A DNA stretch of 64,000 nucleotides. Source: Macrocystis pyrifera (Eukaryota; Sar; Phaeophyceae; Laminariales; Laminariaceae). The position numbers and the translations under genes were made by a program. The stretch is taken from positions 15,930,992-15,994,991 of the forward strand of contig JASSKH010000003.1 of NCBI GenBank assembly GCA_031763025.1. The letters are read 5' to 3'. Of this stretch, positions 1 to 64,000 are shown piece after piece. How positions within the stretch are numbered: position 1 is the first letter of the stretch; the number at the start of each line of letters is the position of its first letter. The notes beneath the pieces were generated by a model, which was not told the DNA's origin, ran no database searches, and worked only from the letters and a program-made list of their open reading frames with translations.

Positions 1-392
1 GCTTGGGAAATCGTCGGAGGGGGTGTGTTATCCTATCACCCGGTGTGATAGTGTCCATCACCCGTGTGATACGGTATCGTGGTACACCTGGTATGTGGTA
101 CGGGGTAGTGGTGCATGGGGTGTGGCGCAAGGGCGCACGGTAGGAGTTTCTGTCCGGAAATGTGGGGACCGTTTTATACGTATTAATATTGATACCCAAA
201 CGCCCAAACGGCACTTGCCAGTCCCGACAGGGTGGCAGACTTGCACTTTGTACGTGAAGTGCAACATTAACCGGCGGAAGTGATTTTTTTTTTGTGACAG
301 TTTCATCGTAACGTCGGAATAGCCATGGTTGTGCTCATCTCGACGGAAAGGGCCGCACTGACGGAAAAGCTGAGTATAGATTGGTTGACTAC
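1..392. repeat. Dispersed GGGGTGTGTTATC repeat and flank
   Basis: Bases 18-80 (GGGGGTGTGTTATC then CCATCACCCGTGTGAT and CGGTA) recur at 44778-44845 and, in part, at 58335-58360. This is therefore a dispersed repeat of unknown type. No gene seen. Confidence 0.55.
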
Positions 393-394
393 TA

Positions 395-499
395 TTACGG
401 GGGACCATAGTTAGCAGGACCTACGGTACACACAAAAACCTATATACTTGCCTAGTTTGACTAACAGTATTTGGTCCTCTTTACTACGGTCCCCCGCAA
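395..499. mobile_element. TA-MITE copy 1
   Basis: 105-bp element with ends TTACGGGGGACCATAG and CGGTCCCCCGCAA, flanked by TA on both sides. Central part has the family's AAAAACCTATATA and TTTGGTCC blocks. Confidence 0.85.
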
Positions 500-1009
500 T
501 ACTATCAATCACTGCTGTGGTGTACATCGACATGCTTCTCATGCCAAGCAAGCGAGGTGCTCACTTGTCCGCCCTCAATGTCACGCTCACAGCGAAATGC
601 GCGAGTGCAAGCAGACTACGAGCGGACGGCACGACACTGCAAGAGTTTGCCTGCTGTTGGTGTGGATGGGCCTAGAGGCTAGGACTATCGTTGTGTGTAC
701 ACCTGCTGGTACATACCAATAGTTGCAGCAGTAGTATTGTTCTGTACGTCGATCCCTTGATGTTCACCAACCATTGCCCCCATCCTTATACAGCAGCAGT
801 ACGGGATTCAGCAATCAAGGACCACTCCGTACATCGCGCGGGCGGTTCTGTTTTCTATCATATCCAATCCACCCACACCCACCACCCCCAAGAACCTGCA
901 CGATGTCACTTGAGTTTTTCAAACGCTGTATTTGTGTACGTACATCTGTATGTGCGTAGAAGTGTTTCAACAACTATAATATGTGTGAACGTGCGGACGC
1001 GACTATTGA
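500..1009. other. Intergenic, no gene recognised
   Basis: Open frames here (for instance 448-675) have no family match, no splice logic and run across MITE sequence. Nothing supported. Confidence 0.6.
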
Positions 1010-1011
1010 TA

Positions 1012-1116
1012 TTACGGGGGTCTATAGTTAACAGGACCTATGACATACATAAAAACCTACATATTTAGGTATTTTTACTAGCAATATTCGGTCCTGTTTA
1101 CTATGGTCCCCCGTGA
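1012..1116. mobile_element. TA-MITE copy 2
   Basis: Same 105-bp family, left end TTACGGGGGTCTATAG, right end GGTCCCCCGTGA, TA flanks at 1010-1011 and 1117-1118. Confidence 0.85.
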
Positions 1117-1663
1117 TACTACTTGTCAGGGTATCATATATACCAGGCGGGGGTCTCTACGTACACGACTATTAACACTGCTTGTAGTTTGCTTGTCTAT
1201 AATACCCTGCTCCCGCTTGGTACCCCGACCCCACGCCGATCTGATCCCACCCGGATCTAAACCCTCCGAAATCAGCCGCCCGCCGATGTGTCCAACATGG
1301 TCGGGTTATAAAAAAAAAAAATCGACAAACATGAGGAGCTGATTGGTTAAACAGGTGGATCAGAAGGCGCTCGCCAATCCAAAATTGATCCGTTTGCTAA
1401 CCGACCCACCGAGTTGCCCAACCCAAGAATACTTGCTGTAGGTTTAAAACGTAAATTCGGTCACTATTGCCCACAGCAATGAATTTTTCGTGGGTTGGGA
1501 TTTTGCTGTCATATACCAGGCAGGAAAGAGACTACAAGAAATCCGACCCAAACAAATGATTCACAAATACCCCACTAATAGTTTTATAGTCAGTACTGTG
1601 GTAGTAAGGCTAAACTGAAGATTTTCCCGCCGCTCGCCTCGCCCGCAATAAACGTGTGACAAT

Positions 1664-1824
1664 ATGCCGCCTGCCCCCGTGATTAGGAGCAGGAGAATAT
1701 CGAATTCTTCCGTGCTGGAAGGGTCGGCAGGCGGCGCGGGGGGCATGGGGGGGGGTGGCGATCTTGGAGTGGCGAACATCCTCAAGAACGACTCGTTGAC
1801 CGCCATCTGCCTCCTCATCATCGC
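1664..1824 (+). CDS. AI-2E transporter exon 1 (start codon, Gly-rich N-terminus)
   Basis: Encodes about 53 residues starting MPPAPVIRSRR, then a Gly-rich stretch and the beginning of the first membrane helix (SLTAICLLIIA). It ends in phase 2 at the donor GC|GTAAGC. The intron that follows is 6.1 kb and holds most of the window's early mobile elements. Confidence 0.8.
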
Positions 1825-4800
1825 GTAAGCCACCCACCGCCCACATCGTGTCTATATCGTGTCTTGTTTTTAGCCATTCTGGCCGAGATTATAAGGTGTG
1901 TTTGATGTTCATATCAGAGCCCAAACGTGTATTATATTTCATGCAGTAGGCCAGAGTGGTATTACGGGGAACCATAGTAAATAGGACCATATATTTTTGG
2001 TAAATATAGGTAAATATATAGGTTTTTATGTATACCATAGGTCGTATTAACTAGGACCCCCCTAATAGTATGGTACGTGTGTTGTTTGTGAAACTTCGAG
2101 CTTAAAAAGCTGCGCAACATTTTGCGGACACAAAGAAAAAAACAGATACGGCGGTGCAGTAGGCCAGAGTGAGCAGCAGTATGATGTGTATGTTGTTTTC
2201 GTGAAAACTTCGAGCTTAGAATATGTTATAGCTGCGCATGCGTTTTGAGGACAACCTGCGAAAAAAAACAAAGCAGATACGTACGAGTTCGTAAGCAAAT
2301 TTGCGTTCCAAATATGTTTGTATTTCGTGTTGTTTCGCGCTGACGTTGTTCTTGAAAAACATATTTCCCGACACGCAGCAATTACTTGGAATTTGGGTTG
2401 GGCAAGTGCTGCGGGGGCTAGCTAGTATGAGTGGAGGGTAAATATATATTCCACTTCCCCAAATAGCAAAATTGCATTCCCGAATATGTAAATTCGACGC
2501 GAGTAGACGAGGGAAGAGTTGGCTGAAGTCTTCTCGCGATGACAACGAAGGCACTATTACGGGGGACCATAGTGAATAGTACCAATTGATACACACAAAA
2601 ACCTATATATTTACCTATTTTTACTAACAATATTTGGTCCTATTTTCTACGGTCCCCCGTAATAGGACCGCAGTGGGGAGGGGGGAGGAGAAAGAGCCTA
2701 CTGCTATGTGACCCACTGGTTGATCGGAGTCGCGACAAGTATTACGGGGGACCATAGTAAATGGCACCTACGGTACACACAAAAACCTATATATTTACCT
2801 ATTTTTACTAACAGTATTTGGTCCTATTTACTATCGCTCCCTGCAATAGGAGGGAGGGAGAAAAGAAAGACAGAGATAATAGATGGGAAGGTCATTTGTA
2901 TTAAATATATATTAGAAATGGAAGAATAACAAGCACGAGCGTCGCGTATTACGCTGTTCTTGCGCGACTAACATCTCGACGCGCATTAACTTCTACAGCA
3001 GTAGCAGTAGTAGGAGGAGGAGTTTGTGTCGGACAAGTTTTGTAGTGGTAGAAAGGGTTTAAGATGTTTCTTTCCTCCATCTTACGCAGCACGAGCATCA
3101 TTAAGGCACGTTATTGCGGGGGACCACAGCAGTAAGTAGGACCAACTATTGTTAGTAAAAATTGGTAAATATATAGGTTTTTCGTGTATACCGTGGGTCC
3201 TATTTACCATGGGTGTGTTCGGTACGGTACTACCGAGGCCTACCGGCGGTAAAATACCGCCGGTATACCTGTACCGAGAGGATTCGGTACGTTCGGTCTG
3301 GAGTTCTATACCGTACCGACAATTTCGGTACGTTCGGTCTGGAGTTCTATACCCTACCGAACATTTCGGTACGTTCGGCACGATGTCCGTACCCTTACCG
3401 GCGGTATCGGTATGATACACCGTACCGATACCGAGAAGCTCGGTATGTTCGGTACGATGCCCATACCGGTACCGAGAATTTCGGTACGTTCGGTACCATG
3501 TCCATACCCTTACCGAGAACCTCGGTACGTTCGGTACCATGTCCATATCGTACCGGCGGTATCGGTATGACACAACGTACCGATACCGAGCTTATACCCT
3601 ACCGAGAGTACCGATCCCGGGCTAATCGGGAAGTTAGGCTCGGGACAACCCGGTGCCGGTACAGTACCGCCACACACATAGCACGCAGCAGCACAGCAGC
3701 ACAGCAGCGTACCCTGCCTCATCGGTAACCTCCTGACCTCGGATCGGAGCCGCGCGGACACGTACTGGGTGGAGATGGTGATGTTCCTCAAAGCAAACTT
3801 CGATAGCATCCCCGCGTACAGTGCCATCCCCATGATCGCTCCGAAGGATATCCGCTCGTGTCTTCCCGGCCGGTTCACGGGGCTAGACACGGACTTGGTG
3901 GAGGCTGAAAACACCTTCGACTTTCTGAACAACACGGAGGCGCCGACGGTTGCTGGCCTTACCGCTGGCATGTCCTTGGAGGAGGATGAGAATTAGGACT
4001 TAGTCGGATCTATATCGAGAGACATCTGTTCAGATACGATCGGTACTTGTACTTCACTTGGACGCAGTTTTGAGTGTAAGTTTAAGTTTCAGTTTTCGTT
4101 CTGTTTTGATTTTTATTTTGCAACAGAGCAATTCGCTCTTGAATTAATTTTGATGTTCGCGCAGACTCTTGGAAGTCAAGTTCAAATCGTTGTTGTCTTT
4201 TGCTGCAAATTGGTTTGTTGTTATCGTTTGACTCGCGCGCGTAGAAAGAATGCTGAAGCTTCTTATCAATTGACAACGTTTTGATTCTGCTGTTCTCTCC
4301 TGCCTTCGATTTTCAATGGGGAGAAGCGGTGTTGCTGCCTTCGTACAATCATGATCATAATCTATAACTTTAATTTTGTCGCACTGACTGAGCCGGTCGC
4401 CCCGGTGGTCTAGTTGGTATCCGCGTAACCTTCTGTAGCAGGCAAGTTCAGGGGTTCGAATCCCAGCGACAGCGCCTTTTTTCTCATGTTATGAGTTTTT
4501 TCTCTCGTTGTCGTGTCTTGCCGGTGGATAGCGCGCAAGCGTGTGTACACAGTGGGAAAGAGGTGGCTGGAACTCTTCTCGCAATAAAAATTTCAGTCAG
4601 TACCGCAGGAGGATGGGAGTGGGGGCCTCAGGGAGAGGAGCCTTCTGTGTGACCACGGTTTAGACGTTCAGGCAAGACAAATAATACCCGGTGTGGTAAG
4701 GCGCCCATCGAACTCTGGAAATGAATGTGATGACAAAACAAAAAAAAAAAAAAAAAAACTGTCGCAGACACACACATTCTTGATGGGCAATACCATGGTA

Positions 4801-7800
4801 CTGCTGTGGAGCGACGCTCGGTTTGACAAATACCGCTGGTATCTGCGGTACGGTACCGGTATGGAGGTCTATACCGCACCGAGAATTTCGGTACGTTCGG
4901 TATGGAGTTCTAAATCGTACCGAGAATTTCGGTACGTTCGGTCTGGAGTTCTATACCCTACCGAAAACTTCGGTACGTTCGGCACGATGTCCGTACCCTT
5001 ACCGGCGGTATCGGTATGATACACCGTACCGATACCGAGAAGCTCGGTATGTTCGGTACGATGCCCATACCGGTACCGAGAATTTCGGTACGTTCGGTAC
5101 CATGTCCATACCCTTACCGAGAATTTCGGTACGTTCGGTACCATGTCCATACCGGTACCGAGCGTACCCGTACCGTACCGAACACACCCTTGCTATTTAC
5201 TACGGTCCTCCGTAATAGTATAGTGTAGTATCAGGACATCCGTTCAGAAGTGTCAGGAAGCGCGCGTGAGGGGTTGGTATAGTCCATTCCCGAATATTGT
5301 TATTACGGTGGTCCGTAGTTAATAGGACCTTTGGTATACATAAAAACCTATGTATTTTCCTGTTTTTACTATTACGGGGGTCCATAGTTAACGGGACTAA
5401 ATTTTGTTAGTAAAAATTAGTAAGTATATAGGTTTTTATGTGTACCATAGGTCCTGTTAACTATGGACCCCCGTAATAACAATATTTGGTCCTATTTACT
5501 ATGGTCCTCCGTAATACTACTACGCAGCAAGAGTGCGACCATTAAAGTCTAAAACGCGTTAGTGTCAGGCCATTTGTTAAGAGATGTGAGAATCGATTCA
5601 TGGCTTCGACTTTTACGCTGCCAAGACATGTGCTCTTACCCATTGGGGCCCCATACATCCCCCCCCCCCCCCCCCCCCCCGCCCGTCCCCTCGCCTTGCT
5701 TCCTTAATGTTAACGCATACCCCCCCCTCCCCCCTATATTATGTATTATATAGGTTGAGTTGGCGTCGTCGGCTGGCAACGATACTGCTGTAAAACATGC
5801 CGCTCACTACTTGAGCTAGTAATAGCTAGACAACCAGGGTGGTACCGGTTCTTTTCTTGTTCTCTTGGGGTTTTTTTGCGGTCGGTCACAGCTGGTGGTC
5901 GAGGTAGATCATTTGTGTGGGGTGGAGAAATTTTTCTCCGCCCAAAGGGAATGATCGTATCACGTTCCGTAGTGTTTATGGTAAGGCATCCACAAGGCGG
6001 TTACATAGTACTACGTCCATTGCTGTCTCTGGAAGTGGCCACACCGGAAACTAAATGAACTCATTGCAGCTGTCATCCATATGCAAGTCCGCCTCAGAAG
6101 CGGTTCTTTGTAGGATACAGCTCACCCTTTGTGCGACTCGCCGGACATCTCACGGCGCTTCGCGCTTGGTGCAAGCAATGTCTGTCTGGTCGGTGAAAAC
6201 CCGATGTGCTCCGTCCCGGCATTGTAGGCATGCGAGGGTCTATGGTCGTACGACTACGGCCATGCATGGTATCGAGTACACTCCCCCCCCCCCCCCCCCC
6301 CCCCCACCTATCCTGATGAACGTGATAATACTATAATAATGCTAGAATATGCAGGAGAAGTATGGGAAGGAAATGCGGAATTCGTAAGCCAGTCGGAAAC
6401 AGTACAGATGACCGCAGCTAAAAAAATCATAATATGCTCAAGTACGACTAGTAATGCAGTATTAAGAGCAGAATGCACCCACTCAAGAAAAATAGAGACA
6501 TGAAAAGTTGAAATGGCAATACAAAGTAAGGAACATGCCAAAAAAAGAGGTTACCAGCCATGGTTGATAGCGCTCGCTGTATGGAAGAAAGTAACAAAAG
6601 GGCGAGCTGGCATAAGGTGGGATAACGTAGTCGAGAAAGTATGGAAGATGTACGAGGAAACCAAGAAGAGATGATGTCCGCAGAGAAGTTTGGGATACAC
6701 AGGACAGAAGTAGAAGAAAAATTAGCGCTAAGAAACAAGGTGAAATCGGAGAAACACTCAAGAGATATACGGGGGATTAAGCGAAAGGATAGGAATGAAA
6801 AACGTATTTGCACGGCCCAATGGATTTCGCGAAAACGCTGAAACTGCGATTTCGTGTAGGTGACCTGGACCTGCCAGAAAAAAAGAAAGAGGTATACCAG
6901 TAGCCGGGAGGAGGAGGAAGTAGATGCGCACATGTGCCTGTATGGCAAAGCAATAGAGAGTAGAACTCACATGGTAGGAGAATGTGAAATGGACAAGGAG
7001 GAACGGGATGTGCTAGAAGAGGAGATGAGGGAAATAATCGAATGTGGCGTGCAGGAGTTTGGTACACTAGATAGCAGCGAGAAAGCGATCGCTGTCCTAG
7101 GAGATAGGTGGTGGACGCAGGCGGCGAAACCGGAAGGGGCCAAGATCTGCAAAAAGTTTCCATGTAATATATGGAAACGACGTAATGAGCGCCCCAATGT
7201 TGTAGGTGTCTCTATTAGGAGTAGGAACGGTGCTCCGTCTCGAAAGGGATGCGTGGTCAATGGTCAAATGACTAAGGCGCGCAACAAATGAGTACCCCCC
7301 CGGCACATTTACTCCGCCCAAGGAGAATAATCGCATCACGTAGTGTTTACGGTAAGGCACCCTCGAGGCAGTTACATAGTACCCCCGATTGGTGTCTCTG
7401 GAAGTGGCGACACCTGAAAATATTAATATTTTCTAACTCATTGAAGCTGACATCCTTGTGCAAGTCCGCCTTACTGAATTTCGTTAATAGGATGCAGCTC
7501 ACCCTTCGTGCGACTCGCCGAACACCTCACGGCGCTTCGCGCTTGGCGCAAAGCATGTCTGCGTGGTCGGTGAAAACCCGACGTGCTCCTCCCCGGCATT
7601 GTAGGGATGCGAGAGTCTTTGGTCATACAACTACATATGGCCATGGATGATGTCGAGTACACCCCCGCCCCTCCGTCTCCAAAGGGATGCGTGGTCAATG
7701 GTCAAATGATGAAGCCAAGTAACAAATGAATACGCCCCCCCCCCCCCCCCACCCCCCCACCCCCCCCCTCCGTCTCGAAAGAGGTGCGTGGTCAATGGTC

Positions 7801-10800
7801 AAATGACTAAAAGGCATGCTAAAAATGAGTACGCCCCCTTCCCCCACCCTCTCGATGTCGCGTCTGGTTGACGCTTGGCTACGTACGCCTCGTCGCCGTG
7901 TCCCCTTTGCATGGCGGTTCTTCGCCGGCCTCGACTCCCCTGGATGCGTTCGTGACTCTCTCGAAGCGCGTGCGCGATGGGCTTCATGATGTTCTTCCTG
8001 AGCGATATCTTGATTCCCTTCGCAATTGCAGGTTCGGCCGTCCACCTTTGCGGCGCTGTTGTCGGTATGAGTACTCGTCGCATAGCAGTCGGTGCTGCAG
8101 TTGAGGGTGGTTCCGATACTGCACGTCGGGTTGCAAAAATAACGCCTTCTTGTACGCCTTTAACTCCACGGCCACATTTGTTTTTGTGTTAGGTGCTGGG
8201 TTGGGTTGAGTTGGGTTGGGTTGGGTTGAGTTGGGTTGGGTTGCGTTGGGTCGGGTTGGGTTGGGTTGGGGTTGGTTGTTGTACTGTTCTGTGTTGTGCG
8301 GGCTTGACTGCACGGCCCGTTCTCTTTTTTCTTCTTCTTTTCTGGTGTTGTAAGCGAAGGGCTTCTCGCGTGCAGACGCGCAGACAATCGGACGCAGCGA
8401 GTTACAGGGGCCAGGCACAGGGGTGGGACGGGGGGAGAGAGCGGGGGGGGGCGGCAGCGCTTACGGCGGAAGGGAGGGCAGATTGGTAGTTAGTTGTAGG
8501 CGTGTTGGTTGGCCCCGAGAGGGAGAGGTCGGTCGTGTTTTGCGCACTTGAGATGAAGACGCCGCAGCAGGAAACTGCGGGCACGACTTGTCTTTATCTC
8601 AAGAGCGCAGATACGCCTGTCTGTACCAAATCAACCGATCCCTCTGGCCGGCCATGCTTTCTCTGCAGTCGGGAACGCTGCTCTACGCAAGCTCCAGTCG
8701 TACGGGAAACAGATATCGAGAGAGTTAGTTTTACTGTTTTTTTACTTCCCTATCAAGAGCTCGCGTTTGTTGTACTGTTTTTCCACTCTCTAACCCCGCG
8801 ACCTTGTGTGGCCGCTAGTTTCAGTCGTCGCTTTCTGGCTGTTGCCTTGGCATGTTCCATATTCATGTTGCTGCTTGTGCGTTTTGTTTTGTTTTGTTTT
8901 GTTTTGTTGTGTCTAATTTTATTTTATTTTTTATCTTTTTTTTTCCCCGGGTAGTATTTTTAATGTACCTCCTGCAGCCGATGGTGAACTACCTGTGCAA
9001 GCCGCCGCGGCGCTGGTGTGACAAGTGCGTCAAGCGGAGGGGAGAGGTTTGCTGCGAGGGGTGCTTCCGCGTCACCAAGGTGCGTGCGCTGCAGTGCGTC
9101 CGCTGTCGTGGCTGAGAGGTTCACCGCAGCTGTGCCACAGGTGGTAGTAGTCCACAGAGCCTTTTGAGGCGTCTGTTTGGCGGAAAATTCAGGGTGAATG
9201 CACCCATTCTTCTATTACGGCGGACCATAGTAAATAGGACCAAATATTGTTAGAAACATATAGGTGAATATATAGGTTTTTGTGTGTACCGTAGGTCCTG
9301 TTTACTATGGTCCCCCGTAATAGGGCTGCAGTCCCATTAAGGGGACAGACCACTCAAATTATAAGCAGTTTTCCGTACAAGGGTGGAAACGCCTCAGCCT
9401 CGTGTCGGTATTGTAAACTGCTGCTGCAGTAGGCGTTTTTTTGTGTTGATGCTGTTGTTTTTTTGTTTTTTTTCTGATGTTGATGTGCACCTTAATCTCT
9501 GCACGAACGACTACTGCGTGTTGATGCCGCTTTTTTTTGTAGTTCTGCCGCATGTTGATGTACAGTTTGGTCTGGGTACAGCAACCACTGCCACAGGATT
9601 GCAGCTCTCGTCGATGACGCCACCGTATGTTTGCGTCTCGTCCCTCGCGGCCTACCGGTAACAAATCATGTCTGCTGCCTGCTCTACTGTCCGCGGTCGA
9701 AATGGTCGTAAATTGCTTTCCGTACCAGAACCTAGCGCTGTTTTTTTTTTTGCGGGCGATCTGGAAATATTGTCTTCGGTTAGTTGATTTGACGTCAACG
9801 ACTAACGTTGTGGTTTCAAAATTAACGTTTTCTTTGGCTTTGTTCGGTTTCAATTCTCTCTTTTTGTTTTGTTTCGTTTGGTTTGGTTTATTTCTGTTTT
9901 TATTTTTCGTTTCTTCGATTTCGTTTCGTTTCATTTCCTCTCGTTTGGTCTATTTCTGTTTTTGCTTTTTTTGTTTCTTCGTTTTCGTTTCGTTTCTTTT
10001 CGTAATCGTTCCTTTTCGTTTCGTTTCTTCGCTTCGTTTTCGTCACGTTTTGTTCGTTTCTGTTTCGTCTCATCTCATTTTCGTTTCGTTTCGTTTCGGT
10101 TTCATTTCGTTTTCGTTTTCTGTTTCGGCAGTCCCGCACATACAGCGCCATTAATGCGGAGGAAATTCTGCAGCTGGAGCGAATGGAGTACGAGACCAAG
10201 GGGTATGGCTGCTTCAACAGGCCCCTCGTCCCCCGCTGGCTCGCCGTCATCCTCGCCAGTGAGTTTATTTAACCCTCTTTCTACTACCTAAAACAACCCT
10301 ACCCTAAATCCAAGTAATTCTAAGTAGTTTAGGTTGGCCCAAAAACAGGACTGCAGTACTACAAGGGGTTGGCCCCGCTAAAAGAGGGAGTTCGAGATTC
10401 GAGGGCTTTATGGACCCTTGTGGGTCCAACTTCGACAGAAAACGTGGTTGAGAATCGACTCCGACCTAATGGCTGAAATCAAACTTGAAGACAAAATGGT
10501 TTAAAGTGAAAATTTCGACAAAAGGGTTGAAATTCAACTTTGCGACAAAATTGGTTGAAATTCAATGTCGACAATTGAATAAGATGGTTGAAATTGATTG
10601 AACTTGGACAAACATGGTTGAACTTTTTAACTTCGACCGAAAGGGTAAAGGTCCTAAGGTCGAAAAAATGGTTGAGCTCAGATTAGCTTTGTTCAAACTC
10701 TAACCCTTACCTCGACCGTCTGCGAGAAATCTCGGATTAAAGGATGTCGTAAGGAGTTGTTGCTTGTTGCAGTAGTGTGGAATATCGACCATGTCATCGA

Positions 10801-13800
10801 AACTGCCAAGTCGACTGGGATTGCGTTGCCCGGCGTCGATTGTAGGGGGGCTGCGTCCGCAGGGTATGATATCGTATCACATGGCATGGGATGGGATGGG
10901 ATGGGATGGTAGTCCGCGGCGTTTTGTGGTAGGATATAGCGCTGCATGATATTCCACGGTATGGTATGGTGTGTACGTTGGCTATGGTTTGAGTTGCGTA
11001 GGTGCCTGTCGGTTGGTTTACCCCATTTAGAGAAGACCCACTCGCGAATACAAACCCTCCTTGCCAATACCCGCCACGGGGTGCAGAGTAATAGCACTCG
11101 ATACTGGCCGTTTTTAGGGACCGACCATCGTTCGAATGGCGTTTAGTACAACATACTATAGTAGAACATTCATTAATTCGGAGTGTAGCATGAGTAAAAC
11201 ATTTACTATCGTATTCGCCCGCGTGCTCGGTTGCCCGCTTCGCTCGGTGTTGCTGCCCGCTGTGCTCGCTTGCCCGCTTGCTCGGGTCTCATGTGGTCCC
11301 CTCTTGCTTGTTTTGCGGCTGCTGCTGCTCCTGCTGTACCGGTGTGGTTAGTCGCCGGGGTGTTGGCCGCCCTGGGCACCGTCGGGGCCATCGTGTACGG
11401 CAGCGTGCTCAACCTGCAAGACAACTTTGAGAAATACGAGGTGCGGGCCAGACTTCGAGGGGCACGCCGCGCGCACCCTACCGCGTCGAAATACGGATAA
11501 TTTACTCTCCTTCATGTCCCAAAGTATACGCGTAATTTCTCTATTTCTACAATAAATTAATAGCACTACGTACGCTATAGTAACTATAAACTCGTTTGGG
11601 CTGGTCGGTAGTACTCTCCCGAGTTCTGGCCCGGTGGCTTCGTACTTACTTAGTATGTTCAAGCTTTCCTAGTTTTTTTTTCTTCGTGTTCTTGGTTTCT
11701 TCCCGGTGGTTACTACACATGACTGCTGTAGTAGCCGGTGCGAGGAACGAACCCCTGCTGCTACTGTATTTCAAGTACAGTGTTTTCAGAGTGTTGTCCC
11801 TTTTCAGCTTGCCACACCCTGGAATTTCAGGTCAACCATAATCCCGAGGCGTAACTTGCACGCTTGAGACAGATCATACAGATCATTATCTATCTATCTA
11901 TCTATCTATTTATCTATATATATATATATCTACTGTGGATGATCTAGTTCCTCACCTGCCGTTGTGACAGGTTGTGCAGGATCTATCTGTACAGTACAGA
12001 TCCAACCCAGGAAATATGTACTATCAATAGATCATGCAGGCTGTGCAGGTCCTACCGGGCAAGACGAGCTGGATCATGCAAGATCGGGCATAGATTTGCC
12101 TTGAAAGGTCTAGATCATGAACTGGGCATTATCTGTAGATGAACTGTACATGATCTGTACATGATCTATCTGTCCGAGCTGTGGAAGCTTGTGGTTCATA
12201 CATGCGGTCTTATGTTTTGGGACAGAATCGTCTGATATGTTATTGTGTTATTTATAGGAGCCTGTGCGATTTGGCCTCTTGACCGACTTCCCTGACCGCT
12301 TGATTGACCGCCCATGACATTAAACCTAGCATGTTAAGGACATAACAGACATTGACCGCCCTGAACGCTTGACTGACCGCCCTCCACACTTGAGCTAGCA
12401 TGTTATGCACAAAAGAGACCTTGAATGACCGCCCTGACCGCTTATCCGACCGCGCTCTACACAAAACCTAGCATGTTCAGGACAAAAGAGACCTTGACGC
12501 GCCCGCCCAAAGACGGCTCTCCTGTGTACGTACGATTGTAACTCCATGTTTGGCTGTAACTGTTGCACTTGTACTGTTATACGTAAGCTTTCTTGTGTGA
12601 CCACGGACTTGTTGTTATCACGTTAACGACTGTACTATGGCGGCGATGAGCTACGTAGTGCGAGAACAACTTCAGCAACAATGACGATAATCCTCGTTCT
12701 CGTTATGTGTGCGCGTGAAGAGGGCTCTATGGGATTTCGCAGCAGCGGCCGGAGACCGCGCTATGTATTTTTTCAGCTACTCCGTTGTTGCTCTTGGGCA
12801 CGCGGCCCGGTTTGGAGAATTTTAGGCGGCGGGTGTATAGAATATACTATAACCCCTTTGCAAGTGCAACCAATCGCGTTTTGGAGACAAAGAAAACTGG
12901 GAGCAGAGTGGGGTGTTTTGTTCTCAGTCGTGTAGATGTTCGAAAATGTCCACGGCGAAGTGTTGAATGATGCCTAAACTAGTCTCTCCCCCTCCTCCCC
13001 TCTCTTCCCCTCCCCTCCCCCTTGCCCTCCCCTCCCCTCCCCTCGCCTCCCCTCCCCTCGCCTCCTCTCCGCGCCCCTCCCCTCCCCCGCCCGCATACCC
13101 ACGTTTGCTTGGTATATTAGATTGGGGCGGAGCGGGTGGCCGCGGTTATCGACAAGTGGCTTCAGAAGTATAACTATAGCCTCGACGACGACTTCATGCC
13201 GTTAGCCGTGCAAGGCGTGCGAGACCGAGTCCCTCAAGTCTTAAAGGTGCTACGATATAACCTCCTAAAGAAAAAAACAATTCGTTTATTCACACTATTA
13301 CTTACAGTAGTAACTCAAGCCGTTCATTAAATTAATTACTCGTACGAACTCGCGACCCAACCTTTGTATCCTAGTTTGTTTTTTTTTCCCCATTTCCCCC
13401 ACCCGACCCCTTCTTTTGGTATTTTGAGGTGGCGTTACTCGGGGGGGGAAGTATGTACGAATGTCGAATGTTGGAGAAGGTGTGGCCAACGAACAAGAAA
13501 GCCTCTTTTGCGGGAGGCGTTTTTTTTGTTTTTTATTTATCTCTGTTCAGGGTTTGTCGCGGCGCAGGGTACTGCAAGGAGTAAAGAGCGGCGATGAAAG
13601 GGTTCTGCCCAACATCCAGCGGTTTCGTCGGTTTTTACCGGGGATTCCTAATGCATTCGCGGCGTTTTTTTTTTCGGCGCGTCTGACCGACGGTGTTTGT
13701 TCGCTCTCCGACTGCAAGTGTCATGCTTGCCGTTATTAAAAACGAACGAACCAACCAGCCGCGATGCGCGTCCCCTGGACGTGTACAGGATGGCGCTGTT

Positions 13801-15145
13801 TTAGAAATAAAGCTGCTCATTAATGTCATCCATATGCAAGAAAGTCCGCCTCACGAACGATTCTTAGTGGGATGCAGCTCATCCTTCGTGCGACTCGCCG
13901 AACACCTCACGGCGGTTCGCGCTTGGTGCAAGCAATGTCTGCCTGGTCGTTGAAAACATGGCGTGCTCCGTCCCGGCATTGTAGGGATGCAAGAGTCGAT
14001 GGCCATACATAGGACAACGGCCTTGCATGACCATGAGTACCCCCCCCCCCCCCGCGCCCCTCGCAAGCCGCCGATCCCCCCCCTCTCCCCCGGCGTCTGG
14101 CTGACCCCCCCAACTCCCTCCCATCCGTGTGTTTGTCCACCATTTGATTGGTCACGTTCAGGCGGTGTTGTCCTCCCTACAGTATTTCTTCCTCGTGGCC
14201 ATTTTTCTCGTCTACCTCCTCATCAGGCAAGCGCGCTTTTATTTCTTGTTGCCACCCCCCCCCCCCCCCGCCCCCCGAGCTCCATGTCGAAATAGATGCG
14301 TGATAAATGGTCGAATGACTAAGGCAAGTAACAAATGAGTGCCCCCCCCCCCGGCGCTATGGTCATACGACTACGGCCATGCATGATAGGGAGTACCCCC
14401 CCCCCCCCCCCTTCCTGCCTAGTTTCCGCTGATCGTCGGGGTTGCCCTCAATCTTTGACGAAACGCGCAACATCTACGAATGTATGGTTTAGGATTTTCT
14501 GGTATTATTACCCTGATATGCGGCTGCATCCTACCTGTGGTTTTACTGTGCGCCCTGGCAGGCGTTTTTCGCTCGGTGCGTTTACCGCTGATCATCGCGG
14601 TTGGCCTCAACCCTTAACGAAACGTGCGACATTTGCTCACCTGGTATATTTTGATGATTTCTGGTATCGACCTGGTATGAGTAGACGAGGAGTAGGGTAT
14701 ACGAGGATTTGCCACGGGAGGAGGGGGAAGTGTAAGGAGGAGCCTTCAAGAAGGGAAGGCTGGGTGTATGTTGGCTCAGAGTGATTTACAATACGTGTAT
14801 TGTGTGCCAGGTATAGAAGAGCGACTACTCTCTGCGATATAAGAGGGATATCTGTTCGGTTTAAGTCGGACTGGAACATGTATGTATGATACATTGCCGG
14901 AGGACCAATGAAGAAATCAAGTATCATCCCCGTGGTACATTTTTTTCCTCCCAGTCTAGCTGAGGAGACTAAACAATTAAATAAAACTGCTCGAGGGACT
15001 ATCTGTCATACCAGCACCATACACCACACAGCTAGTCTTAGACCAACCTCCAGCAGTAGTAGCGTTTCTCGTACATGAGGCATGCCGACCCCTAGTACTT
15101 ACTGTAGTAGCCACGACACTTTTGTTGGGCCTTTTTTCCCTCTCC

Positions 15146-15221
<76 letters not shown>

Positions 15222-18200
15222 TTCGTTGCTGGCATTATGTATAGTCCTGTGAAGCCGATCAAGTCCAGCGTGTGGGGCATCATCGATCTCCACATCCGGC
15301 GATACATACGACTGAAGACTATGGTGAGCCGACCACCTTTTTTTTGCTTCGAGTCGCTGAGCAACGCGCAGACGGAGACAGAAGGGCCCGTGGTTTCGCG
15401 TTGACTCGGTCGGTTGGTAGGGTTCCCTTCTACTGCTGCACTGTTTATAAACATATGTAAGCATATTAGGGCTGTGCTGTGAGTCGGCTGTGTTTGCCGA
15501 TTTTTAGACACGTCGATTTTCGGCGCAGACGATATAATATTTCCGATGCATCGGCGAATCCGGCGTGTGTGAGTGAATCCTTGTTTTTTATTCATTTGTT
15601 TTTTTTATTAATGTGAGTGAATCCTAACTTTAGGTCATGCAAATCGGGACGATATTTTACGGAGGTTTTGCCGATTCCGATTTTGAATATAAAATCGCTC
15701 CGATTAACTTGAGTGAATCGGTTCCGATTCACAGCTCGAAAACCTATGCCTGACTCTAATTCCAAGTTACGTGTTCCCGAAACGGGAGTGCAGTCCTGAA
15801 GGGGTTAAGAAGTACAAGTTTTTTTTTCAGAACATATTTTTTGGGAATTTGTGTAGGACGCTTTTTTCCTGTAGTGCAGGGGTTGAATCAACACCGCAAG
15901 CCCTCAGCACTTTTAGTGCCCCAGTCCCGTTTTGGGGACAAAGTACTTAGAATTTGACTGGTCTGTCCTCACGACGGGACTGACTGCGGTTCTAAAAGAG
16001 TTACGTATACCCCTCTTGTGACTTGAGAGGGGAAAACGGACTTTAGAAAGGGACGATTGCAACGATGGTCGCTGCGTGACTATTGCAGGGGTCCATAGTT
16101 AACGGGACCAAATTTTGTTAGTAAAAATAGGCACATATATAGGTTTTTATGTACACCATAGGTCCTGTTAACTATGGACCCCCGTAATAGGAGGTGATAG
16201 AAACTAACTGGTGTCCGAGTTGTTGTTGTTGTTGTTGTTGTTGTTGCTCTTGTTGTTACAGTTATCACACTACCTCGTGTCCCAAAATAATGAATCCTTG
16301 GTCACAGGACAGGCTCCAAAAACTGGAGCGGAAGAATACCTCCGGGAAAAAAAAGTATAGCCAAATCTTACAGTACCAAAAAACGAAAAAACAAAGGCAG
16401 CCAGATGGACATCATGGCTAAAAGAGTTACGTATACCCCTCTTGTGACTTGAGAGGGGAAAACGGACTTTAGAAAGGGACGATTGCAACGATGGTCGCTG
16501 CGTGACTATTGCAGGGGTCCATAGTTAACGGGACCAAATTTTGTTAGTAAAAATAGGCACATATATAGGTTTTTATGTACACCATAGGTCCTGTTAACTA
16601 TGGACCCCCGTAATAGGAGGTGATAGAAACTAACTGGTGTCCGAGTTGTTGTTGTTGTTGTTGTTGTTGTTGTTGCTCTTGTTGTTACAGTTATCACACT
16701 ACCTCGTGTCCCAAAATAATGAATCCTTGGTCACAGGACAGGCTCCAAAAACTGGAGCGGAAGAATACCTCCGGGAAAAAAAAAAAAAAAAAGTATAGCC
16801 AAATCTTACAGTACCAAAAAACGAAAACAAAGGCAGCCAGATGGACATCATGGCTTAAAACACATCGTTACACCTAAAACCAGGGGGAAAGTATAATCAT
16901 CTTCCATGATTTTTGCAACCTATTCCAACGAGGCGGTATACGTTACACAAAACCGAAAACAAACTGAAATGAAGCGAAATGACGTAAAGTGAACTGCAAT
17001 GAAAAACATCAAAATCAAAGGAAATTGAGGTCAAATCAAATCACGCGGAGAAACGGGCTACGCACGCGTACGAAAACGAATGAACGCAAAGGAAATGTAA
17101 GCGAAGGGAAAGCGAAAAACAAAAGGAGCTAAAACAGAACAAAAAAAAGAACGAGATAGAAAGGAAAGAAGAGAGACAAAAGTGAGGAAGAGAGGTAAGA
17201 AATAAGACAAGAAGGGGAAAGGTGAAATAGCAGGCGCGGGAGGCAGGCGAGGGAGTCCGGGCGGCCCTGCGCTACGTACGTCGTAGCTACTTTTTTGTGC
17301 TGGGAAGGCACGCATCATGACGAAGGCCGTGCAATGCAAGGAGTCGTGCGGCGCAGACGCAACATGTCACCAAAAGTCATCGTTGGTTTGGTCGCTATCT
17401 GCAACACACACAGGGGTTAAAAGCCGCGGGGTATGCTCATCGCACCGTGATCACACCCTAGGTGCCTTACCACATATAGGCAGCTTCCGATTTTGTCTTT
17501 CCTCATATACGGGCTGCTGTGTTTCCTGCATGAAGCCACATAAATCCCCTATTAATAGTACGCGCGATCGAAGTATCACTATTACGGGGGGCCATAGTTA
17601 ACAGGACCTACGGTACGCACAAAAACCTATATATATACCTATTTTTACTAACAATATTTGGTCCTATTTACTATGGTCCCCCGTAATAGTATGACACACG
17701 GCTTGCAAAGATGAGTTTCGACCAAGTCCTCGATCTCACAGCTGTTGTTTTCAATTTTATTGATGTGCTAGTACCTGGTACGATGTGTAGATACCATCGT
17801 GGATCTCGCACGTGGCATGTTTGTCGATTGCTAAAAAAAAAACTTCCATCCGCCAACCAATCTGAACAGAACAAGAGACCCACCTTTAGGAGAGCCCAAT
17901 CTGGAAATGACAGGCTGTATGCATACATACGAAGTGGCGGTTTTGCACCCCACATTGCCCGTCCATTGCTACTACGCACTGAACGTGTCTGACATGTTTC
18001 CATCCTTTTTGGTCGGTTTTATCTCTGTTCGCGAACAAGAGCGCAGTGGTGTTTTCAATCGCAAAATGTAATACGGCTTACCGGATACCAGGTAAACCAG
18101 GTATATCTTTGGATGCAATCCCGGGACCCTGGAACCGTTCTGCGTTCTGGTCTCTTTGAGGAGGGTATCGAATCTGACATTTGCCCCTGAGCAAGAAAAG

Positions 18201-21200
18201 CCACCCAAAGTTTTGTGAAAACCTGTTTCGGATTCGAGAAGACAGCGTTAGCGTAGAAGCACTCTGATCACACACACACACTCCCGTTCATCCACCTAAC
18301 TAAAGGGATGATGATTCGAACAGCATCTAACCGGCACAGGGCAGTTTTTTTTACCTGCCCTGCGTGGCTTACCGGGTGCCAGGTAGATATTAGCGATTCC
18401 ACAGCGACCAGCGACTGCTGTGTTTCTTCTCGCGTTTTCGTTGTCGTGTCCACCCTCGCCCCACGTCCCCCCTCCCCTCTTCAAGAAAAAGGGGGAAAAA
18501 AGCCTCACCCGCCCATGGCTAACGTGGGATTTTCCACATGACAGGTTGGCTTGTTGGTGGCGACGGTGGTGGCAGCGATGCTGTGGCTCTTGGGAGTTCA
18601 GATGGCGTACGTATTCGGGTTGGTAACCTTTGTGCTCAACTTCGTCCCTAACCTGGGGCCGCTGGTCGCCACCTGCCTGCCCATGCCTCTCGTCATCTTC
18701 GACCCCGGTGAGGAGCCGCCTGGGTTTCGATTGCCGAGGCGTGTGTTCTTCGGGGATAAGGGATGCGGGGAAGGGATACTTTTTGGTGATGGTGGGGGTG
18801 GTGCGTTTGGTGTTGCTGCTGATGTTGATTTATCACATTTCGTCATCGCAATAACCTAGTCTGTGGTCACAGGACAGGCTCCAATTATTATGGAGTGGAA
18901 GAAAAGAGCAAAGCAGAAAAAAACTACTACGGGGGTCCATAGTTAATAGGACCTATGGTGTACATAAAAACCTATATATTTACCTATTTTTACTAACAAA
19001 ATTTGGTCCCATTAGCTATGGACCCCCGTAATACCAGGGATGTGCGTACGCAGCAGGCACCAGGTAAGCTGAGGAAATTCGTACCCCAACCCAAAACGTC
19101 AAACAAAACCATTAATAGCGAAAGGCTTCGTATGTGTTTCTTATCTGTGTTTCTCTTCTGTATCTCTGGTGCTCTTGCGCGTGCGTGAATTTCAGACCTG
19201 TCCCACTTGAATCAAGTGCTGGCCTTCCTACTCCCGACGACGGTAAGTCGTCAGGGGCAGACCGCTGCTGTTGCCCTGCTGCACGAGGTGTTCATAGAAG
19301 GCTGATGCTGCTGATGCTGCTGCTGCTTTGCTGTACGAGGTATTCATCGAAGACTGATGATGCTGCTGCTTTGCTGTACCAGGTGTTCACAAGAGACTGC
19401 TGCTGCTTTGCTGTACGAGTTGAGCATCTGAGTTTTTCGTGGGCTCCCCCCTGCCTGCTGATTGAAAAGGCGGACACGTAACGAAGCGTATTCTCTGTCA
19501 TGGCGTTGCGTTGCGTTTGTACCTAAAACTACTATTATCGTAATGCATCCTGCCTTACGAGGTCAGATGTAGCACCTTTGGTGGTTTGTTTGACCCGTGT
19601 TGCTTCAGAGATGGTTCCGGACTACGGTAGCAGTAACCCTTGATGTGAATCTGTTGGGCCGAGACTTGCATGCTATCAATATACCAGGTATGTATGTTGT
19701 TGGACCGCCAGCCGCATACATCTTGGACAGAGTGTTTTTGTGTCGCGACGTGGTGTACAGGGAAACGATGCTTTTGTTTGACGCACATCATCGTCGTAAA
19801 AGGTGTGTCTGTGTTTTTTTTTAATGGTTTTGTGCTTTGTTGATGGATTGTACATTCTACTATTATTCTGTCGTTGCCGAACCGGAATCAATCGCTTGCC
19901 CGAAGAGGTCTCTCCCCCGGGCACAGTGCCTTGGGGCATGCCTGACAATATCCGGTCTGCACTGCCCGGCGCGGCGCCGCGTACCATCCTCGCTGATGTT
20001 TGCGTGATGACACCTTGCTTCGCCCCTGTTGTGCGTGCTGTGCATGTGTGTCTGTGTGCCTCTCGAACATCTGAAACTACTGTACGTATTCGGTGGATGT
20101 GGTGCGCAATCATCGCGTCAACCATGTCATCAACCATGGTATCAACCATCGCATCCTGTTGCAGGCCCACCTGGCGATCGGTAATTTGGTGGAACCGTCC
20201 CTCTTCGGGGAGTCGTTCGAGCTGTCTCCCGTCGTCGTCCTCCTCTCCCTGACCTTCTGGGGGTCATTGTGGGTAAGCTGCGACGTACTGCTGTTTCTGC
20301 ATCTGCTGCTGTTTGTTGTGTGTGTTGTCTGTGCTGTGGGTCTTGTGGTTGCTGTGTACCCTGTGAGTGCTTGGGTGTGTTTGTGTGTGATGTGGATGCT
20401 GTGGGCGTTGTGGATGTTTGGGATGTTGTGTACGCTGTGAGTGTTTCGGGTGTTGCGCCTACCTGGGATGTGTTCACATAATTTCGTGGGGGCTTGGGTT
20501 ACGTGTGTTGTGCGTTGTTTTTGTCCTGTTTCGGGTGTGTTGGGTGTTGTATTTGTTGTTTGCCTTGCTTGTGTTGGGTGTGTTGTATTTGTTGTTTGCC
20601 TTGCTTGTGTTGGATGTGTTACGTACGTCCTGGGTGCCCGGGTTTGCTGTATGCCTTGTACGTCTTGTGTGCGTTGTATGTTGTTGTAGGTGTGGGATGT
20701 GCTCTGTGTTTTATGCGTTTGCGTTTGTTTGTTCTGCGTGTTGTGTTCGATGTATGTATGCGTTGCATGTGCTGAATGTGTTACCGGGCTTCCCGCCCCC
20801 CTTCCCTACCCTTCGTCTCGGCAGCAACGAAGTGTCTTCATGTTCTGTCATTCTGTCATTTGACTCCTTCCGTTTGAGTGTGGTTTGGAAGCGAAAACGA
20901 TGACCGCTGCGCAAAGCGATCCCCGCGGCATGTCATAGGCCAGAGAAGTATTCCAAGGAGGAGAATAGCCGCAGATACGTCGGGTTTTTTTATTTGACGG
21001 TGCATGCGTCCTGGCTGCTTGCGGATTCAGGAGTTCGTGAAAACGGGAGGCGTGCATTGCACTGCCGGAAATGCCTTGTGCTCGAGTGCCGTAGGCTCCA
21101 GTAGCTCTCGCTGTCCTTGTGGGGAGTAGGTACGTTAATACTCGAGCCCGCGTGTGTGCCGAGTCGTGCCCCTCTTGTTCTACATGGCTCGTGCTGAGCG

Positions 21201-22023
21201 TTAATCGGTTTATGTTCGACCGGCTTGCAGGGAATTCCCGGCATGATCCTCGCGGTGCCCATGGTGGTGATCACCCGAATCGTTTGCGACCACCTGGAGC
21301 ACCCTTACGCCAAGACCCTCATGCGCTTGCTCGAGGGGAATGTCTTCGAGGTGCGTCTGGTTCTGGTTCTGGTCCGATGTCTGCCACGAAACCGTGCACA
21401 CGCGCGCGCGGGGGGGGGGGGTTACACGGTCATTTACGTACGGTTCTTACCGTTCAACATGACTAAATATTTCGTACTAGCGATGCTACCGTGCCGCCCG
21501 GCGTTTTCATGTCGTTTTCCCCCCACGCCAACCTTTTTATCCTAATAGCTGCCATCCTTCCTGTACAGCGGCCGGCGTAACGCTCTCTCGCTACCGCCAT
21601 GGGGGGGCTTTCTCACGGCAGCCTTCGGGCGGCTCTCCTTATTACCCCGCCCCTCTATCCCCTCCCTACCCTGCCCCGCCCCGCCACCCCGCGCGGTATT
21701 GTTTCGGCGTGTACATTCGAACCTGGGCTCCTTCACCTACGGCCACCGTGTCACCCCGAAGTCACCCTGTGCTTCCATTTTTGCCCTTCCTCCCCTACCC
21801 CGACGTACTCACCGTACGCCGCCCCGCACGCCCTTGCGATGTTTTTTCATACGCACGCGCCCTCTTTCATCTACGACCGTCATGCCACCCTGTGGTTTTG
21901 TGCCCCCCCCCCCCCCCCCCCCCCCCTCCCCCCTATATATTATATATGGGTTGGATTGGCGTCGGTTGGCAACGACACTGTAAAACATGCCGCTCACTAC
22001 GTGAGCTAGACATCCAGGGTACC

Positions 22024-22056
<33 letters not shown>

Positions 22057-23907
22057 GCGGTCGCCCACAGCTGATCGTCGAGTTAGATCATTTGTGCGAA
22101 GTAAATAACCTTTACTCTGCACAAGGGAATTGATCGTGTCACGTAGTGTTCAAGGTAAGGCACCCAAGAGGCAGTTACATAGTACTCCCATTGCTGTCTC
22201 TGGAAGTGGCTACACCGGAAATTAAACTAACTCATTGAAGCTGTCATCCGTATGCAAGTCCGCCTCACAAGCGGTTCTTGGTAGGATGCAGCTCACACTT
22301 CATGCGACTCGCCGGACACCTCACGGCGCTTCGCGCTTGGTGCGAGCAACGTCTGCCTGGTCGGTGAAAACCCGACATGCTCCGTCCCGGCACAGTAGGG
22401 ATGCGAGGGTCTATGGTATACGACTACGGCCATGCATGAGATCGAGTACATCTCTCCTATCGAGTACACCCCCCCCCCCCCCCCCCCCCCCCCGCTAGCT
22501 ATATTATATACCTGCTATATATATTTTGGGTTGGTGTCGGTTGGCGACGACGCTGTAAAACATGCCTCTCACTGCGTGAGCTAGACAGCCAGGGTACCGT
22601 TTGTTTTTTTTTTTTTGGCGGTTGCCACGGCTGGCGGTCAAGTTCGATAATTTTTGTGCAGGGAGAACCTTTGCTCCGCACAAGGGGGATGGTCGTATCA
22701 CGTAGTGTGTATATGGTGTGGCACCCACGAGGCAGTTACATAGTAACCCCATTGCTGTCTCTGGAAGTGGCCACACCAATTAATTAAATCAATTCGTTGA
22801 TGCTGTCATCCATATGCAAGAAAATCCGCCTCTAAAGCGGTTCTTAGTAGGATGCAGCTCACCCTTCATGCGACTCGCCCAACACCTCACGACGCTTCGC
22901 GCTTGGCGCAAGCAATGTCTGCCTGGTCGGTGAAAACCCGACGTGCTCCGTCCCGGCATTGTAGGGATGCGAGGGTCTATGGTCATATGACTACGGCCAT
23001 GCACGACAATGGATACACCCCCCCCCCCCCCCCCCCCCGCTAGCGCAGTCGAGAAATTTTGGAAGGATGTAGGAGGAGACCAAGAAGAGATGCCGTTCAT
23101 AGAGAAGTTTTGGGCGGTATAATATATAACTAAAGAAAGAAGGGAAAAACTAGCGCTAGGAAATAAGGTGGAACAGGAGAAACTTTGAGATTTACGGGGG
23201 GTTAAGGGAAGAGATAGGAAGGATAACGTATTTGCACGGCCCAATGGACTTCGCGAACACGCTGAACCTGCGATTTCGTGAAGGGGACCTGGACCTGCCA
23301 GAAAGAAGAAAGAGGTATACCAGTAGCCGGGAGGAGGAAGGAGTAGGTGCACAGATGTGTGCCCTTGTGGCAAACTAGGAGTAGTCTATGTAATATATGG
23401 AAAATTACGTAGTGGGTGCCCAAACCTTTGAAATGCCTCTATTAGGAGTAGGAACGGTGCTCCGTCTCGAAAGGGATGTGTGGGCAATGGTCAAATGACT
23501 AAGGCAAGCAAAAAATGAGTACGCCCCCCCCCCCCCCCCCACCCCTCCCCCGTACCGTACCCTACCCTACCCTAAATTACCGTACCCTACTCTACCCTAC
23601 CATACCCCACGCTTGCTTGTGTGTTTGCCGGTGATAGGCGCGCGAGGACGAGGCGTTCGCACCCAACTGGAACAACGGGATGGGCGGGGTTAGTGGTCAT
23701 GCCTGCGTCAGCGGCATCGGTTGTGTCGGTAGTGTTGGTGGTGGGGAAGGGGGCGGGGAAGGGGCTAACCTGTCGTGGAACAACGAACTCCCAGATGAAC
23801 TGCTCACCGCGGCGGAGGTCGGGGCCGGGCGGCGGAGGTCTTCGGCCGACCCGGCCACCGTGGGAGATAGCGATCTACGGAGATACGGCTCGACCGGGCC
23901 GAAGTGA
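1664..23907 (+). CDS. AI-2E/TqsA/PerM-family membrane transporter, 13 exons
   Basis: Predicted 514-residue polytopic membrane protein of the AI-2E transporter superfamily, whose bacterial members export or exchange small molecules or ions; the substrate here is unknown. Exons: 1664-1824, 7967-8031, 8955-9079, 10132-10258, 11352-11440, 13121-13246, 14162-14226, 15245-15323, 18545-18707, 19196-19242, 20165-20272, 21231-21350, 23638-23907. Phases agree at all 12 junctions, and the sum is 1,545 bp including the TGA stop. Family landmarks lie in the expected order: a first membrane helix built from exons 1-3, PRWLAVILA (exon 4), FVPNLGP near residue 312, NLVEP near 356, and GIPGMILAVP near 386. 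The 40-residue N-terminus is Gly-rich, and the C-terminal exon adds an 89-residue polar Gly-rich tail. The weakest calls are the exon 2 acceptor and a possible 30-bp microexon between exons 6 and 7. The start is the first ATG in an open frame joining exon 2. Introns are full of MITEs, SINEs and a LINE. Confidence 0.9.
1962..2065. mobile_element. TA-MITE copy 3 (transporter intron 1)
   Basis: TTACGGGGAACCATAG ... CCCCCCTAA with TA flanks. Inserted in the reverse orientation relative to copies 1 and 2, judged by its central TATATAGGTTTTTATG. Confidence 0.82.
2557..2662. mobile_element. TA-MITE copy 4
   Basis: TTACGGGGGACCATAG ... GGTCCCCCGTAA, TA flanks; sits inside the older repeat described at 2490-2930. 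Confidence 0.85.
2742..2846. mobile_element. TA-MITE copy 5
   Basis: TTACGGGGGACCATAG at the left; right end degenerated to CGCTCCCTGCAA. TA flanks kept. Confidence 0.8.
3213..3600. repeat. 41-bp subterminal repeat array, left
   Basis: Tandem units of about 41 bp built on CGGTACGTTCGGT with palindromic GGTACCG steps. A nearly identical array lies at 4830-5190 in the same orientation. In hAT elements such subterminal repeats are transposase binding sites; that role is inference here. Confidence 0.8.
3682..3996 (+). pseudogene. hAT transposase C-terminal (dimerisation) remnant
   Basis: Open frame ending TAG at 3996. IGNLLTSDRSRADTYWVEMV followed by FLKANFD matches the hAT dimerisation region (aGNLLt..RsRl....e.l.FLK.N). 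The tail ends MSLEEDEN. No upstream catalytic region is present, so this is a truncated relic within the element. Confidence 0.75.
4000..4394. other. hAT internal spacer, no gene
   Basis: AT-richer sequence between the transposase relic and the tRNA-like unit. One minus-strand open frame (4082-4276) has no recognisable feature. Confidence 0.5.
4395..4471 (+). tRNA. tRNA-like Pol III unit or tRNA pseudogene
   Basis: Contains an A-box (TGGTCTAGTTGG) and a perfect B-box (GGTTCGAATCC) at tRNA spacing. The acceptor strands GTCGC/GCGAC pair, and a T-run (4477 on) could end Pol III transcription. A 7-nt anticodon loop TTCTGTA would give CTG (Gln). The acceptor has 5 of 7 pairs, and the T-stem and anticodon stem pair poorly, so it may be a decayed tRNA or tRNA-derived sequence. 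It lies inside the hAT element. Confidence 0.5.
4830..5190. repeat. 41-bp subterminal repeat array, right
   Basis: Direct copy of the left array: GGTACGTTCGGTACCATGTC and CCGAGAATTTCGG units repeat, with one GGCGGTATCGGTATGA unit. Ends in the right terminal repeat of the hAT element. Confidence 0.8.
5303..5514. mobile_element. TA-MITE copy 7, host of copy 8
   Basis: Outer MITE split at TTTTTAC|TA|ACAATATTTGG by the inner copy. With the inner copy removed the sequence is a normal family member. Confidence 0.88.
5372..5476. mobile_element. TA-MITE copy 8, nested in copy 7
   Basis: Complete 105-bp copy flanked by TA at 5370-5371 and 5477-5478. The empty site in the outer MITE holds a single TA, which proves a 2-bp TA target duplication for the family. 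Confidence 0.92.
5655..6306 (+). mobile_element. Full-length C-tailed SINE (S1) with its C-run target
   Basis: Starts after a C-run with TATATAGGTTGAGTTGGCG, continues with AAAACATGCCGCTCACTAC, a T-rich stretch, GGCGGT-type core, CATATGCAAGTCCGCCTC, GATACAGCTCACCCTT and ACTACGGCCATGCATGG, and ends in about 24 C. About 570 bp. No long ORF; I see no clear tRNA-type A/B boxes, so its head origin is unknown. Confidence 0.75.
6306..7300 (+). pseudogene. Non-LTR retrotransposon (LINE) 3' part, frameshifted
   Basis: Longest of the LINE fragments. An early frame reads EYAGEVWEGNAEFV and AAKKIIICSSTTSNAVLRAE, as in the region after the reverse-transcriptase core. A second frame (to 7291) reads [16 protein letters not shown] and LGDRWWTQAAK, like the Cys/His tail of non-LTR RT proteins, ending GQMTKARNK. 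Frameshifts and stops make it dead. The 3' end is AACAAATGAGTACCCCC. Confidence 0.75.
7301..7680 (+). mobile_element. 5'-truncated SINE (S2)
   Basis: Begins inside the SINE core (ATTTACTCCGCCCAAGGAG) directly after the C-run of the LINE copy, and ends GTCGAGTACACCCCC. Same strand as its neighbours. Confidence 0.72.
7676..7845 (+). mobile_element. Two tail-only LINE copies
   Basis: CTCCGTCTCCAAAGGGATGC ... AACAAATGAATACGCCCC (7676-7767) and CTCCGTCTCGAAAGAGGTGC ... AAAATGAGTACGCCCC (7768-7845). Both are only about 75 bp of LINE 3' end plus C-run, joined head to tail. Confidence 0.75.
8193..8277 (+). repeat. (GGGTT)n microsatellite
   Basis: About 85 bp of GGGTT units with a few GAGTT variants, in transporter intron 2. 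Likely a slippage array; not a telomere. Confidence 0.8.
8955..9079 (+). CDS. AI-2E transporter exon 3 (end of TM1-2, Cys-rich loop)
   Basis: Continues exon 2 with VFLMYLLQPMVNYL, which matches the family's conserved end of the first hairpin. It then encodes a basic cytoplasmic-type loop with six cysteines, including CDKC (residues 97-100) and CEGC (109-112). The acceptor is GGGTAG and the donor AAG|GTGCGT. Paired CxxC motifs here are not something I recall from bacterial members; zinc binding is a hypothesis. Confidence 0.85.
9215..9320. mobile_element. TA-MITE copy 9 (transporter intron 3)
   Basis: TTACGGCGGACCATAG ... GGTCCCCCGTAA, TA flanks; reverse orientation (TATATAGGTTTTTGTG). Confidence 0.85.
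9860..10131 (+). repeat. (TTTCG)n-rich pyrimidine tract before transporter exon 4
   Basis: Degenerate TTTCGTTTCGTT repeats run straight into the exon 4 acceptor (GTTTCGGCAG). It acts at least as the pyrimidine tract. Long open frames in this stretch are low-complexity artefacts. Confidence 0.7.
11874..12170 (+). repeat. GATCTA-rich dispersed repeat, copy 1
   Basis: Holds GTTGTGACAGGTTGTGCAGG, CAGTACAGATCCAACCCAGG and ATAGATCATGCAGG. Copies occur at 42424-42585 (+) and 47505-47755 (-). A (TCTA)n microsatellite starts it. Confidence 0.7.
13810..14053 (+). mobile_element. 5'-truncated SINE (S3)
   Basis: From GTCATCCATATGCAAGAAAG through GGGATGCAGCTCATCCTTCG to CATGAGTACCCCCC. Lies in transporter intron 6, just upstream of exon 7. 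Confidence 0.72.
14162..14226 (+). CDS. AI-2E transporter exon 7 with GC-AG intron donor
   Basis: A 65-bp exon encoding the membrane segment LQYFFLVAIFLVYLLI. The acceptor is CGTTCAG. The donor reads ATCAG|GCAAGC, a non-canonical GC donor. Phase 2 is completed by the T that opens exon 8 at 15245, giving a serine codon. Confidence 0.8.
14257..14411 (+). mobile_element. Chain of tail-only LINE and SINE copies
   Basis: C-run, LINE tail (TCGAAATAGATGCG ... AACAAATGAGTGC), C-run, SINE tail (CATACGACTACGGCCATGC ... GGGAGTAC), C-run. All the same strand, immediately after transporter exon 7. Confidence 0.75.
15150..15218. repeat. (CT)n microsatellite
   Basis: About 68 bp of CT just upstream of transporter exon 8, probably serving as pyrimidine tract for its acceptor (ATGTATAG). 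Confidence 0.85.
15904..15998. mobile_element. Small palindromic MITE copy 1
   Basis: Imperfect palindrome: CCCAGTCCCGTTTTGGGGAC, AATTTGACTGG, then GTCCTCACGACGGGACTGACTG. Related copies lie at 41081-41180, 45682-45911 (split), 55983-56065 and 60274-60371. Confidence 0.65.
16083..16187. mobile_element. TA-MITE copy 10
   Basis: TTGCAGGGGTCCATAG ... GGACCCCCGTAA, TA flanks; inside the first duplication unit. Confidence 0.85.
16509..16613. mobile_element. TA-MITE copy 11 (duplicate of copy 10)
   Basis: Shares the TTGCAGGGG variant of the left end with copy 10, which shows it arose by segmental duplication, not by transposition. Confidence 0.88.
17582..17686. mobile_element. TA-MITE copy 12 (transporter intron 8)
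   Basis: TTACGGGGGGCCATAG ... GGTCCCCCGTAA with TA flanks at 17580-17581 and 17687-17688. Confidence 0.87.
18545..18707 (+). CDS. AI-2E transporter exon 9 (family signature)
   Basis: The most diagnostic exon. It encodes one hydrophobic helix (LLVATVVAAMLWLLGV) and then the family signature FVLNFVPNLGPLVATCLP. Acceptor CATGACAG; donor CCCCG|GTGAGG, phase 1. Confidence 0.92.
18927..19031. mobile_element. TA-MITE copy 13 (transporter intron 9)
   Basis: CTACGGGGGTCCATAG ... GGACCCCCGTAA, TA flanks. Lies 165 bp before exon 10. Confidence 0.85.
20165..21350 (+). CDS. AI-2E transporter exons 11-12 (NLVEP and final helices)
   Basis: Exon 11 (20165-20272) encodes the conserved GNLVEPSLFG segment and the helix SPVVVLLSLTFWGSLW. 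Exon 12 (21231-21350) encodes GIPGMILAVPMVVITR and the start of the C-terminal cytoplasmic part. Both exons are phase 0 at both ends. The intron between is T- and G-rich and shows no other gene. Confidence 0.9.
21903..23540 (+). mobile_element. SINE-SINE-LINE head-to-tail chain
   Basis: In order: C-run (21903-21926), full SINE S4 (to 22493), full SINE S5 (to 23038), LINE 3' fragment (GCAGTCGAGAAATTTTGG to AAAAATGAGTACGCCCC, 23039-23540). Every junction is a C-run and all units are on the plus strand. S4 holds a 32-T run in mid-element, S5 a 13-T run at the same place. Fills most of transporter intron 12. Confidence 0.82.
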
Positions 23908-25657
23908 TGAAGCGAAACCATACGTAACATTCGGGTACCGCCGTTGTTGATAGGTTGGTTGTTTCCGTTTGCTGTGCTCTAGGTAACCACCGTTTTCGTC
24001 CACCCTTTTCCAGAATTGTGAGGAGCCTTTGCGGTTAGTAAGGAAAGCTTGGACGATCCTTGCGTTCTTTGCCGGAATTGCAAGGACTGTTTCGGTACGT
24101 ATTGAAAACAGTTAAGAGATTGTTATATTTTCGGGCAGAGTGGTACCTGGTACAGTACCCCGTATTGGCGAGATTTTTTTTTGGGGGGGCGGCTAGTTGG
24201 TGTGGCTTGCGAGTAGCTTGGGGCGTGCTTACATTGCAAGCTGTGGGTGGAGACGAGTGGTGGTGGTGGTAGCGGCGGCGGCAGGCAGACGATAACGACC
24301 TGTCTTGGTAGACGAAGAGCGTACGGTCGTTGAAAGAGCGTGCCTTTTTATTATTTCGTGTCTGCATCACGGCTGCGGGATTTTCGTTTTGTTTGTGCTG
24401 TTATTGTTGTTGTGAGTTGTTCGTATTGATAGTGAGATTTCGGGAGGTGGCGGTACTGCCGTAGTGGTGGTGTGGTGTGTTTGTTGGTGTGTTTCTGCTA
24501 AAGCAGGGGCCCCGCGATCCCCGGTGTTGGTCAACGTTGATTTGCGTCGCGTGAGGTAAAAGCCGACCTGCGCGCGTCGCAGTGGTTTATGTGCACACGG
24601 TTGATCTTACCGTGGCTCCGGGGGAGCGATCGCTCGACTATGTTGCCTCGGCCCGCCCGCTCCACCCTGTGCTGGCGGTCTCCCGAAAGTGTGTTTATTT
24701 TTTGTCGCCGGAAGTTTGTGTCCCCTGTAGATGCCCCGGGTGGTTACTCTTGAATTTTGTACCTGGTACGTATACATGTATGTGATTTCGATCTGGTCAC
24801 CAGGAGCGGTTTCTACGTCGTGGGGGTGACGATCATAGAGTTGTTTGCATGCGCGTTGTGCGTGATACTGATGTGTGTGGACCTCTTGGGTATTCGAGCT
24901 GCTTTTGTGTATTCGTTGCGGAGTCGAAGCCGAACCGTGTATGGAGATCAAGCTATTGCGGTAGTACTGCAGCAGCAGCAGAAGCAGTAGCGTGGTGGGG
25001 GTATAAATGCTTTGCTTTGCTGCATGTAGTTGCTACGGAGTCGAAGCCGAACAGTGTACGCATACGTAGATGAAGCGTGTCGGTAGGTAGCACAGCAGCA
25101 ACATCTGTCAATAGCGGAGTGCACCTGGCTGTCAAAATCATCCAAGTCTAATTTTCCAACAAGTTTTGTTTCCAAAATAGATGCGGATGTAGGTAGAAAA
25201 GGGGGGGGGGGGGGGGGGGGATGAAGCCTTTGAGGTGGCGAGAGTGAGGTGGGCTTTCGTTGGATGGAAATGTTGAGATGTAACGTTGCATGTTGAAAGT
25301 TGATGTTGACGCAAGCACCACAGGTGGAGGAACTAGGGCACAGGCCCTTCCGTCTTTCCAGAACAGTACCACCTGGTAGTAGCGTACCAGGTATAGTGCA
25401 GCGCCGCAGTAAACGAAACACTTCGTATATACCAGGCGTATACTAAAAAAGGAAATTGAATACAAAACTCAAATTCCAGCTCGACGCAAACGCAGTTAAA
25501 GTCCATTACCCGCCGATGTCTTTCTTTCTCTGTGCTCGGGGCACAACAAGGTGGCGAAGGAATTGACTGTCAACTTTGGATTTCTCCGCAGGCCCTGGGG
25601 CTTGGCGGCTGTGAAGTGTGAAGAGGATGATTTTTTTGGCGGAACCCACACCTGGTA
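23908..25657. other. Intergenic, no gene recognised
   Basis: 3' flank of the transporter gene. Contains simple repeats, a 20-G run (25201-25220) and five TACCWGGTA-type palindromes or close variants. Open frames lack family matches. Confidence 0.6.
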
Positions 25658-26161
25658 AGGCCACTTCTTATGCAGCCGGATTTGGAGTCAGCTAAAAAAA
25701 AGTCGCTTCAGTACGTTCGCATGAGCTTTTGCCCCGGAAATGTTGGAAATTGATCTTTCTCGCATCAGGATGTGTCCGACCTCTCTCCAAGATCTATCTG
25801 GGGGTGTTTCCCGCTTCTCCAGGCACCCAGATACAGGAAATTGCCGACCGCACTTTTTCGTTTCAACTCGGTCAAATACGATCCAAACGCCCAACCGGAT
25901 CGACAAAAACGTATTTTTCGATCCGATCCACGATCGCAATCATATTCACCTCAGTTGGATCGGAAAAGTGCGGACGGTGATTTCTTGCAACCGAGTCCCT
26001 CGAGAAGCGGGAAACACCCCCTGATAGATCTTGGAGAGAACTCCGACACATTCTGAGGCGAAAAAGACCAATTTTCACATTTCCGGGGCAAAAGCTCATG
26101 CGAACGTGCCGAAAGGGACTTTTTCAACTGACTTCAAATCCGACTGCACAAGAAGTGGCCT
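25658..26161. mobile_element. 504-bp foldback element
   Basis: Long imperfect inverted repeat: AGGCCACTTCTTATGCAG at the left pairs with CTGCACAAGAAGTGGCCT at the right. CGTTCGCATGAGCTTTTGCC (25714 on) has its exact complement near 26086-26105. Arms of about 230 bp meet near 25915. Symmetric open frames on both strands are a consequence of the palindrome. No target duplication was clear. Confidence 0.82.
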
Positions 26162-27309
26162 AAAAACGGCGCGAAAAAAGCGAACGGCAATGAGGACTGA
26201 GGACGCTACGATCCACGAGCCCTCCCTCAGAACTCCAACACTTGAATAATCCGCTTGCTGTTGTAATGTCTGGCACATGACTATTAATACAACAGCAGCA
26301 AGCAGTACGTGATGTTGTCCAGCATATATATGATACGTGCATTACTTTCGGAAACCGTAGACAACTGCAACCAAAACAACCAGCGCAGCTTGCACAACCG
26401 TCATTGTGCAGCAACGGCAGTGTTTGCTGCTCCAGCCTCTGTTAGTGTTGACAATGTGCTGTTGCCGTCCCTATTGCTGGCAGCCGTCGTTGCCGTTGTT
26501 TGCGTAAGACTGCGGGCACGAATCCCATTCTCTTTGCCTGCTTGTGACGTCTAAGTCTGTGCTCGACATGCCAGCGCGTAAACGTGTACTATCAAGACAC
26601 CGCCCGGGGGAACGGGGCAAAGACGAAACAAAACGAAGCCAACGAGATAGCGGTACTCGACCGTTCAAGCAAATGAAACAACTAATTGCGAAAGCTCCAC
26701 ATCAGTCCAACTCAGGCTGGCTGTTCTGCCTGCGGCACGGAAAACGCGCTTGCCCACGCACACTTCGGTCGGGCGGCGTGATCCTCGAACAAGCCCCATT
26801 TTGTTTTAGCTTTGAGCGTGGTGGTTGTCAATGCAGTGGTTCGTCCTCACCACCAAATTTGGCTCATAGGAACGCAGGGTTCTGCGAAGAATGCGCCCCA
26901 GTTGATTAGAATCCAGGGATTGAGATCCAGGCTTGTGCGAACTGCCGGATGTCGGATGTCGCGCTGAAAAGCCATTTTTCAATTTTGAAACAAATGGGGT
27001 CTCCTGATTGGCCAAATGCCTAATGGGTTTCCACACAATGGATGCTTTAGTGATGCTCAAATCCAGCTCTAATTGCCCCGCTAACTCGTCCACGCTCGTC
27101 CAGCTCGTCCTTTCCTCTGCCTGTCTCGCTTGTAGGCTGTGACCTGAAGAGCTTGGATCTCTCTAGGATCCAAGAATCAGCACAGACAGTGCATGTGGTA
27201 GATGTCGACGTGTAGAAAGAACAGTTAAATGTGAAGAATAAACGAGCACACCTCCACATCCAGCGGCGTGCGCAAGTTTAAGTTTATCAACCAACTCCTT
27301 CGCTGCAAC
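26162..27309. other. Intergenic, 5' flank of the MULE-like gene
   Basis: No recognised gene. It holds whatever promoter the MULE-like gene has; no TATA box or other element was evident. Confidence 0.5.
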
Positions 27310-27954
27310 ATGTCGAGGCAACTTGTTCCGCGAAGCACCTCCACTGCTGCTGCAAGCGAGGGCGAAAGTGCTTCGACCCCGGCCGCACCGTCCATCGAGG
27401 TGAAGCCCATCGTGAAGGGTGACACTTTCGCAAGCTCTGCCGACTTTAGAACGGCGTTTGAGCGCAATATGATCGTGGAGGGCAGACAGTGCCGAGCTGA
27501 CAAAAGAGTTTCTGGGGGCAGGACCAAGCTGTACAGGTGCACTGGAGCGGTCATCGTCCCAGGCGAGAAGGGGGCGTCGGGATGCCCAGTGCTCGTGCGC
27601 GGGTGTAAACACACCGACAACGAGTGGCATGTGACAGAGGTGGCGTTGGAGCACTGCAACTGCGTCGGCCAAGCTGAAGAGAAGAGGAAGAAGAAGCCTA
27701 GCCGGAGAGCTATGCGGGAAGAGGCTGGGGCGTTGATCAAGGCGAACAACAAGGTCACATCCCCGGCACTGGTCAAAACGCTGAAGGCAACTTGCGGAGT
27801 CGTCATTTCCGAGCGGACGGCGAACCGCATGAAATTTGACATCCTCGAGGGCGGCGGCGGCGGCGGCGACACGGTGAAAGAGGAGTTCGCGATGCTGGAC
27901 AGCTATCTCGTTACCCTCGCACGCGATAGCGCCGGCACCATCGTCGACTGCGAG
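27310..27954 (+). CDS. MULE-like gene exon 1 (DNA-binding region)
   Basis: Encodes 215 residues. After a Ser/Ala-rich start comes a module with Cys, Gly-Cys-Pro and a closing HCNC motif, as in the N-terminal DNA-binding domains of MuDR and FAR1 proteins. A basic EEKRKKKPSRR stretch follows, which could be a nuclear-localisation signal. It ends phase 0 at GAG|GTGAGT. The next intron is 8.7 kb. Confidence 0.8.
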
Positions 27955-28682
27955 GTGAGTAAGAGAGTTACACTGCTGTACATATCAATATTAATATTAA
28001 TAGTTATATTTTTGAATTTTTCATACCAGTACGTTTTTGAACATATCTCTTCGTACCAGCGCTTTTGGGCAAAACGCCGAGGAGTCGACACGGGAAGCCC
28101 AGCCGGACACATTGGTCGAGGTCTGGGCGCGATCCGTGCGCTCTGAAGCGCGTGGCGGGTGCTAAAAAAAAAAATCCCGGCGGGAGTGGATAAATCGGTT
28201 TCCCTGGTTTCAGTACGAGAGACCTTATTTAGTACGCACGTACCGGTATAATAATGTTTAATACTGCTTGTAGTTGTCTGTTTTCTTTCCGGCTTTTATG
28301 AGCTGTAAGCACACCATTCGGACATATGTTACGGTGGTAATCCAAGGATACGAGGGGTTTCCAGAAGTGGACACGGCGTGTAGGCAAAGGGGATAATGCG
28401 AATTGAACCCGGAGACTGTAGGGATGGGCACACCGACAAAAGGTAGGGCATTTTTCTTGATTACGACGCATTCCTATTGGTCAATACCTGATAATATAAG
28501 GGGTTTACCGAGCGAGATAGATTACGACTTTTGATTACGACGATTTATATTGGCCAAGAGGCCAAAATCACCCCGAAATCACCCCGAGGCTCGAATTCCG
28601 CTCACTGGACTGTCAAATTTCGTGTACGAGCGGCACCTTTCTCGCGGCGCCAACACATCATCAGCAGCAGAGCAGTAGCGGC

Positions 28683-28741
<59 letters not shown>

Positions 28742-31700
28742 CCAGGCAGTCAGAGCTCTCCGTGTCAGGCTCCAGACGCCGAAGAGGAGGAGCAGTGCCA
28801 GGAAGAGTACCAACGGCCTCCAGCAGCAGCACCCGCAAAGCAACCGACTTCAACGGGAAGGCCGCTGTAGCCAGAAGCACCAGTGCCAGCACTATCGACA
28901 GCAAGCAGAAGCAGCAGCAGCAACAGAAGCAGCAACAGCAGGAACAGCAGCCGAGCAGGCAGCAGCAGGAAGCAGCCGACCAGGCAGCTCGAGCTCTCCT
29001 ACGAGACCAGGCTCAGGATTTATGGGGGCAACGGCTTGAAGCCGCCCATTCTGTTGTACTCACAGGTGAACTGGGGGTTGTATTACTCTGTTTTTATGTT
29101 ACAGGCTTGATCCAGAGCATAGCTAAACAACTACCGGTACCAACTTGGCAGTGTTATCACGGTGGTCAAGAGCAGACTTGCCTGTTTCGTCAGAACGAGT
29201 GACGCAGTTTGTTTTTTCTACAAGACTCGACATCGCCTCGACCGGTCGTCCGCCGTCGGTCTCCATCAATGCACTCCCCCATCGCGGCACGCCCTTCCTC
29301 TTCCACTTGCAGAGGGTCCCTTCTGAGTTCACACAGGAGACGTTCCCTACTGCTCTCGAGGAGCGACTAAGGTGAGCGTAGCCAACCACGATTGCCATGA
29401 CAAATAATATCTGGGTACGTTTTTTCCTGTGTCCCTTTTTTGTGGCAGGAGTACCTGTACTCTTTTTTTGTCTTTGCACTAACTTGCACGGCGACCGCCT
29501 TTCTGCTCGATGGACCCCTTGCGCTGACTAGCATCGCGATCAAAACGGATGCTGCGCAGGCTTTCAACAACTGCGGCGTAGAAGCGGCGAATACCTTGCA
29601 CTTGCGCCCGCTCGCTAAGTTGAAGTTGGTAGCATAGTCGTCTCGATAACACGCCGCCATGACGGCATGCCTGCTGGGGAAGCAGTTGCCGAACAGCGCC
29701 ATTCCGTTCTCCCGCTGTACGAGCGCTCGTCTCAACGACACACAACGGGAGTAAGGTTATATGATACCTTCAACTCGGTCATTCAGTGCAAAACTATGGT
29801 CGACTCGAAGTGCGCCATCGCCTCGCCTCTGCTTTCCCTGCACCTGAGGACCTGGCCCCCGGTTTAAGAATTATCGAGGAAATACGGTGGCCGGTCAAAG
29901 CTCTATCGAATATGTCGGTACTGCAATACGTTTCCGTAACGCCCAGCGCCCCTCAAGTGCTACACACAGAAGTACCCTCGTCCTTCCCGCCCTCGTCTAC
30001 GCCCCTCTCAAAGAAACAGGTCTCGTATATGCCCTATCCGCGAAACAGGTGCGCCTGTATAGCACCAGCTACTCTCCGCGCGTGAAGCTCTCTGTCACGG
30101 GGAAGCTCGGACGCAGCTGGTCGGGCTGTGGGGAGCGGTCAAGATCATGAGGGAAACATCACTAGGTACCTTCGTCCTGTACGCCAGGTCGCCGCCAATA
30201 CCTGTGTCATGAAAGGCCGGGCAAGCGACGAGAAAGCGTTGCACAGAACGACATGCGATATCTACTGCCGCAGGCCGGGACGCAGCGCCCGGAACCGGCG
30301 CCTTATCTCCCACCTGCAGGAAATCGCAGCAGACGGTGACGAGGGATTTCATGCAGCCGTAGAGGCGAGCGTGCTGCCCAGGAAGGAGGAGGGTTTGCTG
30401 AGGGAGGGAGGGAGGGAGGGGGGGCGTGTATGCCAAGACAGTACACGGCCAGAGTCTGCTGAACCGTCTTTCGATTATTTAGCGTTGCTGGGCATGTATA
30501 TCATCCGCAGGCGGAATCTTACAAGCCACCGCTGGACCATGGTGCGGAGGCAATGGCGACTTCAACAACGAGGACCTTCTTACGGGCAACACCGCAAAGC
30601 GAGCAGGTGAGTCATTTGTCGTTTGCCGGAACTCTAACGTAAGGATGGCGGCATGCGTGTAAATATTCTACTTTTTTTTGCGTATGGTGGAGTCTGACAT
30701 TTCTGATGCAAGCGAACGATATTTTGTAGCCCTCGCGTGTGATTGAGACTTCGGTTTCGCTGTCTTATTCGCTCGTCTGGCGTGGACCGCATAATTTTCC
30801 ATTTGATCGCCAGATAACACTGATGATGGAGGTGACGACGCTGCAGGTGGAGCCAGGCGACAGGGATATACTGGTGAGCGGCGGGTATAGATGCTAGTAA
30901 AACTATCCAAACAACATGTAGAGGCTTGCAAACTTCAGTGCGTGTGTTGGCAGCCTACTCTCGGTCACGAGTCGTGCGAAGGCATGGGGAGTACTCTTGT
31001 TGGCAGGGAGATGGCTAGCTAGCTTTCTTGAACAAATAGATAGCGGTACTACTGTCGTAATATAACTTCTATAATGTGGTATGTAAACTGTGTCAAATGC
31101 GCGTACCTTTCGGATGTACAAGAGTGGCTGCTCACTTGAATCTGCGGACACGCTTCGAAGTCGTTTTCTGGCCACAACCAATCACCGCAGTCTTGGCAAC
31201 ACTATTCTTGCCTTCTTGTTGCCTCCCTCATATTCAGGGCTACCGCCGGTATCTCTGCACTCTCCGTTCGCCATTGCCATCAACAGGAAGATAGCCAGCC
31301 AACCTCAAAGCTATGCTTCGGTGTCTGAGAAACGCGGATAGCTCCCGATCATGAAAGTCGCCGCGGAGTCGTCAGGGGGGTGATGCAGCAAGCACTGACC
31401 AAGATTTCAAGCACTTCCGTGGCCACCCCTCGAAGTTTTGCTCCCAACCCCTCAATGCGGGGGATTCGTTGGCGCCATCCATGGTCGCCGCCAGGACGGT
31501 GGGGGCAGGGGCAAATATCTGAGTCCGCGCATTGCGGATGGATATCGCCAGGGGGGGGTGAGCGGAGGGGATAGCGGTCGTACACCGATGGAGGAATCCG
31601 GAAGTTGCCAGGAGTGCACGCACCGCGAGGGTGGGTGGTCTCAGATCGACCCCGGACCCATAATTGGACGAGCAACGGCGCATCGTGCCTGCTGACCCTG

Positions 31701-34700
31701 GCCCAGGGACGGAAAATGTATTCGCCGAAATGCAGAGGACAATTGAATTTCCTCCTTGCAAGTTCCCTTTCGTCCGTGGGTCGTACGACGACTCGTAAAT
31801 ATGGCTGGCGTGGTCGCAGAGGCGATTCTCTTTAGTTGCCACTGACGTTCAACATGGGCTAACGTGAAGGATTTGGTGTAGCACTGGCTGCTGCTGAATA
31901 CATTTGGCGATTGAAACCGTCTTGTTCTTAACACACGTTTTGACGTTTTCCGTGTGTTGTACCTGGTATGTTTTTTTGGAGAAGACCGAAGGCGATGACT
32001 CTGCGTTCTGTGTGTTGTCTAAAATGCAGTGAACTTCGTCATTACACCACCAGACAACTCTCCATGCATCCATATTTAACATAGTAGTATATTATACCAG
32101 ATACCACTTCCATCGGTCACGTTGCGCAGAGTATCTCATGTGTGATCCTTCTGTGTCCTCAGAGATAAAATTCTAGAGCAGCAGCTAGCTGCAGTAGTAA
32201 TACAGAATGTATTTTCTAGTTTTTTGTTGCCTATCTTTGCGACGACACCCCCGCAGCCATTCACCCGCAACAAATATACCGGTACTGCCAGTCTATCCGG
32301 AAAGTACCAGGTAATCCAACGTGAAAAACCGTTTCGCAATCGGATTTTATCTCGAACAGATATGCACTAATACATGAAGTCGACTTTTGACGCTGAAAAC
32401 AGCATCTTGCCTTCTACCAGAACACAGGTAAAGGAGCCCACTGTAAGAGTAAATGACAGGAAAATGAGATAATTTAATGTGGTTATACTGAACTCAGTAT
32501 AGAACGTACCTTTGACAAATAAGAAATTCGGACTCGACCAGCATTCCGGTTTCTTATTGTTTCCCACTATTTTCAAGTAATTGGTATTGTAGCTCGCCCG
32601 ACAAAAACGCCTTTATATTTTTTTCGCGCTTCGCGCGAACAATCTCTATATATTTCTGGACCCCTACCTATGGTCCCTGAGCCTAGGGATGTGAGCAGAC
32701 GGTCACAATCCTTTTCCACCCCTTCAGCTTCTTATAGCTCGTCCTGTTGCCGGCAGTGTTCCCCTACACCAGAAGAGTACCGACTGAGACAACTAGGAGA
32801 TGGCTCAGGCGTACGTTCCGCAGGCTGGGTGGAACAACGGGAATGCTGGTGGCAGTCTTTGCAACGAACTGAACGAGCTTGAGCATGTGAATGTGTGCCA
32901 GACGGCCTATGGCTTTGTTTGTTATGACAACGAATTAATACATGATGTTTTGGAGTGTGAGTAGATCTGAGCAGCCTTTCGAGGAACATGAGCTATATCG
33001 GCCTGAGGGCCCGACGAGACTACGCCATCATGCATGACACGCGCACCGCTCGACTCTATGACACTTATACCAGGTACACAACAGACAAAATGCACATATC
33101 CCATCGTTACGACGCTGCCGCCCACACGCCGTGCGTGTGCGCACACCCATATGCGCAGTATTGCTGTGGCTGGTTGTGTTATTGGAGCCTGCCGTCCGTA
33201 TTCCACCGTCTGCCTTACCAGGTACCAGTTTTTTTTTTCATACGTACATACCCAGGCTGACGTACCTGTCTCATCATCACCTCTCACCCTGCTGCTTGTT
33301 CTGCGTATTGCTGCGTGATCCAACAATGTCACTTCTCTAGCTGTGCTCACCACAGTGCGCCAACAGCAGCAGCAGGCAGCGTACTATGCGCGTGTGGCAG
33401 ATCCGCGCTCTACTCTCAGTACTACACCACCACTGGCGTTTGTTGTTGTCATCGGCGTTGGCCCATGCCGTACCTGCTGCAGTGTGTGACCGGCATTTTT
33501 TGCTCCGTACCGATCATCCCCGGATCGTGTACGTTCGTTGAGTCCAGTACAACAAATCGTTCGTACAAGCATCGTGTACAGCAGCATTCGTACAAAAAAA
33601 CTTGCAGTTACTGACTGCTTTGTGTCCTACACTGCTGACCGATAGATCCTAGAGTCAGCTGAATGGGCGGCAGTACACGTTCCTTTGTCGAAATACGCGT
33701 ATCTTCTGCTGTAGTATCATATCACATGGCATTTTACAGCAGTACTGCTGCTGTACATGCATTTGTTCCTGTGCAAACTACTCTCAAGAGATCCTGCAAT
33801 GTGTTTTAGATTGTGTAAAAGCGACGTGCCAGTTGTATGAGTACTTCTGCAGCGTAGATGACAAACTGCGCTTGATAATTTTTTCGTCACCGAGGTTCGA
33901 CTCGCACGATCCTCGCTTTTTGTATTTTCAACTTTTGACTTATTTTGTACATGTATATCCACCTTGCTTTTCTGACCTACTTTTTATACGTATGATACAA
34001 TAAAAGTTAAGTGTTTTTACGCAAGGCAACGGAATTTGGGCGCGCTTACCTGCGGCGTGCGTTCATATCTCAACCTTTCACAGTTTCTCCCAGTACTGGG
34101 GACTAAAGCAAAGTATTTTCGAGAAAATACGGCAGGTACTTCTCGAGCACTCGCAGTATTTCGGGTTTGTACTGCAGCAGATACTGCGAGTACTCGCAGT
34201 ATTCCGAGGTTCTGCAGTACACTGCGTATACTACTCTGTGCATACTTGGGGGCCCGCACCAATTCGGGATTCGCTATTGCTGCTGCTGCTGCTGCTGTGT
34301 ATACCCCCTGTTGTGCTTCAAGTATCTCTGGGTTCTGTTCTGCGGGTGCTGCAAGTACCATCAGTATTTCATCCGTCGCAGTCGAAATACTTCCAGTATA
34401 CCCAGTGTACTTGGAGTATGACGTATATTTCGACCGGCTGTGCACCGTGTCGACATTTCTCAGGCCAATTGTTCGGCAAAAAACACTCACAGATGGTCCC
34501 ACGAGTGGGAGTTGGAGCAAATCACTTTCGTTGGGAGCAACCCGAGTACTTAGAGCACTGGCAGTACTTCGGGAACATGTACTGCGAGGAGTATGTGCTG
34601 CGAGAACTCTCTGTATCTCGAGGTTTTGTACTGCGGATATTGTATACTCCCAAGTATTTCGTGTTTCGGTACTGCGCGTACGTGTTTGCCTGTGCTCTCG

Positions 34701-37700
34701 GGGATAAGTACTGCTCATGCTCTCAGTACTCTAAGTAGCTGGGGCTTTTCTCAGTACTGGCAGTATATCGGCCGCTAGCACTCCAATACTTTCAGCACTC
34801 GGGGTACGAATTGTTCTCGAGCATCTACTGCTGTACCAATATCTGTGAAACCTTTTTTTTACCCTGAGCACCAAGAAACATTTAGTCTGCGGGAGTATAT
34901 TTGGTATGTGCTGGGTTTTACTCAGCCGGTCACAAAGTATTATGTCGCAACCTCGACCTACGCAACTTTTTGTACTTACGTTTACGCCGCAAGCATTGAA
35001 TTGATCGCCCCGAGTCATCTGTTCGGGATCGATATCCACTTACTGGTATACCCTCTTTTATATTATTGCAGTAGTAATGATCTACACTATTTCCACAAAT
35101 AGCAGTATATACTCGCAGTCTGTCTTCAAAAAAATGTGTGTGTGTTCTTCACGTTGATGATGGATAGATGCAGCAAGTTAGTTATAAACAGGTGTGCATC
35201 TTGCGCCTCTCCGCGATTAAGAGGCACCTCCCGGGGGGGAACCTTGTACCTGGTGCAGTAGTTGTTGAGCCATCGTTGTGAAAATAGGTACTGCTTCTGT
35301 AACCCTGTATCCAAAGGGCATTTTTGTAACGACACGTATATGGCAAGTTTATGGAAATTTGGGCTTTTGCCAAAATAGCTGAAATTTTGCCCAAAGTTTT
35401 ATTCTGGATATTTCCATTCTGATTCGTTGGCAAGTTTATGGAAAGCGATACTTGGTATTTTATTTGCTGTTTTAGCCCCAGAACACCAACGCAACGTTGT
35501 ACAAACCAGACCACCTCACGACGCCCCACGCTAGACTCGCTCTACGCAACTTGTTTCAGCGAGGGAGATACGGAGGATACGCGGTGGCATTGACAACCAG
35601 CGATGATAGGGCTGTCGACACAGCGATGACAGGGCTGTCGACACTGGTCGTGAGCCCCGTGTGATGCGACATGGGTGTCGTTTGGTGCAGGGGCTTCAAA
35701 AGAGTCACAAACATCAGCCGTCCTAGCTTTTCCCAGGGGATTTTGGGCGGGCTGGAAGGACTGCCGGCCTCTGAGGTGCATGGGTTGTGCCTGGAAGTCC
35801 TTTCTGCGGCAGCTTTTTTCTCGTGCCATCCGCTACCTGCTGCTGCTGTAAGGGGTTTGGATAAAATCTGAGGGCGTTATGAAGCGAACATTTGCCAAAT
35901 ATTGCCACATATGCAGTGTTTCACGATAGAAGGTTTTAACAACTTTTTGGAAATTTTGACTTTCCACCATAATAGCGAGTTATTGCTATTTCATTCGATC
36001 GTTAGAAACGACCCTAACAAGAAGGACGGCGCAAGCGGCGGCGCGACCGACGAAGGCGGCCCAAGCCCGCCAACAAAATACTCGTACCCATACACAGTAC
36101 CGACCGAGCGAACGACGCAATCGACCGAGCGGCACGAGCGGACGGCAATACTAACTGTTAATACTGGCAGTACTAACTACTAATAATAATGCTACTTTAA
36201 CTACTACTACTACTACTTCCACTACTATTGTTACTGCTACTGCTGCTACTACAGTAGTACTGTTACTCGTACTGCAGTAAGTACGTACCGGTACAGTACA
36301 CCCCCCCCCCTACACACACTGCTTTTGTTCGATTTCGCGAGTTCGAGCCCCCCCCCCCCCCCGAGTAGGCATTTTTTCTTGTGCATAAATTGACTGCAGA
36401 AAGCGCCTACGTGTGTACGACGCACGACGCGGCGTGTGTATGGACAATTTTGGTATTTCGAGTGGGTTACCAATAAATATGCAGGCGTTTGTTTCCGTAC
36501 CGGGATCGCCACGCGAATTTCTGTTGCCGCAAGAAAAAAAAAAAAATGTTACCCACCGCCAGCTCCCGTTACTTTTGTGTCACCGTGTGCTGACGCTTCC
36601 CGTATGGTGTATACATCCCTGCTCTCAATCCTTTGTTTGCTTCTCCTGCAGTGGGACGAGGACGGCCACTTTGTGCGGTGCTTCATGATGATTGGTGCAG
36701 CAGCACACATGGCAACGAAAGGTGTTCAGCAGGTGAGATATCTCGCAGGCTTTGCCTGGCGGGTTTCAAGTATACAGTAGCAGTAGATGCATGCGTGGCC
36801 AGTTCTGTTAGTTGTACGAAGGCGTGTCCGAGCATATATAGCCGTAATCGTAAGTCGTAAAATCGAAACGCTTTTGTTTTCGAGAGTTCCTTTCACGAGG
36901 TGTCCAAACAGAATCGAGATGTGGGACCAGGCGAAGAGCAACGGAGAGCCTACGGAGGCCACAACCTACGGGCCGTTCACAACTACTGTAAGTACACATG
37001 CCGACAATCTTGCGCTCGGCAGCACAGATCCACCAGAGAAGCAGGCAGACGCGACGACAATTCCATCCCGGGGGGTCGTTGGGCCTCCCATGGAAGTGGT
37101 GGCGCGCGCGTTCAACGTTGACGCCCCGGGATCAAGCCTTAAATTATACTAGAACGAATTTCCAACCTCACTCTGGAGGGCGTCATCCTGAAATATCCTT
37201 CGATGATACTCGCTTTGGCTCGAACGCCGGGAAACAAAATGCCCGAGAATGTCGGGGCTGGTGTTGTTGTGGTCCGCCTGCTGGCTGTTTACGGGGGGGG
37301 GGCTGTGCGGCTGTGTTGCTGTGCTATTAATAGTATTGGGTTGGATGCTGTGTACGGCAGTCCTGAGGTGAATTTTTGATGTGGCTGCATTGACCAGTAG
37401 GACACGTTGAATTGTTACTGTTCGTGTTTTCGATTTCCTTTTCGATTTTCAGAAAACAATTTTGTTTTATTTTTGGCAATAGGTTTGGAAAATCGTTCAT
37501 TTTCTGGGAACCTAAAACACAAACGAAGGAGGAGAACACGTTTGTGCCAGGGAACGAATCAGTTACCGCTCTGTTTAGGTTTCATTTCGATTTTCGATTT
37601 CGATTTTCGTTTCTGTTTTGGACAGCCCTGAGGCGTGTTGTGTGAGAAGTATAATTGCCTCCTGGTCTGACCGCGGCAGTACGGCTGCCGTAGCCGGTGC

Positions 37701-40700
37701 TACTGTGTGGATGCTACAATTACCCAAAACGAAAACATTTTGCCATCAAAATAGAAGGCGTTGTGGGGAAAACGGGATTTCCCCCCCCCCCCCCGCCCTC
37801 GCTCTTTTTTTATTTTTTTTTGGCGGTTACCACGGCTGGCGGTCAAACTAGATCATCTGTGTGCGGGGAGAACCTTCCCTCCGCACAAGGGGGATGATCG
37901 TATCACGTAGTGTGTATATGGTGAGGCACCCACGAGGCAGTTACATAGTGAACCCATGCTGTATTTGGAAGTGGCCATACACCGAAATTAAATCAATTCA
38001 TTGATGCTGTCATCCATATGCAAGAAAATACGCCTCTAAAGCGGTTCTTAGTAGGATGCAGCTCACCCTCCATGCGACTCGCCCACCCAACACTTCACGG
38101 CGCTTCGCGCTTGGTGCAAGCATTGTCTGCCTGGTCGATGAAAACCCGACATGTTCCGTCCCGGCATTGTAGGGATGCGAGGGTCTATGGTAATACGACT
38201 ACGGCCATGCATGATAATGAGTACACCCCCCCCCCGCCCGCCCTCGCTCAGAAGGCTACTTTTTGTGACCATTTTCGGCGACACGACGGGGTGGCATGAC
38301 AAGACATAATGGTAGACACTGAGTTATAGAGAGGCCTAGAAAGTTGCCAGATCCTGGCAGGCGTTTTTCTGTTGTTCGGGGGGAGGGGGGGGTGTCTCTA
38401 GTGTTTGATGTAATGGTATACTAGCGTCGCCTCTTCTGGCTGCGAACAAACTATTGAAAATAAAATAAAACTCCAGGCGGGGACAGGCATTAAACGTCAC
38501 CTCTCTTACCATATAGCTGTAACTATTTCATACATTTGAAAACCTGAAAACACCGAAACGAACGACTTTAATGGTGGATTGCGGTATGTCGGTCACATCC
38601 ATACCACGCCCAGTTTGTATAGAGTAGGGAGAAGCCCCGTGCTTTGAGACCGAAGGGATTTACTATTACGGGGGAACCTATTAATGGTAATCAGGACCAA
38701 ACATGCTTAGTAAAAATACCGCAATGTATAGATTTTAGTATGTACGATGGGTCCTGAATGCTCTGGTGCCCCGCAGTAGTATCGGCTCGGTATTTTGATG
38801 GTCTCATCGTGGTCCGTTAGGGCCTTTGTCACTCGACAGGCCTGCCAGGAAGGGCGTGACCCATTTGCCCTGAATTGCGGGGCAGTGTAGAGTTGAGTGG
38901 GTGGAAAAGGAATCGAACTAAAAAAGTGATGATTTAAAAATAACAAAACGAAACAAAACGAATACGTGGTGAAAAGATCCGTAAACTCGCAATTTCAATT
39001 TAGTTAATTCGTACTGAAAATAGAGGTACTTATTTATTTTCCGAATTCGGGGAGACGAAAATCGCCTTAGAGGTAGATTTTTTTTTACCGCCTCAACCGC
39101 GGTGCCCGCAGCCACCATCGACTGCTGAAGGCAGTGAGTTGCCCTTTTTTGGCCGAAACGGCTCGTTTGCACCGCTTTTGCGCCGCACATAAGCGCACCA
39201 ATGAGCGCCGGTTTACCCTCGCAAAACCAAAAACGTTTTGCAAGAACAAGATGTAACTTCATCGCCGGGGCCCGCCTCGAAGGAGGACACGGGATCCCCT
39301 GCCACTCCTTTGCCGCGTCGTAGGGAGTTATGTGCACCAGAGATCCGATTGCTTGTAGGTTGTTTGCTTTTTTTGTCACCCCGGTAGCGGTGTCTGTCGC
39401 AAAAAACGAATATCGTGTGAGAGAATCAGGAGTGGGTTGTTCTTCCAGGATGTAGATTTTGTTGTAAACCGGAGATTGGAAAAAAAACGGTGTTATTGTA
39501 AGCATTGCAGCAGAGGTGAGTATCATAGTGCTGCATTGCAATATCGGTTGAAAGAGCATGAACATGCGTGACGCCTCATCCGCCTACCCGCTTCCCTGCG
39601 TCCCTCCCTCCCTCGCCCCCTCCCTTCCGTCCCAGGCGTTCGCCTTAGATGCAGCAAGCTTCAAGGATAAGTGGAAGGGGGTGTTCGCGACGCTCACGTT
39701 CAAGGATGCTAACAACGAGCTCCTCCACGTCGCCACGGTCGTCTCCGCGAAGAGTGAGGATGGTGCGGAATGCTACAGCTACCTCCTCGCCCAGGCCATG
39801 AAGAGTCCCAGGCTGCGCGACGTCCTCAACAACCCCAACACCACCTGCTTCACCGACAAGCCCAAGGGATCGGACGAGTCCGCTGTCCACAAGGTCTGTC
39901 CTTTAACGGAAGACCGTCGGTGTGTAGCGCACCTCCTGAAGCTCCTCGGGTCTGTTGGGCCGGTGAGTCTGACGCGCTTTTGTATTTTTATTATTCTCTT
40001 CCCCTTTGTTTTCTCCGCCCTTTTTCTCATTATTCCCTCCTACTTGGAAGTATAACGGGGGACCGCAGTAAACAGGATCTTCGGTAGGCACAAGCACCTA
40101 TATATTTACCTAGTTTTACTAACAAATATTTGGTCCTATTCACTATTGTCCCCCCGTAGTAGTGACTCAGATCCGGGATCACATTGCAGGCTCTGCTCCC
40201 CCGTCTACACTACCGGTTCTTGCCTTGGAAGGCATTTTTATCGCGAGAGAGAACACTTTAGCCGTTTCTTCCTCCCTCGTTGGCCCTTGTCGAATTGATT
40301 AACAGCGTGCGTGCCACGATACAGATGTGTGTGTGTGTGTGTGTGTTTTTTTTTTTTTGCGAAAACATTTTCTGACTGATAGGGCTCCTTTAAGGGCACT
40401 GGTGACCTACCGTACCCGAGTTTGGTGGGATGGCATTCATGCTTGGCCGTAAAGAGGGTTGAGGTCGCACTAGGACAGGGGTGCGATCATTTGTCAGTGC
40501 TCGATTTGCCCAGAGGGGGAAGGTTGAAAAATGCCGAATAACGAGGCGTTTTCGGAAAGACCCGATCGGGAGAGAGAAACATATAGAGAGAGAGCCTTCC
40601 GAAACGTATATTTGTTGGACGTTTGCACCCTTTTAACCGTTATTGTCGAGAGAGAAAGCGAGTGCTGAACAAAACGAACCATAGTACGCATCAATAAATA

Positions 40701-43700
40701 AATATATGTATATATGTTACATACACACATATATATATATATAGATATGTTAAGGGTAAAGTCGCAAAACGATTATCAGGCCGGCCTTGAAAAAAAATAG
40801 GAGAAGTCGCGGTACTTTTTTTTTGTTGTGCTTCACGGGGAAGGAAGGAGCGATTAGGGTGTGAGTATACGATTATTCTAAGTAAAATATACTTCGCCTT
40901 GACACTTCCTGCCTGTCCATGTTGAGAAAGCGTTGCGTCTGTTTTGGGGTATCGTTTTTTTTTTTTTTCACCCCCTCACGATTTGTTTCGTGTCCGGTGC
41001 GGTCGAGGATGTGTTCATGGTACCATACGACTCTTTGGGGTGTGTTTTGCACAAGCCGCTCGACTGAGTGCCGAGTTATTAAACCGCTTTAGTGCCGCCG
41101 TCCCGTGTTGGGGGACAAATTACTCAGGATTTGACTGGCTTGTTCCCAAAACGAGACTGCAGTCCTAGCAGTCCTAATGGGTTGTTGTTAGTATTGATAG
41201 TATTGATAGTGGTGGACGCCTGGCACGATAGGGGTGTAGCATTTTTTTTGCCAAAACATTTTCTAGACTGCCGTGGTTACTTTCACTGAGGAACTATCAC
41301 GGGGAACCATGGTTAATAGGACCTACTTTACACACAAACATCCATGTATTTCCATTTTTTACACCAACAAATTTGGTCCTGTTTACTATGGCCCCCCGGT
41401 AATACCACTCTGGCCGAAAATATAACCCTCGTTTGAACTCTGGGGTGAACATCAAACGGTGACTATATTTACGGTCATAGTAGTACTTAATATCGTCGTC
41501 GCAGCGCCATTTGTGCTTTCCATGTCTGTTGAGTACCTGTCTGTCTATGTCATCGGGTCGCACTTTTGCGTTTTCCCAGGAGTCAGTTTCTGGGTAAAGT
41601 ATTGAGCTCCTATACTATATATAATCAAGAAACTTGCTCCAGAAAGAAGTAGGTGCTTTATTTAGTCTATGTCCGTGTATGTGTCGATGGATAGGTGGCC
41701 ATGCATGGTGATGGTCGTGCTCTGCGGCCCGCCCGACGTCCCCCCATGTGTAGCGTCGACCTGCGCCTGGGCAATTGCTCCTGACTGTGTTCCTGGACGT
41801 GTCCATATGTACCACGGCTGGTTCCATATGACCAGTCCCGACCAAAAATATATAGAAAGGCCTACCGCCGGCTCGCCTGCTATGTATGCTGTTGCCCAGA
41901 CGCAGGTCGACGTTAGTGCTGCTGCTGTTGTTGTTGTTTTGCACAGGTTAACTCATGGCCAAAAATCTAGCCCGTCCTTGGTTACGGGACAATTTCTAAA
42001 AAACCTGGAGTGGAAGAATATCTGCAGGAAAATATATGTATATATACCAGGTATATATATAATGTATATATATCGTTCAAACGGTATAGTTACTGTACTC
42101 GTGCCTCTCGCGCGTTCCGTTTTTTTTCTTTTTCGTTTTCGCAGAGTGGGCGGTACCACGTCTACGAGGCAGCGAAGGCGGCAACCAAGGCCGGCTTCGA
42201 GAAGCACGTGCAGGAGGTGAAGAAGACCAACGAGAAAGCTTACGACAAGCTCGTCGGCACCCCTCACCGCTCGTGGGCGAACTACGCGGGCCGGAACAAC
42301 GTGATCTGGGACCAGACGACCTCCAACACGGCGGAGTCGCTGAACAACATGACCGGAGCTGAGGTGCGAACAGATGTATGTGTTTGTATACGGAGTATGC
42401 TTGAAAGTGATAAAGCAGAATGCTTCACATCTCGGACATACAGATCATGATCGATCTATCTATCTGTCTGCCTACAGTAGATGATCTAGATCCTAACTTG
42501 CCGTTGTGAGAGGTTGTGCAGGATCTGCCTTATAGGGCATAGATCAGGAATCTAGGTATTCCCTGTATTACCCGGATCATGAAGTGAGGTGGGAATCGTG
42601 TATCCACCTGATGTGAAAGCACCTCTCCTTTGTTTTCGATGGGCGTTTTTGGGGTCTTGGTTGTCTTTTTTGCGCAGGCGAGGGCGCAGTCGGTCTTGGG
42701 CTTCCTTCAGGACATTGTGCTGCAGACGGGAAGGAGGCTTAACGACGCAGCTAATCTCAAGAAGACCGACCCCACCGCCTCCATCACGCCATTCGCCACG
42801 AGCACCTTCAACGCGGAGCTCAAGTCGGCCGACGAGTGAGTGCATGCAGCAGTACACAGCATTTTTTCCCTGTACGGGTGCGGGTTTAGCCGTATGTACA
42901 TCTTCCAGCTGCATTTCGAAGTACTGTGCATTGGGTTCCGCAGTGTTTCCGTGCAGTTGCTGTTTTTGGTGCTGGTATCGTGCTACGAAAAGCAGTCCCC
43001 CGCCATTTGTAGAGTGCAACGTCCTCGCACGTGCCCTCGACATACGTCGCTGGCAGGCCCTCACCGTCAACTTCGTGGCACCCGTATATACACATGTGCG
43101 TCTTCCCTTGCCCCTTTGCCCTTCACGACAGGCTCGCGGTCAGCCCTACGGGCGGAGGAGGGTTCATGGTGTACCCAGAGCAAAACCCGGCGCTACGGCT
43201 CAGCAACCGGGTGAACCTGCGCCTCGGCGCGTCTCCCGATGACAGAGTGTACGACTGCACGTGCGGCTGGTGCCTGAGGTGGAAGATGCCTTGCCGCCAC
43301 GTCATTGCGGCTGCGAAAGGTGACAGCGCTGATGCTATTTTGAAAGTATTGCGAATATATCTACATGGATATATATATGCAGCTGTGAGTTCGACCGAAT
43401 GAGTGGTTGATATCCAACTTTTCAAGCTGCGTCATGCGTTGGGCGCGCGTGTTCATCCTGTTTTCCATTGAGATCGTTGTTCGGTTTGGGCGTGGACACA
43501 TATCGAGGTGGATTGCGTGGCGTTACCTCACTCCTGGGCGTCAGAAACGAAACTATCCTCAAAGTGACCCACCCGAGGGGACTGGATGGCCTTGGGGGAT
43601 TATACGTGGGGACAAAGAGGCGGTACGACCTATAGGAAATACGACCTGGAGTATCCATACATATGTACGGTTTTTTGTGAAATTGACAACACTGCTTGCA

Positions 43701-46700
43701 CCTCGGGTCATGTACGTAGAATGGTTGAATTTTATTTTACACCTGGTTGTATGTTTGGGTTCGCGCGGCGGTTGCGCGGTGTCGCATTTTCTCGCTGTGA
43801 ACACACACCGTATGATGGTATAATGGCATAACGCTGCTTAGCAGCTCATAGATAGGTGTTACAGTAGGCCAGCTCGCTCGCTCGCTCGCTTACAGTCGTC
43901 TCTTAGCGGAAGGTCCGCATGTGCCAGCGCGGCGGACGTGCTGTAAATGTATAGTCCAGCATCGTTTCAGATGTTTGCGTTCGTTTCGTTCTATCATGTT
44001 TCATCTGTCGCACGTCTGGCATGATGGGCATGATGGTGGCACCGCGGGGCGCTGAAAGGGGGGTGCGCGCGACCACCCTGCCCCCCGATCTGGACCTATT
44101 CCCGTCATGATGATCGATCGCATGGTCAGGTAGTTTCAGCACTGACCACCGTGTAAACACGCATGGTACGTACCACTGTGGTCGCAAATATAAGGATCGT
44201 TTATACAATAATATGAATACCAATCGTTCCTTACATTTCCGCCCAGAGTGAAAGCGAACACCCCGGGGTAATTTTCCGACCTGATTTTCTTCGAAGCAAG
44301 GGGCACACCCTAAGTTAATCGGTGGCTTTATTGGGGACAAAACCGCTGAAAAAATGTGCCACTCTGTCCCGAAATAGAGTAGTTGTTTTGGTTTAAGAAT
44401 TAGTGTAGAACAGATCCTTATATAATGGGACATAGTGGTAAGCACTTTTCTCCCTAAAACGGAACTAAAACTATGAGCACCATTTTTGGTTTAACAATTA
44501 CTGTACTAGTGTAAAATCATTCCTTTTATCATTGAGAAAGTGGTTAATTATTTTGCGGGGGGCCATAGTAAACAGGACCTCTGGTACACACGAAAACCCA
44601 TATATTTACCTATTTTTGGCAACAATATTTGGTCCCATTTACTATGGTCCCCCGTAATACTGCTTTGTCCTAATAGGGTTAAGGGGCAAGATCCCGTGGA
44701 GATGTTTTCGTAGACGTACGTATGTAAGCGCTTGCACCCTCCCCGTTATCGAGAAAATCACCTTGGAAAATTCGTTCTAGGGGGTGTGTTATCTTATCTC
44801 CCTACTGTGATAAGTTCCATCACCCGTGTGATGCGGTACATGGGGTGCTGTAACTGGGTAGAGAAGGTCTCAACCATTGTCACCACTGTTTACCAGGTAC
44901 CTGTGGTGCCATACACAAGGCAACAACAATCCCGCGAGGTACCAAGAAAACCAAGAGAAAGTTTGGCCACGGACATCACCGCTGATTAAAAAGTACGCAG
45001 CGCTGTACAACTGCTGTGCAGATACACACCCTCGTACAAGATTTCCCTTCGGAGTGGCATGTAGCGATTAGACGGAAGGAGACTATACAAGGTGTCATTT
45101 AAGGTACTAGTTTTCGAAGTACAGCAGGTATCGTAGGTATGAAAATGTCCAAATCCAGCTGCACAAAGAAAGTTACGGTTATTGAGGTCTGATGTTTTGT
45201 AAACGTTCTCAGAGGGTGACCCAAGAGACATGCCACTGATACCTTTACTTATATGCTACTCGTTACTTCGCAGTCTCAGGTAGGTATGCATGTACCAGGT
45301 AATAATATGTACCAGGTATAATATTGTACGTGCAGTTGGGAGGAGACTGTATACTGCTGTGCTTGTAGGTATCCCGAAGCGGTACCAGGAATGATGCTGC
45401 CCAGAGGCACGCTGCGATATGGGTGCACCTACAGTAATATTTTCTGTGGCTGCTCACTTGAAGAGGTCCGTGTGTCACCCGCAACAGCTTCAAGAAAAGC
45501 GTGCGCTTTAGCCCGAACAAGCAACAATCCCATGGCCTGAGAGGCATACCTCGAAAAATAGTTGAAAAACCCCAAAAACGGTGTTTCTGCGTAGTGTTGT
45601 CAGCTAAGAAACCCCACCAGCCAGATTTTTTTGGGCCCAAAAAGTGGTCCACCCCGTATCGTAGCATGCATCTTGACCCTTACAGAACCGCAGTCCTGCT
45701 TTGGGGAAAAAGCACTCAAATTCCAGGTATTACGGGGGTCCATAGTTAGTAGGACCTATGGTATACATAATAACCTGTATATTTACCTATTTTTACTCAC
45801 AATATTTGGTCCTATTTACTATGGCCCCCCCGTAGCAGTTTGTCCCGCCTATTTACTGTGGCCCCCCGTAGTAGTTTGTCCCGACAGAAGGACTGCGATC
45901 TTGAAAGGGTTGATATTAATAGCATGCGAAGTAGTTACAGTCAAGAACATTATGCATGCAGTAGGTACGGGAATGGTACAACGCAAAAGAAAAAATTGGA
46001 AAGCCCCATATGTTTTTTTTTTTAGTCCCGGACAGGGGGGTGCACTAAAATCAGGTAGAAACAAAACGCTTCTGCATTTTGTTTTTCGAAAGAGGAGTAA
46101 TGTTTTGATTTTTTTGTTTTTTTTTTTCGAAGGAGTGCCAGCTATTCGTCGTGCTGCTTGCTGTTGGTTCTCGTGGGTGATGTTCTGTGTCTGCTTGTTC
46201 TCAACCCTCGCCAACATTGCTGCTGTTTTCGCAGCGTAGATTTTGCTGTATACTCATGCCACACCGTGTAGATTGTTGTTTCGTTTGTATTTCTGACGAT
46301 AATCCCAACTCGCGTACTCGTGGTTCTGGTTTCAATTCCGACGTGGTGACGACTGTGCGTCCGTTCTCTCTTTTCTTTTTTATTTCGTGCACCCCTGCGT
46401 ATATATACTTACCAGTACTAAATTAAAAAAAACATACCTGTTATACTCTTCGAAGTATTTGTTTAGGTATTCCTGCTTGATTTTTCCAAAATTGCCTCAT
46501 TTCGGGGGACAGACTAGTAGTAGTAGTAGATTATTAGTATCCCTTACACCTACAGTAGTATTATAAGCGACTTCTCAACGCGCTGCTCGCTTGCCGTCGC
46601 TGTGACTCGGCTCTCTTTGCTTGCTTGATTGATTACTCGATTGCTTGCTTGCTTGTGTTGTGCTCTTATGTACGCGTGTGTCACAGCCAGCGGAGCCACA

Positions 46701-47204
46701 GCCGACCTGACGTTGGAGCTGGTGTACAAGGGATACTCCCTCGCCGACTACCGCGCCGCAGCGGCCGACCCCGACTACCGCATCGTCCCGCCCGTCTGGA
46801 GCGACCTCACCTCCAACCCCGACCACCTCCCACCTCTGGGCGCGAAAACCACTACCGGGCGACCGAAGCAGGGGGGGTCACACAAAAGAGCGCGCATCGA
46901 GTCTGACGACAAGCAGAACGCTACTCCGTCAGTGCGCATCGAGTCCGACGAGAAACCGAGCGCTTCGTCGAACACTTGCTTCGCCGTCGGCAACGCGGCC
47001 GGTGATGTCAGACGCACACGAGGCGGCGCGGGCGCCTCGGCGGCCGGGGGGGGGGGTGCAGGCGGGAGGGAGGGGGGGAGGGCAGCCAGCGTGACGAGCC
47101 TGTCGAAAGGAAATGGGTCTGTTGACGGCCATGCGTCATCGCCAGCGGTCTGTGACGCCGTTAAGTCGCACTATTTATTACCCGCCTTCAAGGAAAACGC
47201 GTAG
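27310..47204 (+). CDS. MULE/FAR1-type transposase-like protein, 7 exons
   Basis: Predicted 711-residue protein. Exons: 27310-27954, 36652-36732, 39636-39962, 42145-42363, 42678-42835, 43132-43319, 46687-47204; all junction phases agree and no stop interrupts the frame. Order of domains: N-terminal Cys/His DNA-binding region of the MuDR/FAR1 type (residues ~40-130); a short WDEDGHFVRCF segment; MULE catalytic region with candidate acidic residues D247 (in ALDAASF), D316 (in CFTDKPKG) and E415 (in TSNTAESLN); a SWIM zinc finger with C519-x-C521 and C531-x-H533; and a basic C-terminal tail with GRPKQ. It may be an autonomous Mutator-like element or a domesticated, FAR1-like regulator. Seven exons over 20 kb with intact coding favour a host-type gene. 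The start is the first ATG in the exon 1 frame. I found no terminal inverted repeats by eye. Confidence 0.85.
28683..28740 (+). repeat. (CAG)n microsatellite in MULE intron 1
   Basis: About 19 CAG units, giving a poly-Gln open frame (28531-29202). More CAG-rich sequence follows to 28975. Treated as intronic repeat, since neighbouring MULE exons join without it. Confidence 0.75.
29100..30610. other. Unassigned coding-like stretch in MULE intron 1
   Basis: Several medium open frames on both strands (for example 29440-29637 plus, 29367-29741 minus, 29887-30150 plus) abut each other with changes of frame. There is a plausible acceptor at TTTGTGGCAG (29449). I recognise none of them and cannot build a continuous gene. 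Could be a decayed element or an unrecognised nested gene. Confidence 0.3.
30611..34050. other. MULE intron 1, no further gene
   Basis: AT/GC-mixed intronic sequence with scattered TACCWGGTA palindromes (31960, 32305, 33068, 33216). No domain-bearing frame. Confidence 0.5.
34051..34810. repeat. Degenerate GAGTACT/CAGTACT-rich array
   Basis: Repeated blocks such as CGAGTACTCGCAGTATTCCG and TTGTACTGCGGATA recur with drift over about 750 bp. They make long open frames on both strands (34036-34707 plus, 34017-34718 minus). The mirrored frames and the repetitiveness argue for an old tandem array, not a gene. Confidence 0.6.
34811..36651. other. MULE intron 1, 3' part
   Basis: Contains a short duplication (GATGATAGGGCTGTCGACAC and GATGACAGGGCTGTCGACAC near 35603-35645), a TAC/ACT-rich stretch (36150-36290) and two C-runs. 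No gene recognised. The intron ends in CTTCTCCTGCAG. Confidence 0.55.
37795..38240 (+). mobile_element. C-tailed SINE (S6), 5' truncated
   Basis: From a T-run and GGCGGTTACCACGGCTGGCG through GGATGCAGCTCACCCTCCAT to GATAATGAGTACACCCCC. Closest to S5. Lies in MULE intron 2. Confidence 0.78.
38666..38776. mobile_element. TA-MITE copy 14, diverged
   Basis: TTACGGGGGAACCTATTAAT ... GGTGCCCCGCAG. TA flanks kept; the most diverged copy in the window. Confidence 0.65.
38780..39635. other. MULE intron 2, 3' part
   Basis: A 215-codon minus-strand open frame (38918-39565) has no recognisable domain. The intron ends in a 50-bp pyrimidine tract before exon 3. Confidence 0.5.
39636..39962 (+). CDS. MULE-like gene exon 3 (catalytic core)
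   Basis: 109 residues covering the first two acidic residues of the MULE domain: ALDAASFKDKWKGVF matches the family's LDGTFLKGKYKGVL-type motif, and TCFTDKPKG matches its SDRQKGL-type motif. RRCVAH at the end resembles the conserved C-x2-H motif. The acceptor follows a long pyrimidine tract (GTCCCAG); donor CCG|GTGAGT. Confidence 0.88.
40053..40159. mobile_element. TA-MITE copy 15 (MULE intron 3)
   Basis: TAACGGGGGACCGCAG ... GTCCCCCCGTAG with TA flanks, 90 bp after exon 3. Confidence 0.75.
40160..40275 (+). repeat. Dispersed repeat; empty site for a SINE insertion
   Basis: AGTGACTCAGATCCGGGATC ... CTGCTCCCCCGTCTACACTA matches 63700-63850, where a SINE tail is inserted at the C-run. This copy shows the uninterrupted sequence with five C. 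Confidence 0.7.
40321..40745. repeat. Microsatellites (GT)n and (AT/AC)n
   Basis: (GT)n at about 40325-40346 followed by a T-run, and TATA/CATA repeats at 40690-40742. Otherwise featureless MULE intron 3. Confidence 0.7.
41081..41180. mobile_element. Small palindromic MITE copy 2
   Basis: GTGCCGCCGTCCCGTGTTGG, GGATTTGACTGG, then CCCAAAACGAGACTGCAGTC. Ends mirror each other. Confidence 0.7.
41297..41402. mobile_element. TA-MITE copy 16
   Basis: TCACGGGGAACCATGG ... GGCCCCCCGGTAA, TA flanks; moderately diverged. Confidence 0.75.
42145..42363 (+). CDS. MULE-like gene exon 4 (third acidic residue)
   Basis: 73 residues, phase 0 at both ends. Shows the family pattern of an alpha-helical stretch (EAAKAATKAGFEKHV), a conserved Trp (HRSWANY) and TTSNTAESLNN, whose Glu is the likely third catalytic acid. 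Acceptor TTTTCGCAG; donor GAG|GTGCGA. Confidence 0.88.
42424..42585 (+). repeat. GATCTA-rich dispersed repeat, copy 2
   Basis: Shares TTGCCGTTGTGAGAGGTTGT and GCAGGATCTGCC with the copies at 11874 and 47505. Lies in MULE intron 4. Confidence 0.68.
43132..43319 (+). CDS. MULE-like gene exon 6 (SWIM zinc finger)
   Basis: Encodes YDCTCGWCLRWKMPCRH, a SWIM-type zinc finger (CxC...CxH) that follows the transposase domain in MULE and FAR1 proteins. The acceptor is CACGACAG. The donor chosen is GCGAAAG|GTGACA (phase 1), which fits the last exon. A further in-frame run after it is judged intronic. Confidence 0.82.
43868..44540. other. MULE intron 6, 5' part, no gene
   Basis: A minus-strand open frame of 180 codons (43903-44445) has no recognised motif. 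Short (GCTC)n at 43872-43890. Confidence 0.5.
44552..44657. mobile_element. TA-MITE copy 17
   Basis: TTTGCGGGGGGCCATAG ... GGTCCCCCGTAA; the left end has one extra base. Followed by the GGGGTGTGTTATC repeat at 44778-44845. Confidence 0.75.
45682..45911. mobile_element. Palindromic MITE copy split by a TA-MITE
   Basis: Left half CCGCAGTCCTGCTTTGGGG ... AAATTCCAGG, right half TTTGTCCCGACAGAAGGACTG. TA-MITE copy 18 (45730 to about 45836) lies between. A second partial TA-MITE end (CTATTTACTGTGGCCCCCCG) is repeated just after it. Confidence 0.65.
45730..45836. mobile_element. TA-MITE copy 18
   Basis: TTACGGGGGTCCATAG ... GGCCCCCCCGTAG, inserted in the small palindromic MITE. The right end is followed by a short direct duplication of itself. 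Confidence 0.75.
46687..47204 (+). CDS. MULE-like gene exon 7 (C-terminus)
   Basis: Encodes LELVYKGYSLADYRAA, like the post-SWIM region of MULE proteins, then the GRPKQ motif and a low-complexity Gly/Ala/Ser tail. Two in-frame acceptors 15 bp apart (46687 and 46702, both CACAG|CC) are possible. A short internal repeat, RIESDDK then RIESDEK, lies just after GRPKQ. Stop TAG at 47202-47204. Confidence 0.8.
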
Positions 47205-48899
47205 ATATGGCTGTTGCGAGAAACACGCCGTTGGATTTTGATACCCCCCCCCAGATTTAGCTGTCGTATCTACGACAAGACGGTACATCACGCGAGCCTA
47301 TTTTTTCGCCGTCATTACGTAGACATCTCTGCTCGCGAGGACCTTCGCAAGGTGAGCAGGCCTAGAGTCGGGACGCGCGCGGCTTGGCTGCAATCGCTCG
47401 GGAAGAGGCGTTTGGCTTCTTGTTGTGTAGGCGTTGGACGGCCGTTGCGGTAGAGTTGCGAAGGGTTCACACCTCGAACAGGTCATCTAGCAGATCATCA
47501 GCTCCCACAGTTCACGATCTAGATATTTCAGGGCAGATAGATGTATCCCTGATCTGTATGATCTATGGGATCTGTAGTTCATGTTGCCGGATGGGAGCCG
47601 TATAGCCTGCATGATCTATTGATAGCACATATTTCCTGGGTTGGGATCTGTACTGTACAGATAGATCCTGCACAATCTGTCACAACAGCAGGTTAGGAAC
47701 TGCTAGATGATCTATCTGTAGATGATCTATATGATCTAGATCTGTGCGAGATGTGGAAGGGTTGCTGTGTTTTTCAGTGCAGCTGCCCGGACAGCAGTTC
47801 GTACGTAGCAGTGCAGTAGTAGGCTGGTGGCTTAGTTGTGTGGGCCGGCACGAACACAGGTAGCAGCAGTCGAGGCGTTTATGAGGGTTGGCTTGTTGTG
47901 TGGGACGCCATTGTATATTTTTTTGCACAGCAGCAAGTAGCAGTAGAGAGGCGTCCGTATGTTTTTGGTTCCTTGCGCGGTTCTTTCGTGCGAGACTGCC
48001 CGCATAGCGCGGTGAACGGCAGCAACAGTATAAGCGTGAAGGGGGTATTAGTTTTTTGTCCGTTGTATTTTGGTGTGGAACTGCACTCACGCACATTGGA
48101 TGGCAACACCAGTCGAGGCGTACAATGGCGTTGGCTGTTTGCCGTGGGACATGGCAGTATAGTTTTTGCCGGTGCGCTTGTGCTACCGTACGCATCAGCG
48201 CTTCGAAAGGGTTAAGCGTGATGATAGCAGTGCTGCGCTACGTTCTCTCGCTCATAGCGCATGGCAGTACTGCTTACTATACCGACGTTGAGGCAGTACG
48301 TCGTACCAAGTCAGGAGAGGCTCCCCTCGCGGCCTTTCCTAGGTTACGACTGGCGGACTTGGTCACACCTTACGCTCGCGGCTTCTTCTATTGATAGACG
48401 GCAGAAGGATAATATTATGGGGGTTGCCATTTTCGATGGTGGCTAGCTTTCGCATTCCTTCTGATGTCGAGCATGGATTTCACGAGTGGTGGCTTGGTTT
48501 CCTCAGCCTTTTCGTGCGGTCCGACAAAACGTCAGGCGCTTTTCGCATAATGTATGCGGAATTTCGGACATAATGCTCTGCTGTCGTGCCGCTGGTACTA
48601 CTGTCGTGCTTTTGGATTGTTTTCGCGCCCCTAGACGGCGTTTAGTGTGGGGGGAGTGGGATGTGTTGTCACACAGGTATGTACAAATATGTTACGGGTA
48701 ACGCGAGAAAAACGACTAGTTTCTGCCGTTTCCGCTGTTTTCAGCTACGAAAACCCTAGTGCTGGGGAGTTTTAGCGGCGGGTGCATGGGAAGGGTCCCC
48801 CCTCTGGATCTTTCTCTTCCGTTGACTCGCATGTACTATATATAGTCCATGCACTATGATCAAGTAAAACATACGTCTGCGATAGAGCGGGTGTATGCA
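47205..48899. other. Intergenic, includes GATCTA-rich repeat copy 3
   Basis: Bases 47505-47755 are a reverse-strand copy of the GATCTA-rich repeat (TCCTGCACAATCTGTCACAA). A possible splice donor (CGCAAG|GTGAGC, 47351) after a short open frame has no partner. No gene recognised. Confidence 0.55.
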
Positions 48900-49110
48900 C
48901 AATTGGACGCGAGTCGAGAAGGGAAGAAAATGCTGAGCTTTTCTCGTGATGAAAATGAAGGCGTGCGTCGTAGTGGGGAAGGGGGAGGAGCGCCCGCTAG
49001 ATGTGACCCAATGGTTGATCGGAGTTACGACAGGGAGGGAGCTGGAGAAGTAGGAGAATTGTAATAGATGGGATGAGGAGAAAGAAATAAAATATGATGT
49101 CTTGAACCTG
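48900..49110 (+). repeat. Uninterrupted copy of the 2490-2930 repeat
   Basis: GGACGCGAGTCGAGAAGGG, GTGACCCAATGGTTGATCGG and TAATAGATGGGATG. One open frame runs through most of it (48849-49064), which hints at a transposon coding relic. Confidence 0.6.
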
Positions 49111-51413
49111 GAACATAAACGTCCGGTATCCGCTTTTGTATAATGTCTAATCTAAAAAGCAGAATTGAGAACAGAGCTACACCATGAAGGACCTGAGCAA
49201 CGCTCGGCCTTGCACAAGCATGCCTCGTATTCGCGTCGTACACATCTGTGGTGGTTTTATCTTGTGGGTGCAATTCGTGATCCGGGTATCTTCATGCACG
49301 TACGTCAATTTCTTGGTCCACAGACAGTACATAAGTGTATTTTTTTCAGTTGGGAAGAGTGGGTTTCCAATGTAGATTGATGCGTTTCCGTAGTACAAGG
49401 CACGCCACGTCATTTTTCCGTTACCTCAAACGTTACTGTTACTCGCTGCCAAATGCAGTTCCCCTCGAGTTACGGATACCCCCGCAATGAACATTCCTGG
49501 TTCCAATCCCTGAATTCAGACATAGCGACCAACACAATGGTTGGTAACTTTTTTGGTGTTATCGGTTATCGACCGTCCACGAGCAGCGTGAGCGAGCGCC
49601 CAGCAGTACACGGTTAGGACCATGTTGCCCCCGTGCGGTGCGACTCCTAGTCCAGTAACTCGAGACACCTATAAAGTAATTGAACCACATCTCCCAATTA
49701 CGCAGTGGCCGTTGGTGGAATTGATTGTCACTTTTCGTGGTCAATTTTTCGCTCTTGAAAGTCCCACCAGGGTCAAGGCCACGGCGGAACTCTCAGGAAA
49801 AGCCGCATCCATTTTACCTCGACCCACAATCCATTAACTTCCGCTCTTGACCCATATCACTACACTCACTCACTCACTCAACTCACTCACTAATTCGATC
49901 ATTCGTTCACTCAGTTCGACCGAATTTGACCACCGCAGCACCCCAAAGTCGAGGTGTAGATCTCCGTTGAGAGAAGTAAGTGCGCACGGCTACGTAATCT
50001 GGAGAGAAATCATGAGCTGTTTGTTGTACTGGAGATGACAACCCTACAGCAGTAATAACCTGATGCACACGCTCTCTGCTAATTCCTACCCAAGGCAAGA
50101 ACCGAGCCAAGTCCGGGTGCAGCGTGTGTCCAAAATCGGCGGAGCTTACCGCACCGAAAATATATACATAAATATTAGATTCACCCTAAACCCGGGGACG
50201 GGGGGCGGAGAAGACCCTCCGTGGCCCTTAAACTATTATACCTAGGTTCAAGGCTTATCACGGTATATCGACGGGACGGGAGCGATGGTAACGGCGGGAC
50301 GGGACGAGACGGCAAAACCGTCAACCGTCGTCTCGTCGGCAAATTATCTATCCATCGTCACTTACCGTCCCGTCCCGTCACCAAACTCTGCCCCGTTGTG
50401 CTTTACCGGCCCGTTCCGTCCAGAAAACCACTCCCGGTTACAATACCGTGCCGTCCCATTGATTAAATCACTCCCGCTGTCCATTTCCGTCCGGTCGCGT
50501 CGAGATACTGTTATTTACCGTCCCGTCCAATCATCCAAATCTGCACTACCGCCGACAAATCTTGTCCAAAATTTCACGCCTGCCCGTTGTTTTTTTCCCA
50601 TCCATCCCTACCAAGATATTACGAATTTCCGAGTTTCAAAATTTCAAAATATTTTTTTTTATGCGTACAAAAATCCGTTGTATTTCTTATTTTTCACAGC
50701 AGACATGCTGATAGTCACGTGAAATTGAAATTACGAATTGACGAAATCACGAAAACATAAAAACTTAAAAATATTGAATGGTTAAAAATTAATAACAATC
50801 AAATCAGAACTCATGAATCTGTATCAATTCTCATATTTCCAGTGTCAACATCAACACCCACAAACAGCTGCCCCACCCACCGCACAAAGACCACATCACA
50901 CACCGAATACCTCTACAGCAACGACACCAAAATGCCGTTTTTTTTTTACCGTCCCGTCCCGTCGCAAAGACAAAATCCATTGTACTGCTGTACCGTCCTG
51001 TCCCGTCGTGAAAATCTACCCCGTTGAAATTTACCGTCCAGCCTAATTGAGAAATTGTCCACCCTCTGCCCCGTCCCGTTTCGTTCCGCCAACTAAATTT
51101 TGTCGTCACTGTTTTACCGTCCCGTCTTAAACTTATTTTCCTCCAAACAGGCCAAAACAGTCCCGTCTCGATTGTCAGTCACCGTGATGCGCCTTGCTTA
51201 GTTTGCCGTCAGTGTCAGCTGTCGCTTTCAGGCATATAGAAGGCGAGCTTGCCTGCTCCTCGAACCGCCAAAATCACGCGTGTACCGATCCGCGCCCGAT
51301 CGAAGACGCGGCGATCACTCGAACAGACAGACCCAACAATAACAAAAGCACACACGAAGCATCCGACGCGATTGTGAGCAGGAACCTTTCGTTGCAGCAT
51401 ATTGAAACGGTCA
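49111..51413. other. Intergenic, degenerate (CCGTCC)n region, STK19 3' flank
   Basis: Bases 50260-51140 are full of drifting TACCGTCCCGTCC units in both orientations. The rest is featureless. The STK19-like 3' UTR and polyadenylation site should be just below 51414. Confidence 0.55.
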
Positions 51414-51635
51414 CTATTGCGCGAGCCTGAGAAATGCCCCCGAAGGTGTTTCCAACTCCCGAATCATGCCCAGTCCAAGCAGGTCCCTGACGTGAAAGCT
51501 GATTGGCAGCCCAGTGGCCTTGGCGGGGTTCTTAGCCTCCAGCGCCGCGCGGCGCATCTCCTTGTATCGCGTGCGCTTGAGTGCGCCCACGATGGCTTTT
51601 CGGCCGCGGCTGATTGACGTGATGACCTTGCCGAG
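51414..51635 (-). CDS. STK19: STK19 homologue, last exon
   Basis: 74 codons with the most conserved part of the family: the helix-rich [17 protein letters not shown], then [16 protein letters not shown] and the end SGAFLRLAQ. Acceptor GCTGCAG, phase 0. It carries none of the low-complexity inserts seen in exons 1 and 3. Confidence 0.9.
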   Translation of the reverse strand, partial: LGKVITSISRGRKAIVGALKRTRYKEMRRAALEAKNPAKATGLPISFHVRDLLGLGMIRELETPSGAFLRLAQ

Positions 51636-53085
51636 CTGCAGCGCAACGCAAAGCGATTCATACAGCATGGAACGAAAGCAAAAAGGCAACGCAAAGCGGC
51701 ACAATCCCAATCGCACCCGAAAAGGGTAGGCAACACGAAACGGAAAAATAACAAAAACAAGAACATGAGCAACAACAACAAGAGCATGGGAACGAAAGGA
51801 AAAAAGAGCAAAATAACAGGGGACGAGAAAAGGAATAAGGGAGCGTTGAGTATGACAAAAAAAAGTGCAGCTGACAGAAACGTGCGTTGGTTTCCCATTC
51901 GTATACCCGTCCGTACACAACAACTTTTAGCATTGTCCGTGTTTGTTCCCAATCGTATACGTACCTGGTACACACTTTCAGCAGTGCCCAAAATAAAAGG
52001 GAACACGCAGCAATCTGCGCCCTATCGATTGAGTACGTGGACACGCCTCCTTCCTGCAGACTATTCATCCATTCATCCGCCCGTCCATCTTCCCGTCCAT
52101 CCGTCCATCCATCCACCACAGGCGGACAAAATTGCACGTACGTGCAAGGCTCTTCACATTTGCACGTAAACTCAATACGGTTGAATGTAGAGCAGGAGTT
52201 GTTGTAGATTTGTATGGCTGACATGGTACAAAATGGGATCGGGGTGCCAGGTGGGTTTCCGGCGGCTCCTGCGGAGGGCTGGTTATATTTCTGCACCACT
52301 AACTGGGAGCAGGGTGCCAAATTGGATAGGCCCACTGCGGGGTCAAGGTACCAAACGGGAACAGGGTGTCAGGTGGTATAAAAAATACTTGCAAAACCAA
52401 GAACTTTGCACGCACGTGCATTTTCTCCGCTCTTGTCCATCCACCCACCCATCCATCCATGCATCCATCCATCCATCCATCCATGCAGAAAAAACGACAC
52501 ATGGTACACACAAAAAACATCCCGCACAAACGTCCGCCTACCTGAGGCATGGAAAACCAGTAGGCCTCTTCGCGGCCAACGTCCCGTCGCGGCAGCAAGA
52601 AGCCGGCGCGGACTAACTTGCTGCACAATCGGGGAGGGGAGGGGGGACGAGGGGGGCAGACACAATCCATAACAAAATGCGCAAAAATTTGCAACGGGGG
52701 GAGCGGATGGTGATCCCGGTCAGTACACACGAAGTTCGGTACTTCGTACCTGGTACGAAGTGAATTAGTTAGCATGTGTCTGGTTATAAGGAGGTAAAAC
52801 CGAGGGAGCGAAGTGACAGGCCGTTTTTTTTTTTTTGCCTTTTGAGGAAAAAAATCCTCTTCATACCGGGGTGCGTACAGGCTTTTCCATTATTTCATCA
52901 GTCTGTCTGCGTTTTTTTTTTTTCGCATCATCGTTGATTGCGAGAGCTGTACGAGGCCGAAATCCACAAAAAGCGGGCGAGGACGGGCTAACGCGTGGAA
53001 CAAGCTCCGTCGCACGCCTTCTCGAGGTGGTAGAGGTCGGTGGGCTGCTTGTGGTTTCGTTAACCCCCCCCCCCCTATAATGAGT

Positions 53086-53119
<34 letters not shown>

Positions 53120-55457
53120 TAGAGAAGTTTACGACACTATTTAAAGACAACAGCGAGAAAAAAAATCGCTATCCTCCGAGACAGATGGTGGTCGCAAAAG
53201 GCGAAACAGGAAGGGGATAAGACGAGCAAAACAAAATTATCGACGGCTGTCGTTATGCTTGGTTCACAATAATAATGATACCATGTAGGGGTGAAGAAAC
53301 GTAAGGAGCGCCAAAATGATGGAGTTGTCCATATTGGGAGTAGGAACGGTGCTCCGTCTCGGAACAGCTGGCATAGTTCATGGTCAAACTACTGCAAGGC
53401 AAGCAACACACGAGCCCCCCCCTCTCCTTCCGGAATGAAAACGTATTTGCACGGCCCAATGGACTTCGCGAAAACGATGACTGCGATTTCGTGTAGGGGA
53501 TCTGGACCTACCAGAAAGCAGAAGGAGGTATACAAGTAACCGGGAGGAGAAGGAAGTAGATGCACAGACGGGCCCTGTGGCAAAGCAATAGAGAGTAGAA
53601 CTCACATAGTGGGAGAATGTGGAAAGTACAACGAGATGTGGTAGAGTAGGGGGTGAGGAAATAGAAGAATGTGACCTGGAGGAGTTTGGTACGCTAGATA
53701 GTAGAGAGAAAACGATCGCTATCCCAGGAGAGAGATGGTGGTCACAGGCGGCAAAACTGGAAGGGGAAAATATTAGCAAAACGTTTCTAACCTTTTTTCG
53801 GAAACAACGTAATGAACGCCCAGCTGTTGGAGCTTTCTCTATTAGGAGTAGGAACGGTGCTCCGTCTCGAAAGGGATGCGCTGTCAATGGTCAAATGACT
53901 ATGGCGAGCAACAAATGAGGTTGCCCCTCCCCCCCCCCCCCCCCACGACGCAGCTACATAGTAAACCCATCGCTGTCTCCAGAAGTGACCACACCAGAAA
54001 TTAAATCAATTCATTGATGCTGTCATCAATATGCAAGATAATCCGCCTCTAAAGCGCTTCTTGGTAGGATGCAGCTCACCCTTCATGCGACTCGCCGGAC
54101 ACCTCACGGCGCTTCGCGCTTGGTGCGAGAAACGTCTGCCTGGTCGGTTAAAACCCGACGTGCTCCGTCCCGGCATTGTAAGGATGCGAGGGTCTATGGC
54201 CATACGACTACGGCCATGCATGATAATGAGTATACCCTCCAAGCAAGCAGAGCGGGAAGGGTTACGCCACCGCAAGAGGACCACTACCGACAATAGCATT
54301 CACCCAGATCGCGGGGCATTGCACTCTTCACAACGCGCCGCACCTGGTGAGGGAGAGCACCTCCTCCCTCTTCCGCTTCAAGCCCCATAACTTCAGCTCC
54401 TCCTCCTCTTCCTCCTCCTCTTCCTCCCCCTCCGCCCCCCCCGCCGCTTTATTGGCAGGAGTTCGCTTCACCGGATGCCTATCTCTGCGTCCCCCGTTCC
54501 CCGCAACAGATAAATTCCTCCCGGTACCGCCCCTTCCCCGCGCTGAAGCAGCCGCCGCCGCTGCCGCCGCTGCCGCTGCCACGACGGACGCCGCACCTTC
54601 TCCCAAATCATGGCTATCGCGGTCACGCAGCACCTCCTCCATGGCGCTCGAGACCTGCACACGAGAAACGTACGCCCTCGCGTTCGACAGCACGAGGCGC
54701 TCTAACACGTCCCTCTCTAGCGAGGTTCGCTCCGTCCGCTTCGTAGGGGTGCCACCACTACCTCCACTACTGCTACCACCACCAACACCACCGCCAATAC
54801 CACCACCACCACCACCATTTGTGACGGCTTCGCGTAGTCCTGGGCCCGCGCTGTCTGCCGCCTGCGTGGCCCCCAGCAACTTTCGTATCTGAAGGGAGGC
54901 GTTTCAAGCGTTTCAGCGGTTTCAAGCGCGTTTCAGGCGGTTGTGGGTGGGTATATACGCACATAAACCCCTGGTATATCACTACAAAAAGCGTAATTTC
55001 AAGAGGGAGGGATCCTTCAATGTATAGCTAGAGGAACCAGTGAAAAAAGCGGTAGACCAGCACGTGGGGTGCTGCACCACCTTTGAACCGATGCAATTGA
55101 TACGATTGTATAAACACGTAGCTTGTATCCGGAACGAGAGGGGTGCGATTTTAAGGGGGTCTCAACGGAGAAGGGGTTGTTTATGGAGGACATCACGAGT
55201 TGCGACACTGCGTTTGTTTCCGCGCTTTCACGTCCGCGAAGTGAGCGAGCACCGGAGGGGACTTATAGCACGAGGAGCCAAGCGCGGCTCGGTTCGGAAG
55301 GTGTTGTACGCTGCACTGCTATGGCTTGCTGCCTGGTGCTGCTGGTGGTGGTGCTGGTGGTGCTTGGGTGCTGCTGCTGCGGGTCTTTGCTACCACTGTT
55401 GTTGCTGATTGCTGCCGTTACCGCTGCCGCTGCCGCTGCCGTTGCCAGTGTTACTAC

Positions 55458-55495
<38 letters not shown>

Positions 55496-56473
55496 TGTCG
55501 ATCTCCGTCAATTCGAGTGCAGAACACCAAGGCTAACGATGCGAAAAAAATGTAACCGCCCGCGGCGCTCCGGCAAAAAACATACCAGGTACCAGGTATC
55601 GTCGAAAACAACATCACAGCAATCGCTCGCCCACTCACCACTCGAAGGTAGTGGTCCGTACTGAGCACACCCCAGTCTTCCCGTCCGGTGCCGAGACGGA
55701 AAGTTCTAAGAATGTTCTCCTTTCGCATGGACGTTAGCTCAAGATCCACGGCGGTCCTGTTCTCAAGCACCGTGTAGCTTTTCAGGCAACGTTCGCAACC
55801 GGAGGCAAGCGTTATTGAGACGGTGAGACAGCGAGATCGGGGTTGGATTTGCTGCTGCAGTGTGTAGATCGGTGATTGATGGTATCTGTTGCTTTGCTGC
55901 AACTCGACGAGACACTGCTGCAAGGCAGCTTCGACGAGGCAAGTCACGGGGAGGTTGAGTTATTGATAGTGTACAACACAGAAATATTGTCGTCTCGTTT
56001 GGGGGACAAACTACTTAGAATTTGAGTGGTTTGCCCCCAAAAAACGGAACTGCAGTCCTAAGCCGGGGCGTTTGGACGTTGCAACACACTGCAGCAAAAC
56101 ATATGCTTGACGCTAGCAGCAGCATCTGTTGCTCTGTCGTCTTGACACGACCGACACGGCAGTGTGCTGCTTCTACGAGGCGAAGTCGCAGTGAGGCTAC
56201 TGCAGATACTGCTGTACCTGGTAGGTTACAGTATTAATAGTGTACAACAAACACCACACCAATTGCATTGGCACTGTCGGAGCGTTGGGACGTTGCAACA
56301 CACCGCAGCAACAGCCGTACCTGATGATGCTAATAATATTGCGCTGCGAGAAGAACGGCCGTTTTGAAGTAGAGCTTCGCGCATCTCAACCTCGGGGCGA
56401 GCGTCTCGGTCACTCACATCTGATGCTGAAGGACGATGCCCGTGCGCTCCCCGCCGCCGCTTCCAAGCCGAGC

Positions 56474-56511
<38 letters not shown>

Positions 56512-56953
56512 TGCTGCCACCATCGCCCTCGCTGCTGCTATTCTCTGCGGAGTTTCTCCCTCTTCCCGGCGGAGGTGATCTTATTGCACCGTAAAACTCT
56601 CTCTGCAAGGACAGCACGGCGGCCATGGTGTCGTTTGGCAAGTCGGTTGCATCGAATGCGTCGTCATCCACCCCGTACGGGTCTTGATCGTACCCGTTAG
56701 CGTCGCCAGTGCCGCTGCCGCCATCGCCGCCGCTAGTAGCATCCAAGGCCTGTCGTCGAGCTGAATGTTCTGGTACCGAAAATTGCGGGAAAGGCGAGCG
56801 ATTTCGTCCCACCGCTGCTTCTGTGGAGTTCGTTTCAAGAGACGGTGTAGCTCGATCTTGCTCGTGATCGAGGCGCCTCTTACGACCACGGCTGTCACCA
56901 ACGTTTCCCGGTACATTCATGTGTGGGGGGATTTTGTGTCCTGCAGGAGACAC
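51414..56953 (-). CDS. STK19: STK19 homologue (winged-helix protein), 5 exons
   Basis: Predicted 506-residue protein. Exons in transcript order: 56953-56418, 55777-55639, 54888-54344, 52620-52542, 51635-51414; phases agree throughout and the stop is TAG. Matches to the Stk19 family: [17 protein letters not shown] across exons 1-2, [20 protein letters not shown] (exon 2), [14 protein letters not shown] (exon 4), and [17 protein letters not shown] followed by [11 protein letters not shown] and TPSGAFLRL (exon 5). Human STK19 is a nuclear winged-helix DNA-binding protein of transcription-coupled repair rather than a true kinase. This copy is longer than the human protein because of poly-Ser, poly-Gly, poly-Ala and poly-Glu inserts and a long disordered N-terminus. 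The start is the first in-frame ATG; a second Met lies 11 codons on. Confidence 0.9.
51636..52541 (-). other. STK19 intron 4
   Basis: 906 bp with (CCAT)n microsatellites (52066-52118 and 52436-52486). Long open frames on both strands come from these repeats. TACCTGGTA palindrome at 51962. Confidence 0.7.
53086..53930 (+). pseudogene. Two truncated LINE copies head to tail
   Basis: A 34-C run, a rearranged LINE fragment ending ACACGAGCCCCCC (53119-53420), then a second fragment from GAAAACGTATTTGCACGGCC to GGTCAAATGACTATGGCGAG (to 53929). Frame 53619-53918 reads [20 protein letters not shown]. Lies in STK19 intron 3, antisense to that gene. Confidence 0.75.
53931..54240 (+). mobile_element. 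5'-truncated SINE (S7)
   Basis: Starts at the C-run of the LINE copy and ends GATAATGAGTATACCCTCC; its C-tail is nearly lost. It runs to within 105 bp of the end of STK19 exon 3. Confidence 0.75.
54344..54888 (-). CDS. STK19: STK19 homologue, exon 3 with low-complexity inserts
   Basis: 545 bp, opening [15 protein letters not shown] after the acceptor CCCTTCAG. Family-like helices ([26 protein letters not shown]) are broken up by a Gly/Ser run, an 11-Ala run and a Glu run. These inserts explain the length excess. Donor ACCAG|GTGCGG, phase 2. Confidence 0.82.
54889..55638 (-). other. STK19 intron 2
   Basis: 750 bp with GCT/CTG-rich microsatellites (55325-55495). The double TACCAGGTACCAGGTA at 55583 lies here. 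Open frames reflect the repeats. Confidence 0.65.
55983..56065. mobile_element. Small palindromic MITE copy 3 (STK19 intron 1)
   Basis: GTCTCGTTTGGGGGACAAAC, AGAATTTGAGTGG, then CCCCCAAAAAACGGAACTGC. Palindrome arms about 35 bp. Confidence 0.72.
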
Positions 56954-57166
56954 TCGTACAGCAGTGGCTCTGGGCTCTCACCTGACATGCTCTCTCTTCT
57001 GACTGGATCATCCCCTAGCGCAAAAAAGCCTTCCTTAAATATTGAAACCTTCGTGAAAGCGGATGCGACGATGCGACGATGCGACACCCACCCACCACAC
57101 GGGTTGGCCCGACCTTTACAAGTGATATATACGAAGAGGCTTGCTCAATTGAACTTCGCGAAGACC
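56954..57166. promoter_or_regulatory. Short shared 5' region between divergent genes
   Basis: Only 213 bp separate the STK19-like start codon (56953, minus) from the start codon of the 232-residue gene (57167, plus). Both 5' UTRs and core promoters must lie here or overlap the coding regions, so a bidirectional promoter is likely. I see no clear TATA box. CGATGCGACGATGCGACGAT at about 57067 is a short tandem repeat. Confidence 0.5.
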
Positions 57167-60100
57167 ATGCCGAAAGGAGGGAGGTTGGTCTTCAAGGGGG
57201 GAGAGGTTGCCGTCTCCTCCAGGGGCAAGAAGAAGGACAAGATCAAGCGTAAGCGAGAGAGGGCTCTCGCCAAGGCCGAGGCAGAGGGCGGTATGCCCTC
57301 GACAGGCAACGGAGCGTCAGGTGCAGCTGGAGGCGCCAGTGCAGCTGGCAACGCCGAGGGAGGGAAGCAGGATGCGTTTGGCGAGGAGGAGATGATACCT
57401 GTATCAGGAACGGGCCGAATCACGTCCTCGGGCACAGCGGTGCAAGGGCACGAGGCGAAGTTTATGGACGAGCTGCACGCCGGCGACGCTATCCTCGTCA
57501 CCCACCCGACGACGTGAGTGAGAGAGCGGGAGCTATGATACGTGCATGTGGCATACGCATACCGGTAGCTTTGTCCTAAACTTCCCCGCAGTATACGATT
57601 GGATCTGCTTACGTGCGTGCCTATTGTTTGTTTTTGACCCATCTGGGTATCATCACATATCACAGCGCTCGTGTTGGTTACATGTCAGACCGCACGTGTT
57701 GGTCATCGTATGTACCCAAGTGACATTCCACGACCTCCGTCCGGCGGTAGTGGACAAACCTTGGTATTAATAGTAGATCTTCCTGGGGTAGCTAATTAGG
57801 CACTCTGATTGGCTAGGGGTATGTTTTACGCGGCTTAATCAACTTTCGAGTCTTTCCCAGCCACAGCATCCCGAGTCATCCCGAGTCAACCTAGAGTCTT
57901 CCCAAGCTCAGCATCCGCGCCGGCCGAGCCAACCTAGAGTCTTAACAAGCACAACATCACAGCACTGACCACTGGCATAGGGTTCGGGTTCGGGTTACGG
58001 TTAGGGTTCGGGTCGGAGGGTCGGACGGGAGGGAAAAGGACGTTGCAAAGCAGAGAGCAGTCCCACGGGTGGTTGCTGCCGCTGTTTCGAAATAAGCACG
58101 ACCCCGCCTCCGCCTCTGACTCCAACGCCCGCTTCACCCAACGCAACCTGGCTTCAGAAACGGGACTACTGCTGTAGTCGCGGGAACGGCGCTTAAAAAA
58201 AACGGCGCTTTACAATACCGTAAAGTTTCTGACACAGGGATAGCACGTCCGGCTTTCCCCTGCCCTCGCCGACATACAGCAGTACGAGTAGTTATTTCGT
58301 AGTCACGTCGCTCGCGTTTGTTGAGTACCTGAAATTCGTCCCAGGGGGTGTGTTATCTTGATTATAGTATACGGTGTTGAGAAAGCACGCTTCCGCCCAA
58401 AGAGGCTCTGTCGTCCCTCGCCGACAAGGTAGTCAACGTCGCTCGCGTGGAGGCACGCTTCCGCCCAGAGAGGCCCTGTGAGCGGCAGTGGCACACGGTT
58501 GAAGAGGAGAAATGGCCGCGAACGTGCCTGTGGGGAGAGCTGTCGATAAAGTTATCAGGCGTTTATTACCTCAAACGTCTACAGGTAGGTCTTGTTGTCG
58601 GCTTTTGATAGCACCAGTGAGTGGGTTTAGTGAGTGGGTACACTTTCCAGCTGCATGGAGTCCAGGACGATGTCGTGGTGCTCGTCGAACAGGCTATCTG
58701 TGCGACAAAGGTCTGCCAGCAAGTAGTACGACATCGTCTTAGACTCCATGCAGCTGGACGATGTGCCTATTGGCGCTGTCAGCACCGAGGATGTCGGCTT
58801 TGACTTTTCAGGTTCTCTTCGAGCTGGCTCAAGCTCAATACTGTACCCCCAGTGTGGCTCCTCGTCAGTTTTCCCCGCAGTTTCTTCGAGTTAGACCCTG
58901 AAGTTTTTCCACCGTGTTCGATGAACCTTGCCGAAATTTGGACGGATGGGGTCTTCCTCTTGTTTTTTTTCGCCTGAAATTTGGTGTTCTAGCGGCGAGT
59001 AACTCCGCCGAGTGGGGGTTAACGATGGCGTTGCCTGGCGTACGTTTCCTCAAAAGTCAAAGTCGGTATCCTCGGTGTTGACAGCGACAGCGTGCGTACC
59101 TTCCGGCTACACGGAGTCCAAAAAGGTGTCGGGGTACTCGTCGAACAGCTTTTTGACCGCAGGTTGGGTCGTGGAGATGATCCTACCGCACTCTTCGATC
59201 GGCAGTTAGTTCACAGCAGTCGCAGTCTTTGCAGGTCCGGCTATCGTCCTCGTTTATCGTCCACGCAAACGAGGACGGCAACCCGACTTGCCAAGACTGC
59301 GACCGCTGTGACCTAACTGCCCATCGAAGAGGGGCGGCAGAGTTGATTCCAGGCCTAAGACTGCCAACAAGCTGTTCGACAAGTACCACGACACAATCGT
59401 GGGCCCGGGTTGGCCAAAACTGCCACTGCTGTGAACTGCCCATCGAAGAGGAGCGGCAGGGTTATCTCCACGCCTAAGACTGCGCCAAGAAGCTGTTCGA
59501 CAAGTACCACTACACCTTGTCGGATTTCATACAGCTATACGCGTAGCAACTTCGTCGTGTACCAAGTATTATTTTATACCTGGTACATACATAACCGTGA
59601 GCCCCGCGACACCCAAGACAGTATGTACGTATCGAACACCCCCTGGTCGTTGCCCCCTTTCTCTCTTCGAACCGGGGCGTAGAGTAAAACACAGCACATT
59701 GATGGCGGCTGACGTTATATCGTTTTTTTCAGAACAAACGAGTTGACCCCTTTTTTCATAACGAAAAAACGCGGCTGTCAGTATCCAGCAGCGCGGAGCT
59801 TACCACGTCACTCAGCATGATCCCATGATACGGCGGTCAAAAATCGTGATAGCACTATTAACACGTACACGCTGCTTCCATGGAATTCTGACAACGCTTG
59901 GGGGGCCGCTATTAAATGGAGCAGTGGCACGATTGCCTTCAGCCCATTTGTCTAGTGCTTCAGTAGTAAAATACGGATATAGCAGTGTACCCTTGTACCT
60001 TATGCCTGGCAGTAAACTGTGCCAGGTACCGAAAAACACTCCCCGACGCTCTTCTCACCTTGCCTATGTATGCCGCTGTGTCCCGTCTTTTGGCCCTATT

Positions 60101-61986
60101 TTTCTCTGGGCGAGTTGCTAAGTTACGTACGGCCGCCTATATTTATTGGGGCCCTTTTTGAGCTGGGTGGAAAAAGCCGGAGATCCTGTGGAAAACCTGA
60201 AATCGGGGGATCTGAAGCCGCAAATCGCCTTTTTTTTGTGCGCTCCACCAGCGCACAGTAGGTGATGGTATTAACCCTTTCAGGGCAAACTGCAGCCCCG
60301 TTTTGGGCACAAACCAGTCAAATTCTAAGTAGTTTGCGCCCACAACGAGACTGCAGCACCAAGGGAGTGACAAATATCCAGGGCTATTCACGGGTCATGA
60401 CCCGCGACCCGCGGGTCAGGTCAGGATTTTTTTTACATCAAACGGTTCGGCTCGGGTCGGGTCACCCCTACCCGACCCAGCCCGACTCGACCCGCAAGAT
60501 TTGACCCGACCCGTGAACAGCCCTGCTAATGTCCACCAACAACGCGAGTTCCTATTAATATCAATGCCAATGGCTAGAGCTGCCCTATGCCTTATAGCGC
60601 GTCCCTGCGCCGTCTGTCCGCCGTCCGCGTGTCTGATCGAAACAGGCTGCGTGAAGAAACACGCATCGTGAAGATGGTTCTCAGCAACATGTCCATCGGC
60701 ATCAGCAGCCCGTTCAGCTCCGACCTCATCTCGACCACCAAGTTTCGCTTCATCAAGGCGCCGAGGCTGGAGATGAGCGCAGCGAGCAAGGCGGAGGATT
60801 CCAAGCGACGTAAAACACAGGTGCGCGGCACGCTCGGCGGTGAAGGGAGGGAGGGAGGGGTAATCATGTCATGTATGGCCGTAGTCGTATGACCAGTGAC
60901 CCTTGCATCCCCACGATGCCGGGACGGACGGGGGGGGCACACTCATTTGTTGCTTTCCTCGGTCATTTGATCAATGACCACGCATCTCTTTCAAGACGGA
61001 ACACCGTACCTACTCCTGATAGAGACACCTCCAACCGGGATAGAGGGCAGGGTTAAAGGGAGGTGTGCCAAGCGGCATCTTTTGGCGTGAGCGGGGGGGG
61101 GGGGGGGTACTCGATAGGAGAGATGTACTCGATCTCATGCATGACCGTAGTCGTGTGACCATAGTTTGGCGGCAGGGGGGGGGGGGGGTACGCATGTCAT
61201 GCATGGCCGTAGTCATATGACCGTAGATCTTCGCATCGCTACAATGCCCGAGATAAAAAGCTGAACCGTTCGGGGCTACCCGTTATCGCTGTATTTGTGT
61301 TGTTTGTCATTGATCATTGATGCAGTTGTAATATGATTTTTTGTGTCGCGGCAGTCATTGCCTGGCGTTGGTTCGCGTAAAGCAAGACGTCTTTATTTTC
61401 GTGTGATTTTCTCGCTATTGTACCTACAACAAAATCTTCAACGATGTCAAAGACCTGCACGCTCTCTGGCGCGTGCCTGAAGAGCTGGCGAATCGGAGTT
61501 GTCCGCGTTCTGGCAGATAACACGGCGATTGGGTCATATTGGAAACCCTTGTGGGAGTGTAGGTAAGTAAAGAGGAGGGGAGGAGGGGTGTAGAAAGAAG
61601 GGGGCGGGGGGGGGTAAGAAGGGAAGGTGAGGGGAGTGCAGTGCAGAGGAGGGGGGGGGGAGGGGGGGTTCATACGCTGTCTCACAACAGTTTTGTTTGT
61701 TTGTTTGTCGACTCTGCTGAGGTGCCGTTTGCCTTTTACCCCCCGCCCCTCTCCTTGCTTAATGAGTACACCCCCCCCTCTCCTTGCGTGCACCGGACGC
61801 GTTGAACAGGAGGAAGATAGCGCGTTCGGAACGTACGCCGGCGATGGCGGCAAGCGTCTAGTGTACCGGGAACGCACTCCGGCGGGAAACTACCGCATCA
61901 TCGAGCGGACCGTGGACGAAGCGATGTCTCGGGAACAGATGCTAGACATGCGCGCAACAAAAAAGGCCGACAGACATTGTAACTAG
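57167..61986 (+). CDS. Conserved eukaryotic protein of unknown function, 3 exons
   Basis: Predicted 232 residues from exons 57167-57513, 60646-60820 and 61810-61986; phases 2, 0 and stop TAG agree. Exon 1 has a basic start (MPKGGRLVFKGG, then KKKDKIKRKRERALAK) likely to act as a nuclear-localisation or RNA-binding tail, then GTGRITSSGTAVQGHEAKFM and GDAILVTHP. Exon 2 gives REETRIVKMVLSNMSIGISS. Exon 3 gives FGTYAGDGGKRLVYRER and the end LDMRATKKADRHC. I believe this motif order occurs in a conserved family of protists, plants and fungi, but I cannot name it and assign no function. The start is the only ATG preceding the basic stretch at the expected place. Confidence 0.82.
58630..59530. repeat. 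Inverted and direct repeat block
   Basis: 58741-58812 pairs with 59048-59115 (GTCAGCACCGAGGATGTCGG against CCGGTATCCTCGGTGTTGAC-like sequence). 59201-59237 pairs with 59287-59323. CTGTTCGACAAGTACCACG-type units occur at least four times in both directions. Lies in intron 1 of the 232-residue gene. Confidence 0.7.
60274..60371. mobile_element. Small palindromic MITE copy 4
   Basis: CCTTTCAGGGCAAACTGCAG, CCCGTTTTGGGC, AAATTCTAAGTAGTTTG, GCCCACAACGAGACTGCAGC. It stands eight bases before the hAT-like MITE. Confidence 0.75.
60379..60525. mobile_element. 147-bp hAT-like MITE
   Basis: Terminal repeats CAGGGCTATTCACGGGTC and (other strand) CAGGGCTGTTCACGGGTC, 17/18 identical. The flanking octamers CAAATATC and CTAATGTC match at 6 of 8 positions. 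The inside is GACCCGACCC-rich and palindromic. Ends of CAGGG type and 8-bp duplications are typical of hAT. Confidence 0.75.
60646..60820 (+). CDS. Unknown conserved protein, exon 2
   Basis: Joins HPTT of exon 1 to LREETRIVKMVLSNMSIGIS. Acceptor CGAAACAG, one base completing a Thr codon; donor ACACAG|GTGCGC, phase 0. The long intron before it (57514-60645) contains the inverted-repeat block and two MITEs. Confidence 0.82.
60850..61255 (-). mobile_element. Minus-strand SINE and LINE tail fragments
   Basis: Reading the minus strand, pieces of SINE tail (ACTACGGCCATACATGAC, 60865-60930), LINE tail (GACCACGCATCTC to CACTCATTTGTTGC complement, 60938-61045) and two more SINE tails end in G-runs on the plus strand (61092-61107, 61178-61190). 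The chain is the mirror of the plus-strand arrays. Confidence 0.7.
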
Positions 61987-63700
61987 AGGAGGAAAGGAAG
62001 AGGCGATGGCAGGGGAATACAAAAGGGTGGATCTATTCCAGTAGCTGATAGATAGTGAACGTTGCATCATTGTGCTCTGGTGGTATGATATGGAGGCGGC
62101 GGGGTGGGGGGGGGGGGGGGGGGAGCAAGTGTGGCAACCTCTGTTTGGCTACCGGAATTGAACTTGATCGGCAGTAAATGTACATATGCGGAAATGTTTA
62201 AATAGTTGGGCGTTTCCTTCACGGGGACAGTCCGAAGGTGTAATTTCACCGCACGTGGTCCGGACTTACCGTTTGAGGCTCCCTGGACGTTTCTCACGAG
62301 CGAGCGCGGACCGCGAGGGATTCTTGTGCGACGGAAGCTGTTCAACCAATTTTTAATGCCACGAATGCTGCACTGCTTGTACGCGTACGTCTAGTTGAAA
62401 TTTTAAAAAAATCCCTTGCGGGCGTATCACCACGGTAGAGAACGATTATTCAAGGTGGCATACACACGAAACCAAGTCACCTGGTATGTACCCCGCTGTG
62501 CGCTTCTCTGCTGTGAGCACTCGTATTGTCCCACACGTAGTAACTGTGAACACCGACATGCTAAACATTTCGAAAGGTATTTTTGGTAACCACGGGCTAG
62601 ATTGGGGCATTTTTCCCAGTGTCGATCAACGGGACACCGAATGTCTCTCAGGTGTCTTGCCACCGAACCTCGCGGAAAGAAAGGGATTTGTTCCTCTTTC
62701 AAGCATACCGTTCGTGACCTCTTATCAACCCGTTTCGTGTCCGACCTGTTTTCAAGGAAAATCTTGAAGCTGTCCCACCACCCACCATCCGCCAGCCCTT
62801 AGTTTCAACTCCTCGGCCGCCCCCGTGCGTTGAGTAACTTGATATATGTCTACTCAATTATCCTGGAGCACCCCGATTTCTAAGCAAGTGAGACAATTAT
62901 CCGAGACCACGCCCATTTCTAGGTAATTTTTTTTCGTTGGCCACCTTTTTTTCTGACGACACATCGCCGAGGGCCCGCAACTTTGTGCCCCTCAAAATAG
63001 GTGGAAACCCACTGTCTGAAAACTATCGAGGGAGGGCAACATACAGGATATAGCCATATCTCGTGACCACGTAAATGCCGCTAGTAGCCAGCTATCGCTC
63101 CAATTCATGGATGATCATTGACAGAGACGATAGGGCGTTATTTTGCATTGGTCGCATCTTCCAGTCAGACAAACATCTGATTGAATGACAAGACCAAAAG
63201 CCGCAACAACACCCGATAGACCTCCAGCGAACCATCGCAGGAAAAATATCAACCCTCAAGCTTTCGTACACGTACATACACGATCGCGCAACAGCCTACA
63301 GGTCCAGTCAGTAAATAGACGTTCACCCGTTTACATACCGGTACCTGGTATATGATAAGACTGCTGTCTGCGCTGCTGGCAGATGGAAATTCGGGGGGTT
63401 CAAAAATTCAGGAAAAAGAACAAAGGGAGTTTTCCGATCCTTCTTGCGTCGCTGAAAAGCGCGAGTCGGCAACGTTTCGATGAAGATCGAAGAGCTGCGG
63501 GAACACTGAACCGAATCCGCGATAAAAACGAAGGAGACAAGGGAAGACCCCTTTAACCAATGCTTGTCAAGTAGGTCGCCGAGCGTAAGCTTCTACCAGA
63601 TTTTTTTTTGTTTCTTTGGTCCGAGGTATTATTAATAGTCGAGTTGCTTCCCCATCCCATTATCATCTTGGGCCTTTTCTTTTTCTCTCCCTCCTAGTAG
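61987..63700. other. Intergenic, no gene recognised
   Basis: G-run at 62105-62123. Overlapping frames near 62206-62394 and 62427-62767 lack any motif I know. The 3' UTR of the 232-residue gene should lie at the start. Confidence 0.55.
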
Positions 63701-63865
63701 TAGCTCAGATCCGGGGTCACGTAGCAGGCTTGCCCCCCCCCCCCCCTACGACTGGGGCCATGCATGACAATGAGTACACCCCCCCCCCCCCCCCGACTAC
63801 GGTCCGTGCCTTGCATTTTTGCCGCGAGAAGACTGCAGCCCTTTCTTCCTTCGTCGACTTGAGCT
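63700..63865 (+). mobile_element. SINE tail inserted in a dispersed repeat at its C-run
   Basis: The host repeat (AGCTCAGATCCGGGGTCACG ... GACTACGGTCCGTGCC) matches 40160-40275. Between its C-run and the next base lies CTACGACTGGGGCCATGC ... AATGAGTACA with C-runs on both sides, i.e. a tail-only SINE copy of about 60 bp. Confidence 0.78.
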
Positions 63866-64000
63866 GAAAACAAAAGGTGATGAACAAACTAGCTACGTTA
63901 GTCTCAGTGTACTAAGTTGTTAACGAATGTATACGAATGTGACACCACGTCGCAAGTAACGTGCACATATATACGCGACAACGGAGCCGGGCGGCATGGC

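What the first reader, a model, noticed from the sequence alone, without database searches (positions are those of the whole stretch)
5655..7845. C-tailed LINE and SINE joined head to tail in a chain
Seen: from 5655 to 7845 the order is C-run, SINE, C-run, LINE 3' part, C-run, truncated SINE, LINE tail, C-run, LINE tail, C-run, all on the plus strand. The same design recurs at 14257-14411, 21903-23540, 53086-54240 and, reversed, 60850-61255. Each newcomer begins exactly at the C-tail of the previous copy. Inference: a retrotransposon that ends in poly-C and prefers C-runs, including its own tails, as targets, so it builds growing concatemers with strong 5' truncation. A poly-C tail is unusual; LINE tails are normally poly-A or short repeats.
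Basis: partly seen in the sequence, partly recalled or inferred. Interest (0 to 1): 0.88.

Follow-up and report, generated by a model that had tools for sequence, protein, structure and literature searches.

The report
Kelp LINE/SINE pair inserting into C-runs
In a genome that best fits the giant kelp, a LINE retrotransposon and a short partner that shares its tail insert into runs of cytosine, one behind another, so they build same-direction chains; LINEs that target simple repeats and LINEs that build chains are both known, but I met no described one aimed at poly-C.

Summary
At 5655-7845 a SINE, a LINE 3' part, a truncated SINE and two LINE tails lie head to tail across C-rich spacers; four more chains and solo copies occur in the window. 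The genome fits Macrocystis pyrifera. In 20 evenly placed 10-kb stretches, 19 of 29 copies have C>=6 within 30 bp upstream, against 1.7% of random positions; G>=6 in 0 of 29; C>=6 downstream in 25 of 29. Genome-wide, at one truncation point, C6 lies upstream at 259 minus-strand places, G6 at 3. Forty-one close adjacencies are same-strand, none opposite. The SINE shares the LINE's last ~70 nt, which are also the end of ORF2. At one insertion, two paralogous sites without the element already carry the C-run, so the 'C-tail' is at least partly target DNA. Best reading: target-primed insertion into poly-C tracts, priming from the G-strand; chains follow because the tract survives each insertion. 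About a third of sample copies lack an upstream C-run by my rule. New variant of a known kind.

The parts
5659..5727 (+). C-rich target tract at the 5' end of the main chain (C22 ... C8)
5728..6282 (+). SINE, 555 bp, near full length
   Evidence: starts at the same point as the copy at 21927
6283..6305 (+). C23 spacer
6306..7294 (+). 5'-truncated LINE, ~990 bp
6860..7291 (+). open C-terminal part of LINE ORF2 (143 aa and stop); the stop codon TGA ends 3 nt before the C-run
7295..7301 (+). C7 spacer
7302..7662 (+). 5'-truncated SINE (5' border approximate)
7663..7670 (+). C-rich spacer
7671..7734 (+). LINE tail, 64 bp
7735..7768 (+). C-rich spacer (C16, C7, C9)
7769..7833 (+). LINE tail, ~65 bp, followed by a C-rich end to about 7851
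13804..14053 (+). solo truncated SINE with C14 at its 3' end; no C-run on the 5' side
14255..14411 (+). chain: C15, LINE tail, C11, SINE tail (40 bp), C16
21903..23540 (+). chain: C24, SINE, C25, SINE, C21, LINE (internal deletion), C17
37781..38249 (+). solo SINE with target-site duplication: 5' C14-GCCCTCGCTC, 3' C10-GCCCGCCCTCGCTC
53064..54235 (+). chain: C12, 11-bp tail remnant, C33, LINE, C8, LINE, C16, SINE
60866..61248 (-). chain in reverse orientation: SINE tails and a LINE tail joined at G-runs of the plus strand
63733..63794 (+). short SINE tail between C14 and C16

Best explanation
A LINE with a reverse transcriptase and an APE-type endonuclease, and a SINE that borrows its last ~70 nt, insert into poly-C tracts by target-primed reverse transcription. 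Steps: (1) the endonuclease nicks the G-strand inside a C/G tract [inferred]; (2) the oligo-G end primes on the RNA 3' end, GAGTAC(A/G) followed by C's [inferred; the DNA 3' end is shown]; (3) RT recognises the shared tail, which in the LINE is also the end of ORF2 [tail sharing shown, recognition inferred]; (4) cDNA is often short, giving 5'-truncated and tail-only copies [shown]; (5) the top strand is cut downstream, leaving a duplication that begins in the C-run [seen at a few sites]; (6) C's remain on both sides, so the same tract, same strand, can be hit again, giving same-direction chains [order shown, timing inferred].
For: Sample of 20 stretches: upstream C>=6 in 19 of 29 copies against 1.68% of random positions, G>=6 in 0 of 29; downstream C>=6 in 25 of 29, or 25 of the 26 that reach the 3' end. 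Genome-wide, forward strand: 1007 of 1378 exact SINE tails have C6 within 4 nt. Genome-wide at one truncation point, minus-strand matches: C6 259, G6 3 (places, not independent events, as some listed places on small contigs show the same junction). 41 same-strand close adjacencies, one of them a split copy, and 0 opposite-strand. Two empty paralogues carry C27 and C12 where L029 carries LINE-C24; the 3' flank is 93.8% identical over 729 bp. Duplications: 5 of 21 solo copies score >=6 against 16 of 420 mispaired flanks; one of the 5 (L013 4388) is pure C and uninformative. RT: PF00078 E 5.8e-21 and 1.5e-21. Endonuclease: PF03372 E 1.4e-4, 22.2 bits, below Pfam's cut-off of 24.5, with SWNV, QES, GDFN and TTDH read by eye in the one copy that reaches that far, L035 (motif meaning recalled). 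Shared tail.
Against: 10 of 29 sample copies and 5 of 19 window copies lack C>=6 upstream by the objective rule. Of the 10, one follows C76 (L016 987), three are degenerate or tail-less, two are C-rich with C5, and four remain unexplained (L013 9157, L023 1994, L026 2779, L026 6149); L029 and L034 also start outside a C-run. 371 of 1378 exact SINE tails lack C6 within 4 nt. 16 of 21 solo copies show no clear duplication. The 5' flank of L029 is not that of its empty paralogues, so that site shows only the 3' junction. The tail structure is not statistically supported: z-scores 0.32 to -1.81, no compensatory pair. No cleavage or priming was observed.
Confidence: 0.82

Rival explanations
1. The C-run is the element's own poly-C tail (RNA-borne or made by slippage), and the pre-existing target needs only a few C's. 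This overlaps with the best explanation, which allows some added C's.
For: Several copies have a longer C-run 3' than 5' (L008 3133: C6 vs C14; L023 9802: C5 vs C9; L013 9157: C3 vs C21). Among relatives whose frame runs past the stop, several show proline stretches there, e.g. RVRPPPP, which fits a C-run but does not tell tail from target.
Against: In L029 the empty paralogues already have the C-run; C-runs of C14 to C29 precede solo copies; the duplication at 37781 has C's on both sides.
Confidence: 0.35
2. Chains arise by tandem duplication of a LINE/SINE unit.
For: One array (C129, L002+L003) holds a 1.4-kb direct duplication at 96.7% identity.
Against: In the window neighbours differ by 12-20%, have different 5' break points and mixed LINE/SINE order.
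Confidence: 0.05
3. C-runs are non-templated C's added by reverse transcriptase at the end of cDNA.
For: Some reverse transcriptases add C's to cDNA ends (recalled).
Against: That would place a G-run at the 5' end of the sense strand; G>=6 was found upstream in 0 of 29 copies, and the C-run is present in empty sites.
Confidence: 0.02
4. Insertion is random and copies outside C-tracts are lost, or C-tracts mark open chromatin, so the association is selective rather than mechanistic.
For: Not tested; some copies do lie outside C-runs.
Against: The strand bias (C and not G on the sense strand) and junctions within a few bases of the run are not expected from selection.
Confidence: 0.08

Closest known systems
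Zepp (Coccomyxa/Chlorella) and ZeppL (Chlamydomonas) LINEs
   Same: Nested insertion into existing copies gives tandem arrays made mostly of 3' ends (PMC8226300 and PMC3446292, passages read). A Chlamydomonas SINE, SINEX-3_CR, shares ~80 nt with the 3' end of L1-1_CR (PMC3747384, passage), the element renamed ZeppL-1_cRei in PMC8226300 (passage).
   Different: Zepp targets existing copies of itself, and clusters once per chromosome in the Coccomyxa genome; its A-tail is recalled. Here the target is poly-C tracts in general and copies are dispersed.
Microsatellite-specific LINEs, e.g. Togen (TG)n and some HERO families
   Same: Insertion into simple repeats (PMC4640811, passages read).
   Different: These are described there among restriction-like-endonuclease groups; here the endonuclease looks APE-type and the target is a homopolymer. 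APE-type target-specific clades (R1, Tx1) exist too (same passages); R1-clade elements in AC repeats are recalled.
Stringent-type SINE/LINE pairs
   Same: The SINE carries the LINE's 3' tail (PMC3747384, passages read).
   Different: The tail is ORF2 coding sequence and there is almost no 3' UTR (TGA 3-6 nt before the C-run).
Human L1
   Same: Homopolymer-guided priming, variable 5' truncation, duplications beginning in the homopolymer (recalled); RT similar by sequence, E 2.7e-16.
   Different: C/G instead of A/T, and long target tracts; the clade was not determined. A review notes that LINE 3' ends can be poly-A, short repeats or neither (PMC2881922, passages).

Membership tests
Non-LTR retrotransposon (LINE), APE type | Reverse transcriptase domain | tested here: met
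   PF00078 E 5.8e-21 and 1.5e-21
Non-LTR retrotransposon (LINE), APE type | APE-like endonuclease upstream of RT | tested here: inconclusive
   PF03372 E 1.4e-4, below the curated cut-off; seen in one copy, L035
Non-LTR retrotransposon (LINE), APE type | Common 3' end, variable 5' truncation | tested here: met
   one search lists 41 SINE rows of 40-553 bp and 37 LINE rows of 61-2596 bp; 4 of the LINE rows (98, 138, 411, 1681 bp; L003, L034, L036, L035) are cut by a locus end, and the last three do not reach the LINE 3' end
Non-LTR retrotransposon (LINE), APE type | Target-site duplication | tested here: inconclusive
   5 of 21 solo copies against 16 of 420 mispaired; duplications of pure C cannot be seen
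Stringent SINE/LINE pair | SINE 3' end homologous to the LINE 3' end | tested here: met
Stringent SINE/LINE pair | Conserved 3' stem-loop | tested here: inconclusive
   similar helices predicted, no compensatory change, weak z-scores
Stringent SINE/LINE pair | SINE 5' part from tRNA, 5S or 7SL RNA | tested here: inconclusive
   no Rfam family at gathering score and no tRNA in the window; one SINE copy gave only chance-level Rfam matches; a diverged source could be missed
Microsatellite-specific LINE | Insertions mostly in one simple repeat | tested here: met
   19 of 29 by the upstream rule; C6 259, G6 3
Microsatellite-specific LINE | Empty sites carry the repeat | tested here: inconclusive
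   shown at one locus with two empty paralogues, 3' junction only
Zepp/ZeppL | Arrays of 3' ends by nested insertion | tested here: met
Zepp/ZeppL | One cluster per chromosome | tested here: not met
   9 of 20 spaced stretches hold copies; the first listed of 2712 exact tails lie on many contigs
Zepp/ZeppL | L1 clade | not tested
   no reference tree was built

The most novel reading that the evidence does not exclude
An APE-type LINE whose endonuclease recognises the structure of an oligo-dG:dC tract (for example a G-quadruplex or A-form DNA) and whose RNA carries C's copied from the tract around its source copy, so each insertion also renews or lengthens poly-C in the genome: a retrotransposon that maintains its own homopolymer niche, with its RT-recognition signal written inside the last codons of ORF2.
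Probability: 0.2. Interest if true: 0.8.

Novelty: new variant of a known kind. Interest (0 to 1): 0.62.

Why it matters
A LINE/SINE pair aimed at poly-C would give a new endonuclease specificity to test, would explain same-strand chains without special self-targeting, and may shape this brown algal genome strongly: in the 200-kb sample 29 copies cover 5,729 bp, about 2.9%. Extrapolated to 537 Mb that is very roughly 80,000 copies (my arithmetic from a small sample). The near absence of a 3' UTR puts RNA recognition and protein coding in the same ~70 nt, a constraint that can be tested.

Tried and rejected
Rejected: random placement, tandem duplication as the general cause, C addition to cDNA ends (strand). 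Led nowhere: DNA relatives in GTDB and IMG/VR contigs (none confirmed); Pfam on other window frames (one sub-threshold FAM32A match); a known small RNA as SINE head; statistical support for tail structure. Never answered: the LINE version of the C/G flank test and the denominator for the SINE truncation point. Papers on a poly-C LINE: searches; 18 had no paper, and I saw only capped listings of the others (for example 8 of 3,832), none of whose titles or abstract starts describes one; the library lacks most subscription papers and preprints. This is weak evidence of absence. Dropped or merged before counts: hits with one base above 70% of letters; three split copies merged (L023 1506+1811, L026 6388+6518, window 23043+23385). 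In one search the 40 LINE-selected rows include one LINE counted twice (cut between L002 and L003) and one split SINE in L033, whose gap of -2 is one of the 41 adjacencies; those loci were chosen by LINE matches and are not an unbiased set.
Full report
What is there. The chain at 5655-7845 is as described: C22...C8, a 555-bp SINE, C23, ~990 bp of LINE 3' part, C7, a truncated SINE, a C-rich spacer, a 64-bp LINE tail, a C-rich spacer, a ~65-bp LINE tail and a C-rich end, all on the plus strand. The other four chains named are there too, and I add solo SINEs at 13804 and 37781 and remnants at 53076 and 63747. Of 19 copies counted in the window, 16 lie within 60 bp of a same-strand copy.

Where it comes from. 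The window is C211:15930992-15994991 of a 537,376,219-bp assembly. Size and the largest contig met (C189, 26,510,325) match Macrocystis pyrifera CI_03 v1 (537.5 Mb, largest scaffold 26.51 Mb) in Table 1 of PMC12116465 (passages read). Protein relatives that carry an organism name are from Sphacelaria rigidula (120 of 727 listed) and Ectocarpus (120 of 190 listed), plus one labelled as a Hyphomicrobiales MAG, which I take for algal contamination. The species name is an inference.

Is it general? I took 20 evenly placed 10-kb stretches from four large contigs; 9 of the 20 hold copies, 29 after merging split ones. C>=6 lies within 30 bp upstream in 19 of 29, against 1.68% of 191,518 random positions outside copies; G>=6 in 0 of 29; C>=6 downstream in 25 of 29 (25 of the 26 with a 3' end) (binomial p about 3e-27). 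Ten of 29 fail the rule; one of them (L016 987) follows a C76 tract, three are degenerate or tail-less (L020 3853, L020 3907, L026 5952), two are C-rich with C5 (L023 1030, L023 9802), and four are unexplained exceptions (L013 9157, L023 1994, L026 2779, L026 6149). In the window 14 of 19 pass upstream and 15 of 19 downstream. Genome-wide counts: the SINE 22-mer tail occurs 1378 times forward and 1334 reverse; on the forward strand 1007 of 1378 have C6 within 4 nt (the reverse count counts one copy several times and is not used). Upstream of the recurrent truncation point CTATGGTC, C6 occurs within 10 nt at 259 minus-strand places and G6 at 3 (here the forward count is the inflated one; G6 has 4 forward). 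Some of the listed C6 places on small contigs show the same junction, so places are not all independent insertions. I did not obtain the denominator.

Chains. Over 88 rows examined there are 41 same-strand adjacencies under 60 bp and no opposite-strand one (counting flaws are told in Tried and rejected, and the 40 LINE-selected rows are not unbiased). In the unselected stretches alone there are 7, against means of 0.13 for random placement, 1.6 if C-runs are chosen evenly, 2.9 in proportion to length and 10.1 in proportion to length squared. So C-run targeting that favours long tracts is enough; a taste for own tails is not required, nor excluded. One array, C129, also grew by a 1.4-kb tandem duplication (96.7%).

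Target or tail. C/G runs >=10 number 87 in the 200 kb and 26 lie within 40 bp of a same-strand copy; they outnumber A/T runs >=10 (47). L012 and L021 hold two copies of one repeated segment, 93% alike on both sides of a C27 and a C12 tract and without an element there; in L029/L005 the LINE ends in C24 followed by the same 3' flank (93.8% over 729 bp). So at that place the C-run does not depend on the insertion. The L029 5' flank is different, so only the 3' junction is shown. Duplications that begin in a C-run are seen at 37781 (C14-GCCCTCGCTC / C10-GCCCGCCCTCGCTC), L017 4092, L013 5673 and L008 3133; 16 of 21 solo copies show none that is clear. In L008 3133, L023 9802 and L013 9157 the 3' run is longer than the 5' run, so some C's may be added by the element; I cannot exclude this.

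The machinery. Five longer LINE loci show RT in L031 and L033 (PF00078), and L035 shows the endonuclease (below the curated cut-off; motifs by eye). RT resembles L1 ORF2 (E 2.7e-16) and R2 (E 3.1e-15); the clade was not assigned. The LINE begins at a C-run in L030, L031 and L036 and in C-rich sequence in L032 and L033; it begins outside a C-run in L029 and L034; the start of L035 was not determined.

The shared tail. The LINE ends ...APSRKGCVVNGQMTKASNK-stop or close to it, with TGA 3 to 6 nt before the C-run, and the SINE ends in a related ~70 nt. Of the 120 listed relatives, 80 match my tail motif and 63 of these end exactly there; of the other 17, several end one residue later and several read on into proline stretches such as RVRPPPP, as expected if a C-run follows in those records too (most of these records name no organism). 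Short copies cluster at 61-67 bp (LINE, 8 of 37 rows) and 40-48 bp (SINE, 6 of 41), near the border of the conserved tail.

Judgement. It works like an L1-type target-primed system with C/G in place of A/T, and it builds arrays as Zepp does. It is a LINE and a tail-sharing SINE/LINE pair by the features tested; it is not filed as Zepp or as any named clade. I did not meet a description of poly-C specificity in the listings seen.

Noticed in passing
L026 6416-6517, L023 1686-1810; window 5300-5490 and about 45825-45900: A palindromic MITE-like DNA element (ends like CGGGGGTCCATAGTTAAC) interrupts LINE and SINE copies and similar sequence recurs in the window.
   Followed up: no
C129:527286-532523 (L002, L003): 1.4-kb tandem duplication (96.7%) of a SINE-LINE unit inside a chain.
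   Followed up: partly
L013 6711-6831: A C121 tract not near a recognised copy; poly-C runs of 10 or more are commoner than poly-A in the sample.
   Followed up: partly
L012 and L021, around the C27 and C12 tracts: A repeated segment with many internal tandem repeats and a C-run at a fixed place.
   Followed up: partly
window 22451-22468 and about 61108-61123; L012 4943; L017 4208: A SINE variant with an extra tail piece (ATCTCTCCTATCGAGTAC), so the end motif GAGTAC is doubled.
   Followed up: no
window 8180-8280: GGGTTG-rich tandem repeat shortly after the main chain.
   Followed up: no
protein hit P0212: A 92% identical RT piece labelled as from a Hyphomicrobiales MAG, probably algal contamination.
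   Followed up: no
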